Source: Nymphaea colorata (lineage: Eukaryota; Streptophyta; Magnoliopsida; Nymphaeales; Nymphaeaceae). Taken from it: a stretch of 64,000 bases of DNA. A model generated the notes under the pieces. That model did not search any database, was not told the origin of the DNA, and saw only the letters and a program-made list of their open reading frames with translations. The position numbers and the translations under genes are program-made. Position 1 is the first letter of the stretch. Each line of letters starts with the position of its first letter. The stretch spans positions 4,825,500-4,889,499 of the forward strand of contig NC_045149.1 in NCBI RefSeq assembly GCF_008831285.2, written 5' to 3'. Shown here in pieces: positions 1 through 64,000 of this stretch.

Positions 1-1
1 A

Positions 2-397
2 TGTTGGAGCATTGCGATGAATCAAGAAAGCGACCAAAAGAAAATACAGAAATAAAAAACCATTCATAGATCCATGTGTTTCATAGGGCGGAAGTAGAAC
101 CTGTAGAGGCGACCGCCGACTGAATGTCGGCGGCTGTTGGTAGAACGACTACAATCCCCATAGAGTCGTTCTTCTGCGGAGGTAGTGGCGGCGGCGGCAA
201 TGAGTTTCTCTCATCAGCCATAGCAGCCCAGTGATGGGGACAAGCAATTCACGTATGTCTAAGGGGACCGATTGCCCAGACGGGAAAAACTTGATGTGTC
301 TCACTCCATCACAAGACACGAGTATTTATACTTAAGGGTCCAAAATGGATATAGACCCGTATCGACGCAGGACTATCCAGATGGGGAAATCCCAACA
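2..397 (-). repeat. 3' LTR of the copia element
   Basis: The segment starts TGTTGG and ends CCAACA, the inverted TG...CA ends expected of an LTR (396 bp). Read on the minus strand it opens TGTTGGGATTTCCCC and has a TATAAATA box about 70 bases in (plus strand 322-333). A purine-rich tract, AGTGGGAGA, lies immediately outside it, as expected for the polypurine primer of a minus-strand element. Confidence 0.8.
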
Positions 398-408
398 ATC
401 TCCCACTA
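398..408 (-). other. Polypurine tract of the copia element
   Basis: On the minus strand the bases just before the LTR read CTAGTGGGAGAT and then TGTTGG. This is the normal position and composition of the plus-strand primer of copia elements. Confidence 0.7.
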
Positions 409-594
409 GTCCAAGTCAATATCAAGGGTAAACAAATGAATGGATTCGCCTTAAAATCCATTCCAAGGTCCCACCTTTGTTGTCTTACAAAACTTCTCAA
501 CAAACAAATGAGAATGCAAAATAAATAGACAACAAACTTAATAGAATCAACAAACTGTATGTGATCACATTCATAAATGTATATAATAGTGTGT

Positions 595-3500
595 TTACAT
601 TGAACTACACAAACTCATCCTCTTAACATGTTTAAAAAACATACCAGATGCTAGCGCTTTAGTAAGAGGATTTGCAACCATATCTGTAGTCACAATGTGT
701 TGAATACACACTAGTTGATTCTTTGTCTGTTCCTTAACAACAAAATACTTAAGTTCTATATGCTTATAAGAAGTAGTACTTTTGTTGTTATTGGAAAAGG
801 ACACTGCAGCTTCATTATCACAGTGAACCTTAAGTGGTCTATCAATAGATTCCACTATCTTGAAGTGTGAAATGAAGTTCTTTATCCAAATTGTCTGCGA
901 TGTAGTCTCATATAATGCAATGAATTCTGCTTCCATGGTATGAGCAGCAGTCACAGTCTGCTTTTTGCTCCCTCATGAGATGACACCTCATGATAGAAGG
1001 AAAACAAAACCAGTAGTAGACTTTTTACTATCGGTACATCCTCCAAGATCGGCGTCAGAATAGCCAATCACTTCTAAATGGTCCACCTTGCGATATGTCA
1101 ACATATAATCTTTTGTCCCTTGCAAGTATCACATGACTCTCTTTACGGACTTCCAATGTATCATGCCTGGATTATATTGAAATCTACCAAGCATGCCAAC
1201 AGCAAAGGAAATGTCAAGCCTAGTGCAAATCTGCGCATACTGCAAGCTGTCAACCGCTGATGCATATGGAATGTTGAACATTTGTGTCTTTTCAAATTCG
1301 TCCTTTGGACAATCATTTGGGCTCAATTTATCACCTTTAGCTATGGGTGCCGAAATAGGAGAACAATTCTTCATCCCATATCTTTTAAGAACTTTATTGA
1401 TGTATGCTGATTGGAAGATACTTAAAACACCTTCAGATCTGTCTCGACGAATCTCAATGCCGAGAACAAATGAAGCCTCACCCATGTCCTTCATCTCAAA
1501 ATGAGATGCGAAAAAATGTTTGGTTTCTGTTAGCAATTGAATATCATTTGAAGCAAGTAAAATGTCATCAACATATAAAGTTAAAATTATGAACTTACTC
1601 CCACATGTCTTAAGATACACACATCGATCAATGATATTTTCTGTAAACCCAAAAGTCGTAATGACTTCGAAAAACTTAATGTACCATTGACGTGAGGCCT
1701 GTTTAAGTCCATAAATCGCCTTATTAAGCTTGCAAACCAAATGATCTTTACCACTCTCAGAAAACCCTTGTGGTTGATCCATATATACCTCTTCATTCAA
1801 ATCACCATTTAAGAAAGCCGTTTTCACATCCATCTGATGTAGCTCTAAGTCAAAATGAGCTACAAGTGCAAGGACAATCCTCATTGACTCTTTAGTAGAG
1901 ACAAGTGAATATGTCTCATTATAGTCAATGCCCTCTATTTATGTGAATCCTTTAGCAACCACTCTTGCCTTGTATCTCTCTATGTTGCCTTTAGAGTCCC
2001 TCTTGGTCTTATAGACCCATTTACATCCTACGAGTTTAACTTCTTCAGGCAACGACACAAGGCTCCATGTCTGGTTTTTAGTCATAGAGTCAAGCTCTTC
2101 TTTCATGGTATTAATCCAGTGCCTGTATTGTTTGCTTTCAACGGCTTCAATAAATGTGAAAGGGTCATCATCAACATCTATGAAATCACTAGACTCTTGT
2201 AGGTATACTACATAGTCTAATGATATGGCAGATCTCCTAGCTCTTGCAGATCTACGAACAGGTAATTGATCATTTTCAATTTGTATGTCTACATCCTGTT
2301 CGTGTCCATCAGTATGATCTACATTTAATTCATCCGGATCTGATGCATTACCTGTATGATTTGCATTCATGTCATCATGAGAGACAATATAATCATACAC
2401 ACTTGTATTCTCTTTAGCAGGTCTACTTTCAGTATCCTGTATTTCCTCAAAAATGAGGTTTTGTAATGCATCTAGTCCAAATGAGTCATCTTTCAGGAAT
2501 TTAGCCTTATCTGTTTCCACAATATGTGGTGTATGAGATGGACAATAAAACCTATAGCCTTTCGATCTTTTTAGATAACCAATAAAGAAACCACTGGTTG
2601 TTCTATGATCAAAGACTTTTATGTAAGGGTTGTACAATTTAGCTTCAGCAGGACATCCCCATATGTGCATATAAGAGAGATAAGGTTTCCTACATGGCCA
2701 CAATTCGTAAGGAGTTGTGGAAACAGCCTTAGTAGGAACCTTATTCTGTATATGCACTGTTGTCCTAAGAGCTTCACCCCACAAGGTTAAAGGGAGAGTG
2801 GAATAATTTAACATAGCTCGAACCATTTCTTTAAGCGTACGATTTTTTCTTTCAGCAACACCATTTTGGTAGATGCTGCCAGACATAGTGTATTGAGGCA
2901 CAATGCCTTCTTCCTTTAGAAATCGTGCTAATGGTCCCTCCCTTTGTCCCATCTTAGTAAACCTACCATAATATTCACCATCTTTATCTGATCTGACTAT
3001 CTTGATAACTTCACCGGTTTGTTTCTCTACTTCTTTCTTATAGTCTTTGAAAACTTGACACACATCAGATTTTTCAAAGATTAAGTAGAGATACAAATAC
3101 CGAGAATAGTCATCTATAAAGGTGACAAAATACTTTTCGCCTGTGTAACAAGGAGGGAAAGGTCCACAAACATCTGTGTGAACAATTCCTAATCTTTTAG
3201 TACATTGCTCGACACCTTCTTTATATATGTTAGTTTGCTTTGCCTTTATACAATCTACACATATGCTTTTATCTGTAAAATCAAGAGATCATAAGATCCC
3301 TTCATTTAAGAGTCTCATTATTCTCTTTTCAGAGATATGACCCAAACAGCGGTGCCATAGCATGTACGAATCATTCTTTATGGTACTACGCTTATTGCCA
3401 CTTATACAATGACTACAAACCAACAATTCAGGAGATTGGATCTTCACATTCAATTTGTATAAACCATCACACAAAATAGCAAAACCAATTTTAACAAGAT

Positions 3501-4677
3501 CTTTATAAATGAACATCTTTGAATTCTCAAACTTTAAGCAGAAATCAAATTTGTCCAATCTTGATACAGAAATTAAGTTTCTACTATATGATGGAACAAA
3601 GAAAATATCATGAAGATCCAAAACAAAGCCAGTATGAAGCTTAATCTGGCATTCTCCTACAGCCTTCACATGTGAGCGCATTTTGTTTCCTGAGAAAATG
3701 CTTCTCTCAGGTAGTGTTGGTTTCCTTTTGCTTAGAAAGTCCTGTAAAGAATTGACAATATGCACAGTAGCACCTGAGTCAATCCACCTTATATTAATAG
3801 GAACATGTAACATATTACTTTCAAGTGAAACAAATGACATATTACCTTTCTTTTCTAACCAATTCTTGTACTTGATGCAGTTTGACTTCTTATGCCACTT
3901 TTTCTTGCAAAAGAAACACTTTATAGGGGCTAAGTTAGTCTGCGCAGTTTGAGAAGCAGTTTGACCTGTTGACTTCTTCTTGGCACTCATTTTCATTAAA
4001 CATTTCTTTATGCCAACTTTACCAGCCCCAGAGTGAGAAACCATATGTGCGTTTTGCAACTTCTCACCCTTTATTCTTTCCTCATCTTCAACACACTTAG
4101 ACATCAATTCATTGAATGTCCATTCAGTATTATGTGTGTTGTAATTGATCTTAAAAGGAGTATATTCAGCTGGTAAAGAGGTTAAAGTAAAGAATACCAA
4201 GAAAGATTCAGAAATAGTCAACTTCATGTCATTCAATTGATAAGTAATGTTCCTCATTTCTAACATATGCTGGCGAATGTTACCTCCTCCTTGATATTTC
4301 ATACATATTAACTTTGACATTAGGGTACTAGCTCTGGCTTTATGAGAGCTGACAAACTGAGCCTCAACTGCATCCAAGAACTCTCTCACCGTTCTACAAG
4401 GTGGGATAGCACCACGTATGTTCTTAGCGACCCTTGATTACAAAAGCAACAAACTTAGTCGGTTAGAACGTTCTCATTTGTCAAAGTACACTGTTTCATT
4501 ATGTGTACTTTGTGGTGTAAGAAGAGGTGGCTTAGGTCGCCTCAAAGCCATATCCAGATCCATATACCCCAATGTAAACACAACATTTTCTTTCCATTCA
4601 ACATAATTTGAATCATCAACTAAATGGATAGAATTTGAGCCATTAAAATAAATAGAACTAAGCACTGCAGATAACAA
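595..4677 (-). pseudogene. Copia gag-pol polyprotein, seven in-frame stops
   Basis: This is the remnant of a single Tnt1-type polyprotein that would have packaged, copied and integrated the element. In order on the minus strand are: the gag N-terminus (from 4677), gag with a CX2CX4HX4C zinc knuckle (C-F-F-C...H...C, near 3930), the protease motif DSGA (near 3780), the pre-integrase motif LWHRCLGH, the integrase core with FIDDYSR and NGVAERKNR, a reverse transcriptase with YVDD (near 1580), and RNase H with MEAEF and DMVANPLTKAL. Everything lies in one reading frame with no frameshift. It is broken by stops at 4474-4476, 4438-4440, 3289-3291, 1939-1941, 1129-1131, 988-990 and 973-975. It cannot make an intact protein. 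Confidence 0.92.
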
Positions 4678-5635
4678 AAGACATCAATAAGTTGACATGC
4701 ATTATATGAGACAAACCATATGGAACAGTAAACTAAATAAAAGACTCTTTATGTTTACTATTTTCAAGACAAATACCAGAGGTTATTAGGATACTACTTT
4801 GGTAATATACCTAATACGCACATGTATTCCGTCTTAACTTTATCTAGTAAAACTAGGAAATGTAAATTCAAACTATAGTCAAGCATAACACCTTTGGGTG
4901 TAAGATGACAAAACTATGTAAGAATCTATTTTCCTATTTTACTCTTCATATTTACTTGAACATAACACACTACCTTTGGGTAATTATGTTATTTCAAATG
5001 AGAGTAAGTACAACATGAAACACTAATGTGCCTTTAAACCAGGCGTAGTCACTTTGGTGAGGTATGACATGATTTAACTAATCATAGGCTCTTTACATTA
5101 GCATTATCGTGCAACTTTATGATCATGCAACAAAAGTAACTTTAGCATAATCCTAAACAAAACATGATACAAGAATATGTTATAAAATCACATATAAAAT
5201 GAAACACATGGATCATTTCTACATAATCAACTTAATGCTATTTAGATTATTTTTTAAATCTCCATAAAACATAATGAATCGGTCTCGTATCGATTTAAAA
5301 TGATCGAACCAATTCATTAAACACCATAAATGGACATGCAACCACATAAACCAGCATCCTCTAGTTTAGAACCGGTCTCGTATCAGTTCTAAATGGATTG
5401 AACCGGTGAAAAACTAGATGAACCAATCCGAAAAGGGAAAGAACCGGTCTCAAATAACTCTGAATCGGTTTGAAAAAGCTCAAATCGGTTCTGAAACTGA
5501 ATGAACCAGTCTGAACATCAACTGAACCGGTCTAGGAAAGATCCGAATCGGTCCCAAAATGCCCGAACCGGTCCCAAATCGGTTTGAATGGGTCCCCAAA
5601 AGCCTGAACCGGTCTCAAAAGTTCTGAATCGGTTC
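4678..5635 (-). other. Copia leader with CCGGT-motif repeats
   Basis: This is non-coding DNA between the right LTR and gag. About 600 bases are AT-rich with nothing recognisable. From about 5277 to 5635 there are roughly fourteen imperfect copies of a motif like GAACCGGTCTCAAA, about 25 bases apart. In some copies AACCGG has become AATCGG. Confidence 0.6.
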
Positions 5636-6163
5636 TGTTGGACCCATCCCGATCCAAAAAATCAAAACACGGGCGGAAGAATGGGCGGGAACGAGAAATC
5701 CTTTTTTTTTAAGCATTATGGATCCGGGTCGGGTCAACATGACCCGACCCGGGTCCGACCGACTCCCTCTCGACCGTCTCCCGCTCGACCGAGCGAGCGG
5801 TTTCAGGGAAAATGAAACGCCTCCCACCGCCGCTGCCCTAGGCCAACGGCAGGGGTGATTGGGGTGGCGGGAGATGTCTCAGACGGCCCTCCCACCGGCC
5901 GTGGGACGTTTTCCGACGGTCGCCTGGTGCCGATCGGCACCCGGCGACACCGCCGGCCACTCCCTGTGGCTGGTGGGTGAAGGTGTCTTGTGGGGTGAAA
6001 ACGCCCCTTCCGTTTTCGTCGGGCGATTGCAGCAGGGGCGAGAGAAGCCACCGGCGACTTTGGGTGGGCGCCGGCGGGCCTGATGGGCCCGTCCGGTGAC
6101 ATTGCTGTCGCCGGCGGTCGCCCTTTGCCGGCCGTTACCCCTCCAGATGGGGAAATCCCAATA
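5636..6163 (-). repeat. Right LTR-like segment, strongly diverged
   Basis: It begins TGTTGGACCCATC and ends CCAGATGGGGAAATCCCAATA, matching both tips of the left LTR. It also shares a GGGCGGAAG stretch near its start. The interior (about 5690-6140) is very GC-rich and does not align by eye with the left LTR, and the TATA box is missing. It may be an old diverged LTR, a recombinant between related elements, or a GC-rich insertion into the LTR. Confidence 0.45.
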
Positions 6164-6498
6164 GAAGAATGATGCAGGGGCATGGTGGAATGAGAGATAC
6201 AAAGGGCAACAGAAAAAGTCAAAGAGAGAGCGGGAGATATGTATATGTAGAGAGAGAAAGGTTCAAGTTTTCTCTCTAGCTGGTTGTTGTTGGAAATTGC
6301 GGAGAAAGACACAACTTTCTCTACTGCTAATGCTGCATTGCTCTAATGGGAAGAAAGAAAGATGAGAGAGAAAAGGAGGCAACCCTAATGGGTAGCAAAC
6401 TTTTTCTCGACAAAAAGTCGACCCCCTGGCCTCCAATCCTTTTTTCAAGAAAAAAAATCATTGGATTATGTTAGAAAACAATTTTGTGATGCCAACAT
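6164..6498. other. No gene recognised
   Basis: Purine-rich DNA with GAGAGA runs flanks the copia element. No coding signal or repeat structure was recognised. Confidence 0.4.
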
Positions 6499-6588
6499 CA
6501 CTACACCTTATTGAAGATTTTTTTTACCGTCATTTAGTCATTTAATGACGGTGAAAAACCATCAGAGCTTCAAATAAATCCGGTAGTG
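6499..6588. mobile_element. CACTA-like miniature element (90 bp)
   Basis: The segment opens CACTAC and closes GTAGTG, the signature ends of CACTA transposons. Inside, ACCGTCATT (6526-6534) and AATGACGGT (6544-6552) form a perfect 9-bp hairpin, a layout common near the ends of plant CACTA elements. The 3-bp flanks (CAT and CTA) do not match, so no target duplication supports it. Confidence 0.4.
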
Positions 6589-6599
6589 CTAGCTAGGCA

Positions 6600-9500
6600 A
6601 TAGTGTTTCCTGTTCTTTTAATTCTTATACTAGCTAGGTCTAGTGGTTGATTGTTCTTTTGTCCACAGTTGTCATCTATCTACTATTTGATTCATGAGGA
6701 TACTGATGTTTAGACAAAGTGCCTTGTGTTTGATTCGTGAACATGCCATGCATCATCTTAAGTTTCACTTACATAGCCCATCATCGATGTATATAAGCAA
6801 TCGTAAGTAAAATAGATTATTGTTATACATATGCATCTTTGCTTCTAAATATATTTTTCATACTATATCACATAACATCCATGCCATAGGTAATGTGTTC
6901 AATAAGTTATATTGAAATAAAGTAAGAAGACATATGCACCATCAAGGAGGAAGTCTATGGCTATCAAAATTCTTGGTACAAATTCTTTTCTAGAAAGAAA
7001 GGAAGGGGGCATCAACGAATTACGAGCTTTGTATATTGAGAAAGGAGAAAAAGGTACACTAGAGAAAGGAACCTTGCAGTGAGATGTCAATATAGAGAAA
7101 GATCTGTACCCATGATGTATCTTTGATATAGCCGCCAATAGGAATTTCTAATAGTGATTGTCATCACTAGTATAGATAAATTCAAAAATTACAACCCTCA
7201 AGTTTGATGCTTTATTTCACCGGTGGGCCACAGTTAGCCACATTGCCTTCCTCCTTCCTCATCCTTCCACCAAATTCCTACTTGGTCCCTTCTATCTCCT
7301 CCTCCCTATCATCTCCTTCATCCATCATAGTAGCTTTCCAAAAAGAAGAACTCTTTTTAAACCCATAGAAACAGGAAACTTAGTCTTCTTCTCAAGATCA
7401 CCACTTTCTTGCTTCAGATTAGGAGAATGATAGAGCATTTGTTTCTCACTTTTTATGTGATAGTCGACTAGATGGATGCCTCTCTAGAAATCCTTACCGG
7501 TGCTTTCTACATACCTCATTAGTCGCTAGCCCTGGTAGCTAGTAGAGAACAAAAGGCTCATGTATCCACTTGTTGTCATATGCTACCTCTCCAATTCCTC
7601 CTCTCCTGACCAGGCCAGCATCCACCTCACAACTCCTCAAACTGAAAATGTTTGAGAGGTTCCTAGATAAATCAAGTAGGTTTGTGAGAGAGAGGTTTTA
7701 TCGCCCATTGGTGAATAAGAAGTTCTCCCCTTCCATGCTCTTCTATACCAACCACCAAGGAATTTTCTAGATTGTTATACTCCCATTAAAACCTTCGAAA
7801 TTTGACTGTCTTCATTGTTTCATTAAGAAGAAGAAATAGAGAAAGCCCCAAATTCATTGAGAATGGTTCTAATATAGTTCATGGTGTATTAGAAAACACA
7901 CTAATGGGAGGATTATAGAAGCCATTCATGGCCGATTACTTGGAAGCTCAGGTGAAAAGAAAATTTGTGGAGTCAAGAGTAGACCACTTGACAGGCTAAG
8001 AAATAAGACTTTCTATTTGAAAGGAAACCTGATCATGGACTTGTAAGATTTGTTGAAGGTTGACTACCAATGGTAGCCATTGACCGCTATGCATGTATAG
8101 GCAAACAAAGTTTCATGAATGTTTATGTTGTAACAATGAGAGAATGTTTAGGAGATGTAGGATTTTACAATGCTTCTCTGGATTTTGGGGCTTCAATGCC
8201 ATTATTCATCCTTCACTCCAACCTTGAAAAGGTACACACACACACATATATATACTTGGGAAGATTAGAAAAGTGCGAGTATCTTCATTTTCGAGGGCAT
8301 CCGGACTGAATTGTTGATGCTTTGACATGTTCTTGTTTAAGGTATTGAAATGAATCTTGGAGTTTGGACTAGATGTTCTAATTTCTTTTTTGGGTTCAAG
8401 GTTACAAACAAATCTTGAGTTTGAAATAGATGCTTTGGTAAATAGAAGTGTCATTACTTGATATTCTTATACTTTTCTGTTTAATGTCAAAAACGAATCT
8501 CCAAGTTTGGAATAGATGTCTCTGAATTGTTTTGCATACTTTAAAGTTATTTTTCTTACTTATTTCTCTACCTTGCAGAGTTTAAAATCATGCTTGCACA
8601 GGAACTCATTTTCAGTTGTGGCCATCACACTTTAATTTCTATCCAGTCATGCCCTAGTTTCTATCATGTCAAGTCCATATGTTCTGTTTTTTCTTGTTAC
8701 ATGTGAATTATTTTGGTATGATGCAACATTATAGGTCCAAATTCTATTGTCTTGTGGTAGTTCCTAACTTGTTTGTTTAGCAGTTTAGGCTAAATTATGT
8801 CATTATTTTTGCTATTCAGATGTTTAACTTATTATATTGTTGTTCGTAGTTTGCTATTTAGGTGTTGAACGTATTAGATCATACTCTTAAGACTTTGATT
8901 ATTTATCTTATTATTCTTATTTTTTTCTACATGTCTCTAGTATGACCAGAAATATTGTGAGGTATGAGAACACAAAATTTGTATATAATTTATGGAAAAC
9001 AATGAACTTTCAACTCATGTGTTTGACATATAGTGCACTAGAACAATAGAAGCACAATCAAAGATACAAATCTAACTTAGTATCATGACTTTTGTTGTGT
9101 TAGAATTACTTTTGTTTTGCAACATTGGAAATATTTAATAGTTTGTATCTCATAGGATACAACAGAGAATTTTGAGGTTAACTGGTACATCATTTTCATA
9201 CAATAGCAGTTTTGCAAGATCAACCTTGAGGATTAGTTGTGTTCTTTTTAGTAGGTAATGTCTATGTATTTGTTTTGCTTTTTGTTGAAGAAGTGCATGT
9301 TAACATGATTGAAACAGAGATGGAAGGTTCTATTCTTTCCAATGTTAAAATGGGAAATGGGAAAGCTTCTACCCGCTTGGTTCTTTCTTCCTATGCATTT
9401 ATTTTTATTGGGATATTGTGTATGTTTTGTTTGTGAATCTTGTTGTTTATATTTGAATTGTTGGGTTTACTAATAGTTCAAAAGATTCACGAGTCTTTTT

Positions 9501-9630
9501 TAAAGAAATCCTCATAATCATGTTGATGCAGAGTATGTCAAATCCTTCATGGAATTCATAATTTGTTTTCTTCATTGCACAAAATTTTCTAGGTGGATAT
9601 CTTGCTTTTCATAACCATTATAGGAATTTA
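6600..9630. other. No gene recognised; AT-rich
   Basis: About 3 kb of AT-rich DNA has only short open frames with no recognisable domain. A short CACACA/TATATA run lies at 8232-8253. Between about 8350 and 8520 a phrase like AATCTTGGAGTTTGGAATAGATG recurs three times in imperfect form, suggesting a small degenerate tandem repeat. Confidence 0.4.
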
Positions 9631-9639
9631 GGGATGTGC

Positions 9640-9760
9640 TGAAGTTCTAAGCTTCTTGCATATGTTCCTTAGGCTTCACTAATGGCCACTAAGAGTAAGT
9701 TCATCTCTTGCACCACATCTATAAAGGAAGTTGTTCTACTATTAAACTTGGACCTCACTA
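9640..9760 (+). pseudogene. Copia RNase H scrap
   Basis: A short frame from about 9680 reads MATKSKFISCTTSIKEVV. It resembles the conserved part of copia RNase H in which a small residue and an acidic triplet precede a xxCTTAxxEVVWL-type stretch. Nothing flanking it can be joined to a longer element, so it is a tiny old relic. Confidence rests on this one motif. Confidence 0.35.
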
Positions 9761-10689
9761 GTTATCACACTCTCATAGAAAGTTTGTAGCAAAAAGAAAA
9801 CATGGTAATCATTCTCTACCCTACAATAAAACAACATTTTTCTAAAGTAAGTGCAACATTTTAAATGTCGTATCGTTGTGAGCTTCCCTTAACAATAATG
9901 AACACAAACCATTTCACTCTACGGTGCACCTCCTTGAGCCAAACCCATTCTCTCCATACTTCCTTCAGAAGTCTCTTTTTGGTTCTACTTCATGTTTCTT
10001 GCATTATCACCTCAGTTGGTCTATGGCCTACATATAATAGTAGAACATGCTTGTTCTCCTGCATCTACTAAATATTTCAGCAAATTGAACACATATAATA
10101 AATTTTGAATAAAGAAATTCTTTAACAGTCATGTGCAGTCTACCGTGCACGAGACTCAACTTTTTCCTAAACAAGTGCTTGTAGAGGCAGAAATTAGCTT
10201 ATTTATCCTACCAAAACTTGGTACCACCTCTAGTGACCCACTTTAACATCTTCTTGAAACCCACTTAATAGCATTAAAAAAAACGAGGAGGCATGTTGAC
10301 AAACATTCAAGGTCCAGAAGTTGTGAACTTATCGGCATTTTCTCTTAAATAAGAAGTCCAAACCCAACTATCACCAAAAAATTTCAAAGCATATCTTTTG
10401 AAAATGGCTTCACTAAGTTCATTAGGGCTAGTATGACAGGTCTACTCTATCTTCTAGGTTCATCCATACTACAATTTTGTGGCTAGCAAATGACACTGAA
10501 GCTTATTTTTCTCCTTCTCTTAGAAGAAATTAGCCATGGCTAAGCATAAACCCTGATAAACTTGAGACTGCAGCTTGAATTCTCTTATGAAATATCTAAC
10601 AATTTGAAATACATGTTTTAGAAAAGCCTAATCCACCTACAAAAGATATGGTAGGAAGATTCCAAGTATCAAGCTTTCTTGACGCCTGT

Positions 10690-11485
10690 ATTTAGCTCTA
10701 AACATGATTCTGTGTTTAGCTTGCCTAGCTTGTCCACTGAGCATCTCCAAGTGCTAGGTTTTCAGCCATAAAATTACATTTGTAAAGAGACCAGATTTGA
10801 CTTGGTTGAATTAACTTTTAGACTAGAATGGATTTGCATTATATGTCAGCTCACTTGAAATTAAGGATTGATTTTTACTTAGTGCTGCAAAATGCAAGGC
10901 ATTATAATCAAAAGCGAGGAGAATCTAACACCTACCCATTCTTGGAATCCAAGGCACCTTGACATTATTCTTCTCAACTTGAAAACTCAAATCCTTGGCC
11001 AATATTTTTCATAGAACCAGAAATAGATAGGAAGAGTTATGGTCACCTAGCCCAGTTCATCTTCTTAATTCAAAAGTTTCCTTGTTGCACTTTATAAGAA
11101 TAGCAGTAGACATTGAGGAAAAATAGGTTCGCATTCTATCAACCAAATCCTTAGCAAGACAAAGATGTGACAACCTTGCCATTAGGAAATTTTGATTCAC
11201 ACAATCATACACTTTTAGCTATATCTAATTTAGGGCAGATAGAAGAGTGAACAATTTCATGGGCAACAAGAATACTACCATAATCAACTACCCAAGAAAG
11301 CAACATGTTCATTGCCCAAGATTCTTCTCAAGACTCTTGGGCAAATATTTTAGAGATAAATTTGTAAGTTAATTACTCAATATAATAGGTAGTAGAACTT
11401 AAATATCCCTAGCTACATCTCTCTTAAGGATCAATCTAGTTAATGTTATGTTTAGCTTTTTGACTAGTTTGCTTGTTGCAAAGAA
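10690..11485 (-). pseudogene. Non-LTR (LINE/L1) reverse transcriptase relic
   Basis: Translated on the minus strand, broken fragments line up in order with a LINE reverse transcriptase. They are an NITLTRLILKRD-like stretch near 11440, a CFLG-like stretch, AILIKCNKETFELRR followed by a SSYLFLVL fragment (the family's RGLRQGDPLSPYLF region), and a worn FADD-region segment, LAFDYNALHF. Many stops interrupt it. This enzyme copies LINE RNA into DNA at the target site; here it is long dead. Its 3' continuation (10100-10690) could not be recognised with confidence. Confidence 0.5.
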
Positions 11486-11625
11486 GGGTTCAGCTGAACA
11501 AAAACACATGCTTTCCTAGCAATAATCAATCTGCAATAATTCTAATGGAATCATGTGGGGAAACCATTCAAGCTTGAGGGTTCTAAATCTGTCAGTCTCA
11601 AATGCAACATCATGTAATTCATTGA

Positions 11626-14252
11626 GAGGCCATTTGATAAGCAATAGACAAGATGCATTTTGATTTTCCATAGTGACACAAACACTAGGTGCAAAATGAG
11701 AGGGACATAAGGCACAAAAAAATAATGCCTATAAATTTCAGCCCTATTTCTTCATGGAACCAACCTTTGCTTGGCTTCACTGTAGCTCCTGCAACCTCAA
11801 TGCAACTCCCTGACCTCACCTCCATTTGCTTTCCCTTTCACTCCCTATTGCTTTCTCTTCCTGCTATCTTCCTCTTCCTTTCTCTTTACCCCTTTCACTA
11901 CCATTATTGTATGGGAGTTCGACTGAGACTACATAGTTGTCCTCAGTTCTTTTCAAATATTGTGAGTTTCTCTTTTCCTTTCTACCTCTCTCTTCCTCTT
12001 GTCCTTTCTCATCCAACCTCTAGGGTTTGCCTAGAAAGCCTATTTGGTTCTCAAAACCATCTATAAACAAATGGGCCTCTAGGAACCATATTTTCATATT
12101 AAAACAATGTTTCTATATAGTGTTCTTAACCGAAGCCTCTTTTGTGCAATAAACATTTAAGCATGTCTTTACTTGCATAGAAGTTATGTGTGAAAGCTTG
12201 TACTGAACATCTACATATAAATTACCCACAATAAACATATAAGCATGTCTCTATCTCCATGCTTTCCTACTCACTCTTTCTCATTCAGTAGTTTTGATAT
12301 ATCATATAAAGTGTTTGTGAATTTGATTGAATGAGTTAGTGTTTGTTTTTCATTAGACATTGTTGATGAGGTAACTGATCCATAAGTTTCACAACTATCT
12401 CAAATCAAAATACGAATATGAGTTGCATTTTCTTCAAATACTGGCATTTTCTATTCATTTTACTTATTTGACATGGAATACCATTAGACATAGTAGATAA
12501 ATTAGTTAATTTCTAACTAATCTAGTCATCATAGTAGGCTTACATCTTTGTTCCATGCCTATATTGAAGGCAGTGGTAACACATTAGCTTTTTGCTTATT
12601 CATATAAATCTAAAATAGTTATTGTACATATCATTAATATATATGTGTCGTAATTTCCAACATGTATTTGAATGTTTAAAAATCAATGATCTAAACTTCC
12701 TAGGTTTACAAAGTCTTATATATACATGGGACAAAAACCAACTTTTACATGGATTTTTAAGATTTTAGTTTCATGCTTGTGGTTGGTATTAGCAACAATT
12801 TTTTAACAAATATGAATAATTACTTTCATGTATTTAAGAGTACATGGAGACTTGGTCTTTGTTTCTGCACAAATTATAACTCACAAAATTCAAATGTTAG
12901 GTCATTTGAACAATGGTGGATGAAGAAAAAGTTACTGTATCCAATGGCTTAGTCATCGTCACAACCTTAAGTGAAGGCTAGCTGCCTCTTCTAAAATTAT
13001 AGGAAGACTATATATAATACTGCAAGTGATAGGATGATCACAGTGATGAGGTACAAATACATCCTTGACTTTCACCAACAAAAAAGATAAACATAAATAC
13101 AAGTTCCTGAGAACACTGAAACAACTTAGTTCTATTGCATACCAAGAACATAAAACATGATCAAGATACTGATCTGCACTTAATTCTTTGGTCATGTTGC
13201 TGTCAATATCCTCCAAACAAAATAAAAAACATGAGTTCCTCATAACTATGAGAAGATATTTTTAGTTTGTGAAGAAATTGTTTCATGATTAAAGACATTG
13301 ATTCTAAAGAAGCACTCACATGCTCTATGGTACAAATAGCACCCCATGTTGTGAGCCACAAAGACAACACTCATTTTGTAAAAGATAAGTAGTCCATTTT
13401 GCCATTCGCAAAATTTTATCATTAAAAAAATCTGTTATTTTCATTTTTCATTAGTTTAGAAATATATCCTTTATAAATCCTCAATGCATAATAGAGAAGA
13501 AAAAAAAATATAGAATTTTCTACAAATATGCCTTTGTAAGTCTTCATCAAATTGAATAGTGTGTAGACTGGGTAAGTTATATATTGGTGCTCTAGCACAA
13601 GGGAAGCATGTTTGCACTTGAAAATGATGAATGTTTTTAAAATGAAGATACCTGCGTTGTAAAATGACTAAAATAAATATTTATTTTTAAATAAATACAA
13701 AAATTTCCCCTTCTAGAAAACTATAATATGTGGCCCTGGGTATGGGAGGCAGAGAGAAAAAAATAAATGAAGACTAATAAAAAGAAAGTGCAAAGGTTTA
13801 TTCTTTTGTCACTGTTTGTATATCTCAAAAACAAATTATATTGTCATTATTCTTGCTTCACATGATTCCTTGATCACTTGTTTTCAAACAATAGAAAAAA
13901 TAGATAAGATAGACAAAATAGAACCACACACGACACAAATATTAGATGCAATAGACATAACAACCAAAATGAAAAACAAATGCAATATAGAATAGATAGG
14001 ACAAAACAAAATGGACAACACGAGGCTCAAACATTGGACAAAATATATTAAATAAAAAACAAATATCAAACAGAATATACAAGACAAACAAAATAGATAG
14101 ATGTGAAACAAATCCCAGGCAAAAGAGGTATGTTATGTTTCTAAAATCATCAAATGATTGACAAATAACACCACTAATATGATAGACAAGATAGTAGTGT
14201 GGTGAACAGAATGTCCTTGTCTTGTTCTGTGGTACAGTTATCAAACGACCTT
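11626..14252 (+). mobile_element. PIF/Harbinger-like element, copy 0 (oldest)
   Basis: The left end reads GAGGCCATTTGAT and the right end ATCAAACGACCTT, both flanked by TGA (11623-11625 and 14253-14255). The left part keeps a CCTATAAATTT box followed by CTTC, matching the X end of copies 1 and 2. The right 350 bases carry the repeated AGACA/ACAAAC motifs and an AAAATCATCAAA block of the Y end. The centre contains no recognised gene. It is the most diverged of the three copies and has no transposase. Confidence 0.65.
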
Positions 14253-14255
14253 TGA

Positions 14256-15808
14256 AGGTCATTGGTTTCAACAAAGTAGCTTCCAATTTTCTTGATATGA
14301 AACTAGGGGCCCATTGCAAGATCCATCACCAAGTCCCTGTCCCTCCTAGGGTTACTAAGAGGTTTTCAAAATATGCTTCACATACCTCTCAACTTCTGGT
14401 ACCTCTGAAGGATGATGATCTCCATATGCATGGTTCTTGGTCTTTCTACCTCTAATAAGTGCCTATAAGTAAGTGGTATTTTTATCATCCTCTACAACCC
14501 ATCATGTTTTAGCTTTCTATCTCCAAACTAGTTCTTTTTCATCTAGGGAGAACCTCATCTTTCTGCAGAGTACACCTTTTAATTCAGTTATGTTGAGTTC
14601 CTTAGGTTCCACCCTTCTTTACATTTTCTCCATTTTCTCCTTCAAGCTACATACGAAGGAACATATCCGAAGTCACTTGGTGAGGCTTTTCTTAGTCTAC
14701 TTCAACTGTTTCGAAACTCTTATCTCTTATAATGTAGCATGCAGTTACACCAATCTATCAAGCTTTTGTCATAGATCTACCACAACCTCTCCATTATTCT
14801 ACACATTCAAATAATTAAGCACATGAGAGGATCCCTGATTGATCCTCAAATGAGCAAAGGAATAGACAAGTGCACCATAAATTTCAAGGTGGATTATTCA
14901 AGCACCCAAAGATGCACTTACCACTCTACTTTTCCTATCAATTATGGTTGATCATGCTCAAACTTAGTTTGCACAACACTCACTCTTCTCTCCTTATGTT
15001 GCTCAACTAAGTAAAGTTTTTATTGGAGTCATCAATGATGGTAAAACTGCAATTAGCAACAAACAAAGAGACAATTCTACATGAAGAACGGTTAGGAGCT
15101 TATCTTGCATTGTCCCTCCTATCACATAACACATTGAAATAATCATTTAGAAAACATGGATTGCCATAGTTTTGAACCAAATACTTAAGATGCCTAAATT
15201 GCTCAGACATAGATTTCATGTCTCCTGACTCCTTGTTAATGTAGTTCAGAAAAAACCAGCAACTGTTGGAATCCATACCTCTAGCATGCACGCTCTTGGA
15301 ATCCTAGGCATAGATGATGCAAGAAATGCCATTTGCAGACTTTGTATTCAGTTCCCATGTAAAAAGATCATTATTGTTGTCTCTAGCCATTGAAGTTTTT
15401 TGTTGTTTACATTGAATTTATGTTGAAAATTTATTCTAGATTATATTCCTATAAGAGCAGACATAATTTCCTTCTAGAAGCCCTTCTTACTAAACCCTTA
15501 ACTTTCTAAGCACAGACTTCTATGGGAGAGGTAATCTCTCCCCCTGCACCTTTGAATAGCTCCTCACCCTTTGCAAAACTTTTTCCTTCTTGTGATCTTC
15601 CCTTCCTCAGGGTAAGCACAAGTCTCATTGCTCACATCATAAAGGGCGACCATTTCTTTTGCACTTTCGTGAAATCTAATTTTGTTATTGTGCATCTTGT
15701 TAAAGCCCCCAATTACTATTGATACTTAGTGCTTATGATCCTTGTTGATCCTTTTCCATACTCTTGACTAATAGATTTGCCCATTGTACTGTTGAGAATC
15801 TAGGTAGT
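14256..15808. other. No gene recognised
   Basis: This 1.5-kb stretch lies between a PIF-like element and a solo LTR. Open frames are short, have no recognised motif, and look like chance frames. Confidence 0.4.
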
Positions 15809-16518
15809 TGTTATCACCCCAATTTCTTTTTTTTAAAGGGGGGCTATTGTTTTAGTATTTGGATATAAATGTGAGACCCAAAACAAATTTGTGACTGTTA
15901 GATCTAAAATGAAATTTTAAACCCAAGTTTAGATCCAAATCAATCATTTCAAACTCAAAATAAAAAATCGAGTTCAAAACGACAAGGTCTCGTGCTATAA
16001 GCACGCGCACATACCTCTCCCCCTTTTATGCTTCGTTATTGCACCAAAATATGTTTTTGAAAGCCTAAAACGAAGCCAACCCTCTTTTATAACGAAAAAG
16101 TAAGTTTTCTACATATTTTAAGTAAAGATGGGGCTTTATGGTGATTTTATGTTATTTTATTCACTTTAATTTCATTTTATATAAATTTGAAAAAAAAGGA
16201 AGAAGAGAAGTGTGCCCCGGCATGCAAACGCACGAGCGCGCTATCGCGCATGAGCACTCTCGCGAGCGAGCGCAGCGCGTAAGTGCCTATGCGAGCGTGC
16301 CAAGGCCTCCATTTTGATGAAAAACCGCGCCTTGGGGGGCAATTTTTTATCTTTTTGTGTGGGCAATAGCCCTGCCCACACCCCCAAATGGGTGTTTACA
16401 GGGCTAATGGTCAATCCCACTTACTCAAAACCTATTTTCCTTAAAAAAAATGAAAATAATTCAAAAATAGGTTGAAATTAAAAAAAAAGCAAATTTTTAG
16501 TTTTGGCTCTAAAACTCT

Positions 16519-16533
16519 CTATAAATACCCCCA
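16519..16533 (+). promoter_or_regulatory. TATA box of the solo LTR
   Basis: The sequence CTCTATAAATACCCCC lies about 700 bases into the LTR and is followed by a pyrimidine-rich stretch. This is the usual layout of an LTR transcription start. Confidence 0.45.
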
Positions 16534-16799
16534 CAATCCCCCCTCTTGGGCAAGAGTTGGCCATTGGGAGAAACTCTAGTGTATTATGACTTAGAGTTTC
16601 TCTTGAGCTCTTTCTCTCTCCCTCTTCCTCTTTCCATTTCTCTCCAACTTGGAGCAAACTACAACTCTTCAAGGGACCACCAAAGATCTCTTGGAGGACT
16701 CATCTTCATCATCTTCGAGCTTCATTCAAGATGAGTTTAAGATTATTTCAAGCATAGTTGTTTATTTTCCATAAGTTATTCATACTAGAGGTATGCAAT

Positions 16800-17560
16800 C
16801 AATATCTCACCTCTTTCTTTCTTCATTTTTCTCTCTTCTTCATCTCTCCATGTCCAAAGGAGATAACACTCAATCTCTATTTTAGAGACAAGAGGCTATG
16901 CTCAAGTGTACCGTGAGCATGGAAAGATGAGATGGTGTTTCATTTTATGATTAAATCATTATCCCTCTCATTTCTTTCATATTTTCTTTCCTCTTTTCTT
17001 CTTCTTCCCATGGTCAAAGGAGATAGCTCTCACTCTCTATTTTAAAGTCAAGAGGCTATGCTTGAATGCACCGGGAGCATGAAAAGATGAGATTATATTT
17101 TCTTTTTATGATTGAATCATGTTATCTCATTTCTTGAATACATTCTTGTTGTTCTTTTACTTCATTCTATTTTTCTCTCTTTTTCATTTTTCCATGGTCA
17201 TAAGAGATAGCTCTCAACTCTATTTTAGAGTCAAGAGGCTATGCTCAAGTGCATCGAGAACATGAGAAAATAAAATAATATTTCATTTCACAGTTGAATC
17301 ATGTTCTATTTATTTCCTTGAATATTGTTTATATATTATCAATACGTAGTTGCTTGATTTTTCATTTATATTTTGCTTCTCTCATTTTCTATCTTCTTCA
17401 CTTTCCCATGGCCATATGAGATAACTCAATTTTTATTTAGAGTCAAGAGGCTATGCTCGAGTGCACCGAGAACATGAGAAGATAAGATTTCATTCCATAG
17501 TTGAATCATGCTCTCTTGCTTTTCTTAAATATTGTTTTCATATTATCCATGCATAGTTAT
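16800..17560 (+). repeat. Four-unit tandem repeat inside the solo LTR
   Basis: A core resembling CATGGTCAAAGGAGATA, then AGAGTCAAGAGGCTATGCT and GTGCACCGAGAGCATG, recurs four times. The AGAGGCTATGCT block falls at 16891, 17051, 17234 and about 17446, so spacing grows from 160 to about 210 bases. The pyrimidine-rich spacers differ in length. Confidence 0.75.
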
Positions 17561-18095
17561 TTGATTTTTTTTATATATATGGGAATGCACGGCAGGAATG
17601 AGAGTATGGTTTATGGTTCTTTTTTATTCATGCGTTTTTGAGCTTGAGGCTTGTCCAACCCAGGAAAAACCCTCACAAACATGTACATGTTAATATGCAT
17701 TTGCATGTCATTTTGCATTAGTTTTCTTTTAATCATCCCATTAGGAACCCTAATGAGCAACCTATCATATGGTTTGAGTTTCTTCCATACCTAACGGTGG
17801 AAGAAACATATTCTCTTGCAACCAATGAAATAACTATGTTTTATGTTTATGCTTTCCAAAATATTTTCAAAAGAATTTCTAATATGGCTTTGAAGACTTA
17901 GCTTAGACTCTTGCATGAGTCCAAGCTCCCCTCTGGCCTATATCAAACTTGAAGTCGGATGTTTTAACTTATCTTTAATCTCATGAAGACATACATGTAT
18001 ATACATGTTATATACATATGTGTGCACATGATGATTTTTATCATTCTCTCTTTATATTTACATATTTCATTTTATAAATTTTCGTATCAACATGA

Positions 18096-18097
<2 letters not shown>

Positions 18098-18158
<61 letters not shown>
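18098..18158. repeat. (TA)n microsatellite
   Basis: About 30 uninterrupted TA units. The open frames of alternating I and Y across it are artefacts of the repeat. Confidence 0.95.
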
Positions 18159-18161
<3 letters not shown>

Positions 18162-19240
18162 CAAGCTTCCATATATGTGTATATGTGATGGTATATACAC
18201 ATGTATGTATGTGCATCTTCTCTATCTCTTTCTCTTTTTTTTTTTTTTTGAAAGTTTCATTTTCTTTCTCTACTTAAATTCAAACCTCATAAACTTATAT
18301 ATATGTATCTATACATATTAGATATACATATATTTACATATGTATGTATATATGAATGTATATCTCTCTTTCTTTAAAATCTTTGATTTTGTGATTTTCA
18401 AGACCCCACTCCCTCTCTCATTCTCTATATTTTCTTAGGATCAAGTATTTCATCTTTTGCATTCTTTTGGACATTTTTTTTCTCCAAGATCATTTTCATT
18501 TACCGACTTCACTAAGACCACAACTCAAGTAATGACTCAATATTGAATTCATGTTTGATGGTCTACAATCTCAATCCAATTTCAAAAAACTTTTCTTTCT
18601 TTCTAAAAAATATTTTTGTTAACTATAAAACAAAAATCTTAGATATATGTTATGGTAGGAACGTATTTAGATGTATGTTGTGGTATGAATGTTTTGTTTT
18701 CCTTCAATCATATAGGATCAATGCATCCATGCATTCATCTCCACTTAATATCACAAATGAGCACAATCACATCCCTAAAAGAACTTAAGCAAGATGAGAG
18801 ATGGAGCTTTAGCTAAGTGGTAACCGAATTAGAACAAAACCTCAAACCTACTTAAAGTTTTAAGAGAACACTAAAGTGATTCCCAAAATATTTCCCAAGC
18901 TTTGCAAATGACATTTACAAAGATTTCCCAACTCTAGTTTTCCTCAAAATGTTTCACATTCTCAAACAATTCTTCAAGAACATTTTCAAAAGGTTTGAAA
19001 CATCAAGCTTCCAATATTCTTCTACACCGCATATAGTTTAAGCCAAAATAAAATGCATCAATAATAAACATAGCCCTTAAATTAATTACCTCTGATAAAG
19101 GTGCCGAGAACGGTTAATCCTCGTACCGACTAACGAGTCTCTTTCTCTCTCATTTTCAAAACAAAACTCTTTTTTTTGGAGCACTTCAAAAATCAAAACC
19201 AAATACCAAAAATTTTGGAGATGCTAACAATAGTCCAACC

Positions 19241-19483
19241 CATAGTTGGCAAACCTGTGACTTGGACTCAGATCGGCAGATGACCAGGTCACTGGGTCAG
19301 CGAGTTGACTCGTTGACTTGTCGAATTTTAAAATAACCTAAATCAAGCGAGTAGGATCGAGCAAGGAGCCAGTCGGGCCGAGTCAGGGGCGAGCTGAACC
19401 AACATTGACTCGTGGCCAAGTTTTCTAACAACCAAGCTGACTTGGGTGATTTGCGAGCCAACTCAGTAAGTCAGGCAACTATG
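19241..19483. mobile_element. hAT-type MITE with 8-bp target duplication
   Basis: The 243-bp segment starts CATAGTTGGC and ends GGCAACTATG, inverted ends differing at one position. It is flanked on both sides by the same 8 bases, GTCCAACC (19233-19240 and 19484-19491). An 8-bp duplication is the mark of hAT transposons. It encodes nothing and is therefore a non-autonomous miniature element. It landed four bases beyond the end of the solo LTR. Confidence 0.75.
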
Positions 19484-19491
19484 GTCCAACC

Positions 19492-19640
19492 CGCTCTCAT
19501 GACCCCAAGGGGTTGTAGCGCAATGAGCAGCAATGTGGTCTACCTCGTAAAGAGACCTGTGTTTAAATTCTCGAATGGTCATTGTCACGCCTTAGTATGC
19601 TCTTTCTTTGGACTATAATAGGTTTGTGTGCTTTGTGAAC
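19492..19640 (+). mobile_element. tRNA-derived SINE-like fragment
   Basis: The stretch GGGGTTGTAGCGCAATGAGC resembles a Pol III A box. GTGTTTAAATTCTC, about 50 bases on, resembles a worn B box. Between them lies GTGGTCTACCTCGTAAAGAGACC. This is the arrangement of plant tRNA-derived SINEs. The 3' tail is not clear. Confidence 0.35.
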
Positions 19641-19789
19641 ATGGAGGGCATAGGGAGAGGCTGTGGCCTCTCTTAGAGGTCGTTTGATGGGCACAAGACA
19701 CACAGAACAGGACATGCGTGTTCTGTATAATTGATTTTGTTATCAAACGCTGTCCACGGTACACGATGGACAGAACGGACAATTAGACA

Positions 19790-19845
19790 GGGGTATAAAT
19801 TTAACCCCTGTTCTTCGCTGTTCCGAGCTAACCCTCGGAACAGCG
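19790..19845 (+). promoter_or_regulatory. X-end TATA box and 12-bp hairpin
   Basis: GGGTATAAATTT supplies a TATA box. About 20 bases further on, CGCTGTTCCGAG (19816-19827) and CTCGGAACAGCG (19834-19845) form a perfect 12-bp stem with a 6-base loop. Copy 2 keeps the same TATA and a 10-bp version of the same stem (62740-62765, minus strand) with nearly the same loop. Confidence 0.6.
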
Positions 19846-20049
19846 TGCCCTGCTCACCCCCGAGCGCATCCCTCCCGAGCGTCCCCCGAGTTTTCCCCTT
19901 TCTCCTCCGCCGACTCCCGAGTTTTCCCCCATTCTCTGCATCCGACTCTCCCTCTTCTCTTTGAGTCTCCCCTTTCCACTGCTTTACATGTCTCCCTTTC
20001 CACAGCTCTACGCCTTCCTCCCCTGCTTTACGACTTCATCTCGAGCGAT

Positions 20050-20185
20050 CACCTCATTTCTGCAAGTCCATAGTTGGGTGAACAACTTTTTTCAGGTGAT
20101 TTTTCTCCCGTTCTCTTGTTTTCTCTCTCGCTCGCTCATTCTTGTCTCTGATTTGCAGTTGATTTACAGTAACTAGGGTTGCCCC
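20050..20185 (+). other. X-end transcribed leader with intron-like signals
   Basis: The stretch from CTGCAAGTCCATAGTTGGG to CTAGGGTTGCCC is strongly similar to copy 2 (62200-62335, minus strand). In both copies TTTTTTCAG is followed by GTGA, a possible donor. A pyrimidine-rich tract then ends in GATTTRCAG, a possible acceptor, just before TAACTAGGG. I infer a 5' leader intron of about 60-75 bases. Confidence 0.45.
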
Positions 20186-21626
20186 GTAGGCCCTTCTTGC
20201 CTGCGGAAAGGAATTTTTTAAGTTATGTGCATCGAAAACATTTTTTGTGGCTGCGTATCCCTGTCTTTGTCTTTTTGTCTTCCTCTCGTTTTCTATCTTT
20301 CTCTGTCTTCCTTTCTGAAACACCCGAAAGGTCGCCCACAAGGTTGTTGATCGGCTTTGCCTTTCCTCTTTGCAGGTGTCTTCCGCACTTCCTCGCAATT
20401 TCGAATCTGTGGAATCCCGTTGCTGAGGAAGAGGTAAATGCGTTTCCCCTCTTTGCTTGCCCGTCTTCTCTCTTTCAACGGCTGAAATCTTATTTGAAAT
20501 GTAATTTATCTATGTGTGTGGTTATGTTTCATGAATGCCCCTCTATGGGGAAAAAGAAAGCAGACAAAAGTAAACCTCTAACTTTCAGCTGATTTTGATG
20601 GGAACCTTCGAGCGCTATTTTGTTCTAATCTTTTTTATTCGACTTAAGGCTTCTCAAGACGAGAAGCGTATGAATATCATGGCGAAGGCTTTTGCAGAAA
20701 ACGTTGCTCCAGTTAGAACAGAAAAATGCTACGTATCTTTCCATTTTGAATCTGTTATGTTTAACATGCATGGAAACTTACCTGAAGTTGTGGATATTTG
20801 TAGATGCAATTGAAAAGCTTTTTTGTGATAAATTTTAGTGCATTTGAAGGTATTAATACCAATCAAAAGGTTCTTTCTGCAGCCTATCGCAATCTGTCCT
20901 TTATTAAGTTGCTATTGAGCTTTCTTCTTGCGCTTCAAAGAATTGATATACTGTAAAGGCTTTTCATGCATTTTGAATCGCTTATTTTACATGTTCTGCC
21001 TGCTGTTCCTTCTGTTCATATCTTTGTAGTCCAAGCTTTGGTTTCCTCGCATCTTTGTTGTGCAATTTTTCATCGTATGCCCAATTTGCCAGATTTAAAG
21101 CACTTGACTTGGCTTGAGATTCTTTGTTCTTCAGAAAATCTGTGCCATTTTTCTTATCAAATTTGATTGCCTTCAAAGAATTTGTAGCCTCAGCTAGGCT
21201 ATTTATAGCCAAGTCAGAATATTTGACCTCTCTCTACCATCTTTCATCTAACCTTCTCATCTCTTTCTCTCTCCCTCCCTTTCTTCTGCTCATCAAAGAG
21301 ATGGCACTCTTGGGAGAGTTCATTACATGGGTCATGAAAGGCATGGAGTTTGGGAGAGAGAGACTCCTTATATCTGTCTCTCTCTTCTCCAAATCTGCTA
21401 TTAGTCTGTCTTGATCTGCCAAAGGTTTCGCTCTCATCTTTCTGATGCAGATCAAGGGGAGTCTTTGGTGGGAATGAAGCAGACCGGCAAGTCAAAAACG
21501 GGCATGGGGGACTTACTAATGGTCTTCTCCAGTTTCCACTGCTATTAGATTAGGACCAAGAACTGCAAGAAATAAGGAAGCATTGATGATCATGCGTCGG
21601 AAATGATCTTGTCCTTTGACGACAAC

Positions 21627-21631
<5 letters not shown>

Positions 21632-21711
<80 letters not shown>
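21632..21711. repeat. (TC)n(TA)n microsatellite
   Basis: A run of about 17 TC units is followed directly by about 23 TA units inside copy 1 of the PIF-like element. Confidence 0.95.
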
Positions 21712-21713
<2 letters not shown>

Positions 21714-21849
21714 CATTTCATGTCCTCAACCAGCGTAGACATATGGTTTTATTTGCATCTTTTTCAACAGTGGGGCTGCTATATATATGGTGACAACTTG
21801 ACAGTGATTTTTTTGAGACCACCATTCCTCATCACTGCATTAGTATGAT

Positions 21850-21921
21850 GGTGAACCACTGCATTAGTTCCTCATATTCATTTTTGGTGAACCACTGCAT
21901 TAGTTCCTCATATTCATTTTC
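21850..21921 (+). repeat. Two-unit 36-bp tandem repeat
   Basis: GGTGAACCACTGCATTAGTT and the CCTCATATTCATTTT after it occur twice in a row with a 36-base period. Confidence 0.85.
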
Positions 21922-22216
21922 TTAATCTGCCTCACTTGTGATTCAGCTGTAGTATAGGTAATAAAAAGATTGTCTTCCAGAAATTTGAATTTCATTAAAA
22001 GTTTTATTACTATCATGTAGTGCCATGTAGAAGGAAATGCTCAAAGTTTTGTACAAATATTATAATGTAGTTTGTACTGCTTGCAAATATTTCATCATTC
22101 GATCTTCCTCCATGTTTTTTATCATATATGATATTCGCACAATAAGTCAATTGTTTAAACGTATTTCATATAACTAAATTGCTTGATCTTATTGTACTTC
22201 TATTTGTTAAACTTAG

Positions 22217-22440
22217 ATGAGTAGTCACCATGACAAACTACAGTGGGAAGAAGATCAAGTGCAGTTTTTGTTTGACATGATGTCATTGTTTTAATTATAT
22301 TTGGTTATTTTAATATTTTATGATGATAATCTAATTATTTGTTTTGTCTTTTAAATTTCTAAAATGCAGGAACCAGACGGTGATGCATCTTCTAAAGTAT
22401 CACATGGATTTGATGAGAAGAGTAGTGTGCAGGACAGAAT
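22217..22440 (+). pseudogene. Possible MYB/SANT-like ORF remnant of the transposon
   Basis: An ATG at 22217 opens a 25-residue frame containing KLQWEEDQVQFLFDMM. The tryptophan and acidic-aromatic spacing resembles the MYB/SANT-like DNA-binding ORF that accompanies PIF/Harbinger transposases. A second piece after an AAATGCAG acceptor-like site (from 22370) reads EPDGDASSKVSHGFDEKSSV and stops at 22444. No more of the domain is visible. The assignment rests mainly on the host element type and is weak. Confidence 0.3.
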
Positions 22441-22979
22441 CTAGCAAGTTGTCATAGTTGTTTTTGTTTTATGACTTAGAACAATTGAATATTTTAAACA
22501 ATTTGTACGGGACCATGGTGTTTTAACATGTTAATACTTGTTAACATTGATAGAGAAAATTGTGAGATGTCCGTTTTTGTACTATGGCATTTAGGAAGAA
22601 TGATTCATTTTATGTTTAATTGAAAGTCTTTTCTGCTTGAACTGTTAAGATATTTGAAGAGATGTCATGTTATGGCTAAGAGACCCGACAGATCTCTTTT
22701 TTTCCATCACATTCTTGTGAAAGTGTCAACTGTTCTTCCAATTTTTCATAAAAGCTTTGTCACAACTGTGGTTGTCATTCTAAACCGGTTCCTGTGTATT
22801 TGATTAAATATATTCTTTTACTCCTTACAAGAAGAGTTCATTTGAAATACTTTCAGAACCGAGGTGAATGGCGCACGCTCTTACAATATTTGAACATGTT
22901 CATTCCAATGTGATGTGAATGCATTTCCCTTTGTTCACTGGCGTTTTGTATTGCTTTCTGATAAAAGGCTTTTAAGTTT

Positions 22980-23242
22980 TTTGTTCCTAAACAATGGAAG
23001 ACACAAACATCGGATAGAACAGATAGATCAGACAAGACGAAAACAAACGTCAGACATGACAGACAGAATAGACATAACAGACACACACGAAACAAACACT
23101 GGACATGAAGAACATAGTGTTTTGTTCCTAAAATCATCAAACGGTGGACAAGGAATACTATTGTCCATAAGGACAGGACAATGGTGTAATGGACAGGACG
23201 TCTTGTCTGTCCTGTTCCAGTGGACAACAATCAAACGACCTC
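22980..23242 (+). repeat. Y end: iterated GACAGA/ACAAAC motifs
   Basis: The last 260 bases contain many imperfect copies of motifs such as GACAGACAGAATAGACA and AACAAACG, ending in the inverted repeat ATCAAACGACCTC. The same arrangement occurs at 13900-14252 and, reversed, at 58070-58400. Repeated motifs near a transposon end are often transposase binding sites; here that role is inferred. Confidence 0.6.
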
Positions 23243-23565
23243 TTAGGAGTGATAAAATAAACCGCTCACCTTTAAATAAAACACAGGTCTCTTACTTTCT
23301 CTTTTTGCATTTGGGTTAAATATCCACAATTAAAAGTAAAACCCCAAAACCTTACTCGGATCGGGCTCAAGAGATTATCATAACAATCGTGTCCATGTTA
23401 TACCCGCAGACCCGGTTATTTTGGCGGGATCAGTCTCCTTCGCTTTCCGTCTCTTTGAACTCTTCCATTGACTGGTAGTTGGAGTTCCATCTTCTTACCG
23501 GTCATGGGAACTGCATTCTCCGACGATATCATTCCGCTCGTCCCCGCCTTAAATGGATCGTACCC

Positions 23566-26500
23566 ATGGCTGAAGCCGCCGGACTTCCTTCTCCTCCTCG
23601 GCAGAGAGGCGGTGATGAACTCATTCACGCAGATCATTATGATCCTGCAACGACAAGCCCAGATATCCCCACATTGGAAACGGACTCTCCCGGGAAGGTT
23701 ATCCGATCATGTCAGAGCGAGGACGACTCTCCACATTGTTCCCCATCTTCTTCTCCCGATATATTGTCGGGAGGATCTCCTGCGAGATCGATGGAGGTGG
23801 AGGAGAATGTAATCCTCATTCCGACCACAATCTATGAGGACAAGCGCGAGGATGAAGGGAAATTGGGAATAGAAACCCTCGATCTGGGGGAGATGCCGGA
23901 AGAGGTCTCGAGGGAGTTGTCCTCGATCGATCCTCCAGGAATGGAGGATTCAGATGGCGAGATAGCTGAGAATGAGATGTCGTCGAGGAAGGAAACCGAT
24001 CGCCCCCGCGAGATCGAGGGGGCCATTGAGGAGGGACAAGAAGGATCAAGGCAGAAGCAGGAATTCGAGGCGAGAATGGAGGAAGTACTCGAGAGGGAGA
24101 GAAATCTCGGGGAGAGGCTAGCGGCCGCTGACATTCGGATTCTCGAATTAGAGAAGGAAAGGGACAGTCGGAAGTATGTGCTGGCAGAGCTCTCCATTTC
24201 GGTTCGGCGGGCGTGCGATGTGGTTGATGGCATTCTCAAGAAACTCCCCGTGGAAAGCTCTGGAGTAATCCAGGAGAGCGGTGATGGGAACAATGGAGAT
24301 CTGAACTTGGATACCGAAACGAGGGATCTGGTCGGCAGCATTAAATCTTTGAACGGTCTTGTGACGGCTGCAGAAACCGCCTTTATGGAGTATGAAGAGA
24401 AGAATAGAAAGGAGAAGAAGGAATTGGAGAATAGCGTGGTGAGCCTAACAGAGGAAGCGAGGGATATAGGGGTTCTGCTCAAAGTAGCATTGGCGGAGAA
24501 GGAGGCCGCCGAGAGGTCTCTGAATAAATTGAAAGGAGGCGGAGGCGAGCAGAAAAGAGTGGCCATATTGCAGATAGCGGAGCGGGGTTTGCAGAGGGTG
24601 GGGTTTGGATTTATGATGGGTTCGGGTGCGAGTGAGGCAGACAGCAACGGGGTCGTGAGCTCTGGCACCAAAGTAGAGGGGAATGAGTCTGAAGAAGAAG
24701 TCGTTAGTCTGGTAAACTGTCTTCCTTCTTATGAACTCCATCGTCTAGCAGTGTGAGACGGTGGAGTTAATAGTATCTAATTTTCTGGAACATAGGTATC
24801 ATTTGCCTTTGTCGTAATATTGCTGTCAGCAGGGAAACGGTTTCAGGATTAGTAGTATATATATCTCATGAATCCATCCTAAATGACGGACACCGTAGTA
24901 CTAAACAAAGAGCACAGTTCAGCATGAGCTTTAACGAACTATTCAGTGTATTGGACTTGTTCTTCGAAGAAGTTATTGTCCATTCAATAACTGGCTACCT
25001 ATATATTTCAGGCATCCACTATTGAAAATATGATGAAAAATCTGCGGCTTGAGATATCTGAACTGCGAAAATCTTTGGACGAATCAAGGTAATCTTTCTG
25101 CCCTTTGTTGCCTCATCTATTTAACTGCATAGATGCAATCCTTGTGTCATCCATCTCCACTTTGGTTGGTCGTGGTTGTGTTCTGTAGTTGATATTTAAA
25201 GTTTAAACTGTGAATTTGTGCTGCCGAAGGCTGACGTGGTGCAGACTATTTTGAGAGTCTTAATGTTGATAATGCTGTCAAAAGTCATTTTTCCTTCCTC
25301 GTCATCTTCAGAGCAAGTTTTAGTGACGAGGGTGAGGCCCAACCACCGAGCCTTATAGCAACACCATAGGAAAGCTCCGGCATCCAAGTCGCGGGGTTGG
25401 AATTTAATGGAGGGCCTTCGCTCTCCTCTCTTACCACCACTCATCGGGTGTCGTGGTCAAATATAATGAATAATTTATTGAAAGTTGAACTTTGCTCTTG
25501 GTTTCAATGTTTATTGAACCAGTACTGATTTAGTTGTAAATTGGTAATTGTAAGCTATCTGCTCTAATATAGTCAATGACAGTTTTATCAATTTGGTTTC
25601 TTCCACTGGTTTCTTGTTAGCATCTCTGAGGAGGATGTAGACTTGAAGTCCACCAGCGTTTTTTTTTGCAATCAGTAGCTTATGTCGATCACGTTTCAGT
25701 AGACAGATAAGTGATCTTACATTCCTGGAAATTATGGATAATAAAGGGGATTGATCCATTTAGTTTTGCAAAGATTATATTGGTCATTTATCCTTTTCTC
25801 TGTTTCGCTGGTTTCGGTCTTCATATTCAAATGCCAGCATTGTTTCGTCTGATGCTGTCTCCATAAAAAATTTTTGATGCTAGAGTTTTCTATCTCTTCC
25901 ACCATCTTTTATATCAACGCCACAAACTGATAAGCTTGACGGACGGTGCAATGCAAATAGTTCCTCGATGTTACTTACCATCATTGGACCTTAATGATAA
26001 CTTATCTTGAAGGCTTGGATTGGAGCTTTCTTGCTCAGGTTTTCTATTCAACATGACATTGTACTCTTTCTTGTGCCAATATCACACCATCAATATTCTT
26101 AAGGTTGTGGAGATATTTTCTGGATACCTGTGATAGTATTTTGTTGTCGTAGCATCTTATTCAATTCTCTGTTCTGTTATTTGCCAGGGCAGACAATGAG
26201 CGTTTGCAGCAACTAACAGAGAAGCAAGCCCAAAAATTATCCGAGAATCATCTGTACATAAAGGACTTGGAAGAAAGAGAAAACGTGTTAACTCAAAATG
26301 TAATGTTATGATACTGTAGTTACTGCACATTGTTGGCTGCGTTCGTTTCTCATGATGGTTTTCATTATTTCTGTCCTTAGGTTTTTGTTTCTCGTGTTGT
26401 TTTTCATGATTTATATCCTTTTTTGAAGGTTGAGGAACTCATGATGGAAATAACGGAGGTTGAAGAAGATGTCGTTAGATGGAGAGAAGCTTGCGAATTG

Positions 26501-27220
26501 GAGGTGGAGGCAGGGAAAAGTGTCATTCAACAATATGACAAAGAGGTAAAAGTTAAAGCACATATAGTGGTGGGCCTCCTCCTTATTTGACCATCACCAA
26601 ATGAATTTGTTCATGTGAATGTATAGGGAGAGTATTGTTCCTTGTGTTTGTTCATCTCGTAAGTAAATAAACCTAATTGTATAATATCCTCTCCTCACTG
26701 AAATGAACCTAGTCGTTGAATAGGCACTTTTTTTTTTTCGAATTGTACGAATCTAAATAAAAAATTTAGGTGGTTTTGTAATGAATGGTAGGAGAGGCAG
26801 TAGTGCTCTGGTATTGAGAATCTGATAAGAATGAGTCGGTTGGACTTGGAAATTTTTTCTTTTCCGCAGACTGCTACTCTCAAGGAAGAACTGGAAACGA
26901 CTAGGGCCTCACTGGATTTGGCAAACAACAAACTGAAGCTGAAGGAAGAGCTAGCCTTTACCGCGATGGCAGCACAAGAGGCTGCAGAGAAATCTCTCCG
27001 GCTAGCAGATACTCGTTCCGCAATTCTCCATGAGCGAATCGAGGAGTTGACAAAGCAGCTGGAGGCTGTGGAGAGCAGGGGGGATCACAGCTTGCGTAGG
27101 AGAATCAGACACGTGTGCTGGCCATGGGAAGTGCTCAAAGCAGCCCCTGGAGTTTCACGAAGGAGGCCAAGCCGGAGAAGGTTGTCAGACATGGAGGGGT
27201 TGTTGCACTATCCCGCGTAA
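23566..27220 (+). CDS. Coiled-coil protein, At3g49055-like (five exons)
   Basis: I read five exons with matching phases: 23566-24711, 25012-25088, 26188-26299, 26429-26545 and 26870-27220, all with GT-AG borders, giving about 600 residues. The frame is open from an upstream ATG at 23479, but the ATG at 23566 has the better context (ACCCATGGC) and is preferred. The N-terminus is acidic and low in complexity. From about residue 165 onward the protein is mostly charged, heptad-rich coiled coil. Exon 1 contains the block EQKRVAILQIAERGLQRVGF, which I recall as characteristic of the plant family described as uncharacterised protein At3g49055. The last exon ends in a basic segment (RRRPSRRRLSD-like). 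No enzymatic motif was seen; the biochemical role is unknown and a structural role is likely. A PIF-like element ends 324 bases before the start codon. Confidence 0.75.
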
Positions 27221-28257
27221 TGTACAGCGTTCGTTAGGTAATCCAATGCTTCCTTTTTATGCATCATTTCTTACTTCCTGTGTAGTTTACATTTTGACAT
27301 TTTTGGATGTCGCATATGGTGTACATTTATTTTTATAAGTAAGCTTCCCATTGTTAATATCTTGATAATTTGGCCATTGGGCTTGCTTGAATAAGTAGTA
27401 GTGCTATAATAGATGTTGTCCATATTCTGAGAATAGTAGAAGGTTCTTGACAATTGATCGCATTGATCGATTTGCTGTAATGACGAGAGTTGGTGTACCT
27501 GTTGCTGGTTATTTTCTTTTATCTGCGACCAAGAAAAGTTTGTGAAACAAGAAAAACTTTGTTGCCAATGCCAAACATAGTTTGGGCTTCAATCATGTGT
27601 TTTCATCAGCCAAGGCTTGGTCTCAAGCGCAATAATGCTCCTTTTTTGAAGTCAGTCAAACGGGACCGTGCTACTTTACCTCCTGGCCTGGACCCGCGGG
27701 AGCTTCAGCAGCAAAATTTGTACATTGTTCCTTGATCGGAGGTGATCTGCTTGCCCCTGCTTTGCGTTTGGGTTAAGGAAAGATGCGCACAAAAATTTAT
27801 TCGAGATCCGTCACAAAAGTGTGGTGATCAGAAGTACTTATTTTACATTATCATAATTCATTGCCTTTCCGGAGAAAATATACAGAACCCTCCTTGTATA
27901 TTTCTGAGAGGAAGTGCTTATATATGTTTTGTTTTCCTGTAAGCTTATAAATGTAAACTATTCTATTTCTTTTGGATTTGGTTCGGATCCACCCTTTACT
28001 GAATTTGACTTTGCACAAGAAAGGAAAGGGCCATGGGTTTTGCTACAACTTGGATTTGGATATCATTTTTCTAAAACCAAATTCAGATTCAAGTAGCATA
28101 TGATCCTACATTTTGTTGGTTCCAATCTTTTTTGGTTTCCAGTTGGATATTTTACTGGGATTGGTTATGAAACCGCACATCAAATTTGAACCCAATTAGT
28201 AATTGGATTTGGACTCTGCACATATCTGTTTAGACGGGCTCATAATTTCAGTAGTAA
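27221..28257. other. Intergenic, no gene recognised
   Basis: This is the 3' flank of the coiled-coil gene. The short frames show no recognised domain. Confidence 0.4.
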
Positions 28258-28511
28258 AGGGGTGTTTGATTAACTCAGAATTCAAATTCATGGATCTAAT
28301 GTGCCATACTTTTACTGTTATAGCAACTAATCTACAGTAAAATTCACAGTTCATTCAACTATGGTTTTTTAGTTCTGACCTAAAATCTGCAGTTGAAATT
28401 CATCGCTTACAGAAAAGGTCTGATTTAAGATTAGAAGGGGAAGGTTCTGATCTTAAAATCCATAGATGTTAAATTCCTGATGATTTAGAAAAGGGCAATC
28501 AAGCGCCCCCT
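28258..28511. mobile_element. Tourist-like MITE (about 250 bp)
   Basis: The left edge AGGGGTGTTTGATTAAC and the right edge GGCAATCAAGCGCCCCCT are imperfect inverted repeats. Further inward, AATTCATGGATCTAA pairs loosely with TTAAAATCCATAGATGTTAAATT. The GGGGYGYTTGATT tips resemble PIF/Tourist MITEs. The flanks TAA and AGG/TAG only partly fit the expected TWA duplication. Confidence 0.45.
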
Positions 28512-28965
28512 AGGTCCATTTAAATGCCTACCAGTAGCTCACATTTGGCCAGCCAATTTGGATCCGATTTTGCCATAACTAGACTTAGTCGTTGATTGGA
28601 TATTTTCTAATTGTATCCCAAATTGGATACAAATTTGAATATAAAAAAGTATAAATCAGAATTCGAGCTCTTATGTATAATTAAGTTACGGTGCCCATCA
28701 GGATCTTGCGTGTGTTCAACTGTAAGATATTATATTGAATTTGAATTCGATTACTAATTGGGTCGGGAATTTTTATTGAATCCAACCAAAGAGAATTGGA
28801 TTCGGTTTGTATGTCGGGTAATATCCGCACAGTGGACATCCCTTGGCGCATGGTATGTTTCGTAGTTTTATGTTGTGCCTTTTCTCGCGCATCGTTCCTT
28901 ACCTATAAATACATCATGCGCGGTGTTTAGATGGGAAGGAGTCGTTCTTCGAGTCATATACTCGT

Positions 28966-28990
28966 AAGAGAGAGAGAGAGAGAGAGAGAG
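28966..28990. repeat. (GA)n run in the PRD3-like 5' UTR
   Basis: A GAGAGA run of about 12 units lies some 80 bases upstream of the PRD3-like start codon. Such runs are common in plant 5' leaders. Confidence 0.7.
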
Positions 28991-29068
28991 GAAATTGTAC
29001 CTGTTCGGAGTAGCCTGTAACTCTGTAGTTCTTCTCCGAGCAACACAAGCAGGAGACTGCAGAAGTGG

Positions 29069-32000
29069 ATGAAGCTAACGCTCAACAAAGCGTGCGATCT
29101 CAACTCCATTTCCGTTCTCCCTCCACAAGCAAGGTAAATCTGAGGCCTTATTTTCGTATATAGATGTTTTGGCTTTTCCCTTGCCTTGCGAACTCACAAA
29201 AGATCGAGCAGTTTCGCAAGGAAACCTGCAAATTCAATCTTTCGCACTTTTAATTAAAACTCCGCTTCCCGTGGAACAATGAGAAGAGAATTAGATATCG
29301 TACTTTGATCTAGTGCAATGGGCCCGATCCTGGTCCAGTCCGATCTGTAAACGGAAGGTGCAGATCGTCCTCAAGAAAGGATGTTTTAAGTGTATCCATG
29401 ACTTACTCGGATGGTTTTCCTGCTGTTTGGACTCGAGCAGACGCGGAAATGCCGTGCAGATGGGATCCGAGTCGTCGATCTTCGCGAAGAGCCAAGCATC
29501 GTCGTCCCGGTTCGGGAATTCAATCGTCCCGCCGGCGATGTCGCAGTCGCAGCAATCTTTCTCTCAGGGACTGCCGCTCTCTCAACTCTCTCAGAGTTCT
29601 CTGGACGAGCTAACGGTGACGAACGAACAGGTAAGGGAAAATAGGGCGTCCTTTTCTTTTCTTTGTTTCTACGAAACGAGCTAAGGGTGACAAACGAACA
29701 GGTAAGGGGAGATACGGCGTCCTTTTCTTGTCTTAGTTTCTATGAAACGAGTTTTAGATATTTTAATCCATCATTGCTGAAACAAAATTATCTGGATGCA
29801 TGCTTATTTTCCCGATTTCTTGTCAGTTTCTACTTTTCCAGTGTGGAAACTTGACACGAATAAATGAAAAATCGGTTTTCGTTTTTTATTATTGCATTTC
29901 ATGTTGAATCACGTTTTCCTAATAGAAAATTTTGTTTACGGCCGCCGACTTCTTCCCCAGTAAGCAAATACTTATCCGGCGCTTGATTTTTTCCCGATCG
30001 ACAAATGAAAAGCAGAATCATATTGAATTCTACAATTTCGAGAAAGACACATTAACAGAAGCTCATTTTAGAGCTTCTAATCTCCTTCCTATGTTCAAGC
30101 GTATTTCTCTTTTCAAACATTTCTCCGTACTTTTTTGTCCTTTGTAATCCCTGTCAACTTTTAAGCGTTCTGCAGCTTCTTCTACTCCATACTATACGGA
30201 ATAAAACAAAATAAACCTTTTTCACATGTGGTCCCTCTTTTAAGAAAACAGAAGAAAGAACAAGATTGCAGTTTCTTTCGTAATTAAGGCCATAACAGAA
30301 GGGAGGATAATCTAAAGCAATAATCATAAAGGAATAATCTAAACGAAAAAGGATTGACTCGAGTGAATGCCGTGTTTAATTTGCAGTTCATACGAAAGAC
30401 ACGGTGGCCCAAATAAGTATCAGGATCACTTCCTGCACTCATGTTATATCATTTAATTGAACATGTGCATTTGAGGAACGAGCGCTAATGACATTTTCTC
30501 TGTCAAAAAAAAAAAAAAAGTTTCCCGCAAAGTGTGTCTCCCATTGACAACTTCGCTCTCTGGCTTGGTTCAGGAGACCTAATCCATTGATGATGCAAGA
30601 GTAGGCTTCTGTCCGGTTTGGGGTTAGCTTGCTTAGGTCCCGCTGAGGCTTTCTTCACAAATGAGCTATCCTTTTTATGTCGTTGATCCAAAAATGAACT
30701 GTGACGTTCATGCTGAACCGAAGCGAAACTTTAAAGAGCTCGAGTTTGACTTTAGTTGGCACAAGTTAAATGGTTAGGGTCTATGGAGTTTTGCGGTCTG
30801 ATTTTATCAGTGTACGTTGAATGTGGAAAAAAGATCAATTAGGTTAGAAATTAATTATTCGAACCCGCACTTTTGGCGTGAATGCCCTGGATTTGCTTCT
30901 GACTATATTTGATCTGTTCTGTCACTTAAATTTGTCACATCCGACATGTTAGTCTCTGTAGCACTCGATGTTCATGTGTAATTCTTCATCATGTTGGCTG
31001 GTCTTGCGCCTTTCCCACTGATCACGGTTGGCAATTTTCAGAGGCTCGGTTCGCAAGACAGGGAGAACTCGGTGAAGAGGGCGCCTAGCTTAGCCCCTGG
31101 ATACGGTCTTGAAGAGGGTCAGTTGCAGTTGAGATCTTCAACCAACATGCTCAGAAGGTGGAACCCGCCGACGGCTTCTGATAACAGATGTATCGCACGT
31201 CACCTTTCCTATTCGTAAATCTTACTTCTTACGCTAGTGGCAACTGGCAATGCAATTGGTATTAGGCAAATAGAACCTGCTTCAATTCGGCCAATGTCTC
31301 TGCACCTCAAGTCGGAATTATCCGATCTGGAGACTAGCTCTCTTGATGTAGGAATGACGCGGTTTCTAGGAGCTAGTATTGGAGCTATAGCAAATAGAAC
31401 TCTGGCTCATGAATTGGGACAAGCGCCAGTACGCGCATCGTCGATACTGAGCGTGGTTGAGGAATGGGTCGACTGGCCCAGGCCGGTTTTTGTAGGTTGG
31501 CCGACTGAACCACAACCAACCTAGCCTAAGACGCTGATCAAGGCCAAGGATGCCTGAAGCTCTTAGACAAAGTGGAAAGTTCACTCGTTATCTAACTGAA
31601 TAGGCGTTGAGGAGTCAGATTTATTTTTCTACGCAAAATGGGAAGCTCACTTCTTGGAGGCCAGTGCTAGAAAGCAAATCTAAATGGATTATGGCCTAAA
31701 GGAGTCAGAGACTTATTCCACTTTGGTGCACTTGTTAATTTTGCACCCATCCAATTCAGTGAAGGCGGCTAACCATGCACTTGACATCCAACCAGAACCA
31801 TTTGTCCAGGCCAATTCATCCAATAGTTGCTTTTCTTTATTTAGTTTTGATTCGGTATCAGCTGACCTGGGGGTTAGTCATACTATAGGGTAAAATTAAC
31901 CAATGAAGGAAGGAAGGAGTTGTTTTCATTCAGCTTGTAGATATTTTAATATGATGTAAATGGCAATGCAGTCTCCGAGGAACTTGAACGCAGGCTGGGG

Positions 32001-35000
32001 ATGATGGATACCACATTGCACAGGCTGGGAATGATTCTCGACTCTGTTCAGGGAGACGTCATGCAAATAAACAAGGCAGTGAAAGAGGTTTGCCTTGAGG
32101 GTGAGGATGTCGCTTTGCATTTAAGAGTTGACGGTATAGCAATTAAACAGTTCCAGTTCGGCCAAGAGCTGTGGAGACATTCTTTCTTTATAGAAAACAT
32201 TAGTTTTTTTTATATAAAATGATAAAAATATTTTTCTTAAAAACAAAAAAATCCTTCATCAGCAAAAGGTGAAGTGTTTTTTTTTTGTCAGAGGTATTTT
32301 TTGTCAGTTTATATCAAAATGTTTTGCTGCTTCTAGGTGCGGACTTTTAAAAATTTCTCTTAAAAGTTGACTGCCCAATTGTGAACTTGTAAAAGTTTAA
32401 CAATGATTTGTTATTTACCCAAATAGTATTATAGTAGACACTTTTTTGTAAATTTTTTCATGCTTTTATCTACAATTGGTACTTTTTTTCTGAAATTTTA
32501 TATATTCTGAAGATATTTTTAGCAAGAGGAATATCTTAATCCCAGACTTTCCTTTCCAATGAAAACAATGACAACTTTTCTAATGAAAAGAGGGGAATAT
32601 CTTCATGTGCAGTCGAGGTAGTGCGGCAGAAGATGATGGCCCAAGATAATGCTCTGCAGCTGGTGGTAAGAGTGTGAAGCTCTTCTTGTTTTGGCCTCGT
32701 GACTTTAATGAGCAACGTCTGCTGTCTATTCTACCTTAATTAGCAGTAGACTGTGGAACAATAACGCATCATTTGCATGACAGTGCATTCCTCCAGATCG
32801 ACAAAAGAAAAAGGAAAAACAGAAACAGAAAACAGCAGAGTCCATCTTACAGTCATCCTGTAACATGGAAGAGCTACATAGGACGAACTTATACATAAAG
32901 CAGGTCCCTGAAGTAGCTGGAAAAAAAATTACATTAAAAAATAAAAAAAAATTAGTTGTTCAATGCATTTTTTTTACTTAGGTTCAGTTTGGCCCTACTC
33001 AAATTTGATGTTGGATTATTTGGTCCGTCCTTAAACGAAATTCTGGCTCCGCCCTATGTCATCTAGCAAATCTTTGATTAAGACCAACTTGGACAAGGTA
33101 TCAGTTCAATATGATGGCTAATCCTGGGGAAATAATTATTCTTCGGCGTTTTTTAATGTGGGGGTGATGCAAGGAGCGCTGTCTAGGGTGGCCGGATCCC
33201 ACCTCATTCTTTGTCATCATACCTTGCACTAGTGAGCATTGAAAAGATTTATGCTTACACATTGAACCAATTAAATGCAACGCTCCATGGATTCTTCAGG
33301 GTCCACTTCATAGAAATCAAGTTTGAAACAATGTCCTTGATTTTTTTTTTTTTTTTGCTTTCTAATGGGTTGGATTCGCGATCATCGACATGAATGAGGT
33401 CAAAGTTCAATTGCAGGAAATACTTGGCATAATCTAGTATGAGTTTTGAACTTCAGCTTGCACGGATAACCCGTCCAAACAAAAGAAGGTTTAAAATCTC
33501 CAAACCCACCGAACCATCCACCATAGCTCCAATGATACCATTTTTTCTAGGTATTGACAAGTCTAAACTCCCTAAAATCATTCCTAATATCTCTATTATC
33601 AATAGACCGGATGAATTTCATTTGTTGTCTTCTCAATGAACCATGTTTCTTGATTTGGTCGAATAGCTCAAGGAAGAAGAAGCCATCAAGGCCAGCATAG
33701 ATGGAACAATGAAGTCCATACCTGATGAACTACGGAAAGAAGCCAACCAACCTAAATTGCAAGAGATTGTCACCAAGCTCACATCGATGCCGGACTTCAT
33801 TGAAGCTCGTTTCTACAAGCTCAAAGCTGAACTATGCTGCGCCTTCACTCAAGAAATTCAGGTACCGGCATCATGTTATGATACAGATTCATTGATAGTA
33901 GCCATTCCCTCAAAATTTCCTGTAATATATCCTGTGCTGGCTTTAATGTGGATTTAATAACTTGTTAGAAAGCCGTCTCCGTTGTTTAAAGTGTCCTTCT
34001 CTTTCCCATTTCAGGCAATCAAAGAAAAGAAAGAGATGCAATGCAGCAAGGAGCCTCCTCTGCTGAATGATCGTAGTGTGCTTCCTGCAAAAGTATCTTC
34101 ACTGGTTTCCTTTTTTGAAATTACCACCGAAGTTTGTAGCCATAGCTCTTCTCTCTTTTCATACTCTACGGTGGGTTTAACAGAATGTGGCATATACTAA
34201 CGCCAGCGGACGTAGAAGGCAACACCTACTCCAGCAAGGAAGGTATACTGCCACATTAGGGAATAGATTGCTCTACGAGTATTTTCCAAAAGTTTTGGGT
34301 CTTGTGTCCTGTTTCTATCAGGGAATTAAATGATGACCGGATACTTGTTCTTGCAGTGGAGAGTTGCATGGTTCTTTAACAAATGCAGCAACAAAGAACT
34401 TGAATTCGTCCAGGGTTGAGACTTGGACGAAGAAAGTTAAAGAGGAAGAACAACCATCCGCCCCCGGCTCGGTACGTCAAAATTCTGTAAATTTGCTACA
34501 TTCTTTTGTCCATTAGGAAATACGACAATTCCCAAAAGCACCGCTCGCAGCCGGCTTGCATTTGCCTGTAGATTTGTGGAAGATGCTTTCAAGCTGTCTC
34601 AGTGGCTCCTTCTTTGATGCTAACTTGGCTATAAGATGGTAAATGATTGACCAGAAACCATGGCCTTGGCAGCAGTGGCGTGGCTGCCAACATTCTGACA
34701 AAAGACTCGCGGGTTACGGGGCTTTCGTTTGGAAGTTTTCACATTGTCGATAATAGAACTGTAGAACTACCACCCCTCCACCAACTTTTCCACCCTAATT
34801 ATAGATGTTTTCTAAAAATATTTTACTATTTATCAGATTAGTCCTTTTTCCAAAGAACCGAGAGGGCGGCTGGATCGTCTGTCGCAAATGAGTCCAGTCC
34901 CCACGAGTCAGTGAAGGCCTGTAAAGGCAACGTTGACCTGGGCAAAGCCGAGATAACTTGGTTGGACCCATTCAATCCTGTTGGTCATCTCCAGGAGTAT

Positions 35001-35773
35001 CTTGGTCCATCAAAGACACCACATTTCATACATCATGTTCCAGTTCTCCGGCCCAGAATCCGAATACATGATGATCATGTCAAGGCAAAGTTAACAAGCC
35101 TAATCCTTCGTTTGGTGATACAGGAGAAGGGAAAGTGGAACATTATCATCGACTCTGACGACGACCTGGAGACCGAATTCCCAAGCATGTTCAGAGGAGA
35201 TGGAAATGGTAATGCTCAATTTCTGTTTTTAGAATTTACAAAGGAAAATGCCGAGAATGAAAACAGATATTCTCCCTTTTAGGTAGGTTGTGACTTGGGA
35301 GGCCAAATGGAAGGAAGTCTATAGTCCAATACTCGAAATGTGCATCCCTTACTGCTATTCTTTTAGATGACAAGGTTCCAGACTCTTAGACCACTCTTGA
35401 ATTTCATGTTTGAGTGAGACCTTTATAAAAGCAATTGAGATTAGTCACCACTTATTTTATATCATCCACTAACTTAGACTACATATTTGGTCCTATGAGA
35501 ATTGTGGTTATATTGTTCAGAGCACACCGACAACTAGATCTTGTGACTAGGCAACTTAATAAGGTAAAAGAGGTGCAACTTAGTCTCCTCTTGCTCTTTT
35601 AGAATTGAACGGCTACTCGTACGCAGTACATTCTAACTTCAAAGTGGACAAGCACAGGAAGATACTCCGTGGAGGAAGCTGACGAGGAGGCGCAGCGGAT
35701 CCTGAGAAGGGCGCGGAGGAGAAAAAGGAAACATGAAAGCAAGGACTGGCACGAACGGGTGATATTATTATAA
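29069..35773 (+). CDS. PRD3: Meiotic DSB-formation protein, PRD3/PAIR1 homologue
   Basis: Exon 1 (29069-29133) encodes MKLTLNKACDLNSISVLPP, which closely matches the start of rice PAIR1. Further exons read with agreeing phases are 29441-29630 (with SQSQQSFSQG), 31042-31189 (with RRWNPP), 31972-32100 (with DSVQGDVMQINKAVKE), 32613-32665, 32841-32903 and 33667-33861 (helical). From 34015 to the end the borders are uncertain: likely pieces are 34015-34092, 34357-34471, 34863-35208 (with IIIDSDDD) and a last exon near 35658-35773 (basic tail RILRRARRRKRK). Total length is roughly 480-510 residues, close to rice PAIR1. The family acts in meiotic nuclei, with PRD1, DFO and the SPO11/MTOPVIB complex, to form the double-strand breaks that start recombination. 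A 71-bp tandem duplication repeats the exon 2 donor. The uncertain 3' borders leave open whether the gene is intact. Confidence 0.8.
29607..29751 (+). repeat. 71-bp tandem duplication across a splice donor
   Basis: GAGCTAACGGTGACGAACGA, the donor CAG/GTAAGG and the GGGCGTCCTTTTCTT after it occur twice, at 29607-29677 and 29678-29748, with a period of exactly 71 bases. The last 24 coding bases of exon 2 and its GTAAGG donor are thus present in two nearly identical copies (donors at 29631 and 29702). Confidence 0.9.
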
Positions 35774-37619
35774 TGACCTCAATATTGGATTTTTCTTCTG
35801 TGTGATGTCGGCATGGCCTTGTGGGGTCTTCGATAGCGTCCCCTGGTGTACGCGTACACCAGGAATTGTTATCTTGGCTGTCCATTTGCATACATGGATG
35901 GGGAAGCTAGTGGTGCATTCGGTGCACACCACTAGTTTTTGTAATCCGACGCTTGTTACTACATCTCAGCATCTTTGATCAGCTCCGCATGGCTCACAAC
36001 CGATGGTTTCAAGCGCTCTGCGGTACTTTCTTTTTCTTCTTTCTCCACAAATTTCGTCCTCTACTTTTGGATATCAGGATGTATGTGTTCTTCATCATCT
36101 AAATCGATGTTGTGAACGCTGATATCCGACCCGTTTCTTCTTTTGATTGACAATATGAATCAGGCTGCACCGATCTGATACAAGTCGACATGATTCCTAC
36201 TTTTGGGCCCACGTGGTAATGGGAACAGATTGTTACTATTTCTTGAATCCGTCCCAAATAACAATGTTTCATAAATCTATTCTCCATATTCATAAACTGT
36301 TACTATTGCCAACAACTCCTTAATTTTTTTAGTAAAAAACTAACTTGTCGTCGGCATCGAGATTCAAGCCGATTTTTCGATTCAGGTTCCGTATCGACCA
36401 AGATTTAGACCTCATGTTTGACCTCGCACTATTTCAGTGAGAGGCAACAACGTTGATGTAAATAACCTTGATGGTTAACTTTCGAATTAGTGAAGCACCA
36501 AGAAAAAGATAATAATGTTCTTTCTCCCTCTCTCTCTCACTCGTATATATTTGTATCCAAACCGACGTCATCGTATTGCGTTTTTGAATCAGATTAGCCA
36601 GCTGGCTGATTTGAGGAATCAAGTAAACCAAATAATTAGACTTGGGGTGCAAATCAGTAAAAAGTAACCCTACGATATGTTCAAGAAATCAACGGCAAAA
36701 AAAATCATAAAATAAAAAAAAAATTGAAACAGCAAACAGAAACTGAATAACTTGTGACAGTGGCAATGTGAAGTCAGCCAATGAATCGAATTGGTTGGCC
36801 CCTCGAAGTCAAATGACCCCATTCAAGCAAATTTGATTGCATTGATCCAAACCGCTCCGCTCGCAAAACAGGTAGCGTAGTTATGTAATTCAAGGGTATG
36901 TTCAAATGGTTAGCTCTCACAACCATTTCTGCCATTTTAGCTTATTTTATGTAACTTGAGAGAACCTATCATTCCAGTTTAAATTAGATAAGCATAACCG
37001 TAGGAATGAATGTCACAGGAATAACGTGAGAAGAACTTGTGTATTTTCACTTTTCAAACTGACCAGTTAAAATCACCAGCTATCAAAGCCTCCATGCTTG
37101 AAGTATTATGGATGGAGAGAGGCTGATAGGTGAACCATTCTAATACACAAGTTGAAGCATAAATAGATCGTCACCCCTTAAAGCAGCCCTAAACTCTAGG
37201 AAAAAAGAGGGAGGCTTCAGCCTTCATTTAGATGGTGGGAATAACTGATAACAGACAAGCTCAAATTCAAATCTCTGCAAAATCAGTGGCGATTGGATCT
37301 GGCGACGTTAAAGGGAAGAAAAACAGATATCAAGATAGAGTTGGTCCAAGCTATTGGAAAGCAAGGGAGAGATTTAAGGAAAAAAATCTCAAGCTTGGTA
37401 AACCGATGGAAATTAATAAGGATAACAAAGTGGTGCCTAATTTGAATTTGAATTTTCCTAGAAAAAGTATAAATTCTATATTGAGAAAAGAAACCAATCA
37501 TCGTGGAGTTGATCACTGAGATCGCAGAGTAGGAAGGGTTCTTGTCTTAATGTACTACTTATCTCATCTTTCTTGGTAATTCTTTTTTTTTTTGAACAAG
37601 TCATGAATATTTTTAGAAT
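35774..37619. other. Intergenic, no gene recognised
   Basis: Downstream of the PRD3-like gene there is about 1.8 kb with no identified gene. A TC run lies near 36520. A 95-codon open frame at 37232-37519 has no domain I recognise. Confidence 0.4.
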
Positions 37620-37626
37620 AGTATCA

Positions 37627-37809
37627 AGGATATCGAAAATTTACAGCAGCTTGCTACAGAAAGGCTGAGAGACAACAAGTATGACCGGCATCACATCCAC
37701 GATTGGGTTCAAAAAAGCATAAGCCTCGGGTAATTTTGCGAAGAAAAAAACCACTCGAAAGAAGGGCAGAATTAAGGTGGATACAAATTAAACTAAAGAT
37801 ATTAGACAT
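37627..37809 (-). pseudogene. psbK: psbK pseudogene (plastid photosystem II protein K)
   Basis: Reading the minus strand from 37809, the start [16 protein letters not shown] matches the N-terminus of plastid psbK. After a run of seven T the frame shifts by one base, and the next frame gives [20 protein letters not shown], the hallmark of mature PsbK. The final part is altered and the normal stop is lost. In plastids PsbK is a small membrane subunit of photosystem II. This nuclear copy is broken and lacks plastid promoters in context. Confidence 0.75.
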
Positions 37810-38097
37810 AAATATTATTTTGTTATTAGCATAATATCATTTTTTATTGAGTTATTTCTTGATTTGTTATAAGGGGAAAAAATCAAGAAAGTGAGTAGGT
37901 AAAAAGTCCTTCTGTCTTTCAATTCCCCCAATCAAAGATCCTTCAACTTGCCAAATTGAATTATATTGAATCATACTTTCATATAATATCTTAATTAATT
38001 GATATGTAATATTCTGGATCTATAAGTATCAAATCGGAATTGATGAAGAGCCGATATCAATATTAATGTATATTCGTGTTTAAATAGAAACTTAAAT

Positions 38098-38163
38098 TGG
38101 GTGTGCCAAGCGGTAAGGCAACATTTTTTGAATTTCTATTTAGGAGGTTGATGTTGTTTCTAG
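38098..38163 (+). pseudogene. trnQ-UUG: Plastid trnQ(UUG) pseudogene
   Basis: The first part, GTGTGCCAAGCGGTAAGGCAAC, matches the 5' half of plastid tRNA-Gln. The rest (ATTTTTTG...CTATTTAGGAGGTT...) follows the tRNA with many G-to-A and C-to-T changes. The anticodon stem and T arm cannot fold, so it is not functional. Confidence 0.55.
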
Positions 38164-38346
38164 TTTTTTTTCTTTCTAGTTTGATTTTGAATGTTAATGA
38201 TTCTTTTCTCAATTCTTTCTGTTCTGTTTCCTACACATGGAATTTACTACCATGGTTTTGGTATAAGCGTGAGGGGCATAGACATAGATCCATTAAAAAG
38301 ATTTTTTTTTTATTTCATTTAGATTATTCAGTCTATGTCCGTACCA

Positions 38347-38521
38347 TCGAGCGCATAACAAAGAAAAAGGGAACCTTGGTACATATGCGAACAACGTTTC
38401 TTCTGAGAATGGACTTTGTGTATGCATCCGCCTCAACAAATTCCCCACCAAGGTTTCAAGCAACTCCTGAAAATACCCGCTTGTTCCAGGCAAGAGACGG
38501 CAGACCAGGAAGGCGTGGAAC
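38347..38521 (-). pseudogene. LINE ORF1-like (DUF4283) gene, downstream piece
   Basis: On the minus strand this continues the frame interrupted at 47522. It begins with the target-site bases GTTCC and reads RLPGLPSLAWNKRVFSGVA, the usual end of the DUF4283 domain (W-x-R-L-P-G-L-P...W-N). An in-frame TGA follows at 38456-38458. Beyond it the frame stays open with a NLGGEFVEADAYTKS-like stretch, also family-like, so the gene was already broken or soon decayed. The right part of the same gene lies 9 kb away. Confidence 0.65.
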
Positions 38522-39699
38522 TGGTAGGACGCAAGCTGCGGGCACTGTAGCTGCCCAGAAAACCCAGACTGCGCTGCCGTCCTGACCTCCCAAGATCTCT
38601 TCTGGAATGTTTTCGGTGCCGAAGATACCAAGATTACAATTCAATGTCTACCCCACTGGGGACAAACCCAGTGAATCCCCAAGGGTAAAGGTACAAGAAG
38701 GGCTTTTCCCTGCCTATTCTAGGTCTGAACCTACTACACAGATGGGTTCAAGGCCTTACAACCGTTGCGTACAAGAATGCCCTCAGCCTCACTCCACAAA
38801 CCATTCATTCATGCCTATGCGTACAAACCATTCCCCAGCCCTAGGTTGGTTCACAGTTAAGGCTGAAAGCGAGTAAACCCACCCCATTCTATAGGGGGAG
38901 AGTGAGGCAAACCTCGCTGGGGCTAGCCCAGCGGCACGACCAAGGGCAGAAGACCAAGGCCCTCGGTATCCAGCAACGGACGGCGAATCAGGCGAGTACC
39001 AGCTTCCTTCACGCCCCCTGTCGCTCCTTGGAAACGCCCTCAAACACAAGCAGCAGGGCAATTACCAAGAACACAATTTACAGGAATAAAGGAGGCGAGA
39101 GTAGAGGAGCTTCACCAGACGGCAATAGGGACCCCAGGAGCGAACGTAAGGGGTGAGGCAGGCACCGATTAACGCCGGTGCACGCGCGCTGCCAAGCAGC
39201 CTTTGCTCCTAGCTCCTCACGGCTGGTACCTAGCGGCTCGTCGAGCAGCCCTCACAATAGAAAGCCAAGCAGTCAATGGGTAATCAACAAGCAAGAACAG
39301 TCCCAAGGAGTAGAGAAGCGTCACCGTGTGCGAATATAAACCCCGGGAGCAGACGTCAGTGGGGTGAGGCAAGCGCCGTTTAACGCCGGCGCAGGCGCGC
39401 TGCAGGGCAGCAAGTGCTCCACTTTCCACGGTCGAGACTGGCGTGCTCAGGTTCAAGGGCGTGGACAGGGGTCTAGCCGCTTCCGAAGGTCTCCATAAAT
39501 CATAGAACTTCCGATTGAGCCGAGTTTTGGACAGCAGCCCTGCCGGATAGTTATCCGAGGATGGGCCACGGTGGAGCTGGAAAGAACCCAGCATGCGAGT
39601 TCAAGCCCCTGGAGAAGCCCCTGGACTGTCACAGGCGACAGGCTGCTGGAAGACCCTCTGTCATTGAACAGGGCAGCAGACCTTCGAAAAATCCCAGAA

Positions 39700-40260
39700 A
39701 TTCACCCCGGCGTCAGATGGAGGTGAAACTTGGTAGGAAGGTCGCCAGGATAGATACAAAGGGACGCCCCAAGTTTGGGGGGCAAATGCCCACCCCAAGG
39801 CAGGGTCGTTGAAGGATTTAAGTTCGGAACTGTTACAGGCGGCAGAGGCTCAATTCAACTTCAGGCGCAGGACAGGGGAGCTCAACCTTGCAAAATTCAC
39901 CAAAAATCGCTCGAAGCTCGGATTGAGCTGAAATTTGGTGTGCAGCTGCCTGGGATACCTATCTGTAGACGCCCAAAAAGATGGGGGGCAAAAGCCCACC
40001 CTAAGGTCCAGTCGTTGTTCCCTCAAGCTGCTGGACTGATACCCGAAACAGGGGAGAAACGGCAGAACAGGGGAGCGACCTTCAGAAATTCACAGCAGCT
40101 CAATCCGGTGGCGGATGAGGCTGAAACTTGGTGGGCAGGAGGCCATGAGCATTACGTTGGGACGCCCAGAGTATGGGGGGCAACAGCCCACCCCAAGATC
40201 CAGTCGTTGGAAGGATTAGGATCTGGCCTGTTACAGAAAACAGAGCTCACGGCAGAGCAC
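39700..40260. repeat. Three-unit tandem repeat in the LTR (about 190-205 bp)
   Basis: Blocks like GCTGAAACTTGGTGGGCAGG, then GGGACGCCC, then TGGGGGGCAAAAGCCCACCC and CCAGTCGTTG occur three times. The GACGCCC blocks fall at about 39763, 39968 and 40161. The second LTR copy carries the same array at about 45097-45656. Confidence 0.75.
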
Positions 40261-40499
40261 TGAGCTTCTTCTTCCTCACGGCTCAACCCCGCAACCAGTT
40301 CCAGCCTTCAGTTCGTGCAGTCCACGGGCAGAAACGAGGATCAGCAACCAGAGAAAGAGGAAGGAGAAGATCCTTCACCCGATTTGGGGTTTTCCCCCAA
40401 ATAGCTATCGCAAACAGGGGAACCAGCTGGGAATCAGGCGGAGTTCACAGGGAGCGCCACCAGCGAGGTCTCGTTTCCGTCGGAGGGTCTCTTGGCAGC

Positions 40500-41150
40500 G
40501 GTGGATGATCGAATCCTCCCCAGAATTGATTCATGGTGTCGCCCAGGGCTGAAGAAGGCAACGGCGTGGTCCCCTGGATCAGATAGGAACGCCTCAGCTA
40601 TCTGTTCGGGTGGAGGAGACGCTGAAAGGGGCGGACATCCGCCAGTGATCTAAGAATTCCGGCAGGAGGCTTCTCAGTCGCTTGGAGCTGTCGGATCTTC
40701 TTCAGTGAGGTCCCACGGCATCGCCCAGAGGTGAGGAAGGCAATGGCGAGGTCCTTTGGTTCAGATGGAAGAGCATCAGCTGCCTGTCGGGTGGAGGGGG
40801 CGTTGAAAGGGGCGGACAGCAGCCTGAGAGATCAGAAATCCGTCGGGTGGGGTTTTCAGCCTCTTTGAGCTGTCGGGTCCTGCTTAGAGGTGAGCCATAG
40901 CGTCGCCCAGAGGAGCAGAAGCCAACGGCGATGGTCCCTGGTTCAGATGGAAGGGATTCAGCAGGCTGGATAGGAAGATGAGGCATGAACAGGGGCGGAC
41001 AGCAGCCCGCGTGCGTCTGACTTCATTGGGGTTTCCTTGGCAGCTGTGGGCAGCCAGATCCTTCTCAGGGATGATCCACGGCGTCGCCAAGAGGGGCAGA
41101 AGCCACGGCGTTGTCCCTTGGTGACGCTGAGCAGATCTGCAGGCTGGTTA
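40500..41150. repeat. Four-unit 182-bp tandem repeat in the LTR
   Basis: A unit containing GCGTCGCCCAGAGG, GAAGGCAACGGCG, TGGTTCAGATGGAA and GGGGCGGACAGCAGCC recurs with GCRTCGCC at 40536, 40718, 40900 and 41081. The spacing is 181-182 bases. The same array is in the other LTR (about 45896-46546). Confidence 0.8.
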
Positions 41151-41754
41151 GGAGGAGGTGATGCGGTGGAGGCTGCGGGTGAAGCAGCAGCATTTAGCTG
41201 CAGTGGAGGGCGACAGGAGAAGCTTGGACCTCACGGGGGAAATCAGAAGAAAGCATCAGAGGTAAGGGATGCGTGAGAAAGATAGAAGAAGCTGAGGATC
41301 GAGGAGAGGAAGAGGCGTCAGGAGGTAGGGACGCGAGAGAGAGAAGCGGGGGAGACAACCCTCGCCATGGCGAGCGTGAGCCCTCGGTTGGGAGGAGAGA
41401 GAAAATCGCGAGAGAGGAGAGAGAAACCAGGTTCTTCATAAAACATGTATATCCTGTACAGTGAGGTTCATGCGTTTTAACGCATGACTGAGCCGGTTCG
41501 CTCAGCCGAACCGGTTCCATCTGGCCGAACCGATTCACAGTCCAATAGGTTACAACAATAAAAGATTTAAGTAAAAATAAGTAAAAATATGTACAACACG
41601 AAAGGAAAACCGTTTCACACGGTCACCCAAGTCCATCAACGCCCGTTCCAAGGGCGGGGTTTGTCGAGACGCTCGAGCTGGGTGTGAACCCACTCCACCC
41701 TGACTCAGGAAGGGTGGTCTTCATCACGAGCATGGCCGCGTCTAAGCCGTCCTC

Positions 41755-43842
41755 CTACAGCATCCGTCCATCGCGCCGTGTGCCAACTAGTTCCTTGGTC
41801 CCGCTGGGTCCGGGTGCGTCATTGTCCCTGTCACACGAAGGGTTAGCCATATACAATTCGAAACACGGGTCGGTCATCGGCTCTTTCCTTGCTCGACGGG
41901 TGTGGACGGTGTCTGCCCTGGTCGTAGACCCGACGACGCTAGCTGTCCCGCGTCTATCGGCACTACCTTCGGCACTAGGTGGCCAACAACGGCAGCCCTC
42001 GGTGTAGGTCTGGCCGGTCCTGGACGGCACTCTGTTGCCTCCTTCGCCCCCGACGGGCTCAACGGCAGTAGCAGTGGCCTCGCCCACGTCCTGTCTCGAC
42101 GGACTCCTAGACAGGCACGTATCAGATCCACCCCGCTGAGTTGGAGCTTGTCCCCAAGCTCGTACGTAAGAAAACCTGTGGGCGATCTGGTCGATCTCCT
42201 CAACCCCTCCACTTGAGGTACCCTGGAAACGTCTCTCTTTTCCTTCCACAAGATGGACGGTATGGACTGTCTCGCTCCCTAAGTCACGCACCCAACAAGC
42301 TCGTCTGGGGTGAGGTCCATAGTCCCTTGCCAAAGAGGCTAACAATGACTCTCGCGGTCTGTGGAGCTCGTCGGGCCATGTACTGGTGTGGGAAGCTTTT
42401 CCACGATCATAAACTTGCCTCTTACGTGGCTTCGCTCTAGCCTCTGGCTGCTCTTCCAACAATGATAGGGGGAACGAGATGGAAGAGCTATCCCGCTCGC
42501 CTTTGGTGGCCAAAACAAAAAGCGATGGTAATTGATCTGCCCATATCGCTGTACGCTTCCGCCATGCTTCCACTGCGCCACTCTGATACACGTAATTATA
42601 CTCAGGGTCTTCAAGACGAAGCATGGCATAGGTGACTTGGTGCTCTGGTGGTACCCCTAAGCACAGAGAGTACCTCTCAACTTTAACATTCCAGTCACGC
42701 GGGTTTGTCTCGGTAAACATAGGGCATTCAATTCCCAATGTAGGCACCTGGTCAACATCATTACCTGCCGTAGGAGGTACATCTGTAGCCACTGAGATAA
42801 CCCCAAGTACAACATCGGCCCCCTCAATAGGTAAGACCAACAAATCAACCACAAATGACTCCCCTTGCATTACTAAATTCACTGCTCTACAAACATAACT
42901 GCAAGTGAGAAGGGCACCGTTACCAACTACAACAGTGAGAGGTCCGTGCGGTGTCAACGTGTAGCCCACCTTATGAGCAATCTCAGTCCTGATATAGTTA
43001 GGAGTGGCCCCTGAATCCAGAAGAACAACCACACCTGTAGACTGAATGGAACCTACCCTGCGCATAGCCCTGGGGCGGCTGGGGTTGGTAACTGTGTGGC
43101 ACTCACCACTAGGCGACCCTGGCTGCTCTAGGGCAGCTTCTTCTTCAACCTCATCAAATTCCATTTCAGCGTAGCTCATTTGAGACGGTTGATCTGTACT
43201 GACATAGTCGGTCACCTTAGGTGGCTTAGAAAGTAATTCCTCCCCATGTGGTGCTTGAATAGGTTTCACATTAGCCTGCTGCGTTTCAAAAAGCACCTGA
43301 TGTATAGAAGTCTCAGAATTACCCCGTGGCTGGGTAAAGGAAGTGCTGGGGACCTCAACGTCCACTGTGGGCTGACTGAAAGGTGGCCTGGGCTCAGAAG
43401 CACTGAGGAACCTTCCCGCAAGTACACTACAGCCTTCTCTAGTCGGCGTGGAGAGTAACCCCTTCCCCTCTGTCGACCTGACTGACTGAGTGGCCTTCTG
43501 CTGCATCTGATCGCGCGTCCTGTGCATAGCAGATTCAGTCACTCCACCTTGCTGTACATACGAGGCGGTCGGTACGTCATGGCTAGCTGTGGCCTGGGGC
43601 AAAGGTGGGGCACCAAGAGGAGTCTCAAGCACTCCCCTCTCAAGGCTGTCAAGGCGCTCCACCATTCTGCGATTGTCATCTCGCATCTGGCGGATGTCCT
43701 CTCGCATCAGAATCATCATATCCTTGAGGGATTTGAGAGAAACAGGCGTGACTTCCTTCCCTGTAACAACAGCTACCCCCTCATCTGTAACCTCTTGGGA
43801 CTCAACATCTGTAGCAACCTGTCTATCCTTTCGTGGTGCCAT
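41755..43842 (-). CDS. Gag/protease-like protein with rearranged domain order
   Basis: The frame is open from 43854, and the ATG at 43842 (MAPRKDRQ) is the likelier start, giving about 695 residues. Residues 35-75 form a coiled coil typical of gypsy gag N-termini. Near residue 275 is a retropepsin: DSGATPNYI, then VGNGALL, then LPIEGADVVLGV. After it comes a gag-like stretch (NPRDWNVKVERYSL, GVPPEHQVTYAMLRLEDPE), which in ordinary gypsy elements precedes the protease. No zinc knuckle was found. The frame crosses into the 3' LTR at 42124 and uses its first 370 bases. It is intact, but whether it is translated is unknown. It may be a chance survivor of a shuffled gag-pro region. Confidence 0.75.
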   Translation of the reverse strand: MAPRKDRQVATDVESQEVTDEGVAVVTGKEVTPVSLKSLKDMMILMREDIRQMRDDNRRMVERLDSLERGVLETPLGAPPLPQATASHDVPTASYVQQGGVTESAMHRTRDQMQQKATQSVRSTEGKGLLSTPTREGCSVLAGRFLSASEPRPPFSQPTVDVEVPSTSFTQPRGNSETSIHQVLFETQQANVKPIQAPHGEELLSKPPKVTDYVSTDQPSQMSYAEMEFDEVEEEAALEQPGSPSGECHTVTNPSRPRAMRRVGSIQSTGVVVLLDSGATPNYIRTEIAHKVGYTLTPHGPLTVVVGNGALLTCSYVCRAVNLVMQGESFVVDLLVLPIEGADVVLGVISVATDVPPTAGNDVDQVPTLGIECPMFTETNPRDWNVKVERYSLCLGVPPEHQVTYAMLRLEDPEYNYVYQSGAVEAWRKRTAIWADQLPSLFVLATKGERDSSSISFPLSLLEEQPEARAKPRKRQVYDRGKASHTSTWPDELHRPRESLLASLARDYGPHPRRACWVRDLGSETVHTVHLVEGKERRFQGTSSGGVEEIDQIAHRFSYVRAWGQAPTQRGGSDTCLSRSPSRQDVGEATATAVEPVGGEGGNRVPSRTGQTYTEGCRCWPPSAEGSADRRGTASVVGSTTRADTVHTRRARKEPMTDPCFELYMANPSCDRDNDAPGPSGTKELVGTRRDGRML
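42125..42137 (-). other. Polypurine tract of the young gypsy-type element
   Basis: On the minus strand AGCGGGGTGGATC lies directly before the TGATACG start of the 3' LTR. This is the expected place for the plus-strand primer. Confidence 0.55.
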
Positions 43843-43904
43843 CTTGATAAACACAAACAGAATAATCTTCTGAAAAGAAAACCGAAAACTGACTCCTGAA
43901 GACA

Positions 43905-43918
43905 GCTCTGATACCTAC
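43905..43918 (-). other. Primer binding site (tRNA-Met type)
   Basis: Minus-strand GTAGGTATCAGAGC follows the LTR end CCTACCA. It matches the common plant tRNA-iMet primer site TGGTATCAGAGC except at its first base. Confidence 0.7.
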
Positions 43919-46900
43919 TGGTAGGACGCAAGCTGCGGGCACTGTAGCTGCCCAGAAAACCCAGACTGCGCTGCCGTCCTGACCTCCCAAGATCTCTTCT
44001 GGAATGTTTTCGGTGCCGAAGATACCAAGATTACAATTCAATGTCTACCTCACTGGGGACAAACCCAGTGAATCCCCAAGGGTAAAGGTACAAGAAGGGC
44101 TTTTCCCTGCCTATTCTAGGTCTGAACCTACTACACAGATGGGTTCAAGGCCTTACAACCGTTGCGTACAAGAATGCCCTCAACCTCACTCCACAAACCA
44201 TTCATTCATGCCTATGCGTACAAACCATTCCCCAGCCCTAGGTTGGTTCACAGTTAAGGCTGAAAGCGAGTAAACCCACCCCGTTCTATAGGGGGAGAGT
44301 GAGGCAAACCTCGCTGGGGCTAGCCCAGCGGCACGACCAAGGGCAGAAGACCAAGGCCCTCGGTATCCAGCAACGGACGGCGAATCAGGCGAGTACCAGC
44401 TTCCTTCACGCCCCCTGTCGCTCCTTGGAAACGCCCTCAAACACAAGCAGCAGGGCAATTACCAAGAACACAATTTACAGGAATAAAGGAGGCGAGAGTA
44501 GAGGAGCTTCACCAGACGGCAATAGGGACCCCAGGAGCGAACGTAAGGGGTGAGGCAGGCACCGATTAACGCCGGTGCACGCGCGCTGCCAAGCAGCCTT
44601 TGCTCCTAGCTCCTCACGGCTGGTACCTAGCGGCTCGTCGAGCAGCCCTCACAATAGAAAGCCAAGCAGTCAATGGGTAATCAACAAGCAAGAACAGTCC
44701 CAAGGAGTAGAGAAGCGTCACCGTGTGCGAATATAAACCCCGGGAGCAGACGTCAGTGGGGTGAGGCAAGCGCCGTTTAACGCCGGCGCAGGCGCGCTGC
44801 AGGGCAGCAAGTGCTCCACTTTCCACGGTCGAGACTGGCGTGCTCAGGTTCAAGGGCGTGGACAGGGGTCTAGCCGCTTCCGAAGGTCTCCATAAATCAT
44901 AGAACTTCCGATTGAGCCGAGTTTTGGACAGCAGCCCTGCCGGATAGTTATCCGAGGATGGGCCACGGTGGAGCTGGAAAGAACCCAGCATGCGAGTTCA
45001 AGCCCCTGGAGAAGCCCCTGGACTGTCACAGGCGACAGGCTGCTGGAAGACCCTCTGTCATTGAACAGGGCAGCAGACCTTCGAAAAATCCCAGAAATTC
45101 ACCCCGGCGTCGGATGGAGGTGAAACTTGGTAGGAAGGTCGCCAGGATAGATACAAAGGGACGCCCCAAGTTTGGGGGGCAAATGCCCACCCCAAGGCAG
45201 GGTCGTTGAAGGATTTAAGTTCGGAACTGTTACAGGCGGCAGAGGCTCAGTTCAACTTCAGGCGCAGGACAGGGGAGCTCAACCTTGCAAAATTCACCAA
45301 AAATCGCTCGAAGCTCGGATTGAGCTGAAATTTGGTGTGCAGCTGCCTGGGATACCTATCTGTAGACGCTCAAAAGATGGGGGGCAAAAGCCCACCCTAA
45401 GGTCCAGTCGTTGTTCCCTCAAGCTGCTGGACTGATACCCGAAACAGGGGAGAAACGGCAGAACAGGGGAGCGACCTTCAGAAATTCACAGCAGCTCAAT
45501 CCGGTGGCGGATGAGGCTGAAACTTGGTGGGCAGGAGGCCATGAGCATTACGTTGGGACGCCCAGAGTATGGGGGGCAACAGCCCACCCCAAGATCCAGT
45601 CGTTGGAAGGATTAGGATCTGGCCTGTTACAGAAAACAGAGCTCACGGCAGAACACTGAGCTTCTTCTTCCTCACGGCTCAACCCCGCAACCAGTTCCAG
45701 CCTTCAGTTCGTGCAGTCCACGGGCAGAAACGAGGATCAGCAACCAGAGAAAGAGGAAGGAGAAGATCCTTCACCCGATTTGGGGTTTTCCCCCAAATAG
45801 CTATCGCAAACAGGGGAACCAGCTGGGAATCAGGCGGAGTTCACAGGGAGCGCCACCAGCGAGGTCTCGTTTCCGTCGGAGGGTCTCTTGGCAGCGGTGG
45901 ATGATCGAATCCTCCCCAGAACTGATTCATGGTGTCGCCCAGGGCTGAAGAAGGCAACGGCGTGGTCCCCTGGATCAAATAGGAACGCCTCAGCTATCTG
46001 TTCGGGTGGAGGAGACGCTGAAAGGGGCGGACATCCGCCAGTGATCTAAGAATTCTGGCAGGAGGCTTCTCAGTCGCTTGGAGCTGTCGGATCTTCTTCA
46101 GTGAGGTCCCACGGCATCGCCCAGAGGTGAGGAAGGCAATGGCGAGGTCCTTTGGTTCAGATGGAAGAGCATCAGCTGCCTGTCGGGTGGAGGGGGCGTT
46201 GAAAGGGGCGGACAGCAGCCTGAGAGATCAGAAATCCGTCGGGTGGGGTTTTCAGCCTCTTTGAGCTGTCGGGTCCTGCTTAGAGGTGAGCCATAGCGTC
46301 GCCCAGAGGAGCAGAAGCCAACGGCGATGGTCCCTGGTTCAGATGGAAGGGATTCAGCAGGCTGGATAGGAAGATGAGGCATGAACAGGGGCGGACAGCA
46401 GCCCGCGTGCGTCTGACTTCATTGGGGTTTCCTTGGCAGCTGTGGGCAGCCAGATCCTTCTCAGGGATGATCCACGGCGTCGCCAAGAGGGGCAGAAGCC
46501 ACGGCGTTGTCCCTTGGTGACGCTGAGCAGATCTGCAGGCTGGTTAGGAGGAGGTGATGCGGTGGAGGCTGCGGGTGAAGCAGCAGCATTTAGCTGCAGT
46601 GGAGGGCGACAGGAGAAGCTTGGACCTCACGGGGGAAATCAGAAGAAAGCATCGGAGGTAAGGGATGCGTGAGAAAGATAGAAGAAGCTGAGGATCGAGG
46701 AGAGGAAGAGGCGTCAGGAGGTAGGGACGCGAGAGAGAGAAGCGGGGGAGACAACCCTCGCCATGGCGAGCGTGAGCCCTCAGTTGGGAGGAGAGAGAAA
46801 ATCACGAGAGAGGAGAGAGAAACCAGGTTCTTCATAAAACATGTATATCCTGTACAGTGAGGTTCATGCGTTTTAACGCATGACTGAGCCGGTTCGCTCA

Positions 46901-47520
46901 GCCGAACCGGTTCCATCTGGCCGAACCGATTCACAGTCCAATAGGTTACAACAATAAAAGATTTAAGTAAAAATAAGTAAAAATATGTACAACACGAAAG
47001 GAAAACCGTTTCGCACGGTCACCCAAGTCCATCAACGCCCGTTCCAAGGGCGGGGTTAGTCGAGACGCTCGAGCTGGGTGTGAACCCACTCCACCCTGAC
47101 TCAGGAAGGGTGGTCTTCATCACGAGCATGGCCGCGTCTGAGCCGTCCTCCTACAGCATCCGTCCATCGCGCCGTGTGCCAACTAGTTCCTTGGTCCCGC
47201 TGGGTCCGGGTGCGTCATTGTCCCTGTCACACGAAGGGTTAGCCATATACAATTCGAAACACGGGTCGGTCATCGGCTCTTTCCTTGCTCGACGGGTGTG
47301 GACGGTGTCTGCCCTGGTCGTAGACCCGACGACGCTAGCTGTCCCGCGTCTATCGGCACTACCTTCGGCACTAGGTGGCCAACAACGGCAGCCCTCGGTG
47401 TAGGTCTGGCCGGTCCTGGACGGCACTCTGTTGCCTCCTTCGCCCCCGACGGGCTCAACGGCAGTAGCAGTGGCCTCGCCCACGTCCTGTCTCGACGGAC
47501 TCCTAGACAGGCACGTATCA
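43919..47520 (-). repeat. 5' LTR of the young gypsy-type element (3.6 kb)
   Basis: This is the direct repeat of 38522-42124 and differs by one missing base near 45370 and about 16 substitutions counted by eye. On the minus strand it starts TGATACG, next to the target duplication GGAAC. A promoter is expected here, but no convincing TATA box was placed. Confidence 0.92.
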
Positions 47521-47521
47521 G

Positions 47522-48092
47522 GAACCTTGAGGGAGTCTTCCACATAGACATCCATCCCTAGAGTCCACATACTGGCAAGCAAATACTGCCCGCCAAGCTT
47601 CCATGTGGATTTCCTCAATATAACACCTGGTTCTTCGGAGGAGTTCACACAAACAAGAAAGGAGATTCGTGGGTTAGGAATCTCCTGCCATAGCTTTCTC
47701 AGACTAGATACAATAAACCCAGGTTCCATGGAGCCTCTGCTAGGGGCATCGAGGAAACAACATATTGCTGTCCATCTCAAGGGTTTCTTCAACAGTTCGA
47801 GATCAATTGAAGGGATGATTACTCGAGGCACCCCATTATCCATTGCTACTTCAGGTTCCTCATCCTCATCATCAGAATCGAAGGGGTTTAAACTCAGTAG
47901 AGACGCCCAAGTTTTAAGAGGAGGAAATTTACCCGGAAGGCTTCGATTCTCAGTGTTGCCTTCATTGGAGGTTTCCTCCTCAGCGATGCTCGAGAGACCA
48001 ACAACACGTACTCTACAATCCGTTCCCGGATGTGGCGGATGCAGGTTTTCCAACGTCAATGAACAAAGGTGGGGAGAAACCCTAGTGCTCAT
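47522..48092 (-). pseudogene. LINE ORF1-like (DUF4283) gene, upstream piece
   Basis: The ATG at 48092 opens a frame with a low-complexity acidic N-terminus (KTWASLLSLNPFDSDDEDEE) followed by the first part of a DUF4283 domain. Visible pieces are WTAICCFLDAPS, a helical LRKLWQEI and a VILRKSTWKLGGQYLL strand region. DUF4283 proteins are mostly ORF1 proteins of plant LINEs or related nucleic-acid-binding proteins. The frame is cut at the GGAAC target site by the 9-kb retrotransposon and resumes at 38521. Its origin as a LINE piece is inferred; no linked reverse transcriptase was found here. Confidence 0.65.
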
Positions 48093-48139
48093 TCTCTCTT
48101 TTCTGGTGCTTTCACTTCGCTACATACAAGCATAGTCTT

Positions 48140-48902
48140 GAACGATTACAATCACAGAATCGTTGTTAATTATCAATATTTTAATTTTTATGTTTGAAAT
48201 GCAAAATTATAGCTAATTATTTTCAGTTAATCCCATCTCGGAAAATTAAATGATGTTAGGTATTGCATGTGTATAAAAGACGATTAACAAGAATTAAATG
48301 TGGTTTTTACATTATTTTTTATTGATATGCTTGTTATTTTAGTTGTTTTTTTTCCCATTTTTTCATTATTTTTTGTAATTCACAAATGTGAGCATGAAGT
48401 TTAGACTTGAATCAATGCCTAGATTCGCCTCGCCTCACGAGAAACTCAATGTCTCACATCACCTCGTCGCCTTTTACAATATTTGATTTACAACTCTACC
48501 AGCGGATTTCCTTCTTGATCAAAGATTTCCTGGTACAAGTGTCCACGTTGAGTTTTTGTTTGTACTATTCTTGAAGATGATGAAAATGGCGCTGGTTGAT
48601 TCCTCACGATACGAGAATTGAAACCTTAAGATGTAGGTTAAAATTGTTGTCGCCAATAACATAATGTGCCCTATCTAAAAAGATTGGTACCATTCAGACA
48701 CTGTCACGGCTAGAAATTCACTAAATTGAGCGAGAAAAAGAATGTGAAATATATATCATTCTCGTGAGGAATATTACACTTCACAAAGAACAGGGAATGT
48801 TACGGGGTAGAGATTCACAAGGATGAGACCGCTCAGCCGACCGAACCATGTGGTTTTATATAATTATGCTAGTAGAAGACTGACGGAGCTGGAGGACGCC
48901 GA
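48140..48902. other. No gene recognised; AT-rich
   Basis: AT-rich DNA lies between the DUF4283 piece and the tRNA gene. No coding or repeat signal was identified. Confidence 0.4.
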
Positions 48903-48973
48903 GCGCATCTGGTGTTGTGTTATCATAGTACCCTCCCACGGTACTGACCGGGGTTCGATTCCCCGGATGCGCA
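48903..48973 (+). tRNA. tRNA-Gly(CCC)
   Basis: A 71-base cloverleaf can be folded: the acceptor arms GCGCATC and GATGCGC pair fully with A as discriminator. The anticodon stem GTACC/GGTAC closes the loop CTCCCAC (anticodon CCC). The T arm CCGGG-TTCGATT-CCCGG is intact. The D arm reads GGTGTTGTGTTATCA where plant tRNA-Gly genes usually have GGTGTAGTGGTATCA, so the GG of the D loop is changed and the A box is weakened. A TTTT run about 10 bases downstream can end Pol III transcription. It is either a divergent gene or a pseudogene in its first stages. Confidence 0.75.
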
Positions 48974-50090
48974 GCGATTGTCATTTTATCTGTGTTTCGT
49001 TTCCATCCATGATCCATCATCTACTACGGAACATGTTGCCAACAAACTCATTCCTTTTGCACCAACTCATTTACAAGAGGCTCTACTACGGTTGCTTCCT
49101 TCGTTGATGATCAGGTTACACTTGACCTTTACAGCGGCAGCCCTACGTTCCTACTAGAAATTTTTAATTTGAGTGGCACCAACATGTCAAATATACATAT
49201 CGTGGAACAAACACATACATAAACTTAATAAAATAAATTATGTGTGCCTGCGTGGGCAACTGCTTGCATGCAGCTGATACATACGGAGGCTTCCCTACTA
49301 TTTCTGAGAATGTTGTATCGTGGTCGAGATTGTATTGAGTTATGGTATTCTGAAGATGAATATGGAGTTGGATCAATGAATTGGCAATAGTGAGGGCCTC
49401 CGACTGCAAGAGGAGGTCGCTTAAAAGGAAGAAGCACCGGCCAGCCATATCTAGTCACATCCTTTTCTCTAGCACCGCCTACGCGCGCATGATACGGCAA
49501 TGGCTGTCACAAGATTTGCTCCACTCCACTTGAAATCAGGTTGTTTACGAACTAGTTCTGACGCTAAAATCGGGATTCTAGCACTAGACTAGTTTTTATG
49601 TTGAAATTAGGTTAGGGGCTTTGACTAATTGGAAATTTGGTTTCTAGTCTTGTTCTGGTGCCAAGATCAAGTTCCTTGCTTTTTCTTAGCATCAATTTAA
49701 TAGACCTTAAGTTTGTCCTAAGGGGCATAAGAGTCACAGACCAGCTTGGGCTGGGCACATGTTTCCAGTTCGATTCCTATTGGTTGTGCCCGTGGGTACA
49801 ACCCCAACCCCGAGGTCAAAACGATTAGGGGGGGGATTCATAGGTCGTGAGAAACTAATAGCTATTGCTGGATTTTCCAGCAAAATGTAGATATATTTAA
49901 TAAAAACTTCAAATAGCTACTCGAAACATTTGAGAAACTACAATTAATAACTTGAGATGATTTGCAAACACACCCGTGAATAAAAATTATTCAAATAGAT
50001 AATTTTTAGAAAAGGAAATTACAAAAACTACCTTCTTTAAGTGCATATTTATAATTTTACTTCACTCTCTCTCCCTTTTGCATACACAGT

Positions 50091-50186
50091 CATACTAAAC
50101 TAGTAGTGAAATATATAAATGACTTATAGTTTGCCTACACAATCATACTAAACGAGTAGTGAAATATATAAATGACTTATAGTTTA
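50091..50186. repeat. 53-bp tandem duplication
   Basis: CATACTAAAC, then TAGTGAAATATATAAATGAC and TTATAGTTT occur twice with a 53-base period. Confidence 0.85.
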
Positions 50187-50641
50187 CCCCTGCAATCGGA
50201 TTGTACCAAAGTATGAGGATGAAGCCGTCTGGCAGTTGAGGATGTGCTAAGGCAACAAAAACTTGGATGGAAGATAGTCCTTTCACAATGAACAAAATGG
50301 AATGCACAGGGCCATAGCCAATCCTAATGAACAACGCATAATGTATACATATATGAACTTAAAATGAAATTGGTTTTTGAAACCTAAATAGATGCCTGAA
50401 ATGCCAATATCATCATTGAGTCATTACATGAAATCTACATTTATATGATGCATGCAATTTAGAAAATTAGTTCAAAACATGAATTTATATTTAGAAATTG
50501 GATAAAGAATTATTATCGAAACTTGATTTTTTAGGAGAAATTTAACATTGGACTTGGAAATCGATTTTGGATCATGAGCCTAAAACGATTTGTATACCGC
50601 AGAAAATAGAATTTGAATGATGATTTTAACAATCAATTTAG

Positions 50642-50908
50642 AAACTTTAATTTAAAAAGCGGAGTTGAAAAACTTGTTTAGAACAAGTTGAAAGGCATGA
50701 TGTTAGTTTGCAATTGTGCCCTAAGATGCTAAGGCATTCAACATTCTATGAATAGGAATATTAATCTAAGAGGGAAACTTTGAATTTAAAAAGTGGAGTT
50801 GAAAAACTTGTTTAGAACAAGTTGAAAGGCTTGATGCTAGTTTGCAATTGTGCCCTAAGATGCTAAGGCATTCAACATACTATGAATAGGAATATTAATC
50901 TAAGAGGG
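50642..50908. repeat. 133-bp tandem duplication
   Basis: Two copies, starting at 50642 and 50775, share blocks such as GAGTTGAAAAACTTGTTTAG and TGCCCTAAGATGCTAAGGCA with only a few differences. Confidence 0.9.
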
Positions 50909-52418
50909 GTGCATTTGCAAGCAGGTCACGGGCGCTGCACCATGGACTGACAAACTCTTCATTGCAGGGGCATCCGCACACATACACACTCTCTCTCTCA
51001 AATGGCATTTAATCTCCAGCATGCAATTCCCTTCCTTCTTGCCAATGAACATTTCCTCGCTTGCTTCATCTTCCATTTTTGCCTGACGATCGATCTGCCT
51101 CTCTTACTCTCTCCATCAACGGTAACCTCACACTCTTGATTGATCAATCAATTTGATCTCCCTCACTATGTTGACCTAATCAAAATGATTAGTATCTTGA
51201 TATTATTTAATAATCCATGTTACATCAGTATGTTTTAAGAAAGGTTTATTTGGAAAATTTCTAAGCTAAATTGTGTTTAAAGATTTGCCTTTTAAGGTTG
51301 GTCGATTTTGTGAAGTGCAAAGAGGGGAATGGGAGGGCAAGAGCGGGAGAGGTGAACAGAGATATTGGGAGAAGGAGAGAAGAGACGAGGGAGAAAGTTG
51401 GGGATGGGGGAGCAGACGAGAGATTGAGAAATAGAGGAAGAGAAGACGGTAGAGAATGTCAGGTTACCCAAATTTCAGTTTTTGGTTCAAGTAGATGTAA
51501 AATTTCTTCTCAAATTCGAAGTTTGAATGTCTGCTTGTTAATTTATGATCAAAGAATCAGACTATTGTCAGTCTTAGCATGTGATTTATGATGGGAATGA
51601 TATTTCATGTCTATAGACGGGCTAATATACGATTGAGTTTCTGAGAGCTGCATCTCTAAACCTGGACATGGATGGTTGAGAATGAAGTATTGAGTACAGG
51701 GTTATGGTTGGTGAGGCTGCTGGTCGTGCAAGAGAAATAGGTTAAGATCCTTCATGAAAAATGCTCATTTCCTCTATTATCTATTTGTTTAAGAGGGATC
51801 ACGAAAACACACCCAAGGGCAAAGAACGTACTAAATAGGGTTTTATTGTTCAGGGAGCAGATTTTAGTTTAATTTCTTTGAAGCATGTGTGTTAGTTTAT
51901 TTAAACTGCTTTAGCATTGATGGTTATGTTTTAGTATATAATAGATTGTTAGCACCAAAGTATTCTGAATGTCTAGTTATGAGATATTTAATTATTTATT
52001 TGTTAAGAAATGAGAAGGACAAGTTTATGAGAATTTTAATACAACTTTTCAGTTGTCTTTCAATGGTGTCACATGCCTTATGTTTAATCTTAAACACCCG
52101 CTTGCAATTAATAATGTGAGATGCCACATGAGTGAGAACAAGAGTTTTGGTCTTGTTTCAGTGGAAAGCCTCAATGACTTGGTGCATAACATGAATCCAA
52201 CGAGGCGGCAGATGGTTAAAAGTTCATGTCTGTTCAGTGAAGGCTGGAACCAGACAGGATTGGAGGGCCAAGACCTATTGTTGGCAGATGTGAATCTTGT
52301 CCCTAAAAAAATTCAACAATTCAAGAGGTATCGATGCATTGGCAGGAAAAGTGCTTCTAAAAGGATGCATCTCTTCGGTCAATGCCTTGATGAATTTGTA
52401 AAAGTAGGGAGCCGACCC

Positions 52419-52906
52419 TAGAGCTCCAAAACGAGCCGAGTCAACTTGGGCTCGATTTAAATTAGCTCAAAAAAAACTCAGCTCGTACTCGATTAATTTA
52501 TAAACGAGCCGAGTTCCAGCTTAGAAAGATATTCGAAACGATAAATGTGTCGAGTTCGAGTTTTAGGAACTCGACTTGCAAACTGGTACTCTATATAATA
52601 TTTGCCAAAACCGGTTCACTAGTTTTTTAAGTTTTAGTATAACAACAAAATTTCACAAGTTACATGAGTTAAACACTTACACGAGTTAATGCTTACACGA
52701 GTTGATGTTAAACCCGTTAACGTCTAAACGAGTTAAATGGGTTAAATGAGTTGAGTTCAAGCTCGATTTTGTATAGTCGAGTCGAGCTCGTCCTTGCTAT
52801 AAGGAGCTCGACTTGAGTTCGAGCCGAGCTCAAGCTCGAGTTTTTTGAGACAAGTTGAGCTCGAGCTGTTCAAGTTCGGGCTCGACTCTGCACGTGTGCA
52901 GCCCTA
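52419..52906. mobile_element. CGAGCC-rich hAT-like repeat element
   Basis: The left edge TAGAGCTCCAAAACGAGCCG and the right edge CTCTGCACGTGTGCAGCCCTA are loose inverted repeats of the TAGGGCTGCAnACGAGCCGAG kind. The inside is made of GAGCTCGA/CGAGCC words on both strands. This matches a common plant non-autonomous hAT-like repeat. The 8-bp flanks GCCGACCC and GCCCTAGG do not match well. Confidence 0.45.
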
Positions 52907-53213
52907 GCCCTAGGACAAGGCTTAAATACAACAAAACCCCATGTTGGCTACGATGAATGTTGAGGGTATACACCGTGGCGAATGGTTCTAAGCTCTCGCA
53001 TGGTTTTAGAGCATAATATTCTCGCACACAATATTTTCTTTCCTGCTCCGCGGGGTTTTGAGAGGGACACAAACAAGGTAGAGCAAGGTTAGATAGAGTT
53101 GGGAGGTAAGGGCTAGGGTTCCAGGGAGCTTAAATCCTAGAAAACGAGTTTAGAAAAATGGGACGACTCTCATAGGTTCCTCTCTCTCTCTCTCTCTTTC
53201 TCTCCCATGGTGA

Positions 53214-54480
53214 TTCTTGCGGAAGCTTGTTTTGGGTGTAAGGCTATTGGCATGCCCATTGACTACTTGGGTCTTCAGATTACGTTGTCACCTCCTGCGC
53301 CCTCCTTTTGGGATGGTGTGGAGCAGAAGCTGTCAGATCGCTTCCATTGTTGATAGGGAAAGCTGATTTCTCTGCCAGGACGCATTACCCTTGCTAAGCA
53401 TTGTTTTGCATCTATCCCCCTTCATCCCTTGGCGGTCTTTCGACCTCCTGTGGTTGTACTGAGAAGGTTTGATAAAATCATTTGTAACTTTATTTGGGAT
53501 GGTGATCGCCATTCGAATTGTCTTGCGCATTGAGATATGGTTTCCCTTCCTCGTCTTCTTGAGGGTGTTAGGGTTACCAACCTTAATAGGGCGTGTGAGT
53601 CCTTTTTGTGTTCTTGGTAGTGGCGTCTGGCAACTGAGGTTTCTCCCATCTCCCTTTTCATTTGTTCCAAATATGACATGTCTTCCCTTAGTGATTGGAA
53701 TATTTCAATCTCTCACACCTCTCCTTCACACTTTTGGTACGTCTGCTTTCTGCCCTTCTTCTTTTCCTCCACCTTGCTGACCTCCCACCGCTCGCTCCTC
53801 CATTTTGGCCTCTTTCGTCTTCCCGTGAATTCACTTTTTCTTCCTGTTACCTGACCTCTTTTGGTTCTTTTGTTGTGTCGCTCCCACCTCAATCCATTTG
53901 GTCCCCTGGTCCCTCTCCTCGTACCGTTGCTTTTTCCTGGCTTCTCCTTACTGGTCACATCAATACTTTTAACCACCTACAGCGCTTCGGTATTAGTTTA
54001 GCTAACCAATGTTCCCTCTGTCTCGCCGCGGCTGAGTCTCGGGTTCACCTTTTTACCTCTTGTCCTTTCTTTTACAGTGTCCTTACCTCCGCATGACCTT
54101 CCTTTATTGGTAACCTCCTAAACCTACCATTCATTCGTCTTTCTTTCCTCTTTTGTCTTTCATCCCACCTGTCTTTTACCTGGGGCCGTGTCTGGAGGTT
54201 GTGGCTCATTTCTTCTTAGTGGCACATTTGGGAGGAACGCAACAGCAGGGTCTTCAGTGACACATTCTCATCGTCGGAGTCTGTGGCATGCCTTGTGCAG
54301 GAATATGTCCACTTTGCTATTCGGCTATGACGTTGTCCTTCGTGTACTGTTGGGTGACTCTATAGCTTCGTCTGTCTACTCTCTCTCCACCCCTCTTATT
54401 ATGTTTTTTTGTACTACTAACTTGTATATTACGTTCTCTTATTTTGTTTTTGCAGTTTGTTCTTGTAGTTAAGGGACTTC
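53214..54480 (+). pseudogene. LINE (L1-type) 3' part, reverse transcriptase C-terminus
   Basis: Fragments in several frames run in the order of a plant LINE ORF2 tail. They are ACFGCKAIGMPIDYLGLQI (YLG region), LPGRITLAKHCFASIPLHPL, FDKIICNFIWDGD, the zinc-ribbon region with WLLLTGHINTFNHLQRFGIS and CSLCLAAAESRVHLFTSCPFF, and finally a WHIWEERNSRVFSD-like segment near 54220. Stops and frameshifts separate them, so it is dead. It is 5'-truncated, as is usual for LINEs. A clear poly-A tail was not seen. Similar TAGGTYCCTCTCTC stretches lie at both edges (53175 and 54602). Confidence 0.75.
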
Positions 54481-55559
54481 TTGTCCCTAAATTTTGTTAT
54501 ATATTTCTATTTTATCGGCTCTCTCTTTCTCTCTCTCCCGATTCATAACCATTTCTAATCAAACCCCAGTAAATTAAGATAGAAAAATGAACCAATTTTA
54601 ATAGGTCCCTCTCTCGATCTCTTGATCAGCCGTCATTGATGTGATCAAACCTCCGACTCTCATAGGCAGAGGAGTCGTCTTCTCCCTTTAGCAGGTGTAC
54701 GTGTTGCCCTGCTTTCAAAGTCTTTCATCAACCATGACAACAAGAACTGGCCGATTAAGTGAATTTTTCTTTCCCTCAATTCTCATGTGAAATAAACGAT
54801 GAGGTAAATTTACCCATATGAGGATCCCAAATAGGTTGAGAAATGGGCCTGACATGGTTGGGGTCCTATACCCATGACTCAAAATTTCCTTGTCATTGAT
54901 AATTGTCCATCAATATGAGTTCCCTTTTGTATGATAATTTGTAACGCTTTATGTTTTCAGATCGAGTTGGAGTGGGTCCAGACCCGGACCCGAAATCTGT
55001 TGCGTGAGAACCTGACGCGAGGGCCTTTCTCCCTCATCTTCCTCTCAGTTCCCCTTTGTTGCCTCTTGTGCCAACACAAAGAAGAAGAAGAAGAAGACGA
55101 AGGTTGGTGCAGGGCGGCGATGAGAACGGCGGTGGCGGCACTCAGGTGAGGCTTCTGTTTTCTCTCTGCCTCCTCCTTCCTCTTCCTTCTTCTCCTCCTC
55201 CCTGGTACACAACCTCTCCCCTCTCCGTCAGCACCCTCCTTCTGCCCGCATGTTTTCTCTCTCACTCTCTCCCTCTTTGCTCAAGTTCTCTCCTTGTCTC
55301 ATCTGTCTCCTCCTCACCATCTCTCCCATTTCCCCCGCTCAATTTCCCTCTCCTTTGCCTGTCTTTCCCCTCTGCCTGAACCATCTCCCTGTCAGTCTCC
55401 CCTCTATCGACAGCCCCTCAATCATGCACTCTCCCTCTGTACACTCTCTCTTTCACGCCAGTTTTTCCTCACTCCGAGTGTCTCCCATCTTTAACCGAAC
55501 CAGCTCTTCACTGCAGAAGGTCCTCTTCTAACCTCCTTATTGCTATTTTTGATTATTTT
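54481..55559. other. Pyrimidine-rich tract, possible gene or LTR leader
   Basis: A GAAGAAGAAGAAGAAGACG run is followed by an ATG at about 55120 reading MRTAVAAL and then CAG/GTGAGG, which looks like a short first coding exon with a splice donor. Nothing downstream could be joined to it. The following 350 bases are CT-rich. The identity is unknown. Confidence 0.3.
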
Positions 55560-57951
55560 GGGGCTGTTGGTTTGGATTACAGTTGGGGACACATCATTTC
55601 CCCTCATACCACCGAGTTGAAGGCTTGGGAGGTGACGACGACAGTTAACTTTGGTTGTTTGGGGGATCACTTGAACTCGTGAGGTGGCTGCCGGGAGGAC
55701 TGTTGTAGCTAAGACTTTGAAATTGGGGTGAAAAATGCCTAATCGAGCTTAGATTGTTGTATATTTTTTATTGGAGCATGAATAATTATTGTTTGAGCAT
55801 GCTAGAATTAAAATTTGATTATTTAGAATGCATGTTAGCGATGTTGCTACTTTGAGGGAAGATTATGATTATGTTGAGTAAGACAAGCGCCCACGTGTAT
55901 GTTTATCTCTTTAGCATTATAAATTGATTTTCGAAGCAATTGAGAAAACATGGTAGAAATTATTGTGGTGTGGAGAAGATTTAGAACCGTGGTAGCGAAC
56001 TCGTGAAGTATGTTTTTATTGAGGTGCACGTACGTTGTTGTTGGGGTATTGTAGGTATGTTAGGTTGATTTCTCAACTAAGGAAGCAAGGGAGAAATGGA
56101 TTAGTCATCGGTTCAAATTGAAAGCGCGTAGCTTAAACCATTTGGTAATTACCTCTAGGGCTGAGAAGAGGCTTATTGGAGGGCTTTGTGGGTAAACACT
56201 ACCCGTCGACATCCTCTTGAGGCGATGACATGTGCCATAATGATTTTGTTTTATATTTGTATAAATTACGAAACTAAACTAGTAAAGAATTTACCACTTG
56301 TGTATGTTTGCAAGTACACTGGGCACGTCCAGTAGACCTTGAGCAACTAGACGTGAAGCTTGAGGTGTTTTGGAGTGTTTTATGGACGCGCGACAGTTAT
56401 GGTAGCATTATAAGCAAATCCCTACTTGAGGCCAACTTGAGAATGTGTGTTCCTAGGATCGTTGGATCCTAGGATTGTGATGAGATTGAATGATTATTTT
56501 GTGAGTGAATGTATGTACGCATGCAAATAATTTGATATATGATAAACTTTGTTTTGAAAAGCTATTAGAAGCTTGTTTTGAAAATTGTTACGCATTTGCA
56601 TGTGCATGCTAGAATTGATAACTGCTTAGGACAGATGAGGTGGGGTATCAAGTCGACTGTCTCCTCGACCTCAATTGTGCATTAGAAAGCATCCTAAAAT
56701 GATAATTGCCTAGGACAATTATGAGTCAATCACTGATCGAGACTACTTTCCAAGATTTTGTTAAGTTTTGAAAGATGTGAATGATGTGTTTGATAATATG
56801 TGAGTTTTTATGAATGTGAAAGTTGTGATTTGTTACATATGTGTTGTCGCGGGCAATGATGCAAATGAATGAATTAGAGGTTAGTTGTACCCGTATTGTA
56901 TGACGGCTAGCTAATAATGTAATGATATGTGTTGTCCTTGTGTGGAGGCAATTGGAGGTGTGAATGCACTCGTGAAGTGTACCAACCACATAAACTAGCG
57001 AGTCATTTTGTGAATGTGTAATTATAATGATAATAATGAAAGAATAAGATATAAAAGGCCAGTCGGATGTGGCTATGAGTTTGGCAGTTGTCTCGCCTTC
57101 ACCACTAGTCTCGCCTGTTCAGAGTGCAGGCGGTGCAAGGCCCCAGGGTACTGTTGTATGATGTGCTTGGAGCGTTGGGCTCCCGCCTTCCCAACCTGGG
57201 TGTCCTAGGGAAGGCTGAGTATCTATCCTTGGAATTCACACACCCATGGATGAGTGCTCTACCGCTGCAGCATGAATGGATTCATATTGTTATGGGCCAC
57301 CACAAATGAAAATGAAAGTATATGAATGAAATGTATGTGAATGATGTGCATGTGAATGAAATGAATGAGAATGATATGTTTATGCATGTCTTGCATGTGA
57401 ATTGAAATTGTGTTATCGTGACCATTGAGTGACCTTTACATGTCGTGGTCTATGTGAGGGGCCTTCTTAGTAAATGATGTGACTATGCTCTGACACGACA
57501 TGATGATAATTTGTTTTTATTATTGTGATTATCTCATATTTGAGCCCTACCTAAGAGGGTTTAGAATTTTCCTGGCTTGTTGCCATACTGCGAAAGTTAA
57601 GCCTTCAGTTGTTTCTTTTTTTTCAGGTTTGGCAGATCCGGGGCAGCAGGTTGATCAGATGACTTCACTTACATCCTACGGGGGAGGTTTTGGGTCTTTT
57701 GTAGTACTGGTGCGTCTTATTTTGATTTTATTGATGTTTTGTTTTTGTAGGCATCAATTATATGGTTTGGAGCATTTTTGTCATACATAAATGTGATTTT
57801 GTATGAATTGAAATTGTTATATAAATGAAAGTTTGCCTCATCGTTTCGAATGGCATAACTCCCTCATTTTTGAATTGTTGTCTCGTCGCACCTCAATGCT
57901 TTATGGTTAAGAAAAAAAATTATTTGAGGGTCAAAAGGTTGGGGTGTGACA
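55560..57951 (-). repeat. Probable gypsy-type LTR sequence
   Basis: The right edge reads GGTTGGGGTGTGACA. On the minus strand this is TGTCACACCCCAACC, a start common to plant gypsy LTRs. No coding region is present. The left edge and a target duplication could not be fixed, so the extent is a guess. Confidence 0.35.
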
Positions 57952-58793
57952 TAATCTATCAGAGTGAATGTCATTTTGATAAGTGAAAGGTCAAGGTCGG
58001 CGCTTGAAAGGGTAGCATTGAAATTCGTCTATTGCCATGTTTGAGTCTGAAGTTCATTTGTATGCTTCAGAGGTCGTTTGATTGCTATCCATCGGGACAT
58101 GACAGGCAGGACGTCCTGTCCATTACAATACTGTCTTGTCCTCATGAACAATGATGTTACTTATCCACCGTTTGATGATTTAAAAACAGAACATTACATT
58201 CTTCTTGTCTGGCGTTTGTTTCACATATGTCTATTTTGTCTGTCCTGTCTAACGTTTGTTTCTGTCATCTTCGATCTGTCCGTTCTGTCTAATGTTTGCG
58301 TCTTCCATGATTAGTTATGTCTGTCCTATTTGATGTTTGTTTATGTTCTATTCGAGCTGTCTGTTTTATTCGGTGTTTATGCCTTCTATAATTAGTTTTG
58401 GCTAAACATAGAACAAAGTTCAAATATAAAGAAACTTTCTGCCAAATAACAAAAAAAAAAGCTCAACGTTAAGATCAATGGAAGTGGTTGTTGGCTGACT
58501 GCAAGGTCAGAAGCTCAACAAATTTAAGAAAAAGGAAAATTTTCTTCTAATAATGAATAAGGCTGCTGGAAGGTTAATGATCAAGCAAAGTGGCTAAACA
58601 TAAGGTCACTAGTTTAACACAATTGAGCAGAGAAATCTAAAACAAGCACGAGTTAACAGCTATAGACTAAACCCAGATGAACAAGCACTGAACTTTTAAT
58701 GGGAAAAAAATAGCCATTATCAAAACATATGCTATTGAACAAAAGAATAAACTTAAGGTCTAAAAAGGAGAATCCAAATGCATTACAAAATCA

Positions 58794-59024
58794 TCATTTT
58801 TTCCTGAAGTTGATGCGAGCTTCTTTAGCCACAACATCTAAGCCTTTCTTCTTGATCGTCTTCAATGCTTTTGTGGACAACCTCAATTTAAAGTACCTCT
58901 TCCCAGCTTCCCACCACACTTTCTTGCACTGCAAATTTACAAATTACAATTTCTTTGTCTTGTGATTTGAGAAGGAGACCATTGGCACAGTTTGCCTTTT
59001 TGCCTGTAAAAGGGCATAAATGAC
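58794..59024 (-). pseudogene. RPL28: Plastid ribosomal protein L28, exon 2, broken
   Basis: After the acceptor TTTTAG the minus strand reads HLCPFTGKKANCAN. A 2-base loss shifts the frame, and the next frame gives VSFSNHKTKKL, then a stop, then [20 protein letters not shown] and [20 protein letters not shown], ending RINFRKK and a TGA at 58794-58796. This is the mature part of the nuclear-encoded plastid 50S protein L28, in normal order and length (about 77 residues). The frameshift and the stop make it a pseudogene. It pairs in phase with a first exon at 62071-62170. Confidence 0.8.
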
Positions 59025-59984
59025 CTAAAAGAAAAGTTCTAGCGGGTTAATGACTTTACATATTGTTTCGGATGCTGCAAACGGCTCAAAATGATGCATA
59101 CATACATCCATGTTTCTACTATGCAGAAATTATCACACGTGCTTATACCCCAACTGATGCAAGTAAAAATGCGTAACTTGAAACCGTTCTATCATTTACT
59201 CAAAAAACTGATTTAAATTGCCTCAGACTGAAAAATCAACAGAGACAAGGTTGAAAAATTTCCTTTTTACATCTTCGAACTTTGAATTCTTAAGTCAGTG
59301 AAGAACTGAAGATGCTTGAAGCCTTGACCTCTCCAAGATTCAAGATAAAAGTAAGAAAGTGTTTGACATGTGGAAACACTTCCACCAAATAATGCATATC
59401 CAAGTCAGCTCCTCGAGGTCTACTGATGAGCTAAGACCAAGTGTGACCAGACACAGTGAGCCACAAAATTCGTCTTGTGATTGAGAAGGAGACCATTGGC
59501 ACAGTTTGCCTTTTTGCTTGTAAAAGGGCATACATGACCTAAAAGAAAAGAGCTAGCGGGTTAATGACTTTACAGATTGTTTCAGATGCTGCAAACGGCT
59601 CAAAATGATGCATACATACATCCCCGTTTCTACTATGAAGAAATTATCACACGTGCTTATACCCCAACTGATGCAAGTAAAAAACACGTAACTTGAAACC
59701 GTTCTATCATTTACTCAAAAAACTGATTTAAATTACCTCAGACTGAAAAATCAACAGAGACAATGTTGTGAAATTTCCTTTTTACATCTTCAAACTTTGA
59801 ATTCTTAAGTCAGTGAAGAACTGAAGATGCTTGAAGCCTTGACCTCTCCAAGATTCAGGATAAAAGTAAGAAAGTGTTTGACATGTGAAAACACTTCCAC
59901 CAAATAATGCATATCCAAGTCAGCTCATCGAGGTCTACAGATGAGCTAAGACGAAGTGTGACCAGATACAGTGAGCCACAAAAT
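58957..59984 (-). repeat. 515-bp tandem duplication inside copy 2
   Basis: 58957-59471 and 59472-59984 are nearly identical. The unit holds the first half of RPL28 exon 2, its acceptor and the intron sequence before it. A second, partial exon 2 is therefore present at about 59472-59540. Both copies share the 2-base loss in exon 2, so that damage came before the duplication. Confidence 0.9.
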
Positions 59985-62070
59985 CCCACTCATAATTATA
60001 GGCAGATAAAACAATTAGTCTTCCCCTCTAATTAATTTCAGGGGTTATAACTGAAGTACTATTCCTAATGAGAATATGAAAGGAAGCTGCGAATGGTAAC
60101 TTAATCCAAATGCAAATTTTAAAACCTAAAAGTTCATACCAAGATCAACAACATTAGTTCCATGTTCTATAAACAAATATGATAATGCTAAACCTCGAGG
60201 CTGCTGGAACAACCTTACATGCCTAATAAGAAGAAACCAACTCTAGCTGCACGGTGGGTGGGTGGATTCGCGAAATAGGATCTCGGTCAGTTTTGGACTA
60301 GATCGTCACACAAACTATTGCAATCAATGACGTCATTAATTATACTACAAAGACGGTGAGAAACCAAAACAACACTAAATAAGAAAATGTACTATTATCG
60401 GATATTCCTACAAATAAACCAAACTTCTAAGCCAATTAAGAATCTCGTAAACAAAAATGCCTCCCTAACCAAAAGAACACTCGCATCAATGAAGTCCAAT
60501 CGGTCCCGATATAAGAAATTAGGGCAGGAAATTTGTATTTCAGACAATCACATCAAAGAAGGAAACCTTACTTCGGAATGCTATTTGTAGAATATTTAAG
60601 AGAAATGTGACTTATAAGACGTATGGTGAAGAGGCAAGGTACTCCCCTCTATTAACTATCCAAGTTGAACCTGGGAGAAGGCACCATATAGAGTAGAGGA
60701 ACATAGCGGCACAGTTAAATTTTCTTTAATATTTCACAAAATAGCGCTTTGCTTAGGCCTAGAATGTACCAAGACTATATATATTTTATCTGTTGCTGAT
60801 ACGTGGAAATCATGCTAGTTATGTTCTTCAAGATTGTCATGTTGTTTATAAGTAGCCGTCAAGTTTTATTTTCAAAATTTCATATTTTTTATATTCTTTT
60901 AATCCCAATTAATCATTTAAATCCTCTTCTACGTTATACTACTTCAATACAGAATTATGCAACATTAGTGGAAAAGAAGTAATAAGTACAAGTACAAGTT
61001 TGCAACATATAATGTTATAAGTAAATAAAAAAAAACCTTTACGTGATTCTACAAATCATCATTCAAATATAGCAATTCTCTATAATCTTTGCAAGCCAAT
61101 TGTCTCCCATTTGAATCTTAAGTCTAATATCCAATTGGCTCACAATAATCTTTGACGATGAAAACCACATGGTCAGAGCATCAAACTTTCACCATCACAG
61201 GGAAGATAGTTTTGCATACAGTCAGGGTAGGGAGAGAAAAATTGACCTTGAGTAAAGAAGGTCGACAGTGCTAGGCAATGCTCTGACAGAAGTGAAAACA
61301 TCACCGTTAGAAAAATTGACCTTGTGCAAATGAAATTTCACTTCTTCGACAACTACAATTATGTCCGTTGCTATAGCTCTAATGCCACAAACCTGCTTGA
61401 TTTATCAAAATTAAATACAGAAAGGGAACCATTTTAATAAAATTAGTCAACCAGGAGAAGACCATTTTTTCTGTCAATACAAAGAAACAATTTAAACTTT
61501 ACAAAGAAGGTCAAATCTATATTTAAACATGAAAAGATGGCTTGAGGTACACATCATGCACAAGCAATTTCAAGGGATTGTGCTGCAAATTGCCAAAGCC
61601 ATCATGTGATTACAAATAATATGCTTGGACAATTTCTAAAACATGCAAAAACAACATGCTGCAATGTTACCGAGTGCATTAGTGGGATCAGTTAAACCAT
61701 CTAGATTGTAAGAACTCCTAAACACAAAGAAACCATCGTACAAAAAAAGCCCGTTAATATATTTTATAAAAACTATCCAGAATCTCAACTAAACCAAGCA
61801 GTTCATGAAGAGAGTTCTTATGCCTCTCAATGGTTCAAAATTGGATTGCCAAGCAGCTGACTAGCCATTTACTGGAACAAGAATTCTAAAGATCATGTTC
61901 CCACGAGCAGGATGCAATCAATATGCACATACAAGCATCTAAGTTCTAACCATTTCTAGGTCTCAGCTTGAGAATATGAGATATCAAAATGTTAATACAA
62001 CATATGTCATGCTAAGACCTTTGCTTCACAACGCCTACAATGGAGAAGCAGCTGTAAGACATGGACATAC

Positions 62071-62170
62071 CTGTGGAACGGGTAGATTGCTTGATTGGTA
62101 GGGCGAGGAGAAGCTTCAATCCACTGCATGTTTGAAGGAGGCGAGAGGTTGAGGGAGGGTGAAGAAGCAT
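62071..62170 (-). pseudogene. RPL28: RPL28-like exon 1 (plastid transit peptide)
   Basis: The ATG at 62170-62168 opens 33 codons plus one base, ending at a CAG/GTATGT donor. The peptide (MLLHPPSTSRLLQTCSGLKL and on) is rich in S, T, L and basic residues and has no acidic residue, as expected of a chloroplast transit peptide. Its phase matches exon 2 at 59024 exactly. The assignment as exon 1 is inferred from phase, composition and position. Confidence 0.5.
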
Positions 62171-62212
62171 GAGGGGCAAGGAAGACAAGAAGGGGCTACA
62201 GGGCGAGGGCAA

Positions 62213-62335
62213 AAACCCTAGTTACTGTAAATCAGAGACAAGGAGGGAGCGAGAGAGAAAACAAGAGAACAGGAGAAAAAAGAGAACCAGACCTCACCTG
62301 AAAAAAGCTATTCACCCAACGATGGACTTGCAGCA
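62213..62335 (-). promoter_or_regulatory. X-end leader of copy 2 with telo-box
   Basis: AAACCCTA (62213-62220), a telo-box common near the start of plant ribosomal-protein genes, lies in a leader homologous to copy 1 (20050-20185). CAG/GTGAGG near 62300 and GATTTACAG near 62230 (minus strand) could bound a leader intron. Confidence 0.4.
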
Positions 62336-62739
62336 ACGAGGTGATGGCACGACCCGTCGTCGTCTTTCTCTCCTTCTTCCAACTCAAGAGATTGATGAAC
62401 AACAAAGACCAAAGGGGGTAGATAACTCCCTCAATGACTCCGACGGGCCTGAAACCATAAACAGAAAGGGCTAGGGCTCGGGAGACAAAGGAGAAGGAGA
62501 GAAACGGGAAGGGCTAGGGCAGCTTGACGGTGAAGACGGGGGTAGAGACGAAGGAGAAAGGTAGCACGGGGGCCGAGAAGGAGGAGAAGGAGAGAAAGAC
62601 GATGGAGACATGCGCAGAGATGGAGGAAAAAGGCAGTTCAGGAGCGGAGATGGAGGAGGAGAGAAAGGCAACGGGTCGAGGGATGGGGGTCGGGGTCAGG
62701 GTCAGGGGCTCAAGGTTGGGGGTGGGAGGGATGTTCTGC

Positions 62740-62800
62740 CTGTTCCGAGAGTTAGCTCGGAACAGAGTGGAACAAAAATAGAATTTATACTCTTGTCCAA
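62740..62800 (-). promoter_or_regulatory. X-end hairpin and TATA box of copy 2
   Basis: CTGTTCCGAG (62740-62749) and CTCGGAACAG (62756-62765) form a 10-bp stem with a 6-base loop. On the minus strand it lies just downstream of GAGTATAAATTC (about 62784-62795). The layout is the same as at 19790-19845. Confidence 0.6.
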
Positions 62801-62910
62801 TTGTCCGTCATGTCCAGCCTGTCCTGTGTCCAGCGTTTGATGAAAAAATAAACTAAACAGGACACACGTGTCCTGTTCCGCGTGTCTTGTGGCCATCAAA
62901 CGACCTCTAA

Positions 62911-64000
62911 GAGACAACTTTGACTTTAGGAAGGGAAAGCAAGGAAGAAAATCAAATTCTTGTTAGAAATGCTATGGCTTCTAGGAGGACTATAATGAGG
63001 AGGATGACATACCTTTTTTTTCACGATCTACAAGAGGACCGAGCGAAAATGACCGGACAGTTGCCAGGTCTCTTCCATGACTGAAAAAAGATGGTGAGTG
63101 GTGGCTCTATTATCAAGAAAATCTTGTAATTTATAATCTTTTCTCAGGAAAATAGAAGAAATTGTTCCTCAAAATGTTCAAAAATAAGTAATCATAGTGT
63201 TGGTAATCAGTTCGCTGTGCATTCTTGTGTTGAGAACTGCTACTTGATCATGAAACAAAGGATTTGTGGTGCTTCGTCGAGGGGCCTAATTGTGCCACTT
63301 GAATAAACTCTATCAGTGTCATCTAGTATTCTTGCAAAAGCGTTAATAGAAGTTGCCTAGTGCATGGAGAATTTGCAAAAAGTGCATCTCTAAACTAAGC
63401 AACTTGCTTAAAATAAGAACAATAAGTTGCAGATTCTCCCAAGAATCGGGTGATGGTGGAGAGTTCTAATTTGTGCATTTATCTAGTTTGTGGACTTTTT
63501 TCATGTCTCCATTACTATGGTCCTGATAATTTCTCGGAAATGATTGCTCTAGTGACTCTTTAGAAAAGCTTTCTCGTCCACTTTGGGTTAGGGGTTGTTT
63601 GTTTGATCTAGTCTCTTTTTGCTAAAACGGAGCTGAAACACATGGAGTAAACTAAGAGAATGGGTGAAAAAAAAGTTATAACTCTACATTCAATGAGCTG
63701 AATTTAATTTTTATGGTGCATCAGTTCCTATGAGTTTATGTGATAGATGATGCGCATCCCAGAAAGAAAGATTGCAGAATTTCCATGCAGAAGGACGCCT
63801 TGCAAGCTTGTTCGATCTTCGCCGGCATTTTCATTTAAACAGGTCTTCAAATAAAGGCTTGCTTTGCATCTCACTTAGCTGACGCCAGGTCGGTGCGGTC
63901 AATCGCATCGAGTCTACATTTGTCTGCTTTTTTTGTTTTAATTTTTTTTAATCATTCGTTAAAGGGCATTGGTCTCGTGCGAGAGGAAGAAAGAAGGGAC
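62911..64000. other. No gene recognised
   Basis: The right flank of the window holds no open frame with a known domain and no clear repeat. Confidence 0.4.

Follow-up and report, generated by a model that had tools for sequence, protein, structure and literature searches.

A probable Pack-type PIF/Harbinger element carrying a second-hand RPL28 fragment in Nymphaea colorata

Near one end of the 64,000-nucleotide stretch of Nymphaea colorata DNA analysed here (the window), an exon coding for plastid ribosomal protein L28 lies inside a transposon copy, downstream of a segment resembling a transit-peptide exon. The question raised by this locus is whether the element took up an RPL28 gene with its own first exon and intron, and whether this copy was the captor. 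The window element is very probably a non-autonomous Pack-type member of a PIF/Harbinger family that carries a piece of RPL28 at second hand. The Pack-type PIF/Harbinger capture of the original prediction was upheld by the donor, a sharp border, the intron sequence and a relative that has these ends and bears a transposase, but neither an own transit exon nor the window copy as captor could be retained.

Ends and family of the element

The transposon copy predicted at 58070-62907 was confirmed by perfect 14-bp terminal inverted repeats (TIRs, AGAGGTCGTTTGAT) at 58069-58082 and 62895-62908, which delimit a non-autonomous element of 4840 bp (58069-62908) with the following ends.

58069-58402, plus strand: left end (3' by leader direction), common to other family members as far as the border of the RPL28 capture
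62467-62908, minus strand: right end (X, 5') and leader, common to transposase-bearing relatives

The ends may alternatively be cut as a 13-bp TIR (GAGGTCGTTTGAT) with 3-bp flanks TCA/TAA, and the element's own target duplication is imperfect (TCA/TAA, one mismatch). The 3-bp TWA duplication of the PIF/Harbinger superfamily was found in other family members, namely two elements on contig C3 (C3a, TTA/TTA; C3b, TAA/TAA), one on contig C7 (TAA/TAA) and a copy at 19675-23243 of the window (TTA/TTA). The strict TIR pattern has 69 + 69 matches in the genome and the reversed pattern 0 + 0; allowing up to three mismatches, no further TIR site is present within the element.

A relative with the same TIRs and TAA/TAA flanks (C10:1239514-1246602, L019) carries Myb_DNA-bind_3 and DDE_Tnp_4 frames: between its TIRs at 115 and 7203 of L019, PF13359 is matched with E 3.2e-18 (profile 59-158) and PF12776 with E 2.1e-7 (profile 56-96). 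The pair of a predicted DDE_Tnp_4-type transposase and a predicted Myb/SANT-like protein is that of PIF/Harbinger elements. In the window element, the longest stop-to-stop frame is at most 103 codons and PF13359 is absent from the matches listed (150 of 307 candidates scored). Judged from its frames, it is non-autonomous and without internal transposase, as Pack-TYPE elements are, and complete transposase-free elements measured in the genome span 3.2-5.3 kb.

Origin of the RPL28 fragment

The parental RPL28 gene, for which a search of the host genome had been proposed, was found on contig C8, independent of the window locus. This donor is an open two-exon gene (C8:23418223-23419303, about 90% identical) with a 193-nt exon 1 (MAASAVFSPPSLF...LPIVA), whose start lies about 5.9 kb before exon 2, and an intron of 5.75 kb. 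Its protein gives matches to PF00830 and, over residues 18-140, to chloroplast L28 chains in PDB. Family TIRs, with up to two mismatches allowed, are absent from a 9.9-kb stretch around the gene, and among the matches listed the nearest strict TIR on C8 is about 3.6 Mb away. The possibility that the C8 gene derives from an element was ruled out by its two open exons, the chloroplast L28 match and the TIR-free stretch. In the window element, the captured region comprises the following features.

58403-59282, minus strand: RPL28 donor DNA (3' flank, exon 2 and adjoining intron), 90.6% identical to C8:23418223-23419107
58794-59024, minus strand: copy of RPL28 exon 2, plastid bL28c type, with an AG acceptor, a 2-bp deletion and an internal TAA
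58954-59984, unstranded: 515-bp tandem duplication in the captured intron, 95% identical between copies and not in the donor
60098-60236, minus strand: final piece of donor intron, about 90% identical to C8:23419103-23419303

The predicted L28-coding exon is thus present, and the identity of 90.6% holds across 890 aligned columns. The fragment was copied from an existing parental gene, as in Pack-TYPE elements, and comprises exon 2 together with some 390 bp of the 3' flank and some 460 bp of intron sequence. The claim that the intron was kept holds for these 460 bp, but the remainder of the apparent intron consists of the duplication, a probable insertion some 300 bp long, and pieces resembling other loci; a stretch of about 58 bp of donor intron is absent. 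Capture from genomic DNA was borne out by the independent donor, the sharp border and the inclusion of intron sequence. An intact frame with a plastid transit peptide, as expected of a functional RPL28, is not found given the deletion and the TAA, and the fragment is most likely a passenger undergoing decay.

The border was placed at 58402/58403, as similarity to several family members stops at q336 and similarity to the donor begins at q335 (58403). The same junction between left end and RPL28 is found in C3a (C3:13003665-13004743) and C3b (C3:13225331-13227820), about 220 kb apart, and both have differences from the donor in common with the window copy (read off the alignment, uncounted). 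Since the end similarity in C3a and C3b continues into RPL28, the capture is older than the window copy, and the predicted capture by that copy is ruled out. Combined, the alignments show that an ancestral element gained about 1.1 kb of RPL28 as DNA (exon 2, part of the intron and 3' flank), joined at 58402/58403, and that this junction is common to three elements in the genome. The exon is open in both C3 copies, with dN/dS relative to the donor of 0.74 and 0.65 on 12 and 11 changes; on these small counts no clear constraint was seen, and values somewhat below 1 are compatible with weak constraint, with young age and with neutrality alike.

The leader and the two gene cargos

62071-62170, minus strand: transposon-family leader, not RPL28, ending in a splice donor and formerly called a transit-peptide exon

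This 100-nt segment, from an ATG to a GTATGT donor, was matched at 25 places in the genome, five with a DDE_Tnp_4 match within 7 kb, and L28 adjoins it at the window element only. Comparison of the leader region with the donor locus gave chance-level matches only (best of 11, 18 nt, E 0.11), and the window element has no counterpart of the true RPL28 exon 1. The segment as RPL28 exon 1 was ruled out on these grounds, and with it the predicted transit-peptide exon. Taken literally, the "matching phase" is correct, since the segment has the phase of donor exon 1, but chance alone would give such agreement in one frame of three. Likewise, an ATG does open the segment, as implied by a leader running into the start codon, but only 6 of the 24 copies examined have it, and the fused frame is interrupted. 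Coincidence most likely accounts for the seeming start codon and transit peptide and for the agreement in phase, and such a combination can by accident mimic a captured plastid-protein gene, which is a warning for annotation.

The homologous splice donor is GT in 15 of the 24 leader copies, GC in one and missing in eight, five of which have a DDE_Tnp_4 match within 7 kb. A second capture by the family, again in sense orientation, is the terminal exon of an FLZ zinc-finger gene; both cargos are last exons, in sense and in the part adjoining the left end. These regularities raise the possibility of a modular exon trap, in which the X end would act as a portable 5' gene start with splice donor, and the sense-caught terminal exons of RPL28 or FLZ would supply acceptor, stop and 3' end. 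The presence of the donor in 16 of 24 copies, and not in the transposase-adjacent type, is consistent with such a trap, which by swapping cargo would yield chimeric genes or transcripts. However, a common donor may reflect descent alone, both TIRs and hence a complete element were shown for only 8 of the 16 donor-bearing copies, the gene cargos identified are only two, RPL28 is without clear constraint, and the two open-frame RPL28 copies on C3 have no match to the leader stretch.

The FLZ exon also argues against it. Among copies, 25 of 153 exon sites are variable compared to 110 of 736 flanking sites (p 0.71; L017, which holds only the part upstream of the exon, was left out of the exon counts), and variable sites at codon positions 1, 2 and 3 number 8, 3 and 5 (broken copy L041 excluded). 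Relative to the donor, the exon is 95-97% identical compared to 80-92% for the flanks in 7 of 8 copies, and dN is below dS in all eight comparisons; this looks constrained but includes the donor's own branch, and protein-level selection on the captured exons is thus unsupported, the eight FLZ copies taken alone having an exon that varies like its flanks. We consider the exon trap, which is suggested by sequence features, unlikely.

Mosaic structure and comparison with known systems

The window element is a mosaic in which the RPL28 half resembles the C3 elements and the leader half the C7 element.

60234-60588, unstranded: segment joined to the RPL28 piece, 93% identical to C3:21318823-21319187
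60583-61312, unstranded: two segments, about 81% identical to blocks in C1:22485618-22487801 that stand about 1.4 kb apart at that locus
61319-62908, unstranded: right half, 91% identical to a complete RPL28-free element, C7:9156242-9160174
61554-62031, unstranded: segment resembling C4:26874495-26874980 at 88% identity; an F-box frame lies about 1.4 kb from that locus

None of the frames at the C3:21318823 and C1:22487254 loci was recognised by eye. Short identities, possibly fortuitous, occur at several cargo junctions. The similarities show that the RPL28 piece is joined to segments resembling other loci and to the leader-bearing right half that the C7 element has free of RPL28. Gap repair following excision, through template switching or end joining, may have brought the pieces together, the element would be mobilised in trans by the family transposase, and sense transcription might start from the X end.

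Alternatively, DNA could be gained by fusing neighbouring insertions and mobilising the DNA between them, as in the tandem-insertion model put forward for Pack-TYPE elements including PIF (PMC8903248). The two RPL28 elements on C3 lie at a distance that might suit this model, but the lack of internal TIRs with up to three mismatches, the remoteness of the nearest listed strict TIR from the donor and the abutting of pieces resembling several separate loci, with no end remnant noticed, make it rather improbable. That the element took RPL28 together with the gene's transit exon and intron, and that it is still a source of plastid-targeted L28, is scarcely credible: leader and exon lie on the same strand, in matching phase and with plausible donor and acceptor, but the leader recurs apart from L28, its ATG is seldom conserved, true exon 1 is different and the fused frame is broken.

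As a second-hand Pack-type carrier, the window element can be compared with known systems. Pack-MULEs combine fragments of several genes, together with introns, into mosaics that often show no sign of function, and have Mutator-like ends and longer target duplications. The window element is likewise a multi-source mosaic with intron sequence, whereas its family has 14-bp TIRs and 3-bp duplications. Pifvine-3 elements of grapevine are described as carrying genomic DNA with exons and introns, sometimes common to multiple copies (PLoS One 2008, PMC2528002); the likeness lies in PIF elements carrying exons and introns, but there the added DNA is said to form a long 5' region, whereas here two gene pieces adjoin the 3' end of transposase-free elements. 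The Pack-PIF elements reported from maize and rice (PLoS Genet 2022, PMC8903248) are PIF/Harbinger elements described as non-autonomous, with host gene fragments common to several copies, as in the present family, and with mostly TTA/TAA duplications. The maize example worked through in that paper is small, averaging 535 bp and holding a gene piece of 163 bp, whereas the complete transposase-free elements here measure 3.2-5.3 kb, with pieces resembling several loci and a leader common to transposase-bearing relatives. Pack-PIF capture is thus already published, and the window family is a well-resolved further case, in which donor, capture border, sibling copies and transposase-bearing relatives are all found within one genome, and it lends itself to tests of how such elements acquire and exchange cargo.

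The element and its family

Family copies are found at two places in the window:

58069-62908 (C12:4883568-4888407 of G000), element with the RPL28 piece, perfect 14-bp inverted repeats at both ends
19675-23243, second copy, the same terminal inverted repeats (TIRs) and a TTA/TTA duplication

A pattern scan allowing up to 3 mismatches found no further TIR between the ends of the 58069-62908 element. Its flanking triplets, TCA and TAA, are one mismatch off a PIF-type TAA duplication; clean target duplications occur elsewhere in the family, in two C3 elements that also carry an RPL28 piece (C3a, TTA/TTA; C3b, TAA/TAA) and in a C7 relative devoid of it (TAA/TAA). The strict TIR pattern TWAGAGGTCGTTTGATNGC was found at 69 sites per strand in the 407.8-Mb genome, and at none when read backwards. 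The left-end third of the 19675-23243 copy can be aligned with transposase-bearing relatives, and this copy looks like a deletion derivative with its middle filled with other DNA. A further stretch, 14076-14257, resembles the left transposon end (75% similarity) and includes a 1-mismatch TIR at 14240-14253.

The PIF/Harbinger-like identity put forward in the original prediction is supported by a relative with the same TIRs at both ends (C10:1239514-1246602), flanked by TAA/TAA, with frames that match Myb/SANT-like PF12776 (E 2.1e-7) and DDE_Tnp_4 PF13359 (E 3.2e-18). The whole-genome profile search gave at least 150 DDE_Tnp_4 matches, a lower bound as 150 of 307 candidates were scored. Because no stop-to-stop frame above 103 codons was listed in the window element, its sequence reads as that of a non-autonomous family member.

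Elsewhere in the window, two 3.6-kb direct repeats (38520-42125 and 43917-47521) are 99.5% identical, and a 719-codon open frame (41758-43914, minus) runs from one of them into the gap between them; the pair has the look of either a recent duplication or a young LTR-type element. Three long frames at 1132-4437 (minus) have translations that are Copia-like by eye, and a tRNA-Gly (CCC) is predicted at 48903-48973.

Origin of the RPL28 piece

The genome has seven PF00830 matches: one on C8, two on C3 (13.0-13.3 Mb), the window copy and three partial ones covering profile positions 20-60 only, of which the one fetched (L003) had no DNA similarity to the window element. The C8 locus, an independent two-exon gene, is the parental RPL28 gene. 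With splice sites picked by reading frame rather than from RNA, exon 1 encodes MAASAVFSPPSLF...LPIVA, a 5.75-kb intron follows, and exon 2 closes with LRKK before the stop codon; in the PDB, the spliced protein hit a chloroplast L28 chain with E 1.1e-47 across residues 18-140. The window element matches C8:23418223-23419303 piecewise at ~90% identity and contains exon 2 together with its 3' flank and, on the other side, ~460 bp of adjoining intron. As 3' flank and intron are included, the piece was captured from DNA, in agreement with the original prediction, whose statement that the intron was kept holds for these ~460 bp and not for the remainder. The captured intron contains, at 58954-60097, a 515-bp tandem duplication and an inferred ~300-bp insertion, neither of which is present in the donor. 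At the capture border, family matches end at q336 (element coordinates) and donor similarity begins at q335 (58403 of the window), with TA shared by both.

Two siblings share the left (3') end continuing into RPL28:

C3:13003665-13007501, C3a
C3:13222529-13227820, C3b

This common junction rules out the proposed capture by the window copy itself. C3a and C3b are 97.6% identical over 3.4 kb and 93% across the first 490 bp, the stretch from 466 to 1899 of C3b (~1.4 kb) having no counterpart in C3a. All three copies have common differences from the donor, as read from an alignment covering part of the piece in C3b. The C3 donor match stops at the equivalent of 59138 while the window copy extends further into the donor intron, so simple loss from a C3-type copy does not account for the window copy.

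The window exon carries a 2-bp deletion and a TAA, lesions absent from the C3 copies; joined to the leader, it would give 14 L28-like residues and then a frameshift. The C3 exons are open across 231 nt. Compared with the donor, C3a and C3b have 9 and 8 nonsynonymous and 3 and 3 synonymous differences (dN/dS 0.74 and 0.65), and 3 nonsynonymous and 0 synonymous from each other. Such small counts show no clear constraint on the C3 exons; weak constraint would also fit.

The leader and the mosaic

The segment at 62071-62170 (minus), originally taken for the RPL28 transit-peptide exon, is, judged from its copies, a family leader and not a conserved coding exon. Window 62060-62180 has matches at 25 places, next to L28 in the window only; the C3 elements are not among them and have no match to the stretch. 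In the 24 copies examined (the window and 23 loci, leaving out C10:11635358), the proposed start codon is ATG in 6, ACG in 16, GCG in 1 and AAG in 1. The length from start codon to splice donor differs modulo 3 in 4 of the 16 copies with a donor-like site. Pointing the other way, the homologous splice-donor position holds GT in 15, GC in 1 and neither in 8. Eight of these 16 are shown complete, with both TIRs at no more than 1 mismatch (window, L008, L023-L027, L029). Among the DDE_Tnp_4 matches listed, one lies within 7 kb at 5 of the 25 places, these five being among the 8 copies with no splice donor.

The remainder of the element is a mosaic, as judged from 40 scored candidates out of 510; further copies will exist:

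60234-60588, 93% to C3:21318823-21319187
60583-61312, ~81% to two blocks within C1:22485618-22487801
61309-61563, 91-93% to five loci among the matches listed
61554-62031, 88% to C4:26874495-26874980
62034-62362, 89% to C10:8065484-8065812

Several junctions have a few bases shared by both partners, possibly by chance. Since the C7 element (C7:9156242-9160174) is 91% identical to 61319-62908 and has different DNA in place of RPL28, the leader-RPL28 pairing was seen in the window copy only. The C3a cargo is a patchwork too (34 matches listed, C3a itself and C3b counted), its listed sources including C11:9285580-9286106 (96%), C10:11251533-11252023 (95%), and C3:18255265-18255804 and C8:22606182-22606588 (88% each).

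A second gene cargo and known Pack-type elements

Element L023 contains a frame recognised as an FLZ zinc finger (PF04570, E 3.5e-7). The donor locus L038 (C8:18558545) has, by eye, apparently both exons of an FLZ gene, and its last exon is carried at eight places (L023, L024, L026, L039-L043). Of these, four (L023, L024, L026 and L039) were shown to be complete, having a TIR at either end. The copies lie in the part next to the left end and, where ends are known, in sense to the X (right, 5', leader-bearing) end. Against the donor, seven of the eight have exon identity of 95-97% and flank identity of 80-92% (L041 is broken), and every one of the eight has a dN lower than its dS. This fits constraint, yet the donor's own branch is part of the comparison; when the copies are set only against one another, no selection was seen (variable sites 25/153 in the exon, 110/736 in the flanks, p 0.71). 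As both gene cargos identified, RPL28 and FLZ, are last exons in sense, an exon-trap idea may be worth testing, not more.

The case of the window element is real, ordinary in kind and well resolved. Plant gene capture in general is treated in a 2026 review (PMC13317346), and PMC2528002 describes grapevine PIF elements with transduplicated exons and introns, sometimes common to several copies. Pack-PIF elements in maize and rice are presented in PMC8903248 with a tandem-insertion model, and the window element is of this Pack-PIF kind.
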